This document shows, piece after piece, positions 1 through 37,882 of a DNA stretch of 37,882 nt; the stretch's first letter is position 1, and each line of letters starts with the position of its first letter. The position numbers and the translations under genes were made by a program. Source of the DNA: a virus. Location: positions 1-37,882 of the IMG/VR virus record IMGVR_UViG_3300023223_000311; one strand, written 5' to 3'. The notes below the pieces were generated by a model. That model did not search any database. It was not told where the DNA came from and saw only the letters and a list, made by a program, of their open reading frames with translations.

Positions 1-144
1 CCAGTTGAAGGCCCAAAGGGACTGATAGTAGGCTCTACTCCAACCACAATATCAATATCCCAGATGGTTAAATCTTTATACTGTCCACTGACTTGTTCGC
101 TCGCACCGTTACCGCCTAATAGAATCTCATCATAAGTACCGGTT
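1..144. repeat. Terminal direct repeat, left copy
   Basis: This segment is identical to the last 144 bases of the window. The same reading frame passes through both copies, and joining them gives one uninterrupted gene. It is either the end overlap of an assembled circular genome or a short true terminal redundancy; sequence alone cannot separate the two. Confidence 0.97.
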
Positions 145-1991
145 AATTGAGTGCCTGTTAGTGACCCTGGGGCAATAGGTGTTTCATCGATCGAAACCGT
201 TTGTGTACTTGCTGTCCCCGCCGCACCTAAGACCCGAGTAAATGCCGTCCTGCTGGGTTGAATGCTGGTTTGCTGGCTGTCATTTGAGTATTGGTAATCA
301 AAACCCGCGCCCTGTCGCCTGAGGTCGTTGTCTGCACTAGCACCGGTTAATTTTATTAAATTACCCGTATCAGACATTGCCGCAGCACCCTGAAAGCTAA
401 TACCCATTGACATATTAGCACTGGTAGCTGGTACGTTATCAGCCTGAAATACAACATCTTCTCTTACTCTACTGGCGGAAGCGCCCGCGACAGGAACAGG
501 GAAAGTAGCCTCTTCGTTATGCTCTAGTTGATTTAGGCAAAATTGGCACTTTGAGCCTAAAGGCACTCTGATTTGCAAATTATCATTAAGACCCGCAGCG
601 ATATCTTCAGCTAAAACCTGATCAGTGGTTGTATTTGTAAACGTCACAGCACCCGTAGCTGTAGAATTAACCCTTAATATTGAGTTAACTCCGGTAATAA
701 ATCCAAACAAAGACAAAGCAACGTCACCTGCGGCGAAATTATCGGCATCAATATCTAAAATAGCCTCTCCGGACCCACCTAAATCATTATCAATCTCGTA
801 CATCACTGTACTGACTGCCGATATCTTAGCGGGGAGATTTGTAGTAATTGAGTTGAGCGCTGCACTGACATTGCCCGTTAAGGTCATTCCTGCCTGGTTA
901 TCTGTGGCATTATGATTAGTACAGAGGTTGGTGGTTTGCTTTTCGCGCAATAGCGCAACATCCTGAAATCTGGCCTCTAGCAACGCTTTATACCTCAGCA
1001 GGCCTGAAGTAGTGGGGAACGTTTTTAAATTACCGCTCTCATCAGGCCCTATGGCCGCACCATTACGGACAAAAGTAACAGCGTTCAATCCCTTTAAAAC
1101 CTGAAGGCTTGTGTCTAAAGGGGTGTAGAATTGTGCGCTATCAGGGATTCCGCCTAACGCTAAAGGTTCTTCGAGAATACTTAAATCGTTTGCAACGCCT
1201 GGGAATGGGTTGACGGATACCCATAACTGACCATTGATAAACTCAATTCCTCTAGGTTTATCCAGGGTATCAACTGAAGAGCCTGCTTGCTGGATGTCGT
1301 ATTGCTGGATGCGTTCTTTTGTGATCCAGTCCATTGAGTTGATGTTTTGATTAGAAACGTCTCCGGCACCGGTACCATCGAAACTAATCGCATAGACTGT
1401 AGTGCCTGTATTGGCCAATCCATACCCTGCGCCCACTATCGTGAATGTAAGGTCTGGAGAGCCTGAATAAGCGCCACCTGTTGTAAAATTCGGTGTGTAT
1501 TCGTAGATATCAAAATCATTTGAAGCGCTGCCAACATCCGCTACCAGAAACACACCGGTATTAAGAATGGTTAAGGCGGCGGGGTTAACGTCTACCGTGG
1601 CATCCGGTAGCTGAACAAAGTCAACAAAATCATACTCTTGATTACCAACATTCCAAATCAACTTCCACAGACCGGCTGTATTACTTCCACCTTGGAAATT
1701 ACTCATTACGTAGAGATGATTATCATTGGTGTTATACGCTACCGATTCAATCTCTGCGGCGTCATCGGCTGTAGAAGTGTCCACTGTCCCTACAGTACCG
1801 ACAAAATTAGCCTCGGTCAGGGTTTGGAGTGGAGTTGATGTGTCGGAAAGCGCCGATGCTACAAGGGCAGTACCGCTGGCATCATCAACTTGTACCAAGA
1901 CATTAGCGTCTGGATCAAAGGCGATAGATTCACACTTACCCTGATTGGATGATTTTGACTCTTTGAATATTAGAAATTGATTTAAAGCCAT
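1..1991 (-). CDS. Tail-fibre or minor structural protein, N-terminal 663 codons (gene continues across contig junction)
   Basis: Reading leftward from ATG at 1991, the frame stays open to base 1. It continues after circular joining from 37738 to a TAA at 37687, for 680 codons in all. The start overlaps the stop of the preceding gene (TAATG), implying coupled translation. The N-terminal third has recurring beta-strand-and-turn blocks ('SIAFDPDANVLVQVDD', 'VAYNTNDNHLYVMS', 'PAALTILNTGVFLVAD'), reminiscent of a beta-propeller. The middle contains a short Cys pair (CQFC), and the rest is rich in G, T, S and N as in phage fibres. It is the first large gene of the late operon. The tail or fibre role is inferred from composition and position; no named family was recognised. 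Confidence 0.85.
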   Translation of the reverse strand, partial: MALNQFLIFKESKSSNQGKCESIAFDPDANVLVQVDDASGTALVASALSDTSTPLQTLTEANFVGTVGTVDTSTADDAAEIESVAYNTNDNHLYVMSNFQGGSNTAGLWKLIWNVGNQEYDFVDFVQLPDATVDVNPAALTILNTGVFLVADVGSASNDFDIYEYTPNFTTGGAYSGSPDLTFTIVGAGYGLANTGTTVYAISFDGTGAGDVSNQNINSMDWITKERIQQYDIQQAGSSVDTLDKPRGIEFINGQLWVSVNPFPGVANDLSILEEPLALGGIPDSAQFYTPLDTSLQVLKGLNAVTFVRNGAAIGPDESGNLKTFPTTSGLLRYKALLEARFQDVALLREKQTTNLCTNHNATDNQAGMTLTGNVSAALNSITTNLPAKISAVSTVMYEIDNDLGGSGEAILDIDADNFAAGDVALSLFGFITGVNSILRVNSTATGAVTFTNTTTDQVLAEDIAAGLNDNLQIRVPLGSKCQFCLNQLEHNEEATFPVPVAGASASRVREDVVFQADNVPATSANMSMGISFQGAAAMSDTGNLIKLTGASADNDLRRQGAGFDYQYSNDSQQTSIQPSRTAFTRVLGAAGTASTQTVSIDETPIAPGSLTGTQLTGTYDEILLGGNGASEQVSGQYKDLTIWDIDIVVGVEPTISPFGPST

Positions 1992-2191
1992 TATTCCACC
2001 ATGTTGATTAAACCAGCAAATTCAGCGCCAATAGCACCAAGGAATGCGGTTGAAAGGATGATTATAGCGCGAATGAGTATTTTAGACACCATACTATTAC
2101 GACGGAGTATCCTTGCGGCTGCTCTCCGTTTCTCAGGCTCCATATCTTCCGTTATAGCCTCAATTCCAATTTCAGTATCATCACCGTTCAC
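1991..2191 (-). CDS. Small membrane protein
   Basis: This 66-residue protein has an acidic N-terminus (MNGDDTEIGIEAITEDME), a basic stretch (EKRRAAARILRR) and one hydrophobic helix near residues 40-62 (ILIRAIIILSTAFLGAIGAEFAGLI). The positive residues before the helix suggest N-in topology. Its start lies 11 bases inside the end of the preceding gene, and its stop shares one base with the next start, so it is tightly coupled in the late operon. Function unknown. Confidence 0.75.
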   Translation of the reverse strand: MNGDDTEIGIEAITEDMEPEKRRAAARILRRNSMVSKILIRAIIILSTAFLGAIGAEFAGLINMVE

Positions 2192-2384
2192 TTTCCGCTC
2201 GCTTGATATTGACTCTCAACTTGTGGCGAACTTGCTTGTATCGCACAGGGATATAGCATACGCCCTCATCATCTTCAAATTGATTAGTAGGGTATTCCCC
2301 CTCGTATATGAGATACTTAGATCTTATTTCCTCATCCATCGGAAGCTCGTCACGATTAAGAACGTCCTCTTTTGTGAATTCCAC
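2181..2384 (-). CDS. Hypothetical protein, first gene after the late promoter
   Basis: This 67-residue charged protein begins with GTG at 2384, because an in-frame TAA lies two codons upstream. A purine-rich GGGG stands about 7 bases ahead of the start. It has no membrane segment or recognised motif; the C-terminus is basic (KQVRHKLRVNIKRAESER). It is the first coding sequence downstream of the promoter at 2414-2442. Confidence 0.7.
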   Translation of the reverse strand: MEFTKEDVLNRDELPMDEEIRSKYLIYEGEYPTNQFEDDEGVCYIPVRYKQVRHKLRVNIKRAESER

Positions 2385-2413
2385 GCTTTACCCCATATTT
2401 ATCCATGGAATCT

Positions 2414-2442
2414 ATTATAGCGCAGTTCATAGAGGGTTGTAA
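2414..2442 (-). promoter_or_regulatory. Candidate late promoter (sigma70 type)
   Basis: On the minus strand it has a -35 TTACAA (2442-2437), a 17-base spacer and a perfect -10 TATAAT (2419-2414). It sits in the only sizeable gap ahead of the long leftward structural region and just after the stop of the 2460-2960 gene. Transcription from here would cross the contig junction into the terminase, capsid and tail genes. Confidence 0.75.
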
Positions 2443-2448
2443 TTAGGG

Positions 2449-2466
2449 GTTCAACCCGTTCAACCC
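2449..2466 (-). repeat. Tandem 9-bp repeat upstream of late promoter, candidate activator site
   Basis: The plus-strand 9-mer GTTCAACCC occurs twice head to tail (2449-2457 and 2458-2466). Each unit contains the near-palindrome GGTT-AACC. The pair lies about 40-60 bases upstream of the predicted late start site, next to the -35 box, where an activator would bind. It overlaps the stop codon of the neighbouring gene. The role is inferred. Confidence 0.5.
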
Positions 2467-2960
2467 TTAATGGTTTTGCAGTGATCAAGCCATTTAGCCT
2501 TATCGCCAGCATCAAGGAATGGCTTGACCATCTTTAGAGTAATCATTGCGTTATGGTAATAAGTCACTCCTTCGCCATTTTTACCCCATAAATCTGTGAG
2601 CCCAAAGCAATTAGCAAGTGCCCGAATTGTTGCCCCATGCGCACCTTTTAAGACTTCTTCCCCGTGAGCAAAAATCCAATCGAGGTTTGACTTCATATCC
2701 GCTTCATTTTTGGCTTCTGCCTCCCATTGCTCCAGCAGATCTAATCTATTTGCCTCAATTAGCTCTAGTTGCGGCTCGTGATACCATGATACCTGCCCGC
2801 ACCCTTTAATATGGATACAATATGAGTCAATATCACCGCCTCCATATTCTTCGCTGTAGGTGTACATAACTATCGCCTCACAGTCACTTTCAAAATGGCT
2901 CATCATTGGCCCTAAATCCTTCGCTACTTGTACATGATCGCCTTTATTGTATTTCTGCAT
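2460..2960 (-). CDS. Hypothetical protein, 166 aa
   Basis: It starts at ATG 2960 behind a strong AAGGAG. Residues 1-65 look like a small beta domain (KGDHVQVAKDL, then EAIVMYTY and YCIHIKG), possibly SH3-like. Residues 70-95 form a charged helix. The C-terminal half is alpha-helical and ends in a segment rich in aromatic and Lys residues (YYHNAMITLKMVKPFLDAG). No catalytic motif was recognised. It is the last gene of the small-gene block that begins at 5285. Function unknown. Confidence 0.8.
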   Translation of the reverse strand: MQKYNKGDHVQVAKDLGPMMSHFESDCEAIVMYTYSEEYGGGDIDSYCIHIKGCGQVSWYHEPQLELIEANRLDLLEQWEAEAKNEADMKSNLDWIFAHGEEVLKGAHGATIRALANCFGLTDLWGKNGEGVTYYHNAMITLKMVKPFLDAGDKAKWLDHCKTIKG

Positions 2961-3017
2961 ATCTATTCTCCTTAAATTAGTTTGTTTGCTTAGTGTCTAA
3001 AGCCCTACCTAAGTAAA

Positions 3018-3293
3018 TTACTCGGACAATATTACCGATGCCGGGCCTACTTGCTCGCCCATAAGCGTATTAAAACCAGCTATATAGTGAAGTGAATCGT
3101 GAAGCGCTCTAGATTCTTCAGCCATTCTCTGACACAAAACAACGGCGTACATTGGGTTATGCCCGCACTGATCAGGATGGCAGCAGCCGCCACAAACAGA
3201 GCATCCCTGTGACTCAGTACCATCTATTTTTTGCTGTCTCGCTAATTGAAGATGCTCGATAGCTTTATCGTAATGCGCAACTGTAATTTCCAT
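3018..3293 (-). CDS. Cys-rich hypothetical phage protein
   Basis: I chose ATG 3293 because GGGG lies 9 bases ahead of it. Upstream in-frame Mets at 3302 and beyond have no spaced ribosome site and overlap the preceding gene. After an N-terminal helix, residues 30-45 carry a dense cysteine/histidine cluster (CSVCGGCCHPDQCGH), probably metal-binding. A helical LHDSLHYIAGF region follows. Small phage proteins with a similar HPDQCGHN patch exist, but I know no function for them. Confidence 0.75.
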   Translation of the reverse strand: MEITVAHYDKAIEHLQLARQQKIDGTESQGCSVCGGCCHPDQCGHNPMYAVVLCQRMAEESRALHDSLHYIAGFNTLMGEQVGPASVILSE

Positions 3294-3294
3294 C

Positions 3295-3609
3295 CTATTC
3301 ATCCCCTTTAAGTGTGTTAAGCGCCGCCCGAAACTGCTCAATATACTGCTCTTGCGAGCTGCCCCATGAGTTAACTAAGCATTCTTGCTCTGGCTCATCA
3401 TCTGGATAGTCTTCATCAGGCTCGCCAGCAACCATAAAAAACTCGCGCTCAACTGCGTGTAGATTTTCAGAAAATCTCTTACAGTTACCTATATTGACCT
3501 TTAGGCAGCTGGCTGGTACTTTTTCACCAATACCAAAAATATCCGCAATTTCATTCAATAGGCTTTTTGCTTGGCCCTCTGACATTTCATTAATTGAAAT
3601 ATTGCTCAT
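3295..3609 (-). CDS. Hypothetical acidic protein
   Basis: This 104-residue acidic protein starts at ATG 3609, just after a GAGGGTTAG purine-rich stretch. A helical N-terminus (MSEGQAKSLLNEIADIFGI) is followed by a highly acidic segment (EPDEDYPDDEPEQE) near residues 58-72 and a C-terminal helix (YIEQFRAALNTL). Its stop overlaps the start region of the next gene. Function unknown. Confidence 0.75.
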   Translation of the reverse strand: MSNISINEMSEGQAKSLLNEIADIFGIGEKVPASCLKVNIGNCKRFSENLHAVEREFFMVAGEPDEDYPDDEPEQECLVNSWGSSQEQYIEQFRAALNTLKGDE

Positions 3610-3612
3610 TAT

Positions 3613-3687
3613 CTAACCCTCTTTGATTAATTTTTTAATTTCATCTTTGCTTGTTGCCTCGCCTAACTTGTTTCCTTCTGGACTCAT
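3613..3687 (-). CDS. Possible 24-residue ORF in a 127-bp gap
   Basis: The gap between the 3737 and 3609 genes contains a frame ending at TAG 3613 that reads like a real domain (QPIYIVMSPEGNKLGEA, then SKDEIKKLIKEG). Its only in-frame ATG is at 3687 and would remove the first half. A better-placed ATG, just after the preceding stop, is in another frame. Possible explanations are a non-ATG start, a -1 shift, or a decayed gene. Confidence 0.35.
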   Translation of the reverse strand: MSPEGNKLGEATSKDEIKKLIKEG

Positions 3688-3736
3688 TACTATGTAAATA
3701 GGTTGATCAGTGTGAGGCAGCGTGTCCTTGTTTGTT

Positions 3737-3967
3737 TCATTTCCACCCCTCGGGTATGGGCTTGTCTATCCCTTCAAAATCAAACTCCGACCACTGGGAA
3801 TAGCATTTATTTGACACAAACATTATAAACTGGGCATCAAGTACAAATTGCCCACTTGTACAATGTAAATTAGATTCGTCGTAGTCACACTCGGTTATCT
3901 GTGTATCATCTGGCAAATCTTTTGTAAGCTCTCGAAAATGTCCCAAAGTTAACGTTTCTCTTCTCAT
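3737..3967 (-). CDS. Hypothetical protein, 76 aa
   Basis: The protein is compact (MRRETLTLGHFRELTKDLPDDTQI at the N-terminus), with two Cys residues in CDYDESNLHC and a tryptophan-containing tail (WSEFDFEGIDKPIPEGW). The 'T...F.E..KDLPDDT.I' opening resembles other small phage or plasmid proteins of unknown role. Its start overlaps the stop of the Cys-rich gene upstream by four bases. Confidence 0.75.
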   Translation of the reverse strand: MRRETLTLGHFRELTKDLPDDTQITECDYDESNLHCTSGQFVLDAQFIMFVSNKCYSQWSEFDFEGIDKPIPEGWK

Positions 3968-4173
3968 CGTTCTGCCTCTCTCTTTAGCCCTGCTAGCTCG
4001 CTCCGGTCTCTCTTAATACTTGTTGTTAAAACTTGTATCCGGTCATTACGCTGTTTGATTTCATCCTTAGACTTCTTATTGCAGTACGGGCGACCACAAT
4101 GTGTCTTGCAACTACAGCATGACATTCCACAATGGCAGACAGATAAGCAGTATCTAATTGGCGGCTTTCTCAT
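3964..4173 (-). CDS. Very cysteine-rich small protein, candidate metal binder
   Basis: Nine cysteines and three histidines fall within residues 8-31 (YCLSVCHCGMSCCSCKTHC and then YCN). A basic helical or coiled-coil C-terminus follows (KDEIKQRNDRIQVLTTSIKRD). The spacing is metallothionein-like but matches no family I can name. It overlaps both neighbours by four bases, in a translationally coupled chain. Binding zinc or another metal is inferred from cysteine density. Confidence 0.75.
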   Translation of the reverse strand: MRKPPIRYCLSVCHCGMSCCSCKTHCGRPYCNKKSKDEIKQRNDRIQVLTTSIKRDRSELAGLKREAER

Positions 4174-4355
4174 AGTGCCTCCTTGCTAAAAGGGCACTCT
4201 GTAGCTGCCGCCTCTATTCTCACTGTTAAGTGATCCCGTAGCTTGGTCATACACTCCATAGCTTGATCGAAAGACAGGTCACCGCTGTGCACTTCGCAAG
4301 TCACCACGCCACTATTCAGCGTTACTGTTGCCTCAATCTTAAACTTGGTATTCAT
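4170..4355 (-). CDS. Hypothetical protein, 61 aa
   Basis: The start at ATG 4355 has a strong AAGGAG seven bases upstream. The predicted fold is two beta strands (KFKIEATVTLNSGVVTCEVHSG) followed by a helix (FDQAMECMTKLRDHLTVRIEAA). The pattern resembles small single-domain phage accessory proteins. No function assigned. Confidence 0.75.
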   Translation of the reverse strand: MNTKFKIEATVTLNSGVVTCEVHSGDLSFDQAMECMTKLRDHLTVRIEAAATECPFSKEAL

Positions 4356-4383
4356 ATTATCTCCTTAATTAATAATCATTTAA

Positions 4384-4464
4384 TTAAATATAAGTAGCCT
4401 GAACTATTTCATCATCCCAGCGCTCACCGTTTAAATACGTGGTGGGGTGCATATCCTTAATCAT
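4384..4464 (-). CDS. 26-residue microprotein
   Basis: The start codon overlaps the TGA of the ribbon-helix-helix gene (ATGA). The frame encodes MIKDMHPTTYLNGERWDDEI followed by VQATYI and a TAA. Tight coupling favours translation. The following 28 bases carry the ribosome site of the next gene. Function unknown. Confidence 0.45.
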   Translation of the reverse strand: MIKDMHPTTYLNGERWDDEIVQATYI

Positions 4465-4616
4465 TTAGCTTTGGCTTTGGCGGCCTCTGCGTCAGCAAGA
4501 TACGCTTCTAGCGCTTTCTCTAAATGCCACGTGAAGGTATAGGGAGGGGTTGTAATTCGGTCTAACCGCTTGGATAGCTCAATGTCGAGCCTGAATGTTC
4601 TGCTTACTTTAGTCAT
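4461..4616 (-). CDS. Ribbon-helix-helix (Arc/CopG-like) DNA-binding protein
   Basis: This 51-residue protein has an N-terminal beta strand (VSRTFRLDIEL), then SKRLDRIT, a loop, and helix FTWHLEKALEAYLADAEA. This is the strand-helix-helix order of small Arc/MetJ/CopG-type repressors that bind DNA as dimers through the strand. AAGGAT precedes the ATG. The start overlaps the stop of the Gly-rich gene upstream. It is a candidate regulator of this block or of the late promoter; the target cannot be inferred. Confidence 0.6.
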   Translation of the reverse strand: MTKVSRTFRLDIELSKRLDRITTPPYTFTWHLEKALEAYLADAEAAKAKAK

Positions 4617-4912
4617 ATCGTATCCTTTAGCCATTCGTCTGTTTCTTCTTGAAGCTCTTCGCGGATAGTGGGTTTAGCTTTGGGCTTTGACGGCTCAAAC
4701 TCTCGACCCTGATAAGGCGCGGCGCCCTGACCTTGAGCGATCTGCCCCAGACCAGCAAGACCGCCAAGACCGCCAAGACCGCCAAGGAGGCCCTGCTGCT
4801 GAAAGGGGTCTCCAAACGCCTGCTGCTGTCGCAATCGAGCCATATCTGAAGCACTCCGCATCTCAAGCGCGCTCCTTAGAGCCCTATCATGATCAGCCGT
4901 TCCTCTAGCCAT
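4613..4912 (-). CDS. Gly/Leu/Gln-rich hypothetical protein
   Basis: I chose ATG 4912 because AAGGGTGA lies seven bases upstream; an earlier in-frame GTG lies inside that site. The centre has a low-complexity run of GGL units (residues about 41-55) flanked by Gln-rich patches (RLRQQQAFGDPFQQQG and IAQGQG). The tail is acidic and helical (IREELQEETDEWLKD). In DNA the repeat is a 9-base CCGCCAAGA unit. It may be a linker or scaffold; no function recognised. Confidence 0.7.
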   Translation of the reverse strand: MARGTADHDRALRSALEMRSASDMARLRQQQAFGDPFQQQGLLGGLGGLGGLAGLGQIAQGQGAAPYQGREFEPSKPKAKPTIREELQEETDEWLKDTI

Positions 4913-5285
4913 TAATATCACCCTTCAGCCTTGCGGTTACATTAGGTAAGCGCTCAAGAATCTGGCCGTACATTTCTTTCATGTTCGTCACTTCTGTCTG
5001 CAATCGGTCTTCCATTTTATCGCGGTATTCATCCTTAACTTCAGCAACAGCCTTATCCTTAGCCTGCTCACACTCCATTTCCTTTTTCTTCAGCTCGATC
5101 ACGCCAGCTTCCTTGGACATTTTAACCATGTGCTTAATGTCCTCATCTTCCATTTTTTTCTTGTGCTTCACCTCTGCCAGCTCTTCTTTGGCGCTGGTGG
5201 CTTCTTCCTTGAGCTTTTCAATCTCAACCTCTAAGTCGTTCTTAGTTGTTTCTAACTTGGCAATTTTCTTCTTTGTGTTAAACAT
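4905..5285 (-). CDS. Coiled-coil protein, 126 aa
   Basis: It starts at ATG 5285 behind AAGGAG. Residues 5-110 are an almost continuous heptad-patterned charged helix (KIAKLETTKNDLEVEIEKL, later KEELAEVKHKKKMEDE and MEDRLQTEVTNMKEMYGQI). It is the first gene of the leftward block from the promoter region near 5306-5340. Its length and charge would suit an oligomeric or nucleic-acid-associated role, but nothing specific is supported. Confidence 0.75.
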   Translation of the reverse strand: MFNTKKKIAKLETTKNDLEVEIEKLKEEATSAKEELAEVKHKKKMEDEDIKHMVKMSKEAGVIELKKKEMECEQAKDKAVAEVKDEYRDKMEDRLQTEVTNMKEMYGQILERLPNVTARLKGDING

Positions 5286-5305
5286 ACTCTTTCTCCTTGT
5301 GGGTT

Positions 5306-5340
5306 TTCATACATTGTAATACCTGTATTGACAATAGCAA
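5306..5340 (-). promoter_or_regulatory. Leftward promoter for the 5285-2460 block
   Basis: Two overlapping minus-strand readings are plausible. One is TTGTCA (5334-5329), 17 bases, TATGAA (5311-5306). The other is TTGCTA (5340-5335), 16 bases, TACAAT (5318-5313). The second has the better -10. The TTGTCA box is the complement of the TTGACA used by the rightward promoter, so the two promoters face apart on shared DNA. Confidence 0.5.
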
Positions 5341-5356
5341 GATTTAATTGTACTAT
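5328..5356 (+). promoter_or_regulatory. Near-consensus rightward sigma70 promoter for the structured RNA
   Basis: A perfect -35 TTGACA (5328-5333), a 17-base spacer and TACTAT (5351-5356) predict a start near 5363. No credible coding sequence follows for 1.1 kb; what follows is the chain of nested inverted repeats. This is one of the strongest promoters in the window by consensus. Confidence 0.8.
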
Positions 5357-5362
5357 CTGCCT

Positions 5363-6290
5363 TAATTAGTTGATCGAGCATAGTAAACATAAAGAGCGTT
5401 TGTGCAGGGATGCTACAGAGCCCATGCCAATACTCTTTGGTTTACAGATATTATTAACGGTATGCAGCATCCTATTTACTTCACTGAAGGTGGATCAGAC
5501 CCAGCCCTGCACTTATCACTGCTTTATCCGCGCTCTAACGTTATTAATAATATAGGTCTTAAATATTTAGCCTGGATAACAGTTGCGTTTTCACCAGTGT
5601 CAATTGTTACTGCGTCTAATGGACTGGGAGATGTTATAGGTTGAGAGTGCTGGCGGCTCATATCGTTTTTCAGCGCTCGCGGGTCACAATCGGCATAACC
5701 TGATTCTCAGGGCTTCCTCTCGCTTGCAAGAGGCAACACTCTCACCTATAGCATCTCGGTAGGCGTACCTAAAGTAATTAGGAGGATGTGCTAAGAGGTG
5801 ATTATCCAAGGGTGTTTCACCGAAGCTACGCACCGCCCATTAAATGGTTTTCTCTCTCAACACACCCACATAATTACTTTAGGTAGACAGAATCTGTATT
5901 CGGAATGACACAAAGTAGCAGGCCCGACTGACCTTTTTTACTCCGGCTTCTCACCTTGATTGGCACTAAATAATCTTAGCTCAAGGTTGTATGTGTCACT
6001 TCAAATACAGACTCAGGAAGGCTTAAAGGAGGGATTGTGTCTGAGGCAGGTCTTTAATCGGCGATTTTAATCTGATCTCTCAGAATCCGAACCTTCAGAC
6101 ACAAAAAAGGGCCAATATGTACAAGCCCTAACAGTTGGGGCGGAAATAACAGATATTTGGTAGTATTTACCTTACCTGTTAAAACCTGTACATATTAACC
6201 CTTTCTGCTATTTCCTATCAGCGCTACCAAACGCCTACAAGCACCATCATAGTATTAAACAGTTAAGTGTTCAAGCTGTTTGTGTACTAT
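5363..6290 (+). ncRNA. Candidate large structured noncoding RNA (about 0.9 kb)
   Basis: No supportable gene lies here; the stretch is a chain of closed helices. Pairs seen are 5391-5396/5433-5438, 5448-5457/5544-5553 (10 bp), 5577-5585/5601-5609, 5630-5649/5737-5755 (19 bp, one bulge), 5766-5780/5871-5885 (15 bp perfect), 5893-5912/5992-6011 (about 18 bp), 6035-6051/6091-6104 (14 bp), 6109-6123/6187-6201 and 6249-6262/6276-6290. Several enclose two smaller hairpins, giving three-way junctions: CCTGA-TTC-TCAGG at 5699, TCTGA-TCTC-TCAGA at 6071 and a 7-bp hairpin at 6125-6141. G-T mismatches in the helices (5582/5604, 5634/5751, 6129/6137) are G-U in a rightward transcript and A-C in a leftward one, supporting the plus strand. 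The 3' end is unresolved. GOLLD- or ROOL-type phage RNAs are the nearest known analogues, but identity is unproven. Confidence 0.7.
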
Positions 6291-6295
6291 TAACC

Positions 6296-6367
6296 CTTAT
6301 CCGCCTTATTGGGGTCTATTGGGGCTTATCCTCCCGTAGCTCTCCGCGAATACTCCGATAGCTCTCC
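6296..6367 (+). repeat. Phased short direct repeats (iteron- or operator-like)
   Basis: TATTGGGG occurs at 6307 and 6317, exactly 10 bases apart, and is flanked by CTTATCC at 6296 and 6325. TAGCTCTCC occurs at 6337 and 6359, 22 bases apart. The one- and two-turn spacing puts the copies on one DNA face. They lie between the RNA region and the promoter for 6473, so they are candidate regulator or replication-initiator sites. Confidence 0.45.
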
Positions 6368-6379
6368 ACCATATAAAGT

Positions 6380-6400
6380 TGGGCGGAAAGTTTTCGCCCA
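6380..6400 (+). terminator. GC-rich hairpin, possible transcript end
   Basis: The stem TGGGCGGAA/TTTCGCCCA has 9 bp with one G-U pair and a triloop. It is followed by GAATAAG and a TA-repeat palindrome (GTATATATAC, 6407-6416) rather than a U-tract, so intrinsic termination is uncertain. It may instead be an RNA 3'-end stabiliser or part of the control region for the genes that follow. Confidence 0.35.
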
Positions 6401-6438
6401 GAATAAGTATATATACATCAGAAGGTTAAGGCTGTTTG

Positions 6439-6447
6439 TGTTATAAT
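6439..6447 (+). promoter_or_regulatory. Extended -10 promoter for the 6473 gene cluster
   Basis: TGTTATAAT is an extended -10 element (TGn plus perfect TATAAT) 26 bases before the first start codon. No good -35 is present, as is typical for extended -10 promoters. The same TGTTATAAT string occurs at 14462-14470 and upstream of the capsid gene. Confidence 0.6.
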
Positions 6448-6472
6448 TTATGTTCAATTACTGGAGATATTT

Positions 6473-6763
6473 ATGACGACCGGACGACACTGGAGTGATT
6501 GCGCTCAACATAATATGCCAGCCATGCCAAACGGCCCTTGTGATTGTGGGGCTGATGCCCCTGATCCAGCAGAGCCAAAAGGGATGATTGAGGTATTCCT
6601 AGAGGCGACCGAGGTAAATTTAATCGGCAACCTGCTAGCGAATATCAGGAAAGAAGTACCAGAGGGCCTTGATCCTACATTTTACCATACCTTAAACTAT
6701 AAAAAAGAATGTGAGCTAAAAGGCATGGCCGACGAACTAGCAGAAAAACTGGGGATAGGTTAA
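6473..6763 (+). CDS. Hypothetical protein with CDCG motif, 96 aa
   Basis: It starts at ATG 6473 behind CTGGAG. The N-terminus has a Cys/His cluster (CAQHNMPAMPNGPCDCG, residues 10-26) that recurs in small phage proteins of unknown role. The rest is acidic and helical (MADELAEKLGIG). Its stop shares a base with the next start (TAATG). It is first in a short rightward cluster downstream of the structured RNA. Confidence 0.75.
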   Translation: MTTGRHWSDCAQHNMPAMPNGPCDCGADAPDPAEPKGMIEVFLEATEVNLIGNLLANIRKEVPEGLDPTFYHTLNYKKECELKGMADELAEKLGIG

Positions 6764-7038
6764 TGGGTGATGTCGTTACTTTAGTGCAGCCGGATGATTT
6801 CAAAGGTTGCACGTATTTCGACACTAGACACAATCATATCGGTTTAAAGATGCGCGATGACTCTTTGGGAATACTTAGGGAGCCAGAAGGCAAGTTTAGA
6901 TTTGTCCTGAATGGCAATTCAAACCTATATAGCCGAGAGGAATTAGCAGAATTTATCCACACAGCCTCAGTTTTAATTGACGATGAACAGCGATGGATGC
7001 CAGAAGGTAAGCTTGTAGCCTGTAATTACTTTGATTAA
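6763..7038 (+). CDS. Hypothetical protein, 91 aa
   Basis: The start is coupled to the upstream stop. The pattern is mostly beta (GDVVTLVQPDDFKGC, then HIGLKMRDDSLGILRE and KFRFVLNGN), ending with a helix (REELAEFIHTASVLID). No motif identifies a function. Confidence 0.75.
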   Translation: MGDVVTLVQPDDFKGCTYFDTRHNHIGLKMRDDSLGILREPEGKFRFVLNGNSNLYSREELAEFIHTASVLIDDEQRWMPEGKLVACNYFD

Positions 7039-7066
7039 CAGCCCCTTATTCAATAGAGAGAATATA

Positions 7067-7234
7067 ATGACTAGATGGCAAAAGAAATCAGCCGAACTTG
7101 AAGCAAAAGTGAGAGAAGGGGTTCGGCTCCTTAAGATTGAAGATCCTGAGAAGTACCAGCAGTTAGTTGACGCCAGTCAGGCACTGTATGACGGCTTTGT
7201 GCGCATGAGATTTGAAGAGGCTAAAGGCTTATGA
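7067..7234 (+). CDS. Small helical protein, 55 aa
   Basis: I chose ATG 7067 with AGAGAG eight bases upstream, rather than a TTG at 7031 that overlaps the preceding gene. The protein is a charged two-helix hairpin (WQKKSAELEAKVREGVRLLK and YQQLVDASQALYDGFVRM). Function unknown. Confidence 0.7.
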   Translation: MTRWQKKSAELEAKVREGVRLLKIEDPEKYQQLVDASQALYDGFVRMRFEEAKGL

Positions 7235-7287
7235 AATACACATCATGCAAGATAGGGCACGGTAAGGATGGATGGGAAGATCGTTAA
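7231..7287 (+). CDS. Possible 18-residue microprotein
   Basis: The ATG overlaps the preceding stop (ATGA) and encodes MKYTSCKIGHGKDGWEDR before TAA. The end overlaps the converging gene at 7284 by four bases. Only the coupled start and the lack of a gap support it. Confidence 0.3.
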   Translation: MKYTSCKIGHGKDGWEDR

Positions 7288-7496
7288 ATATGAATCTTAT
7301 TAAACGAACTATTACCCATTGTCTTCAAAGCTTTGGAAAGACGCTCATCAGAACTTTTACCGGCCTCTATCAGCTCGTTAATCCAATCCTTAACCAATCC
7401 ATCCTCCATATCATTTAAAGCCTCAGAGCGCGCCACATGGAGCTTAACACCCGCTACCGCCTTATCCAGAAACTCTTTGCTGAATGTATTTGCCAT
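7284..7496 (-). CDS. Hypothetical protein, 70 aa
   Basis: An alpha-helical protein (FSKEFLDKAVAGVKLHVA, then GLVKDWINELIEAGKSSDE and RLSKALKTM). An AGAGGCC purine stretch precedes ATG 7496. It is the last gene of the leftward block from 11123 and converges on the 6473-7234 cluster. No function recognised. Confidence 0.7.
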   Translation of the reverse strand: MANTFSKEFLDKAVAGVKLHVARSEALNDMEDGLVKDWINELIEAGKSSDERLSKALKTMGNSSFNKIHI

Positions 7497-7520
7497 TTTT
7501 GTGGCCTCTTATAAGAGTGA

Positions 7521-7718
7521 TTAAACATCAAAACCAAGGCACGTAGCACAACCTACCGGCGAGTCTGGATGCCCTGAAGCAGCGTGCAAATCATCAATAT
7601 CAAAGATTCCCTTGCACCCCATACAGCGAGCTTTACCATCAGGAACACCGGAAAATACATCGTCAATCATACTTCCGATATTGTTATTCATCCTTTCAAT
7701 TGGGTCTGGAATATACAT
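7521..7718 (-). CDS. Zinc-ribbon-like small protein
   Basis: Two CxxC pairs (CMGC near residue 32 and CATC near residue 57), separated by about 21 residues and flanking HAASGHPDSPVG, form a likely four-Cys zinc knuckle. The N-terminal half is polar. GAGGC lies before the ATG. It may bind nucleic acid or protein; no family recognised. Confidence 0.7.
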   Translation of the reverse strand: MYIPDPIERMNNNIGSMIDDVFSGVPDGKARCMGCKGIFDIDDLHAASGHPDSPVGCATCLGFDV

Positions 7719-7753
7719 TTTACATGCCTCTTTAGTGGTGATAGGTGTTATGA

Positions 7754-7951
7754 TTAATCCGATTGAGATAGCGCATCAAGAGCCACACAGCCAGATTTAC
7801 CCGTTATCCATGCCACATCAGTACCAAAATTATTAGGCTCTGGCTGGATAGTCTTAATTATATGCTGGGTGCTAGTGATAGGCCCTTGCGGGTTGATAAT
7901 AGAGTGATAATTAACTACATCGCCACACTTAAAACCTTTTATTTCTTTCAT
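7754..7951 (-). CDS. Hypothetical protein, 65 aa
   Basis: It opens with a beta-type KGFKCGDVVNYHSIINPQGP segment, similar in style to the small SH3-like barrels of phage accessory genes. A second beta region follows (GTDVAWITGKSGCVALDAL). AAGAGG precedes the ATG. Function unknown. Confidence 0.7.
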   Translation of the reverse strand: MKEIKGFKCGDVVNYHSIINPQGPITSTQHIIKTIQPEPNNFGTDVAWITGKSGCVALDALSQSD

Positions 7952-7990
7952 TCTATTTAACCTCTTTTATCTGTTTAACCCCTTACTGCA

Positions 7991-8623
7991 CTATAAGCCC
8001 AGGGATAGTTGATTAATGGTGGATGGATTAACCTGGGTAGCTGATTCAAATACATGTAAGCCAAGGTCTGGATGAACGCAATTCCTTAATAGTTTATCCG
8101 TTCGGTCTTGGAACTCGTAACCATCGATATTAATACCCAGCACCCGCTGCCAGTCTTCGCGCTTACCGCCCTGAATATCCACGTTATCGGATTCAAAATA
8201 GCCAATATGGTAATTAGCCCAAAAGTAATGCCGGTCAAGAATAGCAGCCGGTTTCCGTAATTCTTCATAGTATGGCTCGACATTCTCAACCACCCATTGA
8301 CCATCAAAGAATTTCTCTAAGAATATAATTTCCTGATATAATCCAAGCTCTGGATATTCCGGGGGATAACGACCACCCTTAGACGCCCAATACCTGGGCC
8401 TTGAATGAGTTGGGCAAGGATAGGAAGACCAGATAGAATCGAACTCCCGGTAATGATCGAGCAAATATTGATGGGCATCACCAACAACTACAGTATCCTG
8501 GGGGTATTGATCTTGATAGAATTGGGCAATATCTTCACGATACTCAACGGCAGTAACTTCGACATAATCTGGCCATTTCTTACGATTGCCTCCAAGACCA
8601 CTGTATAAATTCAGAACCTTCAT
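7991..8623 (-). CDS. DNA (cytosine-5) methyltransferase
   Basis: It would transfer a methyl group from S-adenosylmethionine to cytosine C5 in DNA. With ATG 8623 the protein has 210 residues. It shows the SAM-binding motif I (LNLYSGLGG, 4-12), the catalytic Pro-Cys loop (SYPCPTHSRPR, Cys70) and the ENV motif (VVENVEPYY, 111-119). It is shorter than typical bacterial C5 enzymes (over 300), so the target-recognition region is reduced. ATG 8623 overlaps the upstream stop (ATGA), which favours it over GTG 8632. No cognate restriction nuclease is nearby, so it is probably a solitary phage enzyme protecting against host restriction. Sequence specificity is unknown. Confidence 0.85.
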   Translation of the reverse strand: MKVLNLYSGLGGNRKKWPDYVEVTAVEYREDIAQFYQDQYPQDTVVVGDAHQYLLDHYREFDSIWSSYPCPTHSRPRYWASKGGRYPPEYPELGLYQEIIFLEKFFDGQWVVENVEPYYEELRKPAAILDRHYFWANYHIGYFESDNVDIQGGKREDWQRVLGINIDGYEFQDRTDKLLRNCVHPDLGLHVFESATQVNPSTINQLSLGL

Positions 8624-8805
8624 ACCACCCACCAGCTAATAATCCACACCACAACCCCACATACACCCGCATAGACGATTAACCCTAAAGTTCCGCTATT
8701 TGTACACCAATCTGTGAAAAGCCAGTATTTAGCCCTTACAGCGTCCCAGTGAGCAATAAGGATGCCAGATAGGCCGAATAGGAATAGATAACCGAGAGTT
8801 GTCAT
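8620..8805 (-). CDS. Two-helix membrane protein, 61 aa
   Basis: Hydrophobic helices lie at residues 3-19 (TLGYLFLFGLSGILIAH) and 40-60 (LGLIVYAGVCGVVVWIISWWV), joined by a polar loop with one Cys. It overlaps the endonuclease stop and the methyltransferase start by four bases each. The size and topology would fit a small holin or accessory membrane protein, but it is far from the lysis cassette. Function unknown. Confidence 0.7.
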   Translation of the reverse strand: MTTLGYLFLFGLSGILIAHWDAVRAKYWLFTDWCTNSGTLGLIVYAGVCGVVVWIISWWVV

Positions 8806-9353
8806 TGTTTGATCATCCCGTGGTTTGGGTGGTATCCGTACTTCTTCTCCGCTTCTTTCCTTGCTTTTATCGCGTCATCAATCAGGTCGAAATGCCCAAG
8901 ACTTACCTTTTTCCCCTTCACTCCTATTATTGCGTACCACTTACCGGAAGGCTTGCAGAGATAAACCCCGGAATGCCCGCTGCTATTATTTAACTGTAAC
9001 GGTCTGTTTCTCGTATTTTCGCTTTCTGTGACGTTCCGAAGATTTGACATCCTATTATTTGTTCCGTCGCCGTCGATATGATCAATAATCAGCGGCCACT
9101 CCCCGTGAACATACAGCCATGCAAGTCGGTGAGCCTTATAAGCAAAGCCATTAACTCGAATGTCTATATATTTTGTTCTGCCGCGCTGGGGAATTACAAT
9201 CCATCCGGCCTCAAGCCCCTTAACTTTTCTAGTGCCTCTATTCATCAGCCATACAAGAGCACCAGTGTTTTCGTTATAAGAAAAAATGGCCTTTAGTTCC
9301 TGCTGACTGATCGCTTTTTCTTTGCGATTGTCTCTAGTCCATTTATCACCCAT
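8802..9353 (-). CDS. HNH homing endonuclease with AP2 DNA-binding domain
   Basis: Free-standing endonuclease of the HNH_3/AP2 type, which cuts DNA and spreads its own gene. Residues 17-70 form the NUMOD-like/beta N-terminus (YNENTGALVW). The HNH core is at 75-106 (HRLAW, DHIDGDGTNNR, NLR), with His92 and the Asn residues of the fold visible. The AP2 domain follows at about 127-172 (SGHSGVYL, KWYAIIGV, LGHFD, AIKARKEAEKKYG). AGAGGGAA precedes ATG 9353. It sits between small phage genes with normal overlaps, so it is an established insertion. Confident in family. Confidence 0.9.
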   Translation of the reverse strand: MGDKWTRDNRKEKAISQQELKAIFSYNENTGALVWLMNRGTRKVKGLEAGWIVIPQRGRTKYIDIRVNGFAYKAHRLAWLYVHGEWPLIIDHIDGDGTNNRMSNLRNVTESENTRNRPLQLNNSSGHSGVYLCKPSGKWYAIIGVKGKKVSLGHFDLIDDAIKARKEAEKKYGYHPNHGMIKQ

Positions 9354-9356
9354 ATT

Positions 9357-9638
9357 CTATTCCCTCTCTTGTGTGGATAACATGGCTTTAATGGCGCAGG
9401 TTAACGCATAGGTTTTTGGATAGCTTTTACCGCTACGCCCTAACCCTGATGCCAAGCTCGCCGCAGTGAATGCATAATTAAAGGCGTCCTGCTCAGCCTC
9501 TGTAGGATTGGCAGAAATCAATACTTTGCCCTCGAATGCTTCATTGATAAGTGCCTCGACATCAGTTAACAAAACAACCACATTCCAGTTATCTGCATCA
9601 AAGCTCTTTGCTTCAAGCTTCTTGATTAGCTCATTCAC
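9357..9638 (-). CDS. Hypothetical protein, 93 aa
   Basis: GTG 9638 has TTGGAG nine bases upstream. The upstream TTG at 9653 is that ribosome site itself. The protein is helical, with an Ala-rich C-terminal half (DAFNYAFTAASLASGLGRSG) and an acidic middle (LLTDVEALINEAFEG). Its stop lies four bases before the endonuclease start. No motif recognised. Confidence 0.7.
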   Translation of the reverse strand: MNELIKKLEAKSFDADNWNVVVLLTDVEALINEAFEGKVLISANPTEAEQDAFNYAFTAASLASGLGRSGKSYPKTYALTCAIKAMLSTQERE

Positions 9639-9873
9639 TGGGGAGCACTCCAAGATAGTGATAGCGTAAGTCGTCCTTATCTGATAAGTAACGGGCCCTT
9701 ATTGATTCAAGTCGTTTGCCGTTATCGATCATGGCAGCCTTCATCATTGGCACACTTTTACTTCTCTCTGCCTTGCGCCACCCTATCCGGTATTGATGGC
9801 TACTTTCATTGCATCGAATGCAGTATTCGCGATGAGTAATAAACAGCATTATAAAATATTTGATTCGTTTCAT
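9631..9873 (-). CDS. Hypothetical basic protein with short hydrophobic N-terminus
   Basis: It opens with MKRIKYFIMLFITHREYCIRC, a very short hydrophobic stretch after positive charges. A basic helical region (GWRKAERSKSVPMMKAAMI) and a charged C-terminus follow. GGAG precedes the ATG by eight bases. It could be membrane-associated, but the segment is short for a spanning helix. Function unknown. Confidence 0.7.
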   Translation of the reverse strand: MKRIKYFIMLFITHREYCIRCNESSHQYRIGWRKAERSKSVPMMKAAMIDNGKRLESIRARYLSDKDDLRYHYLGVLPSE

Positions 9874-9894
9874 TCGGCTTTCTCCATGGTATAA

Positions 9895-10251
9895 TTACTT
9901 CTTAAACAAGCTGATTAGTTTGGGTTCTGACACTTCGACATCTTCAATAGGCGGAAGGTTTTTAACTTCGCCGGTTGATACAGCAATTAAAGCTCTAGCC
10001 ATTAGATCGGTTTCAAAGCTGGCTGACAGAACGTTCATTATTTTATTGGGTAGCTCGGCCTTCATCTCTACGCTCATCTTGTCGAAATCAACACAATGCA
10101 GAGCATTCAAGACTTTGTAATCAGGATGAGATCTAGGATTAGTCCCGATTAAATTGGCAAGCTTATCGACATCGCATATAGAGAAATGCCCGCTATCATT
10201 AAGCATTTTATCCAGCGCTATTCGTATTGTTTCTTGTTTAAATTCGTCCAT
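9895..10251 (-). CDS. Hypothetical helical protein, 118 aa
   Basis: ATG 10251 is preferred because AGAGAGGA is spaced nine bases before it; the upstream ATG 10260 abuts that site. The predicted protein is alpha-helical (FKQETIRIALDKMLNDSGHF, VDKLANLIGT, VEMKAELPNKIMNVLSAS). No catalytic residues stand out. It stays in the leftward accessory block. Confidence 0.7.
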   Translation of the reverse strand: MDEFKQETIRIALDKMLNDSGHFSICDVDKLANLIGTNPRSHPDYKVLNALHCVDFDKMSVEMKAELPNKIMNVLSASFETDLMARALIAVSTGEVKNLPPIEDVEVSEPKLISLFKK

Positions 10252-10283
10252 TCTGCTCATTCCTCTCTGTATTACTATAGGTG

Positions 10284-10478
10284 TTAATCAATAGGGGCAA
10301 ATTCCCACCAGTCTTTCACTGCTCCATATTCAATTAATTCATCTATGGCATTATCAAGATTAGGATTTCCGTAAGACCTTTTTTGTTGTGCAGCTTCACG
10401 TTTTCTATAACGCTTTAGCTTCTTGATCATGCTTTCAATAGCGGGCTTATCTTCTTCAGTGATTGGTGCTAGTGCCAT
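10284..10478 (-). CDS. Small basic helical protein, 64 aa
   Basis: The first part is a lysine/arginine-rich helix (ESMIKKLKRYRKREAAQQKR), plausible for nucleic-acid contact. An acidic helix and a tryptophan pair (VKDWWEFAPID) follow. AAGGAC precedes the ATG. Function unknown. Confidence 0.7.
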   Translation of the reverse strand: MALAPITEEDKPAIESMIKKLKRYRKREAAQQKRSYGNPNLDNAIDELIEYGAVKDWWEFAPID

Positions 10479-10504
10479 TGTATTAGTCCTTATAGTTAGA
10501 TAGA

Positions 10505-10786
10505 TTAAGCAGGGTTAAGATTCATTCCAGAACTATAAAAAACATGCCATACAAGGCCGCTATCCATAAGTACTGAATCAAGATAGTGATAGCCGTACAT
10601 GTCCAATTCATGCCCCGTGCCTACAATTACAATCTGGCCGGTCATGTTTTCCGAGTAGGTATCAACTTGCGCCCACAAAAATAGCGAACCGTTTTGCTCA
10701 GCAACTTTAAGGATCGTGTGATCTTCTGGCAGTGTAAATTCCTGAGTGCCGGTAATGTCTAGTGGGTATTTGTAGATTACTTGCAT
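10505..10786 (-). CDS. DUF7352-like phage protein
   Basis: The 93-residue beta-rich sequence fits a common small phage family: YKYPLDITGTQEFTLPED, then ILKVAEQNGSLFLWAQVD, IVIVGTGHELD and a terminal GLVWHVF. Members occur in early regions of many tailed phages and have no known activity. The start overlaps the end of the Cys-containing microprotein gene. Family assignment is from pattern memory. Confidence 0.65.
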   Translation of the reverse strand: MQVIYKYPLDITGTQEFTLPEDHTILKVAEQNGSLFLWAQVDTYSENMTGQIVIVGTGHELDMYGYHYLDSVLMDSGLVWHVFYSSGMNLNPA

Positions 10787-10902
10787 AATTTAATTCCTTG
10801 TTGTTGATTAGTTGCCTTGATGCGGTCACAGGTTTTAGTGAATTGGCACCTTTTCACTCTTGGTTTAACGTAATGGTCAGCATTGTTTCTTGGCCACTTC
10901 AT
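10777..10902 (-). CDS. Small basic Cys-containing protein, 41 aa
   Basis: ATG 10902 lies three bases after the stop of the regulator gene. The frame encodes MKWPRNNADHYVKPRVKRCQ, then FTKTCDRIKATNQQQGIKLC and K. Cys residues are at 19, 24 and 40. It overlaps the next start by ten bases. The high charge and tight packing support a real gene of unknown function. Confidence 0.55.
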   Translation of the reverse strand: MKWPRNNADHYVKPRVKRCQFTKTCDRIKATNQQQGIKLCK

Positions 10903-10904
10903 AA

Positions 10905-11123
10905 TCAAATCTTCTCGTAGCGGTATTTAATAGCTCTAACCGGCCTTAGCTTCATTTTCTTTAGTATCTTTGTGCCCGGTAATTCGCGAGCGCAAATGAC
11001 GTTATCGATAAAGGCTCTGGTGACATCGAAATGTTTAGCTGCTGACTTACTACCACCTAGACGCTTAACTTCTTTCTCGAAGTTTTTTAGAAACTGTTTG
11101 GTTGAAATACTCTTATCTTTCAT
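10905..11123 (-). CDS. HTH-like transcriptional regulator (Cro/CI-type candidate)
   Basis: ATG 11123 is chosen because AGGAG lies eight bases upstream; an upstream in-frame start at 11171 would include the promoter. The 72-residue basic protein has a helix-turn-helix-like region near 20-45 (EVKRLGGSKSAAKHFDVTRA followed by FIDNVI), like small phage repressors. It is first in the leftward block and faces the rightward early genes across a control region, as Cro or CI genes do. Which of the two roles it plays cannot be told. Confidence 0.65.
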   Translation of the reverse strand: MKDKSISTKQFLKNFEKEVKRLGGSKSAAKHFDVTRAFIDNVICARELPGTKILKKMKLRPVRAIKYRYEKI

Positions 11124-11146
11124 AAAGTGCTCTCCTGTAGATTCGA

Positions 11147-11175
11147 ATACTATACTAAAAGCAATATCCAAGCAA
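11147..11175 (-). promoter_or_regulatory. Leftward promoter of the regulator gene
   Basis: TTGCTT (11175-11170), a 17-base spacer and TAGTAT (11152-11147) on the minus strand lie just ahead of the regulator's ribosome site. The 8-bp palindrome ATTCGAAT (11141-11148) overlaps the -10 and could be an operator half of the switch. Confidence 0.5.
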
Positions 11176-11207
11176 GGACTAAACCTAAATTAATTTCGTA
11201 TAAGTAC

Positions 11208-11236
11208 TTGCATTAGTTTTTAAATGGGTATACCAT
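11208..11236 (+). promoter_or_regulatory. Rightward early promoter with palindromic operator-like sites
   Basis: TTGCAT (11208-11213), a 17-base spacer and TACCAT (11231-11236) precede the rightward recombination and lysis genes. Two 8-bp palindromes lie in or beside it: AAGTACTT (11202-11209), overlapping the -35, and GGTATACC (11227-11234), overlapping the -10. That is where a repressor would block polymerase. Confidence 0.5.
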
Positions 11237-11280
11237 CTATCTCAACACTAACGCAATAACTCAAACCAAAGGATACGATT

Positions 11281-11346
11281 ATGAATAGCAAGAAAGCAAA
11301 ACTACTACGCAGAATGGCCCGCTCATCAACTGACCCCTATGTCTGA
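11281..11346 (+). CDS. 21-residue leader peptide, or gene interrupted by TGA
   Basis: AAAGGA precedes ATG 11281 at good spacing. The frame reads MNSKKAKLLRRMARSSTDPY then V before TGA at 11344. After the TGA the same frame stays open for 27 more codons (GQPLVCDGRNKPTTRLIAGK and on) to TAA at 11428. The product is either a leader peptide with a structured downstream region or a 49-codon gene carrying an in-frame stop. The N-terminus resembles small basic phage early proteins. Confidence 0.5.
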   Translation: MNSKKAKLLRRMARSSTDPYV

Positions 11347-11354
11347 GGACAGCC

Positions 11355-11414
11355 GCTTGTCTGTGATGGTCGAAACAAGCCCACTACCCGCTTAATTGCG
11401 GGCAAGTCGGTAGT
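11355..11414 (+). promoter_or_regulatory. Nested hairpins in the early leader
   Basis: CCCGC (11387-11391) pairs with GCGGG (11398-11402) around a 6-base loop. ACTACC (11383-11388) can pair with GGTAGT (11409-11414). Just upstream GCTTGT (11355-11360) pairs with ACAAGC (11375-11380). No U-tract follows. This could be attenuation or RNA-stability control, or simply coding sequence if the TGA at 11344 is read through. Confidence 0.35.
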
Positions 11415-11431
11415 AACTATTGGAGAATAAA

Positions 11432-11578
11432 ATGATTAAGCAGCATCAAGTAAAAACAGACATCGACGCAGAAATTGACGACTGGAAACGTAGCGAAGAG
11501 TTTGACAATCTTCCTCACGGTGAAGAGCTATTGGCAGACTTTGAAGATGAGCGGAAGGGGTATAGAGATGAAGCTTGA
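11432..11578 (+). CDS. Acidic small protein, 48 aa
   Basis: TTGGAG precedes ATG 11432. The protein is highly acidic (KTDIDAEIDDWKRSEEFDNL, then GEELLADFEDERKGYRDEA), with no membrane segment. Its end overlaps the next start by 11 bases. The acidic character could suit a DNA-mimic inhibitor, but that is speculation. Confidence 0.65.
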   Translation: MIKQHQVKTDIDAEIDDWKRSEEFDNLPHGEELLADFEDERKGYRDEA

Positions 11579-11759
11579 AATTGATCCAGTCTGTGAGGCA
11601 AAGATACGCCGCTACCAAGAAATAATTGATCACGGCAACGTAGAAGATGACGGTATTTACAAAGAGCTTTGCGAGGCCGCGTTACTTGTTGCCGGGTCAG
11701 TGGGGGCAAAACTTTCATCACATGATATGCATAAACGCATGGGGCTAGAGAATGAATAG
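11568..11759 (+). CDS. Hypothetical protein, 63 aa
   Basis: The start at ATG 11568 follows GAAGGGG by seven bases. The sequence is helical (EAKIRRYQEIIDHGNV, then YKELCEAALLVAGSVGAKL) with two Cys. It overlaps neighbours on both sides, typical of coupled early genes. Function unknown. Confidence 0.65.
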   Translation: MKLEIDPVCEAKIRRYQEIIDHGNVEDDGIYKELCEAALLVAGSVGAKLSSHDMHKRMGLENE

Positions 11760-11910
11760 CGACGAGTATCTAAAAGGGATGCGTGATTGTAAAGACGGTA
11801 TTCCTCATCAGCCTGGAATGTCACAAGATTATAACGATGGCTATGCGGCTGAATATGAGCGCCAAGAAGTACTAACTGTAATGAGTGATTGGGGAATGCT
11901 ATGCCAGTAA
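11752..11910 (+). CDS. Small conserved-type phage protein, 52 aa
   Basis: Frame ATG 11752 to TAA 11910 encodes MNSDEYLKGMRDCKDGIPHQ, then PGMSQDYNDGYAAEYERQEV and a tail. The 'Y.KG..DC.DG.PH..G.S.DY..GY...Y' pattern recurs in short proteins of lambdoid and related phages, with no known function. Eight-base overlap with the preceding gene and ten with the annealing protein gene. Confidence 0.65.
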   Translation: MNSDEYLKGMRDCKDGIPHQPGMSQDYNDGYAAEYERQEVLTVMSDWGMLCQ

Positions 11911-12494
11911 ATATACACGGTAAAGAATATATGACGGTTGCGGAAAGGATTAACGACTTTCGCAACGAGCACAAGGACTGGACAATTGACACTGATTTAA
12001 TCAGCAATGCAGACCTGATAGTGATTAAAGCCACTATTCACAATGAAGCAGGCCATCAGGTAGGCTCAGGCTACGCAGAAGAGGAAAGGGGGTCAACTAA
12101 CATCAACAAGACCTCAGCCCTTGAGAATTGCGAAACATCAGCCATAGGGCGCGCATTAGCCTCCTGCGGGTATGGTGGCACACAGTATGCATCAGCCAAT
12201 GAAGTAGGCGACGCCATTGTTAATCAGGTAAAGCTGGAAGTATCGGAGTTCTTTATTGCTCACAACGCCAAAGTAATGGAGCATATCAACACTATTCAGG
12301 CTATGAAGTTTGCTTTTGACTCTGGCACATCGAGTGAAAATTTAAGCGTTGCGGCTGAAGCATGGGCAGAACTGTCTGAAGATGATCAGCGTGTTTTATG
12401 GGTTGCGCCCTCAAAGGGTGGAATGTTCACCACTAAAGAGCGTGAAATTATCAAATCAACTGAATTTAGGATGGCTCACAATGCTAATCAGTGA
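11901..12494 (+). CDS. Rad52/ERF-superfamily single-strand annealing protein
   Basis: Expected to bind single-stranded DNA and anneal complementary strands for phage recombination and genome circularisation or concatemer formation. ATG 11901 follows GGGGA. The 197-residue protein has an N-terminal domain with the family-type core: VIKATIHNEAGHQVGSGYAE (42-61), GSTNINKTSALENCETSAIG (64-83) and RALASCGYGG (84-93). The C-terminal half is helical and variable. It resembles proteins placed in the ERF/Sak3 part of the Rad52 superfamily. Its place ahead of DUF1367 and NinG supports a recombination module. No partner exonuclease was found. Confidence 0.7.
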   Translation: MPVNIHGKEYMTVAERINDFRNEHKDWTIDTDLISNADLIVIKATIHNEAGHQVGSGYAEEERGSTNINKTSALENCETSAIGRALASCGYGGTQYASANEVGDAIVNQVKLEVSEFFIAHNAKVMEHINTIQAMKFAFDSGTSSENLSVAAEAWAELSEDDQRVLWVAPSKGGMFTTKEREIIKSTEFRMAHNANQ

Positions 12495-12594
12495 ATGTTG
12501 CGGCGCAGAAGCCGGAGAGTATGAAGATGTGGGTATATGCCCTGATTGCAAGGAGCATTGTTCATGGGTTGATGATGAGGAAGAAGAAGTATGA
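12481..12594 (+). CDS. Zinc-finger-like microprotein, 37 aa
   Basis: ATG 12481 lies inside the end of the annealing protein gene. The product has a Cys-Cys near the start (SECCGAEAGEYEDVGICPDC), then KEHCSWVDD and an acidic tail of four Glu. The CC/CxxC/HC cluster suggests a single zinc site. Its TGA overlaps the next ATG. Confidence 0.6.
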   Translation: MLISECCGAEAGEYEDVGICPDCKEHCSWVDDEEEEV

Positions 12595-12818
12595 ACGTAG
12601 CACCCGAAGCCGAAGCGATAATGAAGTCTATGCCTGGGTCTTATAAAATACAGAGCGAGATTACTGAGTCAATGTGGGTGAATCTTCAGATATTCTGCAC
12701 AGAGGCACAGACTAAACTTATCAATCGACACTTACTCACTATGTCCATTGAGGATCGTCGCAGAGCCGAATTAGTTAAGACCGGTAAGTATAAAGGCCAG
12801 AATGTGAATAAGCGATAA
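12591..12818 (+). CDS. Hypothetical protein, 75 aa
   Basis: A coupled start (ATGA) opens a soluble helical protein (APEAEAIMKSMPGSYKI, SMWVNLQIFCTEAQTKLI, SIEDRRRAELVKTGKYKG) with a basic C-terminus. Its stop shares a base with the following start. No family recognised. Confidence 0.65.
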   Translation: MNVAPEAEAIMKSMPGSYKIQSEITESMWVNLQIFCTEAQTKLINRHLLTMSIEDRRRAELVKTGKYKGQNVNKR

Positions 12819-13108
12819 TGGTGACGGCTCAGCAAGCAACAGGGGCTGATGGATTACTTTTAACCGAGTTTTGGATGGAGTGTATTGAGATGGGTGAAAG
12901 AGGTCATGGTGTTGAGCATGTTGAAGGGTCACACACAGACACGGGAGAAGGTAAAGGTAATGGCGGCTACAGCAACAAGAAAGACCGCCTATCTAGCGAG
13001 TCAGCAATTAAACGCCAAAGATTGATTGATAGTTTTTGGTCAACTAGTAACGGTCTCGGCACCCCGAATCCCGAGGTGGGTGCTACTAGCGGGGAAGGTT
13101 GTATTTAA
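12818..13108 (+). CDS. Hypothetical Gly-rich protein, 96 aa
   Basis: After a short helical N-terminus (LLLTEFWMECIEMGERGHG), the protein becomes polar, low-complexity and Gly/Ser-rich (GSHTDTGEGKGNGGYSNKKD), ending in a disordered tail. The 36 bases after its stop hold only the ribosome site of the next gene. Function unknown. Confidence 0.6.
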   Translation: MVTAQQATGADGLLLTEFWMECIEMGERGHGVEHVEGSHTDTGEGKGNGGYSNKKDRLSSESAIKRQRLIDSFWSTSNGLGTPNPEVGATSGEGCI

Positions 13109-13144
13109 TATAACTTCCTCGCATCTTTAAACTTGGAGAATAGA

Positions 13145-13672
13145 ATGAAAGCGAACATAGAAGTTGATATAAATTCTGAAGATATTAATTGGGCATTAAA
13201 AGAAGTTGTCGAGGAAAATTATGCCGCGCCTATTCGGGACATAGTAAAAGATGAGGCTAAAAACTTAGTTCAGAAAAAAGTCCCTGAGATACTTGACCCT
13301 ATTATCCATGATTTTTTTACTAATGGCGAGCTTGATTTTATTCAAGGCTACAACAATCACAGAGTCAGTAAATCAGTAGAGGACGGACTTAAAAGGGTGG
13401 TTACGGATTACTTTAACGAATCTGTTTTTTCGTACAGCGCAGAGGCAAAAGAGCTAAAAGAACGCTGGCATAAAAGCAGTGATAAATACGGCAAAACAAG
13501 GATAGATGCTTATCTTGGATCGCTAGTGTCTCACCACCTAAACACCACAATAATGAGTCGGCTAGAGAAGAGGGTTGATGAAAAACTAAATAAGCTGCTC
13601 TCTAACCCTGAATTTATGGACTCCTTAGTTGGTGACAAGGTTACTAAAATTAAGAGGGCGCTGGCAGGATAA
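13145..13672 (+). CDS. Hypothetical charged helical protein, 175 aa
   Basis: I chose ATG 13145 because GGAG lies seven bases upstream; the earlier TTG at 13133 is the ribosome site itself. The protein is almost entirely helical and charged (DINWALKEVVEENYAAPIRD, IVKDEAKNLVQKKVPEIL, AEAKELKERWHKSSDKYGKT, RLEKRVDEKLNKLLSNPEFM). The stop overlaps the DUF1367 start (TAATG). The neighbours suggest DNA metabolism, but nothing in the sequence proves it. Confidence 0.7.
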   Translation: MKANIEVDINSEDINWALKEVVEENYAAPIRDIVKDEAKNLVQKKVPEILDPIIHDFFTNGELDFIQGYNNHRVSKSVEDGLKRVVTDYFNESVFSYSAEAKELKERWHKSSDKYGKTRIDAYLGSLVSHHLNTTIMSRLEKRVDEKLNKLLSNPEFMDSLVGDKVTKIKRALAG

Positions 13673-14094
13673 TGAAAACCGTACTCCATAAAATGCCTTA
13701 TCAAGATGTTCCTAAAGACTATCAGGGCTCTGTATTCCTCCCTGTAATGGATGATTGCGATAAGGTGCCAATGGGTGAGGTAATGGCCGATATCAAGTCT
13801 AAGCGCAATCCAGGCAACCACAAGCGCTTCTTTGCCTTTGTTAACCAATCTTTTGATATGCAGGATGAGTTTGATAACACTGAAATATGGCGTAAGTATA
13901 TCACAATGAAGGCCGGTTTTTTCGATGAGGTGGTAACGGCTAAAGGGGTTCAGTACTGGCCCAAGTCTATAAGCTGGGATGAGCTTGACGAAATAGAGTT
14001 CAGGGATTTATTCAGCCGGGTTACTAATGCGTTCATCCGATATTACGGGCAAGGTTTAAACGAAATACAGATTAATTCAATATTGGAGTTTTAA
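13672..14094 (+). CDS. DUF1367 family phage protein
   Basis: The 140-residue sequence matches my recollection of the DUF1367 family, which lies next to Nin-region genes in lambdoid phages: KSKRNPGNHKRFFAFVNQSF (43-62), a middle IWRKYITMKAGFFDE segment and KSISWDELDEIEFRDLFSRV. Its biochemical role is unknown; genomic association points to recombination or replication support. Position between the annealing protein and NinG agrees. Confidence 0.8.
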   Translation: MKTVLHKMPYQDVPKDYQGSVFLPVMDDCDKVPMGEVMADIKSKRNPGNHKRFFAFVNQSFDMQDEFDNTEIWRKYITMKAGFFDEVVTAKGVQYWPKSISWDELDEIEFRDLFSRVTNAFIRYYGQGLNEIQINSILEF

Positions 14095-14095
14095 A

Positions 14096-14461
14096 ATGTT
14101 AAAGAAAGAATTGCAGGAACAGCTAGACGCGGCGCACGACCTTATTGGAGCGCTCAGAACAGAGGCCAATGTTAGCAGGGATTTAATAAAGAGCGCTGCT
14201 GAAAAGGCAGGAGAGCATAGAAGGCTGGTTAAGCATGTTGACAGCACTAAAACAGCTATTGCCTCCATAGTAATGGTTAATTGTGCCGATCAGATTGACT
14301 GGGAGGAAAAGCATAAATATATCGACCCTAATTCGGATGAGGGAATGATGCTCCCCGAGCCACCAGAATCAACGGAACTGTATAGATCGCTACGCCATAT
14401 TGAAAAGATATTGAACAGACCAATTACCGAGCAAGAGACAGATACACGTTTCCGCTATTAG
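14096..14461 (+). CDS. Hypothetical coiled-coil protein, 121 aa
   Basis: Residues 1-55 form a charged helix (KKELQEQLDAAHDLIGALRT, NVSRDLIKSAAEKAGEHRR). A less helical C-terminus with a Pro-rich LPEPPEST patch and RHIEKILNRPITEQETDTRF follows. It begins one base after the DUF1367 stop. No known family. Confidence 0.7.
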   Translation: MLKKELQEQLDAAHDLIGALRTEANVSRDLIKSAAEKAGEHRRLVKHVDSTKTAIASIVMVNCADQIDWEEKHKYIDPNSDEGMMLPEPPESTELYRSLRHIEKILNRPITEQETDTRFRY

Positions 14462-14494
14462 TGTTATAATTGGGCCTACCTAGCTCATACTAGG
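14462..14494 (+). promoter_or_regulatory. Extended -10 promoter and hairpin ahead of the Lar gene
   Basis: TGTTATAAT at 14462-14470 is an extended -10 lacking a good -35. It begins at the stop of the preceding gene and sits about 60 bases before the Lar start. It is followed at once by CCTAG (14479-14483) and CTAGG (14490-14494), which form a small hairpin around 6 bases or an operator near the start site. Confidence 0.45.
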
Positions 14495-14531
14495 CACACC
14501 ACTTCCATCAAAAGCTGCAAAGGAGCCTAAG

Positions 14532-14720
14532 ATGACGAATACAGATAATACTACAAAACCCGAGTTATTGCCTTGCCCATTCTGTGCCGAGGATAAAGAG
14601 CTGCACATTGTAACTAACAGTGTTGATGGGTTCACTATGCAGTGTCTAACCTGCGGATCAGAAGGCCCTTCCGAGTCAAGCGAATCTGAAGCTGTCACGT
14701 ATTGGAATCGCAGACCATGA
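14532..14720 (+). CDS. Lar-like restriction alleviation protein
   Basis: The 62-residue zinc-ribbon protein has CPFC (residues 14-17) and CLTC (37-40), plus the family ending VTYWNRRP. This matches the Lar_restr_allev pattern (LLPCPFC, CxxCG, A..WN.R). Rac prophage Lar modulates EcoK restriction and modification; many phage homologues are annotated on the zinc ribbon alone. AAGGAG precedes the ATG. The stop overlaps the NinG start (ATGA). Confidence 0.8.
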   Translation: MTNTDNTTKPELLPCPFCAEDKELHIVTNSVDGFTMQCLTCGSEGPSESSESEAVTYWNRRP

Positions 14721-15265
14721 ACGCTAAGCCCAAACTAAAGAAGTGCAAAATGTGTCCTACACGCTTTGAGGTATGGAGCAGCACGACTCAAGTTTGTTCA
14801 CCACAATGCGCTATAGAGTTTGCCAGAGTAAAGGCTGCGAAGAAAGAGAAGAAGCAGCACCGCGAAGCTAAAAGGAAATTGAAAAATGAAGATAGACCAT
14901 TCCAGCTTAAAAAAACTCAAACGCTTTTCAATAATTATGTCCGTCTGCGAGATTGCAATGATCTTTGTATTAGTTGCGGTCGGTTACACAATGGCCAGTA
15001 CCACGCTGGACATTATAGATCAGTGGGGAGCTGTCCTGAGCTCAGATTCTGTGACGATAACTGTCACAAGCAGTGCTCCCCCTGCAATAATTATCTTAGT
15101 GGAAATCTTATCCCTTATCGGGTTAATTTGCTTAATAAAATTGGTTTGGAAAAAGTTGGCTGGATAGAAGGCCCGCACGAACCTAAACGATACACCATCC
15201 AAGAATTAAAAGAGCTGCAAGTTAAGTATAGCAAACTGATTAAACAACTGGAGCAAGAACAATGA
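14717..15265 (+). CDS. ninG: NinG/Rap-type recombination nuclease
   Basis: Lambda NinG (Rap) is a structure-specific endonuclease acting on branched recombination intermediates. With ATG 14717, overlapping the Lar stop, the protein has 182 residues. It has an N-terminal Cys knuckle (KKCKMCPTRFEVW, later CSPQCA), a basic helix (KAAKKEKKQHREAKRKLK), then the NinG core CISCGRLHNGQYHAGHYRSV, LRFCDDNCHKQCSPCNNYLS and NLIPYRVNLLNKIG. The Cys/His pattern is that of the HNH-like zinc fold in this family. Together with the annealing protein it makes a lambda-style recombination module. A second open frame (14886-15167) overlaps it. Confidence 0.88.
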   Translation: MNAKPKLKKCKMCPTRFEVWSSTTQVCSPQCAIEFARVKAAKKEKKQHREAKRKLKNEDRPFQLKKTQTLFNNYVRLRDCNDLCISCGRLHNGQYHAGHYRSVGSCPELRFCDDNCHKQCSPCNNYLSGNLIPYRVNLLNKIGLEKVGWIEGPHEPKRYTIQELKELQVKYSKLIKQLEQEQ

Positions 15266-15447
15266 AATTAGTACCAGCATTCAACTGTGAGTTTAACCTG
15301 AAGAAAGGCGGCAAGTTAACAATAGTAGCTACGGATGATTTCACCGTTAGCGACTGCGTTAGAACATTTCGGATGGCAATGCTTCACGCAAAATGGAAGA
15401 AGATTAAGAAGCCTATTAAGTGGCGCCTTATCCCTACCCTAAGTTAG
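15262..15447 (+). CDS. Small basic hypothetical protein, 61 aa
   Basis: The start overlaps the NinG stop (ATGA). Predicted beta strands (VPAFNCEFNLKKGGKLTIVA) are followed by a basic helix and tail (MAMLHAKWKKIKKPIKWRL). Net charge is strongly positive, consistent with nucleic-acid binding, but no family was recognised. Confidence 0.65.
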   Translation: MKLVPAFNCEFNLKKGGKLTIVATDDFTVSDCVRTFRMAMLHAKWKKIKKPIKWRLIPTLS

Positions 15448-15458
15448 GAGTAACGATC

Positions 15459-15779
15459 ATGGCTGGCATGAACCGAGAAGACGCAGAAATAATGCTTAAG
15501 AAGTTTATTAGGTATGACAAGGATTATGAATTAACCGGCCTGTACAAGGAGTGCAAAGGAGAATTGGTCTGGAATTGTAAACTCTGCGTAGAGTCCGAGT
15601 TCATGTGTGAGCGCTCTTTTAGTAACTGGATGGCTAAATGGGACTGGCTGGAGAAAACGGGCAATACTAGAAATAAGACCGTAAAATATAGGCGCAAGGA
15701 GCACAAAAGAAAGAGTCGAGATTGTAGCGGTTGGCAAAGGTTCTACAACTGGGGGAGAGATCACACATGGCTCCGGTAG
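15459..15779 (+). CDS. Hypothetical basic protein, 106 aa
   Basis: ATG 15459 follows TAGGAG by eight bases and is preferred to an upstream in-frame GTG. The N-terminal half has four Cys (YKECKGELVWNCKLCVESEF then C) and tryptophan-rich sequence (SNWMAKWDWLEK). The C-terminal half is very basic (KYRRKEHKRKSRDC). Possibly a zinc-bearing nucleic-acid binder; unproven. Confidence 0.65.
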   Translation: MAGMNREDAEIMLKKFIRYDKDYELTGLYKECKGELVWNCKLCVESEFMCERSFSNWMAKWDWLEKTGNTRNKTVKYRRKEHKRKSRDCSGWQRFYNWGRDHTWLR

Positions 15780-15928
15780 TCAGTATTGAAATGTCAGAAG
15801 ATAGGCGCACAATGCTAGAAACAATTAAAGCTTATGAAGACCAATTAAAAAAGGTTCAGAGTCAAGTCGATGCGCTTGAGTTTGGTTTAGGTGTATTAAG
15901 AAGAGTGGTTAAAGAGGGGTTAGATTGA
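15767..15928 (+). CDS. Short coiled-coil protein, 53 aa
   Basis: ATG 15767 follows GGGGGAGA; an upstream TTG extension would overlap the preceding gene more deeply. Residues 10-50 form one amphipathic helix (RRTMLETIKAYEDQLKKVQS, QVDALEFGLGVLRRVV). It directly precedes the holin-like gene, with a TGATG overlap. It may be a lysis accessory, but evidence is only positional. Confidence 0.6.
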   Translation: MAPVVSIEMSEDRRTMLETIKAYEDQLKKVQSQVDALEFGLGVLRRVVKEGLD

Positions 15929-16368
15929 TGAGCATATTCGACTTTTTAAAATCAGCGCCAAAGGTTGTGGATAACGTATTCGATAAAGACAAGGGTCTAC
16001 TTACTCAGGTTGGTCAATGGGTGGGTCATCAGCAATATACCGAGGAAGAAAAGGCCCTACATGATGCCGATATGGGAAAGAATGTCAGAGCTTTTGCAAT
16101 TGCAACAATGGACGGTAGCACTGAAAGAAGTAAGGCGCGCAGAGAGCTTGCTATAGCCTGGATCAATATGCAGATATGGCTTATTAAGCTGCAAGTTCTT
16201 TTCTTTGCTATCGATAAATTCAACGCTGCCATTGGTGCTCAAAACTTGAATCTATCTCGCGACTTTTCCGAGATTGCATTCTCTCAACTTATATGGGCCG
16301 TTACTTCTGGAATCGCCTTGTTCTTCTGGGGAAGCCACACATTAAGAAGCAGTAAGTTTAGTAGGTGA
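15928..16368 (+). CDS. Holin-like protein (GTA/3TM holin type)
   Basis: Holins make inner-membrane lesions that release or activate the endolysin. The 146-residue protein starts at ATG 15928 behind AAAGAGGGG. An amphipathic N-terminus (SIFDFLKSAPKVVDNVF) and a polar charged middle ending ERSKARRELA precede hydrophobic segments near 75-95 (IAWINMQIWLIKLQVLFFAI) and 118-138 (FSQLIWAVTSGIALFFWGSH). Length and arrangement resemble 3TM holins of gene transfer agents and podoviruses. It sits four genes upstream of the M15 peptidase. Family assignment is moderate. Confidence 0.6.
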   Translation: MSIFDFLKSAPKVVDNVFDKDKGLLTQVGQWVGHQQYTEEEKALHDADMGKNVRAFAIATMDGSTERSKARRELAIAWINMQIWLIKLQVLFFAIDKFNAAIGAQNLNLSRDFSEIAFSQLIWAVTSGIALFFWGSHTLRSSKFSR

Positions 16369-16487
16369 TAGCCTGGTTTTTATTGGGCGTAGTAACAGGA
16401 ATGATATTAACTCTATTGATAGCTAAAGGAATACAGTCATGGATACACCGAGAAGGCGTAAAGATTTCAAGGGGCGGAAAGAAGTAG
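16365..16487 (+). CDS. Membrane microprotein of the lysis cassette, 40 aa
   Basis: GTG 16365 overlaps the holin stop (GTGA). The product is one N-terminal transmembrane helix (MIAWFLLGVVTGMILTLLIA) followed by a basic cytosolic or periplasmic tail (KGIQSWIHREGVKISRGGKK). Too short to be a typical spanin. An antiholin or lysis-regulator role is possible by position only. Confidence 0.5.
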   Translation: MIAWFLLGVVTGMILTLLIAKGIQSWIHREGVKISRGGKK

Positions 16488-16582
16488 AAGAAAGGGAGAT
16501 TATGCGGATGCTAGTGCAGAATGATTTAATCATTTTTAGTGTCGCAGCGTTTTTGGCAATCATGGTTTATTGTTTAATTTAA
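16439..16582 (+). CDS. C-tail-anchored membrane microprotein, 47 aa
   Basis: ATG 16439 lies inside the preceding microgene in another frame and runs to TAA 16582. A highly charged N-terminus (MDTPRRRKDFKGRKEVEERE) is followed by a C-terminal transmembrane helix (LIIFSVAAFLAIMVYCLI). The orientation is the mirror of its neighbour, one N-anchored and one C-anchored. The pair may act together in lysis timing; this is inferred. Confidence 0.5.
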   Translation: MDTPRRRKDFKGRKEVEEREIMRMLVQNDLIIFSVAAFLAIMVYCLI

Positions 16583-16593
16583 AGGGGTAAGAA

Positions 16594-16980
16594 ATGACAA
16601 AAATAAGCGAACACTTTGATCGAGATGAGTTCCGCTGCAAGGGCGAAAACTGCCACCCTTCTGGGACTGGTAATTGTGGATTCGACACAGTAGACGTAGG
16701 GCTTGTGAACCTACTGGAGCGCATCAGGCAGCACTTTGACAAACCTGTGATAATTAACTCAGGCTGTCGGTGTATGGCTCACAACGAGCGTGAAGGGGGT
16801 TCTCGTAACTCCCAACATGTAAAGGGTAGAGCTGCGGATATTGTGGTTGTTGGTATTGAGCCTGATGATGTTGCTGATTACGCCTATAGTATCGCAGCTG
16901 GTGGCGTGGGTAGATACAATAATTTCTCACATATCGACAGCCGTTCTAATGGGCCTGCGGGCTGGAGTGGTAATTATTAA
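16594..16980 (+). CDS. Endolysin, M15 family D-Ala-D-Ala peptidase
   Basis: Expected to cleave peptidoglycan cross-links at lysis. The 128-residue protein matches the Peptidase_M15_3 layout: SEHFDRDEFRC near the N-terminus, then INSGCRC (54-60), a metal-binding SQHVKGRAADI with His75 and Asp82, and a final FSHIDSR with His113 as third ligand. Extra Cys residues (15, 20, 28) may bind metal or form a disulfide. AAAGGGG precedes ATG 16594. It lies directly after the holin-like gene and the two membrane microgenes. No signal peptide. Confidence 0.88.
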   Translation: MTKISEHFDRDEFRCKGENCHPSGTGNCGFDTVDVGLVNLLERIRQHFDKPVIINSGCRCMAHNEREGGSRNSQHVKGRAADIVVVGIEPDDVADYAYSIAAGGVGRYNNFSHIDSRSNGPAGWSGNY

Positions 16981-16990
16981 GGAGAAAGTT

Positions 16991-17275
16991 ATGACAAGTA
17001 TGAAAGGCATGGAAAGGACGGGCGTCAAGGCGGGAGTTGACGACATATTGCTAGCAAATGACTTTGCATATTATGACGATTGGGAGTATGGCCCGATGTC
17101 TGGATGGAGTTCGGACTGGGAACATTACACCCTCAAGTTGATGAGGCATGATTTTGGTTACTGGCTGATCCTTTCTGCTCACTCAGGCGGAGAAAACAAA
17201 ACGTTTAATGTGGGCTCATCCAATGACGCCGAACAAATAATTTCAATAAGGGATTCATTGGCAAAGCTATTTTAA
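16991..17275 (+). CDS. Hypothetical protein, 94 aa
   Basis: ATG 16991 follows AAGGAGAAAG. Acidic and aromatic residues dominate (NDFAYYDDWEYGPMSGWSSD, WEHYTLKLMRHDFGYWLIL), and the C-terminus is helical (AEQIISIRDSLAKLF). Mostly beta in character. It sits between endolysin and HNH genes. No family recognised. Confidence 0.65.
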   Translation: MTSMKGMERTGVKAGVDDILLANDFAYYDDWEYGPMSGWSSDWEHYTLKLMRHDFGYWLILSAHSGGENKTFNVGSSNDAEQIISIRDSLAKLF

Positions 17276-17299
17276 CATCGATAACTAATAAGGTGAAGT

Positions 17300-17629
17300 A
17301 TTGACGCCAAACTACAGCAGCAAGCCAAAGATCATAAGGCATTGTGCGACAAGGACAGCACTCTATTCTGCGTTGATTGTGGCTCGGCGGAGAATCTGGA
17401 GTCCGACCACATACTGCCTAAATCTAAATATCCACACTTGCAGCTCAAGACGTGGAATCTATGCATTAGATGCAAGGCGTGTAATGGCGTCAAATCAGCC
17501 AAAGTCTATAAGGACTGGCGAACGGTTAAAGTCATACTTAGAAGCCGCTGGCGGGGCTGTCTGTGGCTCGCAGCACTACACACAATCATAGCTACTGGAG
17601 TTTATTATGGAATTTATCTTAGCACTTAA
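17300..17629 (+). CDS. HNH endonuclease with hydrophobic C-terminus
   Basis: The HNH core shows CVDC, then ESDHILPKSKY with the Asp-His of the ββα-metal fold, LKTWNLCIRCKACNGVKSAK with the Asn, and the second zinc Cys pair. HNH proteins of this size often assist terminase cutting in tailed phages. The frame is coding-like upstream of the first TTG (17342). It extends to an ATT at 17300 (residues DAKLQQQAKDHKAL), four bases after AAGGTG, so I give the longer form. The last 30 residues form an unexpected hydrophobic segment (GCLWLAALHTIIATGVYYGI). The start is uncertain; the family is fairly secure. Confidence 0.7.
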   Translation: MDAKLQQQAKDHKALCDKDSTLFCVDCGSAENLESDHILPKSKYPHLQLKTWNLCIRCKACNGVKSAKVYKDWRTVKVILRSRWRGCLWLAALHTIIATGVYYGIYLST

Positions 17630-17816
17630 GGCATTGACGATTGTTGAGTGGGGCTTAGGAATTTGTCTGATAGTTATTAGCAGGCTCTGGTATAAATATG
17701 CCCAGCTAGACAAGATCGTTTTACTGATTGCCGATAGAAGCCACCGAGATATTATTGAAATAACCTCTGACGGCAACTATCGACCCAAACAACCACTTAA
17801 TAAACCGCGCACTTAA
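17607..17816 (+). CDS. Single-pass membrane protein, 69 aa
   Basis: ATG 17607 follows GGAG inside the end of the HNH gene. A transmembrane helix at residues 10-30 (LTIVEWGLGICLIVISRLWY) is followed by a cytosolic-type charged region (DRSHRDIIEITSDGNYRPKQ). It is the last rightward gene and ends nine bases before the converging tailspike stop. No strong terminator was seen between them. Function unknown. Confidence 0.65.
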   Translation: MEFILALKALTIVEWGLGICLIVISRLWYKYAQLDKIVLLIADRSHRDIIEITSDGNYRPKQPLNKPRT

Positions 17817-17825
17817 TAGAGATGT

Positions 17826-19988
17826 TTAAGCATAAGTAACACTTTTCCAGGCTGTGAATGTTGGCGATGAGCCTGTTGCGGTAACGACACGATGCCAGCG
17901 GGTAAGTGCATCGGCTGTTACAACTGCGGTGACGCCCGAGCCAACATTCACATTGCCATCAGCACCGGTAAAGGGGGCATTCGTGTTCACTTGTGTACCG
18001 TGAACAAAGTCACTACCTATATGAATCCTATCAAAATCAAACACCCATTGAACACGCTCGATCATTGTCTTATTACCCCCAACTACAAAATTACTCTGGA
18101 GGCTAAAAGACGCGCCTAATGGGAATACTTGTCTATTTAGACCTGTGGAGGTATCAATGTTTTGATTGTCCGTAATGCTGACAAATAAGTTAGCCCAGTT
18201 CTGATCTAAAACAGCCTCGAATAAAGAATCTGTCTTAATCTCTATAGTATTATCGTGGATAACATAGAATCCCTCGTTAAAGTCCCCCGTATCACCGTCA
18301 TGCAAAACCATTAAGTTACTTTGGGCGAAATCATTATCATGCACATTGACTGAGTTATCCCCGTTAGTCATTTTTGATATGATAATTTGCTGCCATTTAG
18401 TGCCGGCTATAAGGACATTCCCCGAGCACATAGACGTTTGACGATCGACATCTTTAACATTCGAGAAGCGAGCATAAGCGTTTGATACAGATCCGGCACC
18501 TTGAGCCGTTATACCTGTGCCAAAAATAACGAGGTTATTCGTGCAAATTCCACCACCGTTCTGGAAGTCTGCAAAGCGCCAGTTAATAATTAATACTTCG
18601 TTGTTACTAGTGACAGAGCGGTTATTGTTGACCGTTGTATTCGTGTGTTGAGATTTAATACACCGGCCCTTACAGTCTTTGAAGTCGTTGTTATCGATAG
18701 TCACTTTGCCACTGTCTAAAGCTGTTGGTGTACCATTCTGAGCGCCAAATACGACTATACCGTCAGCATCATCATCCGCTGGTGAAAATGGCGAACTTAT
18801 ACCTTCAATAGTGTTCTGGGTAATAGTCACAATACCGGTAGCATTAAACACACCAATTCCGACTGAGCTAATGTTAGTGGGATTAACCTGAGTTCTCGTT
18901 ATATTGGTAGTTGAACATCTTTTTATACTGATGTTGTTAGCGCCTGCATCCACTCGTATCCCAGCTGTAGTGGTGATACTGGCCAGGTTAGCGTTGTCTA
19001 AATTATCAACAATGACATTGTGAACAGTAATCTCTTCTAAAGTGTGATTGCTTGCGGAGGAGTCATTAATTCTAAGACCGACGGCGAACTCGGCATTACC
19101 GTTAATAGTGACGCCTGTTACCTCAATTCTGCCAATAGTAGAGGCATCGGCAGGTTTGAGGAGCATCGCAAAAAATTGCTCGCTGGATGGATTACAGTTG
19201 ATCGTCATCCCATTACCAGTAAGAACAAAATCATCGGTTAAGTCAGTGGCAGTGACTAATCCGTTACCTGTGTATAAGTAAGTGCCTTTGTCTCCCGTTA
19301 GCGGAGCTGTTTGGCCATAAGCAAACCAGGCCTCCAAGGCTACAGTGTCATCGGTTACGCCATCACCCACACCGCCGAAGTCCTTAATATTGGCTACAGC
19401 AGACAGTTTAGTCTCTACATCGGTTAATGTTGATCCTGTAAAAGGGGGGTCGTAAGTAATTACGCTCGAATCTGTAGGGCTTCCAGTAACCGTTAAATCA
19501 ATATTCTCCAATCCCGTTAGGTCAGATTTCCACCGCAGAAAGTTAAGCTGTAATGGAGATGGCAGCGTTAAGCTTGAGGCATTCTGCACCGACTCTTGGA
19601 AGGCTAAAGTTCTACCCGCCTTATCCGAGGTTTGTTTGGCAATAGAGACAACTCTGTCAAAATCGTCATTCACTGTATCAGGAAGAAAGTCACCGCTGTT
19701 TTGGTAGTCTGTGGTTCTATCTTCTACAATACTTGAAACAATAGTGACAAGATCCCCGGAGGTAGCGCCGGAATCAAGTGTAATAAAGCCACCAATAGGA
19801 TTGCCGATAGTACCCACATCAACGGTATAAGCCGTGGTTAAGTCGGTTGAGTCGTTAGCTTCCTGTCCAGCCGGCGTGATGTAAACGTTTAAATCATTGG
19901 CCGTGAATATCAGGAAGGTATAGTTAAATACCGTCTGTGCTGCGGAAGCTGTAAATTCATCCCTTACGGGTAGGCTGGTTACTGTCAT
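17826..19988 (-). CDS. Tailspike with T7-type adaptor and pectate-lyase-like beta-helix
   Basis: It should bind and probably cleave a host surface polysaccharide. Residues 1-150 resemble the N-terminal adaptor of T7-type tail fibres (VRDEFTASAAQTVFNYTFLI, ITLDSGATSGDLVTIV, AKQTSDKAGRTLAFQESV). At about 197 begins the pectate-lyase-3 opening, NIKDFGGVGDGVTDDTVALE. About 350 residues of repeated beta-helix follow, with N-rich turns (VTIDNNDFKDC, VNNNRSVTSNNEVL). The C-terminal 120 residues are a separate beta domain for receptor or trimer contact. At 720 residues it is a typical size. It overlaps the preceding gene by four bases and ends the late operon. Catalytic residues cannot be assigned by eye. 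Confidence 0.88.
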   Translation of the reverse strand: MTVTSLPVRDEFTASAAQTVFNYTFLIFTANDLNVYITPAGQEANDSTDLTTAYTVDVGTIGNPIGGFITLDSGATSGDLVTIVSSIVEDRTTDYQNSGDFLPDTVNDDFDRVVSIAKQTSDKAGRTLAFQESVQNASSLTLPSPLQLNFLRWKSDLTGLENIDLTVTGSPTDSSVITYDPPFTGSTLTDVETKLSAVANIKDFGGVGDGVTDDTVALEAWFAYGQTAPLTGDKGTYLYTGNGLVTATDLTDDFVLTGNGMTINCNPSSEQFFAMLLKPADASTIGRIEVTGVTINGNAEFAVGLRINDSSASNHTLEEITVHNVIVDNLDNANLASITTTAGIRVDAGANNISIKRCSTTNITRTQVNPTNISSVGIGVFNATGIVTITQNTIEGISSPFSPADDDADGIVVFGAQNGTPTALDSGKVTIDNNDFKDCKGRCIKSQHTNTTVNNNRSVTSNNEVLIINWRFADFQNGGGICTNNLVIFGTGITAQGAGSVSNAYARFSNVKDVDRQTSMCSGNVLIAGTKWQQIIISKMTNGDNSVNVHDNDFAQSNLMVLHDGDTGDFNEGFYVIHDNTIEIKTDSLFEAVLDQNWANLFVSITDNQNIDTSTGLNRQVFPLGASFSLQSNFVVGGNKTMIERVQWVFDFDRIHIGSDFVHGTQVNTNAPFTGADGNVNVGSGVTAVVTADALTRWHRVVTATGSSPTFTAWKSVTYA

Positions 19989-22954
19989 AATCCTGCACCT
20001 ATATCTTCTTCTAAAGTGTTGAGTAATTGGCGGATATAAAATAAATTCTGGCCAGGCAATAACTTCCTAACTCTTCGTAAATCAGATTCTGTAAACTCAC
20101 CCTGGGCAATGGCACCGGTTACAGCGTTTAAATCCTCAATCGTGCCAGCCGTTGGGCCAAATACAGCACCGAGAATGTTACGACTTGCATACCGGGACAT
20201 AGGGGGAGCACCAATAGCCCTATTCATTCCAACCTCTCCCCGAGTCATTTTTTCTACAATATTGTTGATGTCCCAAAAATAGCCAAATCCTCCTGACCGG
20301 TCTAATGACTCAACAATTAATTTAGCAGGGTCAGAACTTATCTCGCGACCGGCGACAAACTCTTTCGCCCCATACGCCGCCGTTCCAAAAGCCACCGATA
20401 ACAAGAAGCCGTTTAGGGCCTCAGCATCTCTGTATTGTAAATCAGCCACTAATATTTTGTTGTGAGCACTCGCGGCAAACGTTTTAAACTGAAAGATTAA
20501 CTTACCCGTTTCCGAGCTTGTCCATAAAGGTTTCTCCCCTAAGCCTGGGGTAACTATAGTCCTGTCTACATCCTTAAGTACAGCCGCCCTAAAGACCTCT
20601 AAGGCATCGTGATTATCCCACAAATGCCCATTGGAAAGATTTAAACTCCCGGTATCCCCGTGTTTCTGAAACTGTTTAGCAATCGCTTTGGCCTGGCTCT
20701 CACCTATTCCAGACGCTGCAAGGCGCGTAATCATCGATTTAGACGCCTTACCCTCGGATAACTTAACAACACCGGCCAATATTCTGTCCTGCGTTATGAC
20801 CCCTGAGAATGTCTTTAAGGCACTGTTCCATTGTGACATTAACGTCATTTTGCCAAAGGCGTCGGACATCTGTCTCAATCCACGTTCAAACTGAGTCCCT
20901 TTATTGTAAATATCGGTTAATTCGGCCATTGAAGCCGCGCGACCATTTAACACCATATCCAAACCCACAGCCGCTCGCCGGGCTTCATCTTTAGCCATTT
21001 TAAACGTTTTGGGGCTAGTGGCTAAGGTCATTAATCCACGGGATACAGGCCTTAAACCATTCACTGCAATAGGCCTGGCAAGATCAGGAATAGCGCTTAA
21101 GGTCATACCGCCCAGCATACGGACAAAGTTAGCATCCCTCAACACACGTCCGGCGCGAACAAAAAAGCTGTTAGGATCTTCAGGTGTACGGTACGAACCC
21201 CTTAATCTATCTCGCATCGCGCTGATATCAATCTGATCACGTTCCAATCTGTTGGTTAATGCCGTCCGCTCTTTCTCCGTTTTGGCCTTATCGATTAATT
21301 CAGTATAACTCGACGCAATATCTTCTAATTCCTGCTCCATATCCGCCTTACCATACAATCGAGTTAATTCGACATCAGGGGCCATGGTTCTTTTATACTG
21401 CCTGGCAACAATATCAATATCCGATTCTAAAAAGTCTTCGATTAAACGATCGGGGATATTAAAGGTTCGCTCTTTCAAAGGGCCTCGAACATTGGGGATA
21501 ATTTCATAAGGAACCCGTCCAGCGGCTATACCCATAATATTATTGGTAATATCTTCTGCGATGTGTTTGATTTCTAATTCAGTCAAAGCCGCTTCGGCCA
21601 CCTCTGTGGCGTTGGGTTTTTCAGCTAATAATGCAGTGGCTTTATTACGTGTTAGCCAGCTTTCGACAATTCCATTCCATTCGGGACGCTTGGCCGCTAT
21701 CTTTTTGGTGTTGTAAACCCGTGTTAAATAAGAGGTTGCTGTACTCACTTCGACACCAGGGGGTAATAACTTCTCTCTAATCGCCGCCTCTTTCAACGGA
21801 TCAAACACATTTTTACGGAAAGACTCGGCGGCTTGCTGGACTTCGGGGATTTCCGAGACATCGCCACGCCTCGCGACTCTACCTACTTCCTCCCTAAATT
21901 CTTTGGGTGATAGTTTGCCGGCCTTATTCCTCATGACATAATCGTTAATAATTCTTGAAGTAGTGCCTTTACCCCCTCGATACGCCGTATAAAATTTATC
22001 CAAGTCTTTTAATCCCTGGTATAAGCCAGCATCCCACATCTTGATTCTTGTTTCGGCGCTTCCTCCCTCGGGAATAGTGGCTTTACCGTCTACATTCGCT
22101 TGTTTTACTGTGGCAGATTCCATCATATCCGCCGATAATTGACGGGTTTTAACAGAAGGTGAGCTCTCAGCCCTTAACAACGGACTGACCCCCATAGTCT
22201 CAAGACCGCCAACAGAAACCGGTTTTAATTCTGCTTTCGATAAGCTCACGGATTCAGCCGCGCTTAAAGATTTAGTATTACCTGGGACAATAAGCGTATC
22301 AGTATCGGACATCACATCGTCTAACTTCTTGGAAATCGTATTAATCTCTGCCGTACTAAGACTTTTAGCCACACCACCCAAAATACCACTTAAGACCGTC
22401 GCACCCCCAATCGCTAACATTGAGTCAGTTCCAGTACGAGTTTCCTGAAATGACTGTTTAACCGCTTCGGCGGGTATCTCTGAAATCCCACCAATGGCCG
22501 CTAATCGTGCTGCTGACTGACCCACACTGGTTGATGACCTGATAGCCGCACCACCGGGAATCGCTAGCAGGGGCCAGTAGAGAGGGTCTGTGGCGCCTGC
22601 GGCGACTTGAGCCACAAAACCCGTCACTCCTCCGGCATCCAAAGTATTCTTGTCTTGTAATTCCTGATCGATACGGGTTTTCACCATCGACATTTCAGAA
22701 GAGGATTCTACATCAATGAAATTCTCAGCCCATAATTCATACCCTTTTATCACATCGGGTTGATAGGGGTCGAAACCCTCTTCAGGCTCGAATTGATTAA
22801 ACCCAAACCCATTAGAAGCCGCAGAAACAAGGGAGTTTTCTATTCTAAAGCCCGCGCCAAAGACTTCGCCGACCGAAGGCTTAATAGCGTCAATCTCTGG
22901 GGAGTCGGGTAATTGCTGAATAGTCCCGGGGGTAGTCTCAGAGATCAAAGGCAT
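19985..22954 (-). CDS. Large internal virion/ejection protein, 989 aa
   Basis: Placed where T7-like phages encode gp16-type core proteins that leave the capsid with the DNA and help it cross the envelope. The N-terminus is hydrophilic. Ala/Gly-rich amphipathic stretches follow (GGVTGFVAQVAAGATDPLYW, MLAIGGATVLSGILGGVAKS), then long charged helices and another hydrophobic region (GFLLSVAFGTAAYGAKEFVA). No lytic transglycosylase motif was recognised, unlike T7 gp16. The start overlaps the previous gene by 17 bases. Confidence 0.75.
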   Translation of the reverse strand: MPLISETTPGTIQQLPDSPEIDAIKPSVGEVFGAGFRIENSLVSAASNGFGFNQFEPEEGFDPYQPDVIKGYELWAENFIDVESSSEMSMVKTRIDQELQDKNTLDAGGVTGFVAQVAAGATDPLYWPLLAIPGGAAIRSSTSVGQSAARLAAIGGISEIPAEAVKQSFQETRTGTDSMLAIGGATVLSGILGGVAKSLSTAEINTISKKLDDVMSDTDTLIVPGNTKSLSAAESVSLSKAELKPVSVGGLETMGVSPLLRAESSPSVKTRQLSADMMESATVKQANVDGKATIPEGGSAETRIKMWDAGLYQGLKDLDKFYTAYRGGKGTTSRIINDYVMRNKAGKLSPKEFREEVGRVARRGDVSEIPEVQQAAESFRKNVFDPLKEAAIREKLLPPGVEVSTATSYLTRVYNTKKIAAKRPEWNGIVESWLTRNKATALLAEKPNATEVAEAALTELEIKHIAEDITNNIMGIAAGRVPYEIIPNVRGPLKERTFNIPDRLIEDFLESDIDIVARQYKRTMAPDVELTRLYGKADMEQELEDIASSYTELIDKAKTEKERTALTNRLERDQIDISAMRDRLRGSYRTPEDPNSFFVRAGRVLRDANFVRMLGGMTLSAIPDLARPIAVNGLRPVSRGLMTLATSPKTFKMAKDEARRAAVGLDMVLNGRAASMAELTDIYNKGTQFERGLRQMSDAFGKMTLMSQWNSALKTFSGVITQDRILAGVVKLSEGKASKSMITRLAASGIGESQAKAIAKQFQKHGDTGSLNLSNGHLWDNHDALEVFRAAVLKDVDRTIVTPGLGEKPLWTSSETGKLIFQFKTFAASAHNKILVADLQYRDAEALNGFLLSVAFGTAAYGAKEFVAGREISSDPAKLIVESLDRSGGFGYFWDINNIVEKMTRGEVGMNRAIGAPPMSRYASRNILGAVFGPTAGTIEDLNAVTGAIAQGEFTESDLRRVRKLLPGQNLFYIRQLLNTLEEDIGAGL

Positions 22955-25052
22955 TACGCGCCTCCTGAGCCTCTAAGGCGTTGATTTTATTAGATGCTTG
23001 CATGTTCCTGATCGCTATATCGATTTCGGTTCTACCTGCTTCACTTTTTAAGAAATCGGCTCTTTCATTGAAGGGGATAAATTCATTGCCCAATACTCTC
23101 ACTTGAATACCGCGTCGAATCTGATTGGCGCGTCTTTCAAGGTTTATCTTCCTTTGCTTCTTGGACTTTTCTAGCTTGCGACCTGGTGCACCGACTAATT
23201 CTTTGTAGTCTTCCGTCGCTTTGTAGTCAGGTTTATAGCGCATCAAAGCATTATTCTCATCGCGCATAGGTTGTAAAATACCGCTCTCATCCTGCACTAA
23301 AACGGGGTAACTGGGACGTGACTCTCTCGCCACTGAGTTGTCTGTCGCAATAATCGCACCCTCGGCGCCAATAACTTCCATTTCTTCATTAAATTGGTCT
23401 TCAATCCAATTCGAATTAATACCGGGGATGTTATACATCACCTCGGGGGCGTATTTCATAAACCGCTTAGGGCCACCGGTTTCAGTGACTGACCAAACAG
23501 ATTTAGTGGATTGAAAGGCTAATTTCTGGGATTGCTCGACATTACCCCCGGTCATATTCATAAACCGACCAAAAGAGTTACGAAAATCCCCGTCCATAGC
23601 CGCCGGCACATCCGGTACTAGGGAAAATATACCCGTATCAAACCCTCCCTGGTCAAGGTCTTGATTGGCCATGTTCTGTAAATTGCCGGTTAGCTCTTTA
23701 CTCACTGACTGTGCTTGTAGTCGGATCGTGTCTTTCTCGGTATCCGTCAGGCCAAAAGTTGTCTTTCTGGCTTGCTCCAAAGCGACATCGGCATCAATGC
23801 CCGCGCGTATAGCATCGGAGACTTGTAAACTTATTGCTCTTGATTCCTGGGGAATGTCTTTTAAACTGGCCGGCGAAGTCTCTTGAACCCTTGATAAATA
23901 ATCCGACATCAAGCCAACTTGCTCCGCCGTACCAGAACGCATAGCCGCGTTGACATTGGAAACCATCTGGTTAGGGACTAATCCGGTATTCTCAGTAAAT
24001 TCCACATTGTTATTAATCTGATCTTGAGCCGGTAAACCCTCCCACTCTTGAGAAACTTGTTCATACGCTAAATTAACATCTTCTCTGTCTTCACTGTCTG
24101 AAGGATCGGCAGGGATAGCAGGATCGAGGAACAATAACCCTCTTGACGTTTTAGCCGCTGCTTTAGCCGCTTCTGCATTCGCTTTTAAATCAAGCTTCTG
24201 GCGCTGGATCTTGCGGTTAATCTTTTTCTGCTCTTGAGAGACAAATTTATCCCATTCATCCGGGGTAAATCCTTTCGGTGCTTTTAAACTGTCGAGCTGA
24301 TCCATTGCCGCCAGAGGCCCTTCACCGTCAAAGGTTCTTGATAATTCACCCGAGAAATGCGCCTCCCGCTCTTCCAGTTGAACATTTCTAATACGGATTG
24401 ACTTTTGTTCGTCGTTTAAGTCTGTACGATTGTTAATCGAATCAATAGAAAAGGCTAAATTAATCCCTGCTTGTTCGACATCCCCTTCAAAGGCTGACGT
24501 TTGAGCAAGTCGGCTTCTTTCTGTGGCGTTAATCGCCTGGTCTTGATTGGCTTGGTCAGTGATCGCTTTCGCTTGCGATGCCTGAATCTTGGGCCTGAAG
24601 CGGGAAATCATCGAATCAATCGATAAAGCGACAGCCGATTTTGCCGACGGATCAACATTGTCCATCACGCCTTTGGCATAAGCATTCACGGCATCATTAA
24701 AGCCCATTAGATTCTGGGCGTTATCGTTGGCAATTGTGGTGATTTGCTCGATGTTGTCATTGTCTAATGATTTTAAATACCCTTCTCTGGCTGAGATATT
24801 AAAGGCTTTCTTGGAAATACCCCCAATAAAGGTTTCTTCTTTTAGCTGAAGAGGGCCACCCGCTTGCTGTTGCTCTATCCCTGCCTGGGCGCCTTGAATC
24901 TTAGCCTCCGCTATCTGCTTCTCCGCCGCCACTCCCGCCACGCCTGAAGAGAAGGCATCCAACTTCTCACTCAAAGACATTAATAGCTGGGGTTGACCGG
25001 TTGAGACAGTTTGAGGCTGAATATTAACAACGGGCTTGAAAGGCTTGGCCAT
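22938..25052 (-). CDS. Internal virion/ejection protein, 704 aa
   Basis: Long, mostly helical, Gln/Ala/Asp-rich protein (KQIAEAKIQGAQAGIEQQQA, KLDLKANAEAAKAAAKTSRG) in the position of T7 gp15-type core proteins, between a 138-residue gp14-like protein and the largest ejection protein. No enzyme motif is visible. It starts with ATG 25052 at the stop of the gene before it and overlaps the next start. Role inferred from size, composition and order. Confidence 0.75.
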   Translation of the reverse strand: MAKPFKPVVNIQPQTVSTGQPQLLMSLSEKLDAFSSGVAGVAAEKQIAEAKIQGAQAGIEQQQAGGPLQLKEETFIGGISKKAFNISAREGYLKSLDNDNIEQITTIANDNAQNLMGFNDAVNAYAKGVMDNVDPSAKSAVALSIDSMISRFRPKIQASQAKAITDQANQDQAINATERSRLAQTSAFEGDVEQAGINLAFSIDSINNRTDLNDEQKSIRIRNVQLEEREAHFSGELSRTFDGEGPLAAMDQLDSLKAPKGFTPDEWDKFVSQEQKKINRKIQRQKLDLKANAEAAKAAAKTSRGLLFLDPAIPADPSDSEDREDVNLAYEQVSQEWEGLPAQDQINNNVEFTENTGLVPNQMVSNVNAAMRSGTAEQVGLMSDYLSRVQETSPASLKDIPQESRAISLQVSDAIRAGIDADVALEQARKTTFGLTDTEKDTIRLQAQSVSKELTGNLQNMANQDLDQGGFDTGIFSLVPDVPAAMDGDFRNSFGRFMNMTGGNVEQSQKLAFQSTKSVWSVTETGGPKRFMKYAPEVMYNIPGINSNWIEDQFNEEMEVIGAEGAIIATDNSVARESRPSYPVLVQDESGILQPMRDENNALMRYKPDYKATEDYKELVGAPGRKLEKSKKQRKINLERRANQIRRGIQVRVLGNEFIPFNERADFLKSEAGRTEIDIAIRNMQASNKINALEAQEARNAFDL

Positions 25053-25468
25053 TATGCCTCCGGGATTAATTGGGCAATTTGACTGGCGCCCCGAGTCAAC
25101 GAGGTGCCCGCACCAATCTGGGCGAAAGTTCTAGTCGTTTGACCGCGAGCCCGGGTCGTTAGGGCAGAAATACGAGTATTGAACAAATCCCTTTCGGTAG
25201 CGGTTTGCTCGTTTTCAATCGATTGCTGCAAAATAGTTAAGGGAGAGCCCTCAAACGCCGCTATACCCGCCGCACCCGCCTGGGCATTCGCTGTAGCCAG
25301 GGCTGTGGCTAGATTCTCTTTTCGATCAGTTTCCCGCTGAGCGGCGGCTGTTTCTTCAATCTGAGCGGATAATTCAGACTCCCTAACGGCTGTCTTGCCC
25401 GCACGTATCTGACCGCCCACTGAGAACAATGTACCCGCCGCCGCTATAAGAACAGCTGCTTCAGCCAT
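25052..25468 (-). CDS. Small internal virion protein (T7 gp14-like position)
   Basis: The 138-residue Ala-rich protein opens with a hydrophobic segment (AEAAVLIAAAGTLFSVGGQI). Helical heptads follow (SELSAQIEETAAAQRETDRK, ATALATANAQAGAAGIAAFE), then SPLTILQQSIENEQ and a terminal ARGQTTRTFAQIGAG. This is the usual pattern of the small ejection protein encoded after the tail nozzle in podoviruses. Start and stop codons overlap both neighbours. Confidence 0.75.
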   Translation of the reverse strand: MAEAAVLIAAAGTLFSVGGQIRAGKTAVRESELSAQIEETAAAQRETDRKENLATALATANAQAGAAGIAAFEGSPLTILQQSIENEQTATERDLFNTRISALTTRARGQTTRTFAQIGAGTSLTRGASQIAQLIPEA

Positions 25469-27471
25469 TAGACAGACACCTCCAGATAAACCGCCAAGAT
25501 CGTCATGGGCATCGGTTCTTCCTGCGTAATTGATAAAGTAGCTTCAACACTCCAGCCCTGAAGAAAGATTCTTTCTAATCCTGTGTTCGGTATCGGTGCT
25601 TCAAACACATCAACCCCCATCGTCTTATCGGCAATACGCTCACCATTCACTAAAACGCCGTTGCTTTCAAACAATTCTACACCCGCTCTTACAATTCTTT
25701 TGGGTAATGCGGCATTCGGGCCATTCTGCAACGACGTATTAAGGGGCATTGTCTCAATTAAAGGGACAAAGTTTAAGCCCCCGGTAATTAAGGTTGCGGT
25801 TCGCTCAATAACGACTTGACCACCCGACACCACAAACTGACCTTGATAAGCCCCATCAGCAATAACATCTACTGTCTCGCCTTCTAAATGTCCCAACCCT
25901 GTTAATGTGTCGGTAGAAGAGGATGACGCACTCGAGTCAGTGGTTAAGGTAGTATCCTCCCTTTCGAGAAAAAAGGTATCCACGCCGCCAATGGTTCTTT
26001 TCGTGTACAAATAGAGTGTATCATCTACAACAGCTACGGATATTTGCTCACCGTCGGTAATCCATTCCGTAAAGCCCTGGACATCTTCAGAAGCCAACGT
26101 ATTGTAAACCGTCATACTCCCATCAGTATTAACAATATAGGCGTAATTAGCGTCAACTGACGTGGTTCCGCGTGAAACCGCTACTTCAATCGGATCATTG
26201 ATTAAATGGCTCGCTAATACTGAAATAGAACTCGAATTAAACGATTGGGCCTCATCGACAAAGAAAAAGTTTCTCACCGCCTTACCGGTTCTTTGCACAA
26301 ATAACGTCAAGCCATCCACCGTAACGGGTCGTACTTTCTTTGAGCCAAAGGATGTTTGCGGAGCAATTGAAATATTCGACGGAGTAATAGGGCTCGCTTG
26401 AACAGAGAACTCTGCCCCCGAAGTAAATATTTGCAAGGTTCGATTACTGAAAAGACCGACTATAGCGTTAACCTGATCAGTATCTAAAGTAACATCGATA
26501 CCCTCATCATCTCGCGCCTTTCCCTTATTGAAGTCGAAGAACTGATTAACTTTTGACCCCCATAAAGTAGAAGGCCTGAATGTCGTTCCTCCTAACCACA
26601 ATCGAGCTTCGTGGAAAGTCGCGGTTTGAGGCCATCCACGTGTAGCGCTCCACACATCCTCCGTTCGGGCAACGCCTGGAGTCGTTTCTGTTACAAAGAC
26701 TTCAAAGGTCACATCTTTAACAAAAATAGCGGTGAAGGTCATTAGATCCCAGTCTTTAGCGCTATCCCCTGAAAAAGTAACATCAAAAACGGTTGCTGAA
26801 AAAGCACTGACCGAGATAGAACCCTCGCCCCCTGTATTGAGTAAATTCGTTATAGCAACCCGTATATTTTCTTCATTTGTGGAATTATCCCCAGCAAAGA
26901 GAACTTCATCACTTAAAATACCCTCTAATCCTATTTTGTATCGATCACCTTCATTCTGGTTATTGAAGGTCGCTCTTTGCACTTCACTTGTCGGCGCAGG
27001 GCTGGAGGCATCGTTAAAATCAAACTGGGGCTGGTTTAAAAAAGTAACATTGCCGATAGTCCACGCTGTATCTGAAGTCCTTGAAAGCTCCTGAGATTGA
27101 ACGTTAGCATGAAAGATTAAAGCGGTATCAGCGGATTGGATGTAGTCTAACTCTTTAACCTGGGCCAAGGTGTAAGGACTGACGAGGGTGGTTTGTGATA
27201 CCCCATCCTTGAAGACCCTGATCTTTAAGTTGGTGAACAATAAACAGTAGTTGACCTCTGTAGAAAAGGAGAAATTAAAGGTTCTTCCGTCGTTGTCTTC
27301 GTGGATAAACTCGGTACCATTTCGACGCCTTACCCCTCCCTGTACTAAGGTAAGGACGTTCTGCATTTCTTGACCGCCAGCATAATAAGCCTGTAAATCT
27401 TTTCGACCCACTAGCCTGGGGTCTAGTTCACCGCGATTGAAAGAGCTTTGTAACTGCCATATTCTAGCCAT
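25468..27471 (-). CDS. Tail nozzle protein (tail tubular protein B, T7 gp12-like)
   Basis: Forms the tip of the short tail through which DNA leaves. The 667-residue beta-rich protein has the conserved opening SFNRGELDPRLVGRKDLQAY and QEMQNVLTLVQGGVRRRNGT, which is characteristic of this nozzle/stabilisation family. The middle includes TRGWPQTATFHEARLWLGGT, then SKVNQFFDFN, typical of the same fold. It lies directly after tail tube A, with one-base stop/start overlap. Confidence 0.85.
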   Translation of the reverse strand: MARIWQLQSSFNRGELDPRLVGRKDLQAYYAGGQEMQNVLTLVQGGVRRRNGTEFIHEDNDGRTFNFSFSTEVNYCLLFTNLKIRVFKDGVSQTTLVSPYTLAQVKELDYIQSADTALIFHANVQSQELSRTSDTAWTIGNVTFLNQPQFDFNDASSPAPTSEVQRATFNNQNEGDRYKIGLEGILSDEVLFAGDNSTNEENIRVAITNLLNTGGEGSISVSAFSATVFDVTFSGDSAKDWDLMTFTAIFVKDVTFEVFVTETTPGVARTEDVWSATRGWPQTATFHEARLWLGGTTFRPSTLWGSKVNQFFDFNKGKARDDEGIDVTLDTDQVNAIVGLFSNRTLQIFTSGAEFSVQASPITPSNISIAPQTSFGSKKVRPVTVDGLTLFVQRTGKAVRNFFFVDEAQSFNSSSISVLASHLINDPIEVAVSRGTTSVDANYAYIVNTDGSMTVYNTLASEDVQGFTEWITDGEQISVAVVDDTLYLYTKRTIGGVDTFFLEREDTTLTTDSSASSSSTDTLTGLGHLEGETVDVIADGAYQGQFVVSGGQVVIERTATLITGGLNFVPLIETMPLNTSLQNGPNAALPKRIVRAGVELFESNGVLVNGERIADKTMGVDVFEAPIPNTGLERIFLQGWSVEATLSITQEEPMPMTILAVYLEVSV

Positions 27472-28049
27472 TAAAAGCCAAAATCTCCTAAGCCACCGCT
27501 AAACCTTGCATCGGTAAAGGGTTGATCTTGTATCGGGGTTTGAGGATATTGCTGGGCATCAGCCGAATAAGCTTCAGCCATAGCCGACCTGAACTTTTGC
27601 TCATAAAGCGCATTCTTGTTCTCGTTGTCCGTCACAGATAGGGCAAACTCACTCGCCAGTTTGTAAGTGAACGCTAACACAAAGTAGGAAGGTAGCGCCG
27701 AATCAGCGGGTCTAAAGACGTAATCAATATCAATATCATTGGTATTACTGAAGAGCTTGTCCTCAAAAATAGCATATTCAGTTCGGGGATAGACTCTTTC
27801 AATCTTCAGGGAGTCAGTGGGTATTTGAAAGGCTTTACTAAAGCCATTCAAAGGAGTTTGGGATAAGAGATTAAGCTTTTGTTTCTTGACAGCAAACCGC
27901 CAGTAAGTACGCGTTAGCAAGGCAATAAGAATGGGTTCATACAAAGCACTGGCGACCTTAGCCCCTGCGCCTGGATCAGTAAATGACTGTATAGAAGATG
28001 CCCCTATCATTTGAAGTGCATTAGAGGAAATATCAATATCACTTGCCAT
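27471..28049 (-). CDS. Tail tubular protein A (T7 gp11-like adaptor)
   Basis: Ring adaptor joining portal and nozzle. The 192-residue protein has the family features: DIDISSNALQMIGASSIQSF at the N-terminus, a helical YEPILIALLTRTYWRFAVKK region, DSLKIERVYPRTEYAIFEDK and a long helix (AFTYKLASEFALSVTDNENK). AGGAG precedes ATG 28049. It follows the capsid-segment terminator, so it must be reached by readthrough or by an unrecognised promoter. Confidence 0.8.
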   Translation of the reverse strand: MASDIDISSNALQMIGASSIQSFTDPGAGAKVASALYEPILIALLTRTYWRFAVKKQKLNLLSQTPLNGFSKAFQIPTDSLKIERVYPRTEYAIFEDKLFSNTNDIDIDYVFRPADSALPSYFVLAFTYKLASEFALSVTDNENKNALYEQKFRSAMAEAYSADAQQYPQTPIQDQPFTDARFSGGLGDFGF

Positions 28050-28062
28050 AGGAGCCTCTTAT

Positions 28063-28091
28063 AAAAAAGCCCCACCCTCGAAAGGGTGAGG
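28063..28091 (-). terminator. Rho-independent terminator after the capsid segment
   Basis: On the minus strand CCTCACCCT and AGGGTGGGG form a 9-bp stem (one G-U) closed by a TTCG loop, followed by GCTTTTTTAT. It stands between the decoration-like gene and tail tube A and should cut transcripts from the capsid promoter, raising capsid output relative to tail genes. Confidence 0.9.
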
Positions 28092-28119
28092 TAACTATCG
28101 CAAAGTCAGCAGTGGAACT

Positions 28120-28389
28120 CTATGCCAAAGTTAGCGTTGAGCTCAGCGTGGTGACAACGTCAGCGGCAGAAATGGCATCCACAAATACAAGCGTGAATGT
28201 CTCTGTGCCTCCGTTAGCATCAACTGACCAGATTAAATCACCAACATTTAAAACACTGGCTACATCGTTAAAGTAACCTGACCCCACTACCGTTGCTTTC
28301 GCATCAGCTGTGGTATAGGTCCAATGACGAGGCGCATTGCTGTTTGCCATGCTGGATAAGGGTAGAAATGTAGTTGCTGAAAAAGCCAT
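28120..28389 (-). CDS. Small beta-rich head decoration-like protein, 89 aa
   Basis: Directly after the capsid gene, this beta-type protein carries WTYTTADAKATVVGSGYFND and VLNVGDLIWSVDANGGTETF. A related pattern occurs in the 161-residue protein at 31114-31599 (Y-T/S-D-A-V, YF-D, VGD-I/L). Position and the small beta fold suggest a capsid-stabilising decoration protein; that is inference. The gene ends just before the strong terminator. Confidence 0.65.
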   Translation of the reverse strand: MAFSATTFLPLSSMANSNAPRHWTYTTADAKATVVGSGYFNDVASVLNVGDLIWSVDANGGTETFTLVFVDAISAADVVTTLSSTLTLA

Positions 28390-28400
28390 GATAAGCCCCC

Positions 28401-29288
28401 TTATGCGGTTTCATCGTATTGGATTTTGACAATGCCCTGAGGCTCACGCGCTGTACAACCGGCTTTGTAAATGCCGTTCGCTAGCCATGAGGTCTTTGTG
28501 GCAACCCAATCAATAGTGGTTTTAAGATCAATACCAACAGCAATACCGATAGACTCCCTGTGCCAGGCAAACGCGGTACGATCAACAGCAACACCCGGTA
28601 AACCACCTTCAACACGTGAGCCAATCACCTTGAACGTAAAGCCAAGAAACGTATTGAGCTCGCCGTTTACCAGTGCGCGGATAGTGTTAAAGTCGGTCGA
28701 TGTCACCGTGGTATCTTCCAGTAACTTCTGCATAGCCAGGGCGCGTACAACAATAAATCGCCCTTCAGACTCGGACTCAATATCATCCAAATGCCCTTTA
28801 GCACTTCGGATAGACGTTAAATCGAAGTTACGGGATGCTGATATGTCGAAGATTCGACCAGTGTCAGGATTGCCGTCGTTTGTGGTAACGAAACTAAAGC
28901 CCGCGCCACCACCACCGGTACCACCAGCCAGGGTATCGATAATCAACTGATCTTCGCGCCGGCCAATCGCTTTCGCAATCGTCTTTGCTAGTTCAGCTTT
29001 TTCATCAAAGTTAACTTCAGCCTGGTCGAAAATGTCCGTGAATTCTGGCGCATTCCAGTTCTGAAGTGTAGCCGTTTGACGAGCGTGTGAAATATCCATT
29101 GGCGTTACATCGGCTTGCGTAGCCTTCTGATTCGCCAACCCCTTACCCATTCGGGTGAATTTATAGGCCTCACCCACAACACCCATACGCGTGGTAACCG
29201 TTTCGCGTAAGGTTTTCATACCTTGATATTCGTGCTTGACCTCGGAATCAAATTCCGTGACCGCAGCATTCGTGAGATTCTTAGACAT
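28401..29288 (-). CDS. Major capsid protein
   Basis: The 295-residue protein lies in the capsid slot between scaffold/fibre genes and tail tube A, and has its own promoter and terminator. It opens with NAAVTEFDSEVKHEYQGMKT and has MDISHARQTATLQNWNAPEF, EKAELAKTIAKAIGRREDQL, a Gly-rich AGGTGGGGAGF loop and VDRTAFAWHRESIGIAVGID. These features occur in HK97-fold capsid proteins of BPP-1/SIO1-like podoviruses. Fold assignment is from family resemblance; no cleavage site was identified. Confidence 0.85.
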   Translation of the reverse strand: MSKNLTNAAVTEFDSEVKHEYQGMKTLRETVTTRMGVVGEAYKFTRMGKGLANQKATQADVTPMDISHARQTATLQNWNAPEFTDIFDQAEVNFDEKAELAKTIAKAIGRREDQLIIDTLAGGTGGGGAGFSFVTTNDGNPDTGRIFDISASRNFDLTSIRSAKGHLDDIESESEGRFIVVRALAMQKLLEDTTVTSTDFNTIRALVNGELNTFLGFTFKVIGSRVEGGLPGVAVDRTAFAWHRESIGIAVGIDLKTTIDWVATKTSWLANGIYKAGCTAREPQGIVKIQYDETA

Positions 29289-29415
29289 GATATGCCCCTT
29301 TCAATTTACGATTTTTGTGGCTTTAATCGCGTAGCCGGTAAACGGGGCGATTATTAACCTAAGTTAAAAATCTCCAGTTACGGCCCTGAAAGGGGTATCG
29401 AGATAGGATGTAGCT

Positions 29416-29443
29416 ATTATAACATGGATGTGGGTAGTGTAAA
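29416..29443 (-). promoter_or_regulatory. Capsid-gene promoter
   Basis: The minus strand has TTTACA (29443-29438), 16 bases, then TATAAT (29421-29416) preceded by TGT, giving an extended -10. It lies in the 179-base gap between the fibre gene and the capsid gene. The leader, about 120 bases long, includes a small CCCT-TTC-AGGG hairpin (around 29384-29394). Confidence 0.75.
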
Positions 29444-29467
29444 ACTATGGAATAAATATCAGGAAAC

Positions 29468-30988
29468 CTAATTAATATAATTATTGGCTTTAGGCGCCAT
29501 GCAGATAGTCACAGTGACCCACGTAGCGTCATCATCACCGTCAATATTACGACTTTGCACTTTAACCTTATCACCTATGCTCATCGACAGAGCCACATTA
29601 ACAACGACAGTGGTAGGGGCTGAATTACCTTCATTTACTTGATAGACAATATCTTCAGGAAGAACAGCAAATCCTGACCCCGTGTCTTTTACCACTCTAA
29701 ATTCATAGGTCTTTGAGCTGGTAGGGCTAAAACTTGCCGTTAAGAAGAACGTACCCGTAAAACTCGCATCCGTTAACTCTAATGTCCCGGCATCACTGTC
29801 GTCTAAATCAAAACCCGAATTACAGCCGCCTAATGCAAATCCATTATTGGTATCAATGTCTCGATAGATATTCTGTGTATAATCCGTTAATGCTGCGTTG
29901 CCAGTAACAAATAAATCACCAAAAGTGGTTACGGGAGGTATCCACTCGACGCCACCCGACCCATCGGGAAATAAGACTTTGCTTGTATCTGTTTCGTCTG
30001 TAATCGTGTCTAAAATATTAACTATCCAATTACCAAATCTAACGCCGTTGATAATGCCGTTTATCGTGCCGTTATTGGTAAGGGTTCCTGAATAGCGATT
30101 GATAACACACGTTAATATAGCGCCAGCATCGACAGTAATATCACCGACTAATAAGCCTGCATTTATAATCGCATCCGATCCGGAATTAAGCTGAACATCG
30201 CCAAAGGCTATTTGACACTCAAGCGATAATTCGGCGCCACTGGCTACACTGGCTAGGTTCTCAGCCTGTAATACTTGGGCTTGAGCAACAAGTCTGCCGT
30301 TCATTATCTGGAAGATCATTGAATCTGTCGTCGTGGAGCTAGGGTCTTCCTGGCAGGATGAAATAGTGATATTGGCTTGATCGGCTGAGTTAGGAGGATT
30401 AAATTCAAATAAGGTTTGATTAGCGCCAAAGAATTCTACCTGGCGGATATTGTAACCAATGGGCACATCGCTCTCAGCAGTATGCTTGAACATCGTTGAC
30501 CCTGGGCCCTGTAGTTCCCCGAGACGCATTTGTACAAAAACCTCATTACAAACACCCCTAACATCAAAACCCACCCCATCCGTACCAATAGGAGCGACAG
30601 CATTAGCCTCTACCGCCACTCGGGTCTCACCATCAATCAATACACATATTCCATCTGTGGAGAAGTTAAGCAATGACCCCCACTCGACTTCGTGCCTGCC
30701 CATACATTGAACAGCGACTGGATCAAATGTTAATACAGAAGCGGAGGAGGCTTTACAGGTAACAAATTGAGGAATAACTAAGCCGTTAGTGTAAGTACCT
30801 GATACGGAGGCGTTAATAGAGGCTGGATTGGATGCGTCGGGGGGAACGGCTAAAGCGTTAACATTAATAATTGCCGTATCAGGATCGGCTAATGGATTCT
30901 CATCGCTCGTCCCTGATAAATCATTATCTCCGGCAGGATTGAAAAAGAAATCTCTACCGGTAATTGGTTGATTGCTGCGAAATGCCAT
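29468..30988 (-). CDS. Beta-helix structural/fibre protein, 506 aa
   Basis: The N-terminus (PITGRDFFFNPAGDNDLSGT, NPLADPDTAI) is typical of phage virion proteins that start with a short anchoring module. The centre has beta-helix-like repeats (GLLVGDITVDAGAILTCVIN, NGTINGIINGVRFGNWIV). The C-terminal 130 residues form a separate beta domain (KTYEFRVVKDTGSGFAVLPE). It sits between scaffold-side genes and capsid, so it could be a head fibre or a second tail appendage. No enzymatic motif seen. Confidence 0.7.
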   Translation of the reverse strand: MAFRSNQPITGRDFFFNPAGDNDLSGTSDENPLADPDTAIINVNALAVPPDASNPASINASVSGTYTNGLVIPQFVTCKASSASVLTFDPVAVQCMGRHEVEWGSLLNFSTDGICVLIDGETRVAVEANAVAPIGTDGVGFDVRGVCNEVFVQMRLGELQGPGSTMFKHTAESDVPIGYNIRQVEFFGANQTLFEFNPPNSADQANITISSCQEDPSSTTTDSMIFQIMNGRLVAQAQVLQAENLASVASGAELSLECQIAFGDVQLNSGSDAIINAGLLVGDITVDAGAILTCVINRYSGTLTNNGTINGIINGVRFGNWIVNILDTITDETDTSKVLFPDGSGGVEWIPPVTTFGDLFVTGNAALTDYTQNIYRDIDTNNGFALGGCNSGFDLDDSDAGTLELTDASFTGTFFLTASFSPTSSKTYEFRVVKDTGSGFAVLPEDIVYQVNEGNSAPTTVVVNVALSMSIGDKVKVQSRNIDGDDDATWVTVTICMAPKANNYIN

Positions 30989-31019
30989 TAACCCTCTCCG
31001 TTTAGGTATAGGTAGAAAT

Positions 31020-31095
31020 ACCCTATAATAATAAGCAGCGGGGAGGTGTCTAAAAGACTTTACCTTGGAGAGGGACTCCCCGCGCTTAGCACGTG
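31020..31095 (-). promoter_or_regulatory. Structured leader ahead of the fibre gene
   Basis: The 125-base gap contains a strong minus-strand helix, AAGC-GCGGGGAG with CTCCCCGC-T-GCTT. It encloses a GTCT-TTT-AGAC hairpin, and the 10-bp palindrome AGCACGTGCT lies just upstream. No U-tract follows. AT-rich TATTATTATAGG after the helix could be a -10. An attenuator, RNA-processing site or promoter are all possible. Confidence 0.4.
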
Positions 31096-31113
31096 CTGTG
31101 CCAATTAATTATA

Positions 31114-31599
31114 CTACAATTCCAGCCATACCGTTCCATCCTTAAAGAATTCTCGATTGGCGCCGCTTGCAACAGTGTTTCCATTTTCTACAGTGTCAGT
31201 ACCTGGATTCAGTGTGACTGTAAAGCCAACCTTTGATTTAACTTTAAGAAATCCTTCATGCACGCTAGGCATTGCATGTGTGGCTGTTGCGCTACATATA
31301 ACTAAATTAGTGTTCGAGTTAATAGTATTGGCCGTTGTAAACCGCTGGACAACAGGCTCAGTGGATACAGCAACGTTAACCACTGTGACTGTGGAAGTAT
31401 CACTGCTCACCTCAAGGAAGGCATGACCGTCAGATAATAGAGCGAGAATCCAATCACCCACACTAAACTGATTTTCCTTATCCACAAAGTAGCTCGCCGC
31501 CGTTACCTGGGCCAAACTGTCATTGGATGAATAAGAATAAACAGAGGGGGCCGGCGCTGATTGGGCGCCTACCGTCGCGAGGGTATCTTGTGTGAACAT
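31114..31599 (-). CDS. Virion-associated beta protein, 161 aa
   Basis: A Thr/Val/Ser-rich beta protein follows the scaffold gene. Its N-terminal half (YSYSSNDSLAQVTAASYFVD, FSVGDWILALLSDGHAFLEV) parallels the decoration-like protein at 28120-28389. The C-terminal half (VGFTVTLNPGTDTVENGNTV, NREFFKDGTVWLEL) looks like a second small beta domain. A head decoration or fibre-associated role is inferred from position and this resemblance. Confidence 0.65.
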   Translation of the reverse strand: MFTQDTLATVGAQSAPAPSVYSYSSNDSLAQVTAASYFVDKENQFSVGDWILALLSDGHAFLEVSSDTSTVTVVNVAVSTEPVVQRFTTANTINSNTNLVICSATATHAMPSVHEGFLKVKSKVGFTVTLNPGTDTVENGNTVASGANREFFKDGTVWLEL

Positions 31600-31613
31600 A
31601 GTTAACCTACTTT

Positions 31614-32372
31614 TTACATTCCGACTGTAATAATATTTTCACCGGGATGAGCTCTAGCCATCAGCTCGTCAAACTTCTTGCGAAACTCTGGGTCCGTCTG
31701 TATTCTGCGATTGCCATTATCATCCAGCTCAAACTGCATTTTCTGCACTTCAGCGAGATCAACCGTAGAAGAATCTACCACACCATCACCAACCATAGGT
31801 GCAGCGCGTGATTTAGCAATTAACGCCTCAATAGCCTGTACACCTGCCGCCGTGGTCGCTGCATCAGCTAAGCCTTCGACCTGCTCAGGGGTTAGGTTCG
31901 CTTTAGCCCAGTTCTCAATGTTGGAGACACGTTGAGTCGCATCATCCCCTAGCTTGCCCATTTCCTCAGCAACCCTGGCCGTCTCGGCCTCTTCACTGAC
32001 TAGGCCATCAGCGTGTTGAGATTCGACAAACATGTTAACCAGTTGATTAGCCACATCCTGAGACATGTTGGAGTCTTTGGCCATCTCAGTGAATGAAGCA
32101 ATCAAAGGGCTTTCTGCGTCCAGCGTTACACCCTTTTCAGTTAATTGCTCCGATAGTGCGAACTCATACTTCTCCGGAGCTCCGGTAAAGGCGCCGAACT
32201 TGCCCTCAAGATCTTTATAGGCCTTGGCCTGGTCAGAAACCGTTGAGTATTTATCGGTCTTAAACCAGTCCGGCGCCGCGCCCTCGCCACTGACATTCTC
32301 TGCCAATGACCATGCGGCAGGGGCCATATCGGCTACCGCTTCTTGATCACTTACTTCTGCGTCATCGCTCAT
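31614..32372 (-). CDS. Capsid scaffolding protein
   Basis: Guides capsid assembly and leaves before maturation. The 252-residue acidic helical protein has a disordered acidic N-terminus, then WFKTDKYSTVSDQAKAYKDL and EGKFGAFTGAPEKYEFALSE, patterns seen in podovirus scaffold/capsid-assembly proteins. A helical middle (ARVAEEMGKLGDDATQRVSN) and a C-terminal DPEFRKKFDELMARAHPGEN follow. It lies between portal-side genes and capsid as expected, and overlaps the Bbp19-like gene by four bases. Confidence 0.8.
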   Translation of the reverse strand: MSDDAEVSDQEAVADMAPAAWSLAENVSGEGAAPDWFKTDKYSTVSDQAKAYKDLEGKFGAFTGAPEKYEFALSEQLTEKGVTLDAESPLIASFTEMAKDSNMSQDVANQLVNMFVESQHADGLVSEEAETARVAEEMGKLGDDATQRVSNIENWAKANLTPEQVEGLADAATTAAGVQAIEALIAKSRAAPMVGDGVVDSSTVDLAEVQKMQFELDDNGNRRIQTDPEFRKKFDELMARAHPGENIITVGM

Positions 32373-32659
32373 AAGTCTTTCTCCACTGATTCAGATTGTA
32401 AGATAATGTTTCTAATGAACATTTTTGCTCCTTCCGCTATACCCGCCTCAAACTGTGTGTAATGAGGCTGTACTGACGGAATCATAATAAGCTGATCTTT
32501 CCACTTAGCCAAAAGCTCAGCTCCCGTTTCGTTTTGAACAAATACCCTATGAATCAAGGCATTGCTCTTTTCCGTTAACTGCTTAAAGATTTCCTGCTGC
32601 TTTAGACCTTCGTCTAAAAATTCATCAATTGAGTTGCTCTCCGGGTTGTCCACCACCAC
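32369..32659 (-). CDS. Bbp19-like head protein
   Basis: The 96-residue helical protein fits the Bbp19-like phage domain found between portal and scaffold in BPP-1-type podoviruses: VFVQNETGAELLAKWKDQLI, then QFEAGIAEGAKMFIRNIILQ, matching the family's F..T..G...L and EG.r.....I pattern. Its role in the particle is unknown. It starts inside the portal gene's 3' end (35-base overlap). Confidence 0.65.
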   Translation of the reverse strand: MVVDNPESNSIDEFLDEGLKQQEIFKQLTEKSNALIHRVFVQNETGAELLAKWKDQLIMIPSVQPHYTQFEAGIAEGAKMFIRNIILQSESVEKDL

Positions 32660-34175
32660 CCTCCTGTAATTGTTGTAATACGACCTGCGAAGCGCCTTCT
32701 ATTTCTGTCTTCGTCCTGGCTAGTTCGGCTATCGGTAATCCTAACTTATCGGCTGTCCAACTGGGTATATTCTCAACTTGAGCCCCTAAAGCCACTATCC
32801 CTTCTGGCAATGTTTGCATAGTCGCCCACCATACTTGAAAGCTTTGGAAATCCTCCATAGCCTCAGCCTTCGCTAACAGTGACTGCATAGCGATTGAGAC
32901 TTCACGACCATCAACACGCATCTTGGGCAAACGACCGTTACGAGCGAGTATAGCAACACCTCGCTCAATTATAGGCTTGATCTTCTCGGTATTCAGCCGA
33001 CCAAAGTCAGATCCCGAAGTTCTGAGCATTTCCTGTGTTCTTAACATCTGCTCAGTGGCTGACTTAACAGGGTCATCAACATCCCCCAAAGGATTGGCAA
33101 ATAGGGCTCTATTGATATTAGCTTGCAAGTCTTCAAGGATTAACTGACCGACATCCAATCGCCCGGAGTTCTCCAAAGCGGCTAATGAAGGATTCTGATT
33201 GCTGTTTGAGGATACGGGAATGATTGAGCCTGGCGCTATTCTTACTGTATGAGGGTTGAACGTCCCATCACTCACTGCGGTATAAACACCCGTCATCTGT
33301 AAAGCACCATTCTTTAAGATGTACTCTTTTACCTTGTTAGCTGTACGAATATCGGGCAAGACATCAAGCACCGGCCCCCGACCATAGGTTTCACCGGGTA
33401 TGACATTGGTGCGATAGATAATCATTGGGCTTTCTTCAAAGGATTGAGTGAAGATTAAATGCTTCTTGGGTTCGTAAATAACAACCTGGTGGAATATACC
33501 CTTGGATTTTACAACGCCGTTAATTATTTTAACTTTAGAATCAGGCTCCTTCTTGATCTTCCGGTTTAATTCCTCCCCAAAGTCACCCTCTGGCCACAAA
33601 TCAGGAAGGTCACGCGTCTGTACTTCGTGTTCTCGCCACCCTGTATTCTTCGCGCCCGAACCCGGCTCTAAATACAATTGAGCCAACGGGATAGATGTAA
33701 ACTTAAACAAGGGCTCGCCTTCTAACTCGTTGCCTTCCTCAAAGAATAAAGCCCCGGTACTCACCGCTAAATCCTGATCACTTTCATTGGACTGGTTGGA
33801 ATAGTCGGATTGATTCAAGTGGTTAAAGAATATCTCTGTGGCTTCTTCGAGCTTCTTATCTAAATTCTTGCGTTCTTCCTTAGGCGTATCAGTGCCTGCA
33901 ACAAAGTCCATCCACTGCTGCCAAGGGGGGGTGTGAGCCGATTGAATACGGGCTGCATAGGTTCTAACGCCCATAACAGCCGTTGAATCGTAGATATGCC
34001 GGTTCTTGCGTTGACCTGGGGCGTGGAAGTTAAAGATCTCTTTCTGGGGTAGGGCGTATTCATAGGCCTCCTGAAACAGTGACCGCCATAACTCTCGACG
34101 CTCCTTGGCCTTTGCAAATCGCTTGATAAGCTTAGAGACACCCCCTAAACCAGCAGGAGACTTAAACGCAGCCAT
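32625..34175 (-). CDS. Portal (head-tail connector) protein
   Basis: Forms the dodecameric DNA gateway and the seed for head assembly. The 516-residue protein matches the Head-tail connector family of T7-like phages. It has WRSLFQEAYEYALPQKEIFN at the N-terminus, GVRTYAARIQSAHTPPWQQW, a middle ESPMIIYRTNVIPGETYGRG, PVLDVLPDIRTANKVKEYIL, and IAPGSIIPVSSNSNQNPSLA before the C-terminal helices. The Gln/Gly-rich tail overlaps the next gene. The ATG shares a base with the preceding stop (TAATG). Confidence 0.88.
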   Translation of the reverse strand: MAAFKSPAGLGGVSKLIKRFAKAKERRELWRSLFQEAYEYALPQKEIFNFHAPGQRKNRHIYDSTAVMGVRTYAARIQSAHTPPWQQWMDFVAGTDTPKEERKNLDKKLEEATEIFFNHLNQSDYSNQSNESDQDLAVSTGALFFEEGNELEGEPLFKFTSIPLAQLYLEPGSGAKNTGWREHEVQTRDLPDLWPEGDFGEELNRKIKKEPDSKVKIINGVVKSKGIFHQVVIYEPKKHLIFTQSFEESPMIIYRTNVIPGETYGRGPVLDVLPDIRTANKVKEYILKNGALQMTGVYTAVSDGTFNPHTVRIAPGSIIPVSSNSNQNPSLAALENSGRLDVGQLILEDLQANINRALFANPLGDVDDPVKSATEQMLRTQEMLRTSGSDFGRLNTEKIKPIIERGVAILARNGRLPKMRVDGREVSIAMQSLLAKAEAMEDFQSFQVWWATMQTLPEGIVALGAQVENIPSWTADKLGLPIAELARTKTEIEGASQVVLQQLQEGGGGQPGEQLN

Positions 34176-34474
34176 TAGGTACCACCCAAATTCGTTGCTA
34201 GTCCACTCGGCGAAGATCTAATTAATGATTGCCTTCCTGTTCTGGAGCCTGCCAGCCCTCGACGACGGGCGATTTCACCTTCTGCTTCGGTCAGTCTTGC
34301 CTTCTCAAGCTGCTGCTGTGTTAGATTAGCGGTTTCAGCCTCTCTCGCGGCTGCGCTAGCACCCGTCCTGAATGGTTTTTCTACAGCCTGGGTGAACTTC
34401 TTTTCTAATGGCCTGGATAGACTTCTAAAGGGTTCCTGTACCCTTCTTCTGACCCTGTTTAATTCATCAGCCAT
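34175..34474 (-). CDS. Small basic protein between terminase and portal, 99 aa
   Basis: Basic and helical (RVRRRVQEPFRSLSRPLEKK, then TANLTQQQLEKARLTEAEGE), ending in IARRRGLAGSRTGRQSLIRS and a Gly/Ser tail. Similar short proteins with a final R..GR.SLI..SP motif occur beside terminase genes in marine podoviruses; their function is unknown to me. Overlaps the preceding gene by eight bases and abuts the portal start. Confidence 0.65.
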   Translation of the reverse strand: MADELNRVRRRVQEPFRSLSRPLEKKFTQAVEKPFRTGASAAAREAETANLTQQQLEKARLTEAEGEIARRRGLAGSRTGRQSLIRSSPSGLATNLGGT

Positions 34475-34853
34475 GTGTTAACTCCTTATACAGTTGGTAA
34501 GGTGTCCAGCACCAAAAGCTCTTAATGCCCAATACTGATTTGCACACCTCAACACAATTAAACACGCAAAAAGTATGGCGATAGTTTTCAGGGTTGATTA
34601 TAGCCCTAATCGATAGGATTACGCTATTAGGCTCTAAAGTTCTAATATGGGGATAATCTAACTTGGAAACCATCGTCACGTCAGTGTAACAGCTCTTGTT
34701 GTTCATAATGATCCAGAACTGCCCGCCCGGGCTCTCTCTGACTGCATAACAATGCTTAAAGCCTGGCTGTAAATATTTGAACAACCAGTGCTTAAGGGTT
34801 GATCCCTTGAAGATAATATACCAATAGACTGTGATGTTATCGGACTTATCCAC
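34467..34853 (-). CDS. Papain-like (permuted NlpC/P60-type candidate) protein, 128 aa
   Basis: Conserved-looking blocks are KYLQPGFKHCYAVRESPGGQ (27-46), FWIIMNNKSCYTDVTMVSKL and a C-terminal FCVFNCVEVCKSVLGIKSFW (about 95-114) with WCWTPYQLYKEL. A His early and a Cys at the start of a helix late is the order of permuted NlpC/P60-like folds. Proteins of this type sit next to terminase in many podoviruses and siphoviruses. Enzymatic activity is not proven. Start overlaps the terminase stop. Confidence 0.55.
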   Translation of the reverse strand: MDKSDNITVYWYIIFKGSTLKHWLFKYLQPGFKHCYAVRESPGGQFWIIMNNKSCYTDVTMVSKLDYPHIRTLEPNSVILSIRAIINPENYRHTFCVFNCVEVCKSVLGIKSFWCWTPYQLYKELTHG

Positions 34854-36169
34854 TAGAAGACCTCGAATTCTATCTTGGCTATCGTGCCCGTCATCGGCTT
34901 AACGTCTAACTTTAATCGATCATTCCATGCCATGGCCAATTGACGGATACCATCGGCACCATGACTCGCCCAGTCATGTACAGGATGATCCTTATACACA
35001 TTGTTCTTGTCGTCAAACTCCCGGTGATAGCTGGCTATACAGGAAAATCCCACCTCCGTTCTGTTCTCATCAAACCAAAACCGAGAGAATAGCCGCCTCA
35101 CTGCCTCGATACCGTCTGCTACTGAATGCTGCGCTACTACCCTGAAGTTAATACCCATCTTCAAAGCGGTTTCTCTTCTACTCTTGCCGCTCATCAGCTC
35201 TCGAACCTCAATATCGTGGGGAGCAAAATGCTCACCGTATTCAATGTTTTGCTCTGCTTTAAAGGTATTTAAGTATTGGATGTAGTGGGCCATACCCTGA
35301 TTGTTGTTCTCGTAATAGTTAATGAGTCGAATCTCATTACCCACCGCTTGGGCGAACCAAATGGTCATCATGTCACTAATGCCTAAATCCCAAAAAGTGT
35401 GGACTTGTAACAAGGGGTCAATAGGAATAAACCCCACCCGCTTATCCGCCCTACAGGCTGCTACCTCCTTACTGTAATACGCGCCTGCGATAGCGACATC
35501 AAACGAACAGTAATACTCCTGTTGAATCATATCCTCGGTCATTCCCGAGTCCCTGTCCTCTTGTATGGCCTCCTGAGTGATTACCGGACTACCATCTTCT
35601 CTGGCTGTATCCTCGACGGTAAGACAGGAATAGTGCCATTTGGGGTTCTTTTTCGCCATGTTAGCCATGGTGTAGCCGTGATTCTTTCCCCGAGCGGTAT
35701 AGATAAATATGGCCCATCCCCCATTTTCAGCCAAGATTGGCCGTATGAAATCCCATGCTTTTGGGTCACATAGGCTCCACTCCGAGAAGACCACGCCTTT
35801 AGGGTTGGCACCGACCAAACTATCATAGTTATCACTCCCGCATAATTGCCAGATAGAACCACTCTTGAGCTCTATCTGCATTTCCTGTTCACGCTTAGCC
35901 TTTCGTATCGATTCAGGGAAGACCTGGTTAATCATTCTACGGCCTGCCCGGTCTATACCATCCCATACGACTTTGCGAGCTTGCTTCTGTGTGGGGAGCA
36001 TATGCCAATAGACACCAACATTCTCCATGGCTTCTGCGGCTGTATAGTTTAATGAGGTTGAATCTTTACCGGCTCGACGATGCCATACCGCTACTGCTCG
36101 CTTACCTCCATTATCAAGGTAGCTCCACAAATCCATCTGATGCCCCATACAGTCCCAGTCATTAGGCAT
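34853..36169 (-). CDS. terL: Terminase large subunit
   Basis: Packaging ATPase and nuclease. The 438-residue protein has a Walker A-type WHRRAGKDST (29-38), a Walker B-like GVVFSEWSL (125-133) with Ser where many terminases have Asp before the catalytic Glu130, and a coupling motif YTARGKNHGY (157-166). The RuvC-like nuclease domain has candidate acidic residues in FWDLGISD (Asp261), APHDIEVR (Asp319) and HDWASHGADGIR (Asp399/Asp406). Two bases separate its start from the small subunit's stop. Packaging mode (pac or cos) is not decided by the protein alone. Confidence 0.92.
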   Translation of the reverse strand: MPNDWDCMGHQMDLWSYLDNGGKRAVAVWHRRAGKDSTSLNYTAAEAMENVGVYWHMLPTQKQARKVVWDGIDRAGRRMINQVFPESIRKAKREQEMQIELKSGSIWQLCGSDNYDSLVGANPKGVVFSEWSLCDPKAWDFIRPILAENGGWAIFIYTARGKNHGYTMANMAKKNPKWHYSCLTVEDTAREDGSPVITQEAIQEDRDSGMTEDMIQQEYYCSFDVAIAGAYYSKEVAACRADKRVGFIPIDPLLQVHTFWDLGISDMMTIWFAQAVGNEIRLINYYENNNQGMAHYIQYLNTFKAEQNIEYGEHFAPHDIEVRELMSGKSRRETALKMGINFRVVAQHSVADGIEAVRRLFSRFWFDENRTEVGFSCIASYHREFDDKNNVYKDHPVHDWASHGADGIRQLAMAWNDRLKLDVKPMTGTIAKIEFEVF

Positions 36170-36171
36170 GT

Positions 36172-36489
36172 CTAATTCGATGGCTTGTATTCCTTGCGGT
36201 TGATGGTGAGGGTTGAATCTACCTGGCCACTGTGATCAATAGCTTTAAGCTTGGGTTCTGTGTACTGGGCTATCTTATCCCATGCGTCTACAGCGAACTT
36301 AAGGCCAGCGAATAAGGCTTGAAGGTCGGCTTCTGGGTCTTCATCGTAATCATCGATAAGGTTCTGTGCCCTATTGGCATTCTCGGCCATCTTCATAATA
36401 GGGTGGAAGTCCTTGCCATACATATCCTGCAAGCGATCAAGCAAGAATTTCTTGTTCTTTCCTGGGCCTCTGGTTCTTGTTTCGCTCAT
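36172..36489 (-). CDS. terS: Terminase small subunit
   Basis: The DNA-recognition part of the packaging motor. The 105-residue protein has a basic N-terminus (SETRTRGPGKNKKFLLDRLQ), a helical oligomerisation-type middle (FHPIMKMAENANRAQNLIDD, DLQALFAGLKFAVDAWDKIA) and a C-terminal YTEPKLKAIDHSGQVDSTLT strand region, as in other podovirus small subunits. AAGG precedes ATG 36489. A phased repeat array lies immediately upstream. Confidence 0.8.
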   Translation of the reverse strand: MSETRTRGPGKNKKFLLDRLQDMYGKDFHPIMKMAENANRAQNLIDDYDEDPEADLQALFAGLKFAVDAWDKIAQYTEPKLKAIDHSGQVDSTLTINRKEYKPSN

Positions 36490-36503
36490 AATACCTTTTT
36501 GCT

Positions 36504-36553
36504 ATTAACCATTTGATAAGTATATTGATAAATATTGATATAGATTAACCATT
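36504..36553. repeat. Phased AT-rich repeat array, candidate packaging site with IHF-like site
   Basis: ATTAACCATT occurs at 36504 and 36544, 40 bases apart. Between them ATATTGATA occurs at 36522 and 36532, 10 bases apart, with a related ATTTGATA at 36511. On the minus strand 36518-36506 reads TATCAAATGGTTA, an exact fit to the IHF consensus WATCAANNNNTTR. The array lies just ahead of the small terminase gene, where packaging sites often occur. Confidence 0.5.
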
Positions 36554-36716
36554 ACCGCACCTTATCGTTAAATAAACTGGAGTGCTCTGCCTGTGCTAAC
36601 CTCACAAGCTCAGCGAGAAAGGGTGAGTCAGGAAACTTGCATTTATCCATAGCGCTATTAGCCGCCTTAACATCTCGGATTGTTCTTGCGTGAGCCATTG
36701 AGTGGATGGTGGCCAT
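36552..36716 (-). CDS. Small hypothetical protein, 54 aa
   Basis: ATG 36716 overlaps the stop of the membrane microprotein gene (TAATG), so the longer upstream frame is not used. The protein is helical (MATIHSMAHARTIRDVKAAN, SPFLAELVRLAQAEHSSLFN). It ends beside the repeat array upstream of the small terminase. Function unknown. Confidence 0.6.
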   Translation of the reverse strand: MATIHSMAHARTIRDVKAANSAMDKCKFPDSPFLAELVRLAQAEHSSLFNDKVR

Positions 36717-36814
36717 TACAAGGCACCGCCTATAGCCATACATACAGCAATAAAGCCAACAGAGAACATTAATGCTAAAACACAAGGGATTATAGTGTGT
36801 TTGATAAAATTCAT
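36716..36814 (-). CDS. Membrane microprotein, 32 aa
   Basis: The ATG at 36814 overlaps the preceding stop. The product is one transmembrane helix (MNFIKHTIIPCVLALMFSVG, then FIAVCMAIGGAL). Coupled start and stop codons on both sides support translation. No known role among late genes. Confidence 0.5.
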   Translation of the reverse strand: MNFIKHTIIPCVLALMFSVGFIAVCMAIGGAL

Positions 36815-36900
36815 TACTTACCCTTGGATCTGGTTAATAAGGATTTGCGCCTGGGCCTTATAAGGGGCTTGGCTTTCTCTGTTTGTGTGTGTTGTGGCAT
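36814..36900 (-). CDS. Basic microprotein, 28 aa
   Basis: A strong AGGAGG lies nine bases before ATG 36900. The frame encodes MPQHTQTEKAKPLIRPRRKS then LLTRSKGK, net strongly positive. It is coupled to the membrane microprotein downstream. May bind nucleic acid or membrane lipid; unknown. Confidence 0.5.
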   Translation of the reverse strand: MPQHTQTEKAKPLIRPRRKSLLTRSKGK

Positions 36901-36912
36901 GGTTATTGCCTC

Positions 36913-37107
36913 CTATCCCGCCCGCTTAAATTTGGTCATATCATCCTGAGTGGGTACATACGGCGTTAACCCGGCTGCTTTGATGAGCGCGAGGGATGTG
37001 CCTGAATTGTGGGCCATGCGAATAATGAGCTGCTCAAGATTATGGACGCGGTCTTGTAATTGCTCGACGTTGACTTCAGGCTTTGGATTAACTTTGGGTT
37101 CTGACAT
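36913..37107 (-). CDS. Small coiled-coil protein, 64 aa
   Basis: A Pro-rich start (SEPKVNPKPEVN) is followed by a heptad helix (VEQLQDRVHNLEQLIIRMAH) and a terminal YVPTQDDMTKFKRAG. It would suit an oligomeric accessory protein. It lies between unknown late genes. Function unknown. Confidence 0.65.
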   Translation of the reverse strand: MSEPKVNPKPEVNVEQLQDRVHNLEQLIIRMAHNSGTSLALIKAAGLTPYVPTQDDMTKFKRAG

Positions 37108-37119
37108 TGAATAGCTCCA

Positions 37120-37407
37120 CTAGTGAATAATTATATTGATATTGGCGCTCTTGCGGCGCTCTTTCATTAAATCCTGTTCCGCTAATTGTAACTTAGTGTG
37201 AATAAAAGGGGTAGCCGCTGTACCCAATCTTTCGATTGCGCTGTTAATGATGTATTGACGCATATCCATAAAGGATTGTTGGGTTAATCCAGCCTTGGCC
37301 CATAGTTTAGCTAATTGAACTATTGACCCGGCGCCGTATTCAGGGTTGTCGTCACATAAGTGGTCAATGCAATCATCGACTAATTCGTTTATATCGTCGG
37401 GTGTCAT
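37120..37407 (-). CDS. Hypothetical helical protein, 95 aa
   Basis: Acidic N-terminus (TPDDINELVDDCIDHLCDDN), a central helix (SIVQLAKLWAKAGLTQQSFM) and a basic C-terminal region (AEQDLMKERRKSANINIII). The start overlaps the stop of the preceding beta-protein gene. No family recognised. Confidence 0.65.
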   Translation of the reverse strand: MTPDDINELVDDCIDHLCDDNPEYGAGSIVQLAKLWAKAGLTQQSFMDMRQYIINSAIERLGTAATPFIHTKLQLAEQDLMKERRKSANINIIIH

Positions 37408-37682
37408 GTGACAATCATCTCGAATAGGCGAGGTTCTTCGTTACCTGACAATGGTTTCACGCTGATCGTATACGGGCCGGCGCCGGTAGCAGTGAATAAC
37501 ATATCCTCCATTACCGATTGGAATGTGGCGGCTACAGCATCGGTTCTTTCAACAACGTCCTCGGTTGAGCTTGTCAATGCTACTGAGCCAAAAGTGCCGC
37601 TTACTTCGACCTGTGAGGGGGATGATATATTAACCTGAAGCGTCTCCCCCGCTAGGACTGTTTCAGTTTGTATCTTAGCCAT
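37404..37682 (-). CDS. Small beta-sandwich-like structural protein, 92 aa
   Basis: Alternating strands throughout (AKIQTETVLAGETLQVNISS, VEVSGTFGSVALTSSTEDVV, GAGPYTISVKPLSGNEEPRL) suggest a small Ig-like or jelly-roll fold, as in accessory virion proteins. It starts four bases after the stop of the junction-spanning tail-type gene. Virion role is inferred. Confidence 0.65.
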   Translation of the reverse strand: MAKIQTETVLAGETLQVNISSPSQVEVSGTFGSVALTSSTEDVVERTDAVAATFQSVMEDMLFTATGAGPYTISVKPLSGNEEPRLFEMIVT

Positions 37683-37686
37683 AATA

Positions 37687-37882
37687 TTATCCTGTTAAAT
37701 CGCTGGTTAATGGGCCTGTGAGAAATATACCGCCTGCGCCAGTTGAAGGCCCAAAGGGACTGATAGTAGGCTCTACTCCAACCACAATATCAATATCCCA
37801 GATGGTTAAATCTTTATACTGTCCACTGACTTGTTCGCTCGCACCGTTACCGCCTAATAGAATCTCATCATAAGTACCGGTT
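37687..37882 (-). CDS. C-terminal part of the junction-spanning tail-type protein (partial)
   Basis: Bases 37739-37882 duplicate 1-144. Bases 37738-37687 supply the missing end, ending PLTSDLTG and TAA. Joined to 1-1991 this completes 680 codons with no frame break. As presented in the linear window it lacks its start. Confidence 0.9.
   Translation of the reverse strand, partial: TGTYDEILLGGNGASEQVSGQYKDLTIWDIDIVVGVEPTISPFGPSTGAGGIFLTGPLTSDLTG
37739..37882. repeat. Terminal direct repeat, right copy
   Basis: Exact copy of bases 1-144. See the left copy for interpretation. Confidence 0.97.

Follow-up and report, generated by a model that had tools for sequence, protein, structure and literature searches.

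To our knowledge, only a few giant ornate RNAs have been described so far. One of them, GOLLD, rises during phage lysis. Loop-loop contacts within a phage RNA are found in phi29 pRNA, a 174-nt molecule that multimerises by kissing loops and is known only from phi29-like phages. GOLLD is of phage origin, combines two domains with a variable linker that sometimes carries a tRNA, and assembles into a cage of 14 (PMC12286853); a mycobacterial GOLLD contains a pseudo-tRNA (PMC6582537). ROOL likewise forms cages (PMC12286853), and the Vibrio cholerae phage ICP1 produces an abundant, unclassified ncRNA of 800 nt (PMC7567579). The locus described here lies in an IMG/VR phage record of 37,882 bases whose virion genes are of T7 type; the whole record is referred to below as the window. 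As judged from its letters and those of its relatives, a gene-free kilobase of this record encodes a large, elaborately folded minus-strand RNA. That it represents a new structured phage RNA family appears near certain, and the family most likely adds another class to the giant ornate RNAs of phages, one that parallels GOLLD and ROOL but shows no detectable homology to either.

Between positions 5363 and 6290 the longest stop-free run spans 83 codons, matching the shuffled mean of 84, and neither the open reading frames nor this comparison revealed credible coding potential, so the stretch is gene-free as originally predicted. The dense closed helices of that prediction were equally borne out: long inverted repeats fill the region, three helices enclose further hairpins (5890-6014, 5766-5885 and 5628-5757), and folding, named as a test in the original prediction, surpasses shuffled controls on both strands (z −6.2 on the plus strand, −8.9 on the minus strand). 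The prediction went astray over orientation, having started a plus-strand RNA at 5363. Fold scores, homologues and covariation instead delimit a minus-strand gene of ~855 nt at 5385-6239, with both ends estimated, the start at ~6239 from the promoter and the end at ~5385 from helix P10. This span folds with a z of −8.6 on the minus strand versus −5.0 on the opposite one. Across the 20-bp core of helix P3 in 35 members, the minus-strand reading gives 118 G-U versus 5 A-C oppositions, a bias that assigns the RNA to the window's minus strand. A plus-strand RNA from 5363 is ruled out by the G-U bias, the fold energies and the position of the promoter.

A consensus scan places the putative RNA promoter at 6246-6274 on the minus strand, with TTGAAC as the −35 box (6274-6269), a 17-nt spacer and TATGAT as the −10 box (6251-6246). 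TTGAA and TATAAT boxes sit at the matching place, just upstream of hairpin P0, in most homologues, whose promoter scores average 10.8 versus 8.6 (sd 1.1) at random sites. Sequence comparison thus shows a sigma-70-type promoter conserved ahead of the RNA. The plus-strand promoter originally proposed, a near-consensus TTGACA-17-TACTAT at 5328-5356, does exist but sits at the opposite end and on the opposite strand to those required; it is directed into the RNA gene across the 3′ end and could drive an antisense transcript or the plus-strand genes from 6473. On the minus strand, a promoter-like TTGCTA-16-TACAAT occupies 5313-5340, just upstream of a coiled-coil gene (5285-4905), which suggests that the next operon is apparently not transcribed from the RNA promoter alone.

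The 5′ domain is built from helices P0 to P3, all on the minus strand. Hairpin P0 (6220-6235) pairs 6235-6232 with 6223-6220, and its loop takes part in the kissing helix P1 (6155-6232) as the 5′ strand: 6232-6224 (GUUUGGUAG) meets 6163-6155 (CUACCAAAU), joining the P0 loop to the apical loop of P3. In one subgroup (L109, L216 and L140), the P1 partner lies inside the loop of a CCUC...GAGG hairpin. The pseudoknot helix P2 (6142-6215) pairs 6215-6204 (GGAAAUAGCAGA) with 6153-6142 (UCUGUUAUUUCC). Helix P3 (6106-6204) spans 29 bp between 6204-6176 and 6134-6106, with 29 of 29 pairs formed on the minus strand when G-U is included, and is followed by the conserved UUUUUUGUGUCUG. By sequence comparison, this arrangement is a conserved double pseudoknot: the apical region of P3 pairs with the P0 loop, through P1, and with a second strand, through P2.

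Covariation among homologues, a check put forward with the original prediction, proved very strong. A covariance-model alignment of the 5′ domain from 41 sequences has 97.4% of its cells paired and 197 double-change cells versus 49 in shuffles, although it was fitted to the model and thus favours covariation somewhat. Double changes occur in 20 of its 22 modelled pairs, and in P0 all five modelled pairs change on both sides. The covariation score is 0.770 versus 0.264 when shuffled and at most 0.18 with partners slid, the slide controls guarding against the inflation that comes from partly related carriers. Two further tests are independent of this alignment. For P1 and for P2, the own-versus-cross pairing value was reached in 0 of 10,000 partner permutations, with the best-pairing segments used as arms in own and in cross comparisons; for P3, where best-pairing segments were taken for own only, the pairing score is 15.3 for own and 3.4 for cross arms. 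P1 appears across members as GUGAGAG/CUCUCAC, GUGGAAG/CUUCCAC, UUUGGUA/UACCAAA and others, and every position of P2 shows three or four Watson-Crick pair types. The family thus has the marks of a structured RNA: helices that covary beyond controls and a G-U bias that favours one strand.

The middle of the RNA is variable. P5 (6035-6104, GUGUCUGA/UCAGACAC; z −4.2) and P6 (5890-6014, GAGUCUGUAUU.../...AAUACAGAUUC, enclosing two hairpins; z −5.4) are minus-strand arms with variable inserts. In the homologue L131 the same P5 helix forms the acceptor stem of a tRNA-Val predicted there, and the P6 insert can contain tRNA-like sequence in homologues. Two lineage-variable modules on the same strand come next: P8 (5766-5885; z −6.2), with a 32-nt closing helix and inner hairpins, and P9 (5628-5757; z −6.5), with a long closing helix and several inner hairpins. 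In its general layout the family has a 5′ domain, a 3′ domain and, between them, hairpin arms that one to three tRNA genes can replace. T-arms are enriched ~100-fold inside the RNA span (0.445 versus 0.0043 per kb), and ARAGORN finds tRNA-Arg(TCT), tRNA-Leu and tRNA-Val within the span of some members. The embedded tRNA genes often look intact, and several have an encoded CCA (Seahorse, vB_VaM_H2 and 1.085.O). Several members carry tRNA genes in the span, whereas the window and most others do not, and of 35 members 25 lack a T-arm there. Since many members, including the window, have no recognisable tRNA, the central role of the RNA may not be to carry such cargo.

Comparison among members placed the 3′ domain (5391-5538, minus strand), which is composed of P10 and P11 with an GCGGAUAAAGCAG motif between; the window's own fold gives no guide here, as this domain alone scores no better than chance (z −1.2). 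P10 (5536-5531 AGAGCG with 5398-5393 CGCUCU) closes the domain, and P11 pairs 5512-5505 with 5409-5402. In 16 members, whose arms were chosen manually and then verified with a script, P10 covaries (0 of 10,000 permutations). The likeness of the window's UAUGCUCGAU to the 3′-domain motif of L140 was judged a coincidence, P10 being elsewhere.

A blastn search of related-phage records yielded one weak match (G007, E 9.5e-5), whose locus (L080) keeps the same helix order in different letters; a match in G018 is an ordinary terminator hairpin. The shared motif GCCYTTTTTTGTGTCTG led to 78 viral stretches, on which a P3 test separated the family (72-100% paired) from background (at most 69%). Further patterns, among them a relaxed one for P5, added at least six members (L207, L216, L229, L231, L301 and L332); a pattern built on the P3-loop consensus gave no matches. 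Distinct homologues number about 40. R1, a covariance model of the 5′ domain, matches all 39 carrier records tested, many of them outside model building (E 1e-6 to 1e-27), and non-training homologues match at E 1e-5 to 1e-24. Only one carrier is a close capsid relative of the window and the others differ, so the RNA crosses phage groups. By a hand count that treated records as circularly permuted where needed, RNA and terminase share a strand in 25 of 28 records.

Cultured phages are among the carriers. R1 detects the RNA in Vibrio phages NF (V. alginolyticus; E 5.6e-25) and 1.122.A (E 1.1e-20), in Pseudoalteromonas phage H105/1 (E 5.3e-16) and in phages 1.240.O, 1.242.O and 1.110.O (E 4e-9 to 3e-8), of which 1.240.O bears tRNA. 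It also finds Vibrio phage Seahorse (E 1.3e-6), in which tRNA-Trp, Arg and Gly separate the two domains, 1.085.O (E 2e-4), with tRNA-Trp and Arg, and vB_VaM_H2 (E 0.017), with tRNA-Met and Arg. BS5 (E 0.008) and BT-1011 (E 0.023) have weaker scores, and the position fits. A blastn search with the NF RNA reached 35 Vibrio phage records, some through the 3′ domain or promoter only. The family is widespread in marine phages, cultured Vibrio and Pseudoalteromonas phages included, with RNAs of roughly 500-860 nt. The locus is either an unannotated gap in cultured phages or annotated as tRNAs only. In Seahorse (L348:2480-3220), vB_VaM_H2 (L349:2480-3180) and 1.085.O (L350:1690-2420), the 5′ and 3′ domains flank the annotated tRNAs; tRNA clusters annotated in phages may thus conceal RNAs of this kind. 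In Vibrio breoganii phages (L344, L345, L350 and L354), a conserved stretch (AACACTTCGGAAAAACC...AAACACTAAG) separates the RNA from the gene downstream.

Outside these phages, the searches returned no members. The P3 test showed all 38 pattern matches in GTDB genomes to be chance occurrences or ordinary terminators, and no copy was found in the plasmids searched. Neither the model nor DNA comparison found prophage copies in 197 Vibrio genomes, a weak negative as few candidates were scored per genome. A record that shares a neighbouring gene with the window (L004) has no RNA at that place or elsewhere, and a 15-bit match in G005/L339 was not accepted as a member.

The comparison with GOLLD, ROOL, HEARO and OLE that was suggested with the original prediction returned no credible match to known giant RNAs. 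The GOLLD model RF02032, which covers a conserved region of 416 positions, matched 0 of 33 records (the window and 32 carriers) at E ≤ 10. The ROOL model RF03087 gave no credible match in the same number of records, its one 33-nt, 5.6-bit hit being a chance match outside the RNA. Against Rfam 15, the window produced nothing at gathering score, OLE and HEARO included, and nothing credible at E ≤ 10; a full scan of 12 homologues returned tRNA only. The proposed likeness to GOLLD and ROOL as a giant ornate phage RNA is supported. As to the suggestion of a new class or a divergent member, the former is supported, Rfam recognising nothing but tRNA in homologues. No earlier description was found in the literature on GOLLD, ROOL and large phage RNAs, mostly open-access papers, and the family is apparently undescribed.

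Resemblances of architecture are nonetheless close. Like the new family, GOLLD is a giant protein-free phage RNA with 5′ and 3′ domains and a variable linker that sometimes bears a tRNA, and is often near tRNAs (PMC12286853; PMC6582537); its model covers neither the 5′ double pseudoknot nor the P10/P11 domain. ROOL, too, is a giant RNA of phages or prophages that contains pseudoknots and occurs close to tRNAs (PMC12286853), but its model finds no credible match here. The ICP1 ncRNA is comparable in being ~800 nt, unclassified and in a gene-free gap (PMC7567579). However, R1 finds no match to it, which rules it out as a member, and ICP1 has no tRNAs. The gene-free ICP1 gap at L337:10098-11108 appears to hold this abundant 800-nt RNA.

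We propose that the RNA would serve as a trans-acting RNA scaffold while the phage grows lytically. It would probably self-associate through loop-loop contacts in the style of GOLLD and ROOL, and its swappable middle may carry tRNAs or tRNA-like elements as cargo, which is at times true of the GOLLD linker. We give this reading as a whole, a new phage RNA family acting as a trans scaffold with a tRNA-carrying middle, a probability of about 0.5; the trans-acting, GOLLD-like role taken singly, which is argued by analogy, falls a little short of an even chance. A more specific version is tentative and rather less likely than not: an independently evolved cage or scaffold RNA with an exchangeable socket in its middle that accepts one to three functional tRNAs, which the RNA delivers, stores or protects during infection. 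The strongest competitor turns this relationship around and makes the 5′ and 3′ domains a leader and trailer that shield the tRNAs or time their processing, with tRNA-less arms as relics. The one to three tRNAs between the domains of Seahorse, vB_VaM_H2 and 1.085.O, several with CCA, and the acceptor stem that P5 itself forms in L131 speak for such a cassette. Yet the 5′ domain is under the same selection in the 25 members without a T-arm, and the pseudoknot is far too elaborate for what a leader needs, making a tRNA-protecting cassette unlikely.

Other roles would tie the RNA to its neighbours. A cis-acting leader, attenuator or riboswitch-like, could control the small same-strand genes that follow the RNA, which usually shares the terminase strand; we consider this improbable because those genes vary (a phosphatase in NF, a methylase in 1.122.A and vB_VnaS-L3, hypotheticals elsewhere) and the next gene in the window has the promoter-like site at 5340-5313. 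Proximity to terminase genes, at most ~3 kb downstream in NF, Seahorse, vB_VaM_H2 and BT-1011, recalls a packaging RNA working with terminase, as does the multimerisation of phi29 pRNA through kissing loops. This we regard as very improbable, since the distance reaches ~15 kb, three records have RNA and terminase on opposite strands, and size and fold are unlike pRNA. Richness in inverted repeats, which also occur in mobile elements, might indicate a DNA-level feature such as a repeat element, an origin or recombination hairpins. The RNA-strand signature of 118 G-U versus 5 A-C, the covariation of crossing helices and the conserved promoter already contradict that idea and leave it almost no credence. 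The same layout without detectable homology, and with tRNAs swapped in, suggests that such RNAs arose in phages on more than one occasion to serve a tRNA-linked purpose. As members occur in culturable, small-genome Vibrio and Pseudoalteromonas phages, expression, structure and deletion phenotype are directly testable.

Elsewhere in the window, no DNA polymerase was recognised among the open reading frames scanned at 1-17800, where the early genes are small and mostly unknown except for NinG at 14702-15265. One minus-strand frame (7991-8632) matches C-5 cytosine DNA methylase (PF00145) over only its first ~78 residues. It adjoins a minus-strand HNH/AP2 homing-type endonuclease frame (8802-9353), and the pair may represent a gene that a homing element has split.
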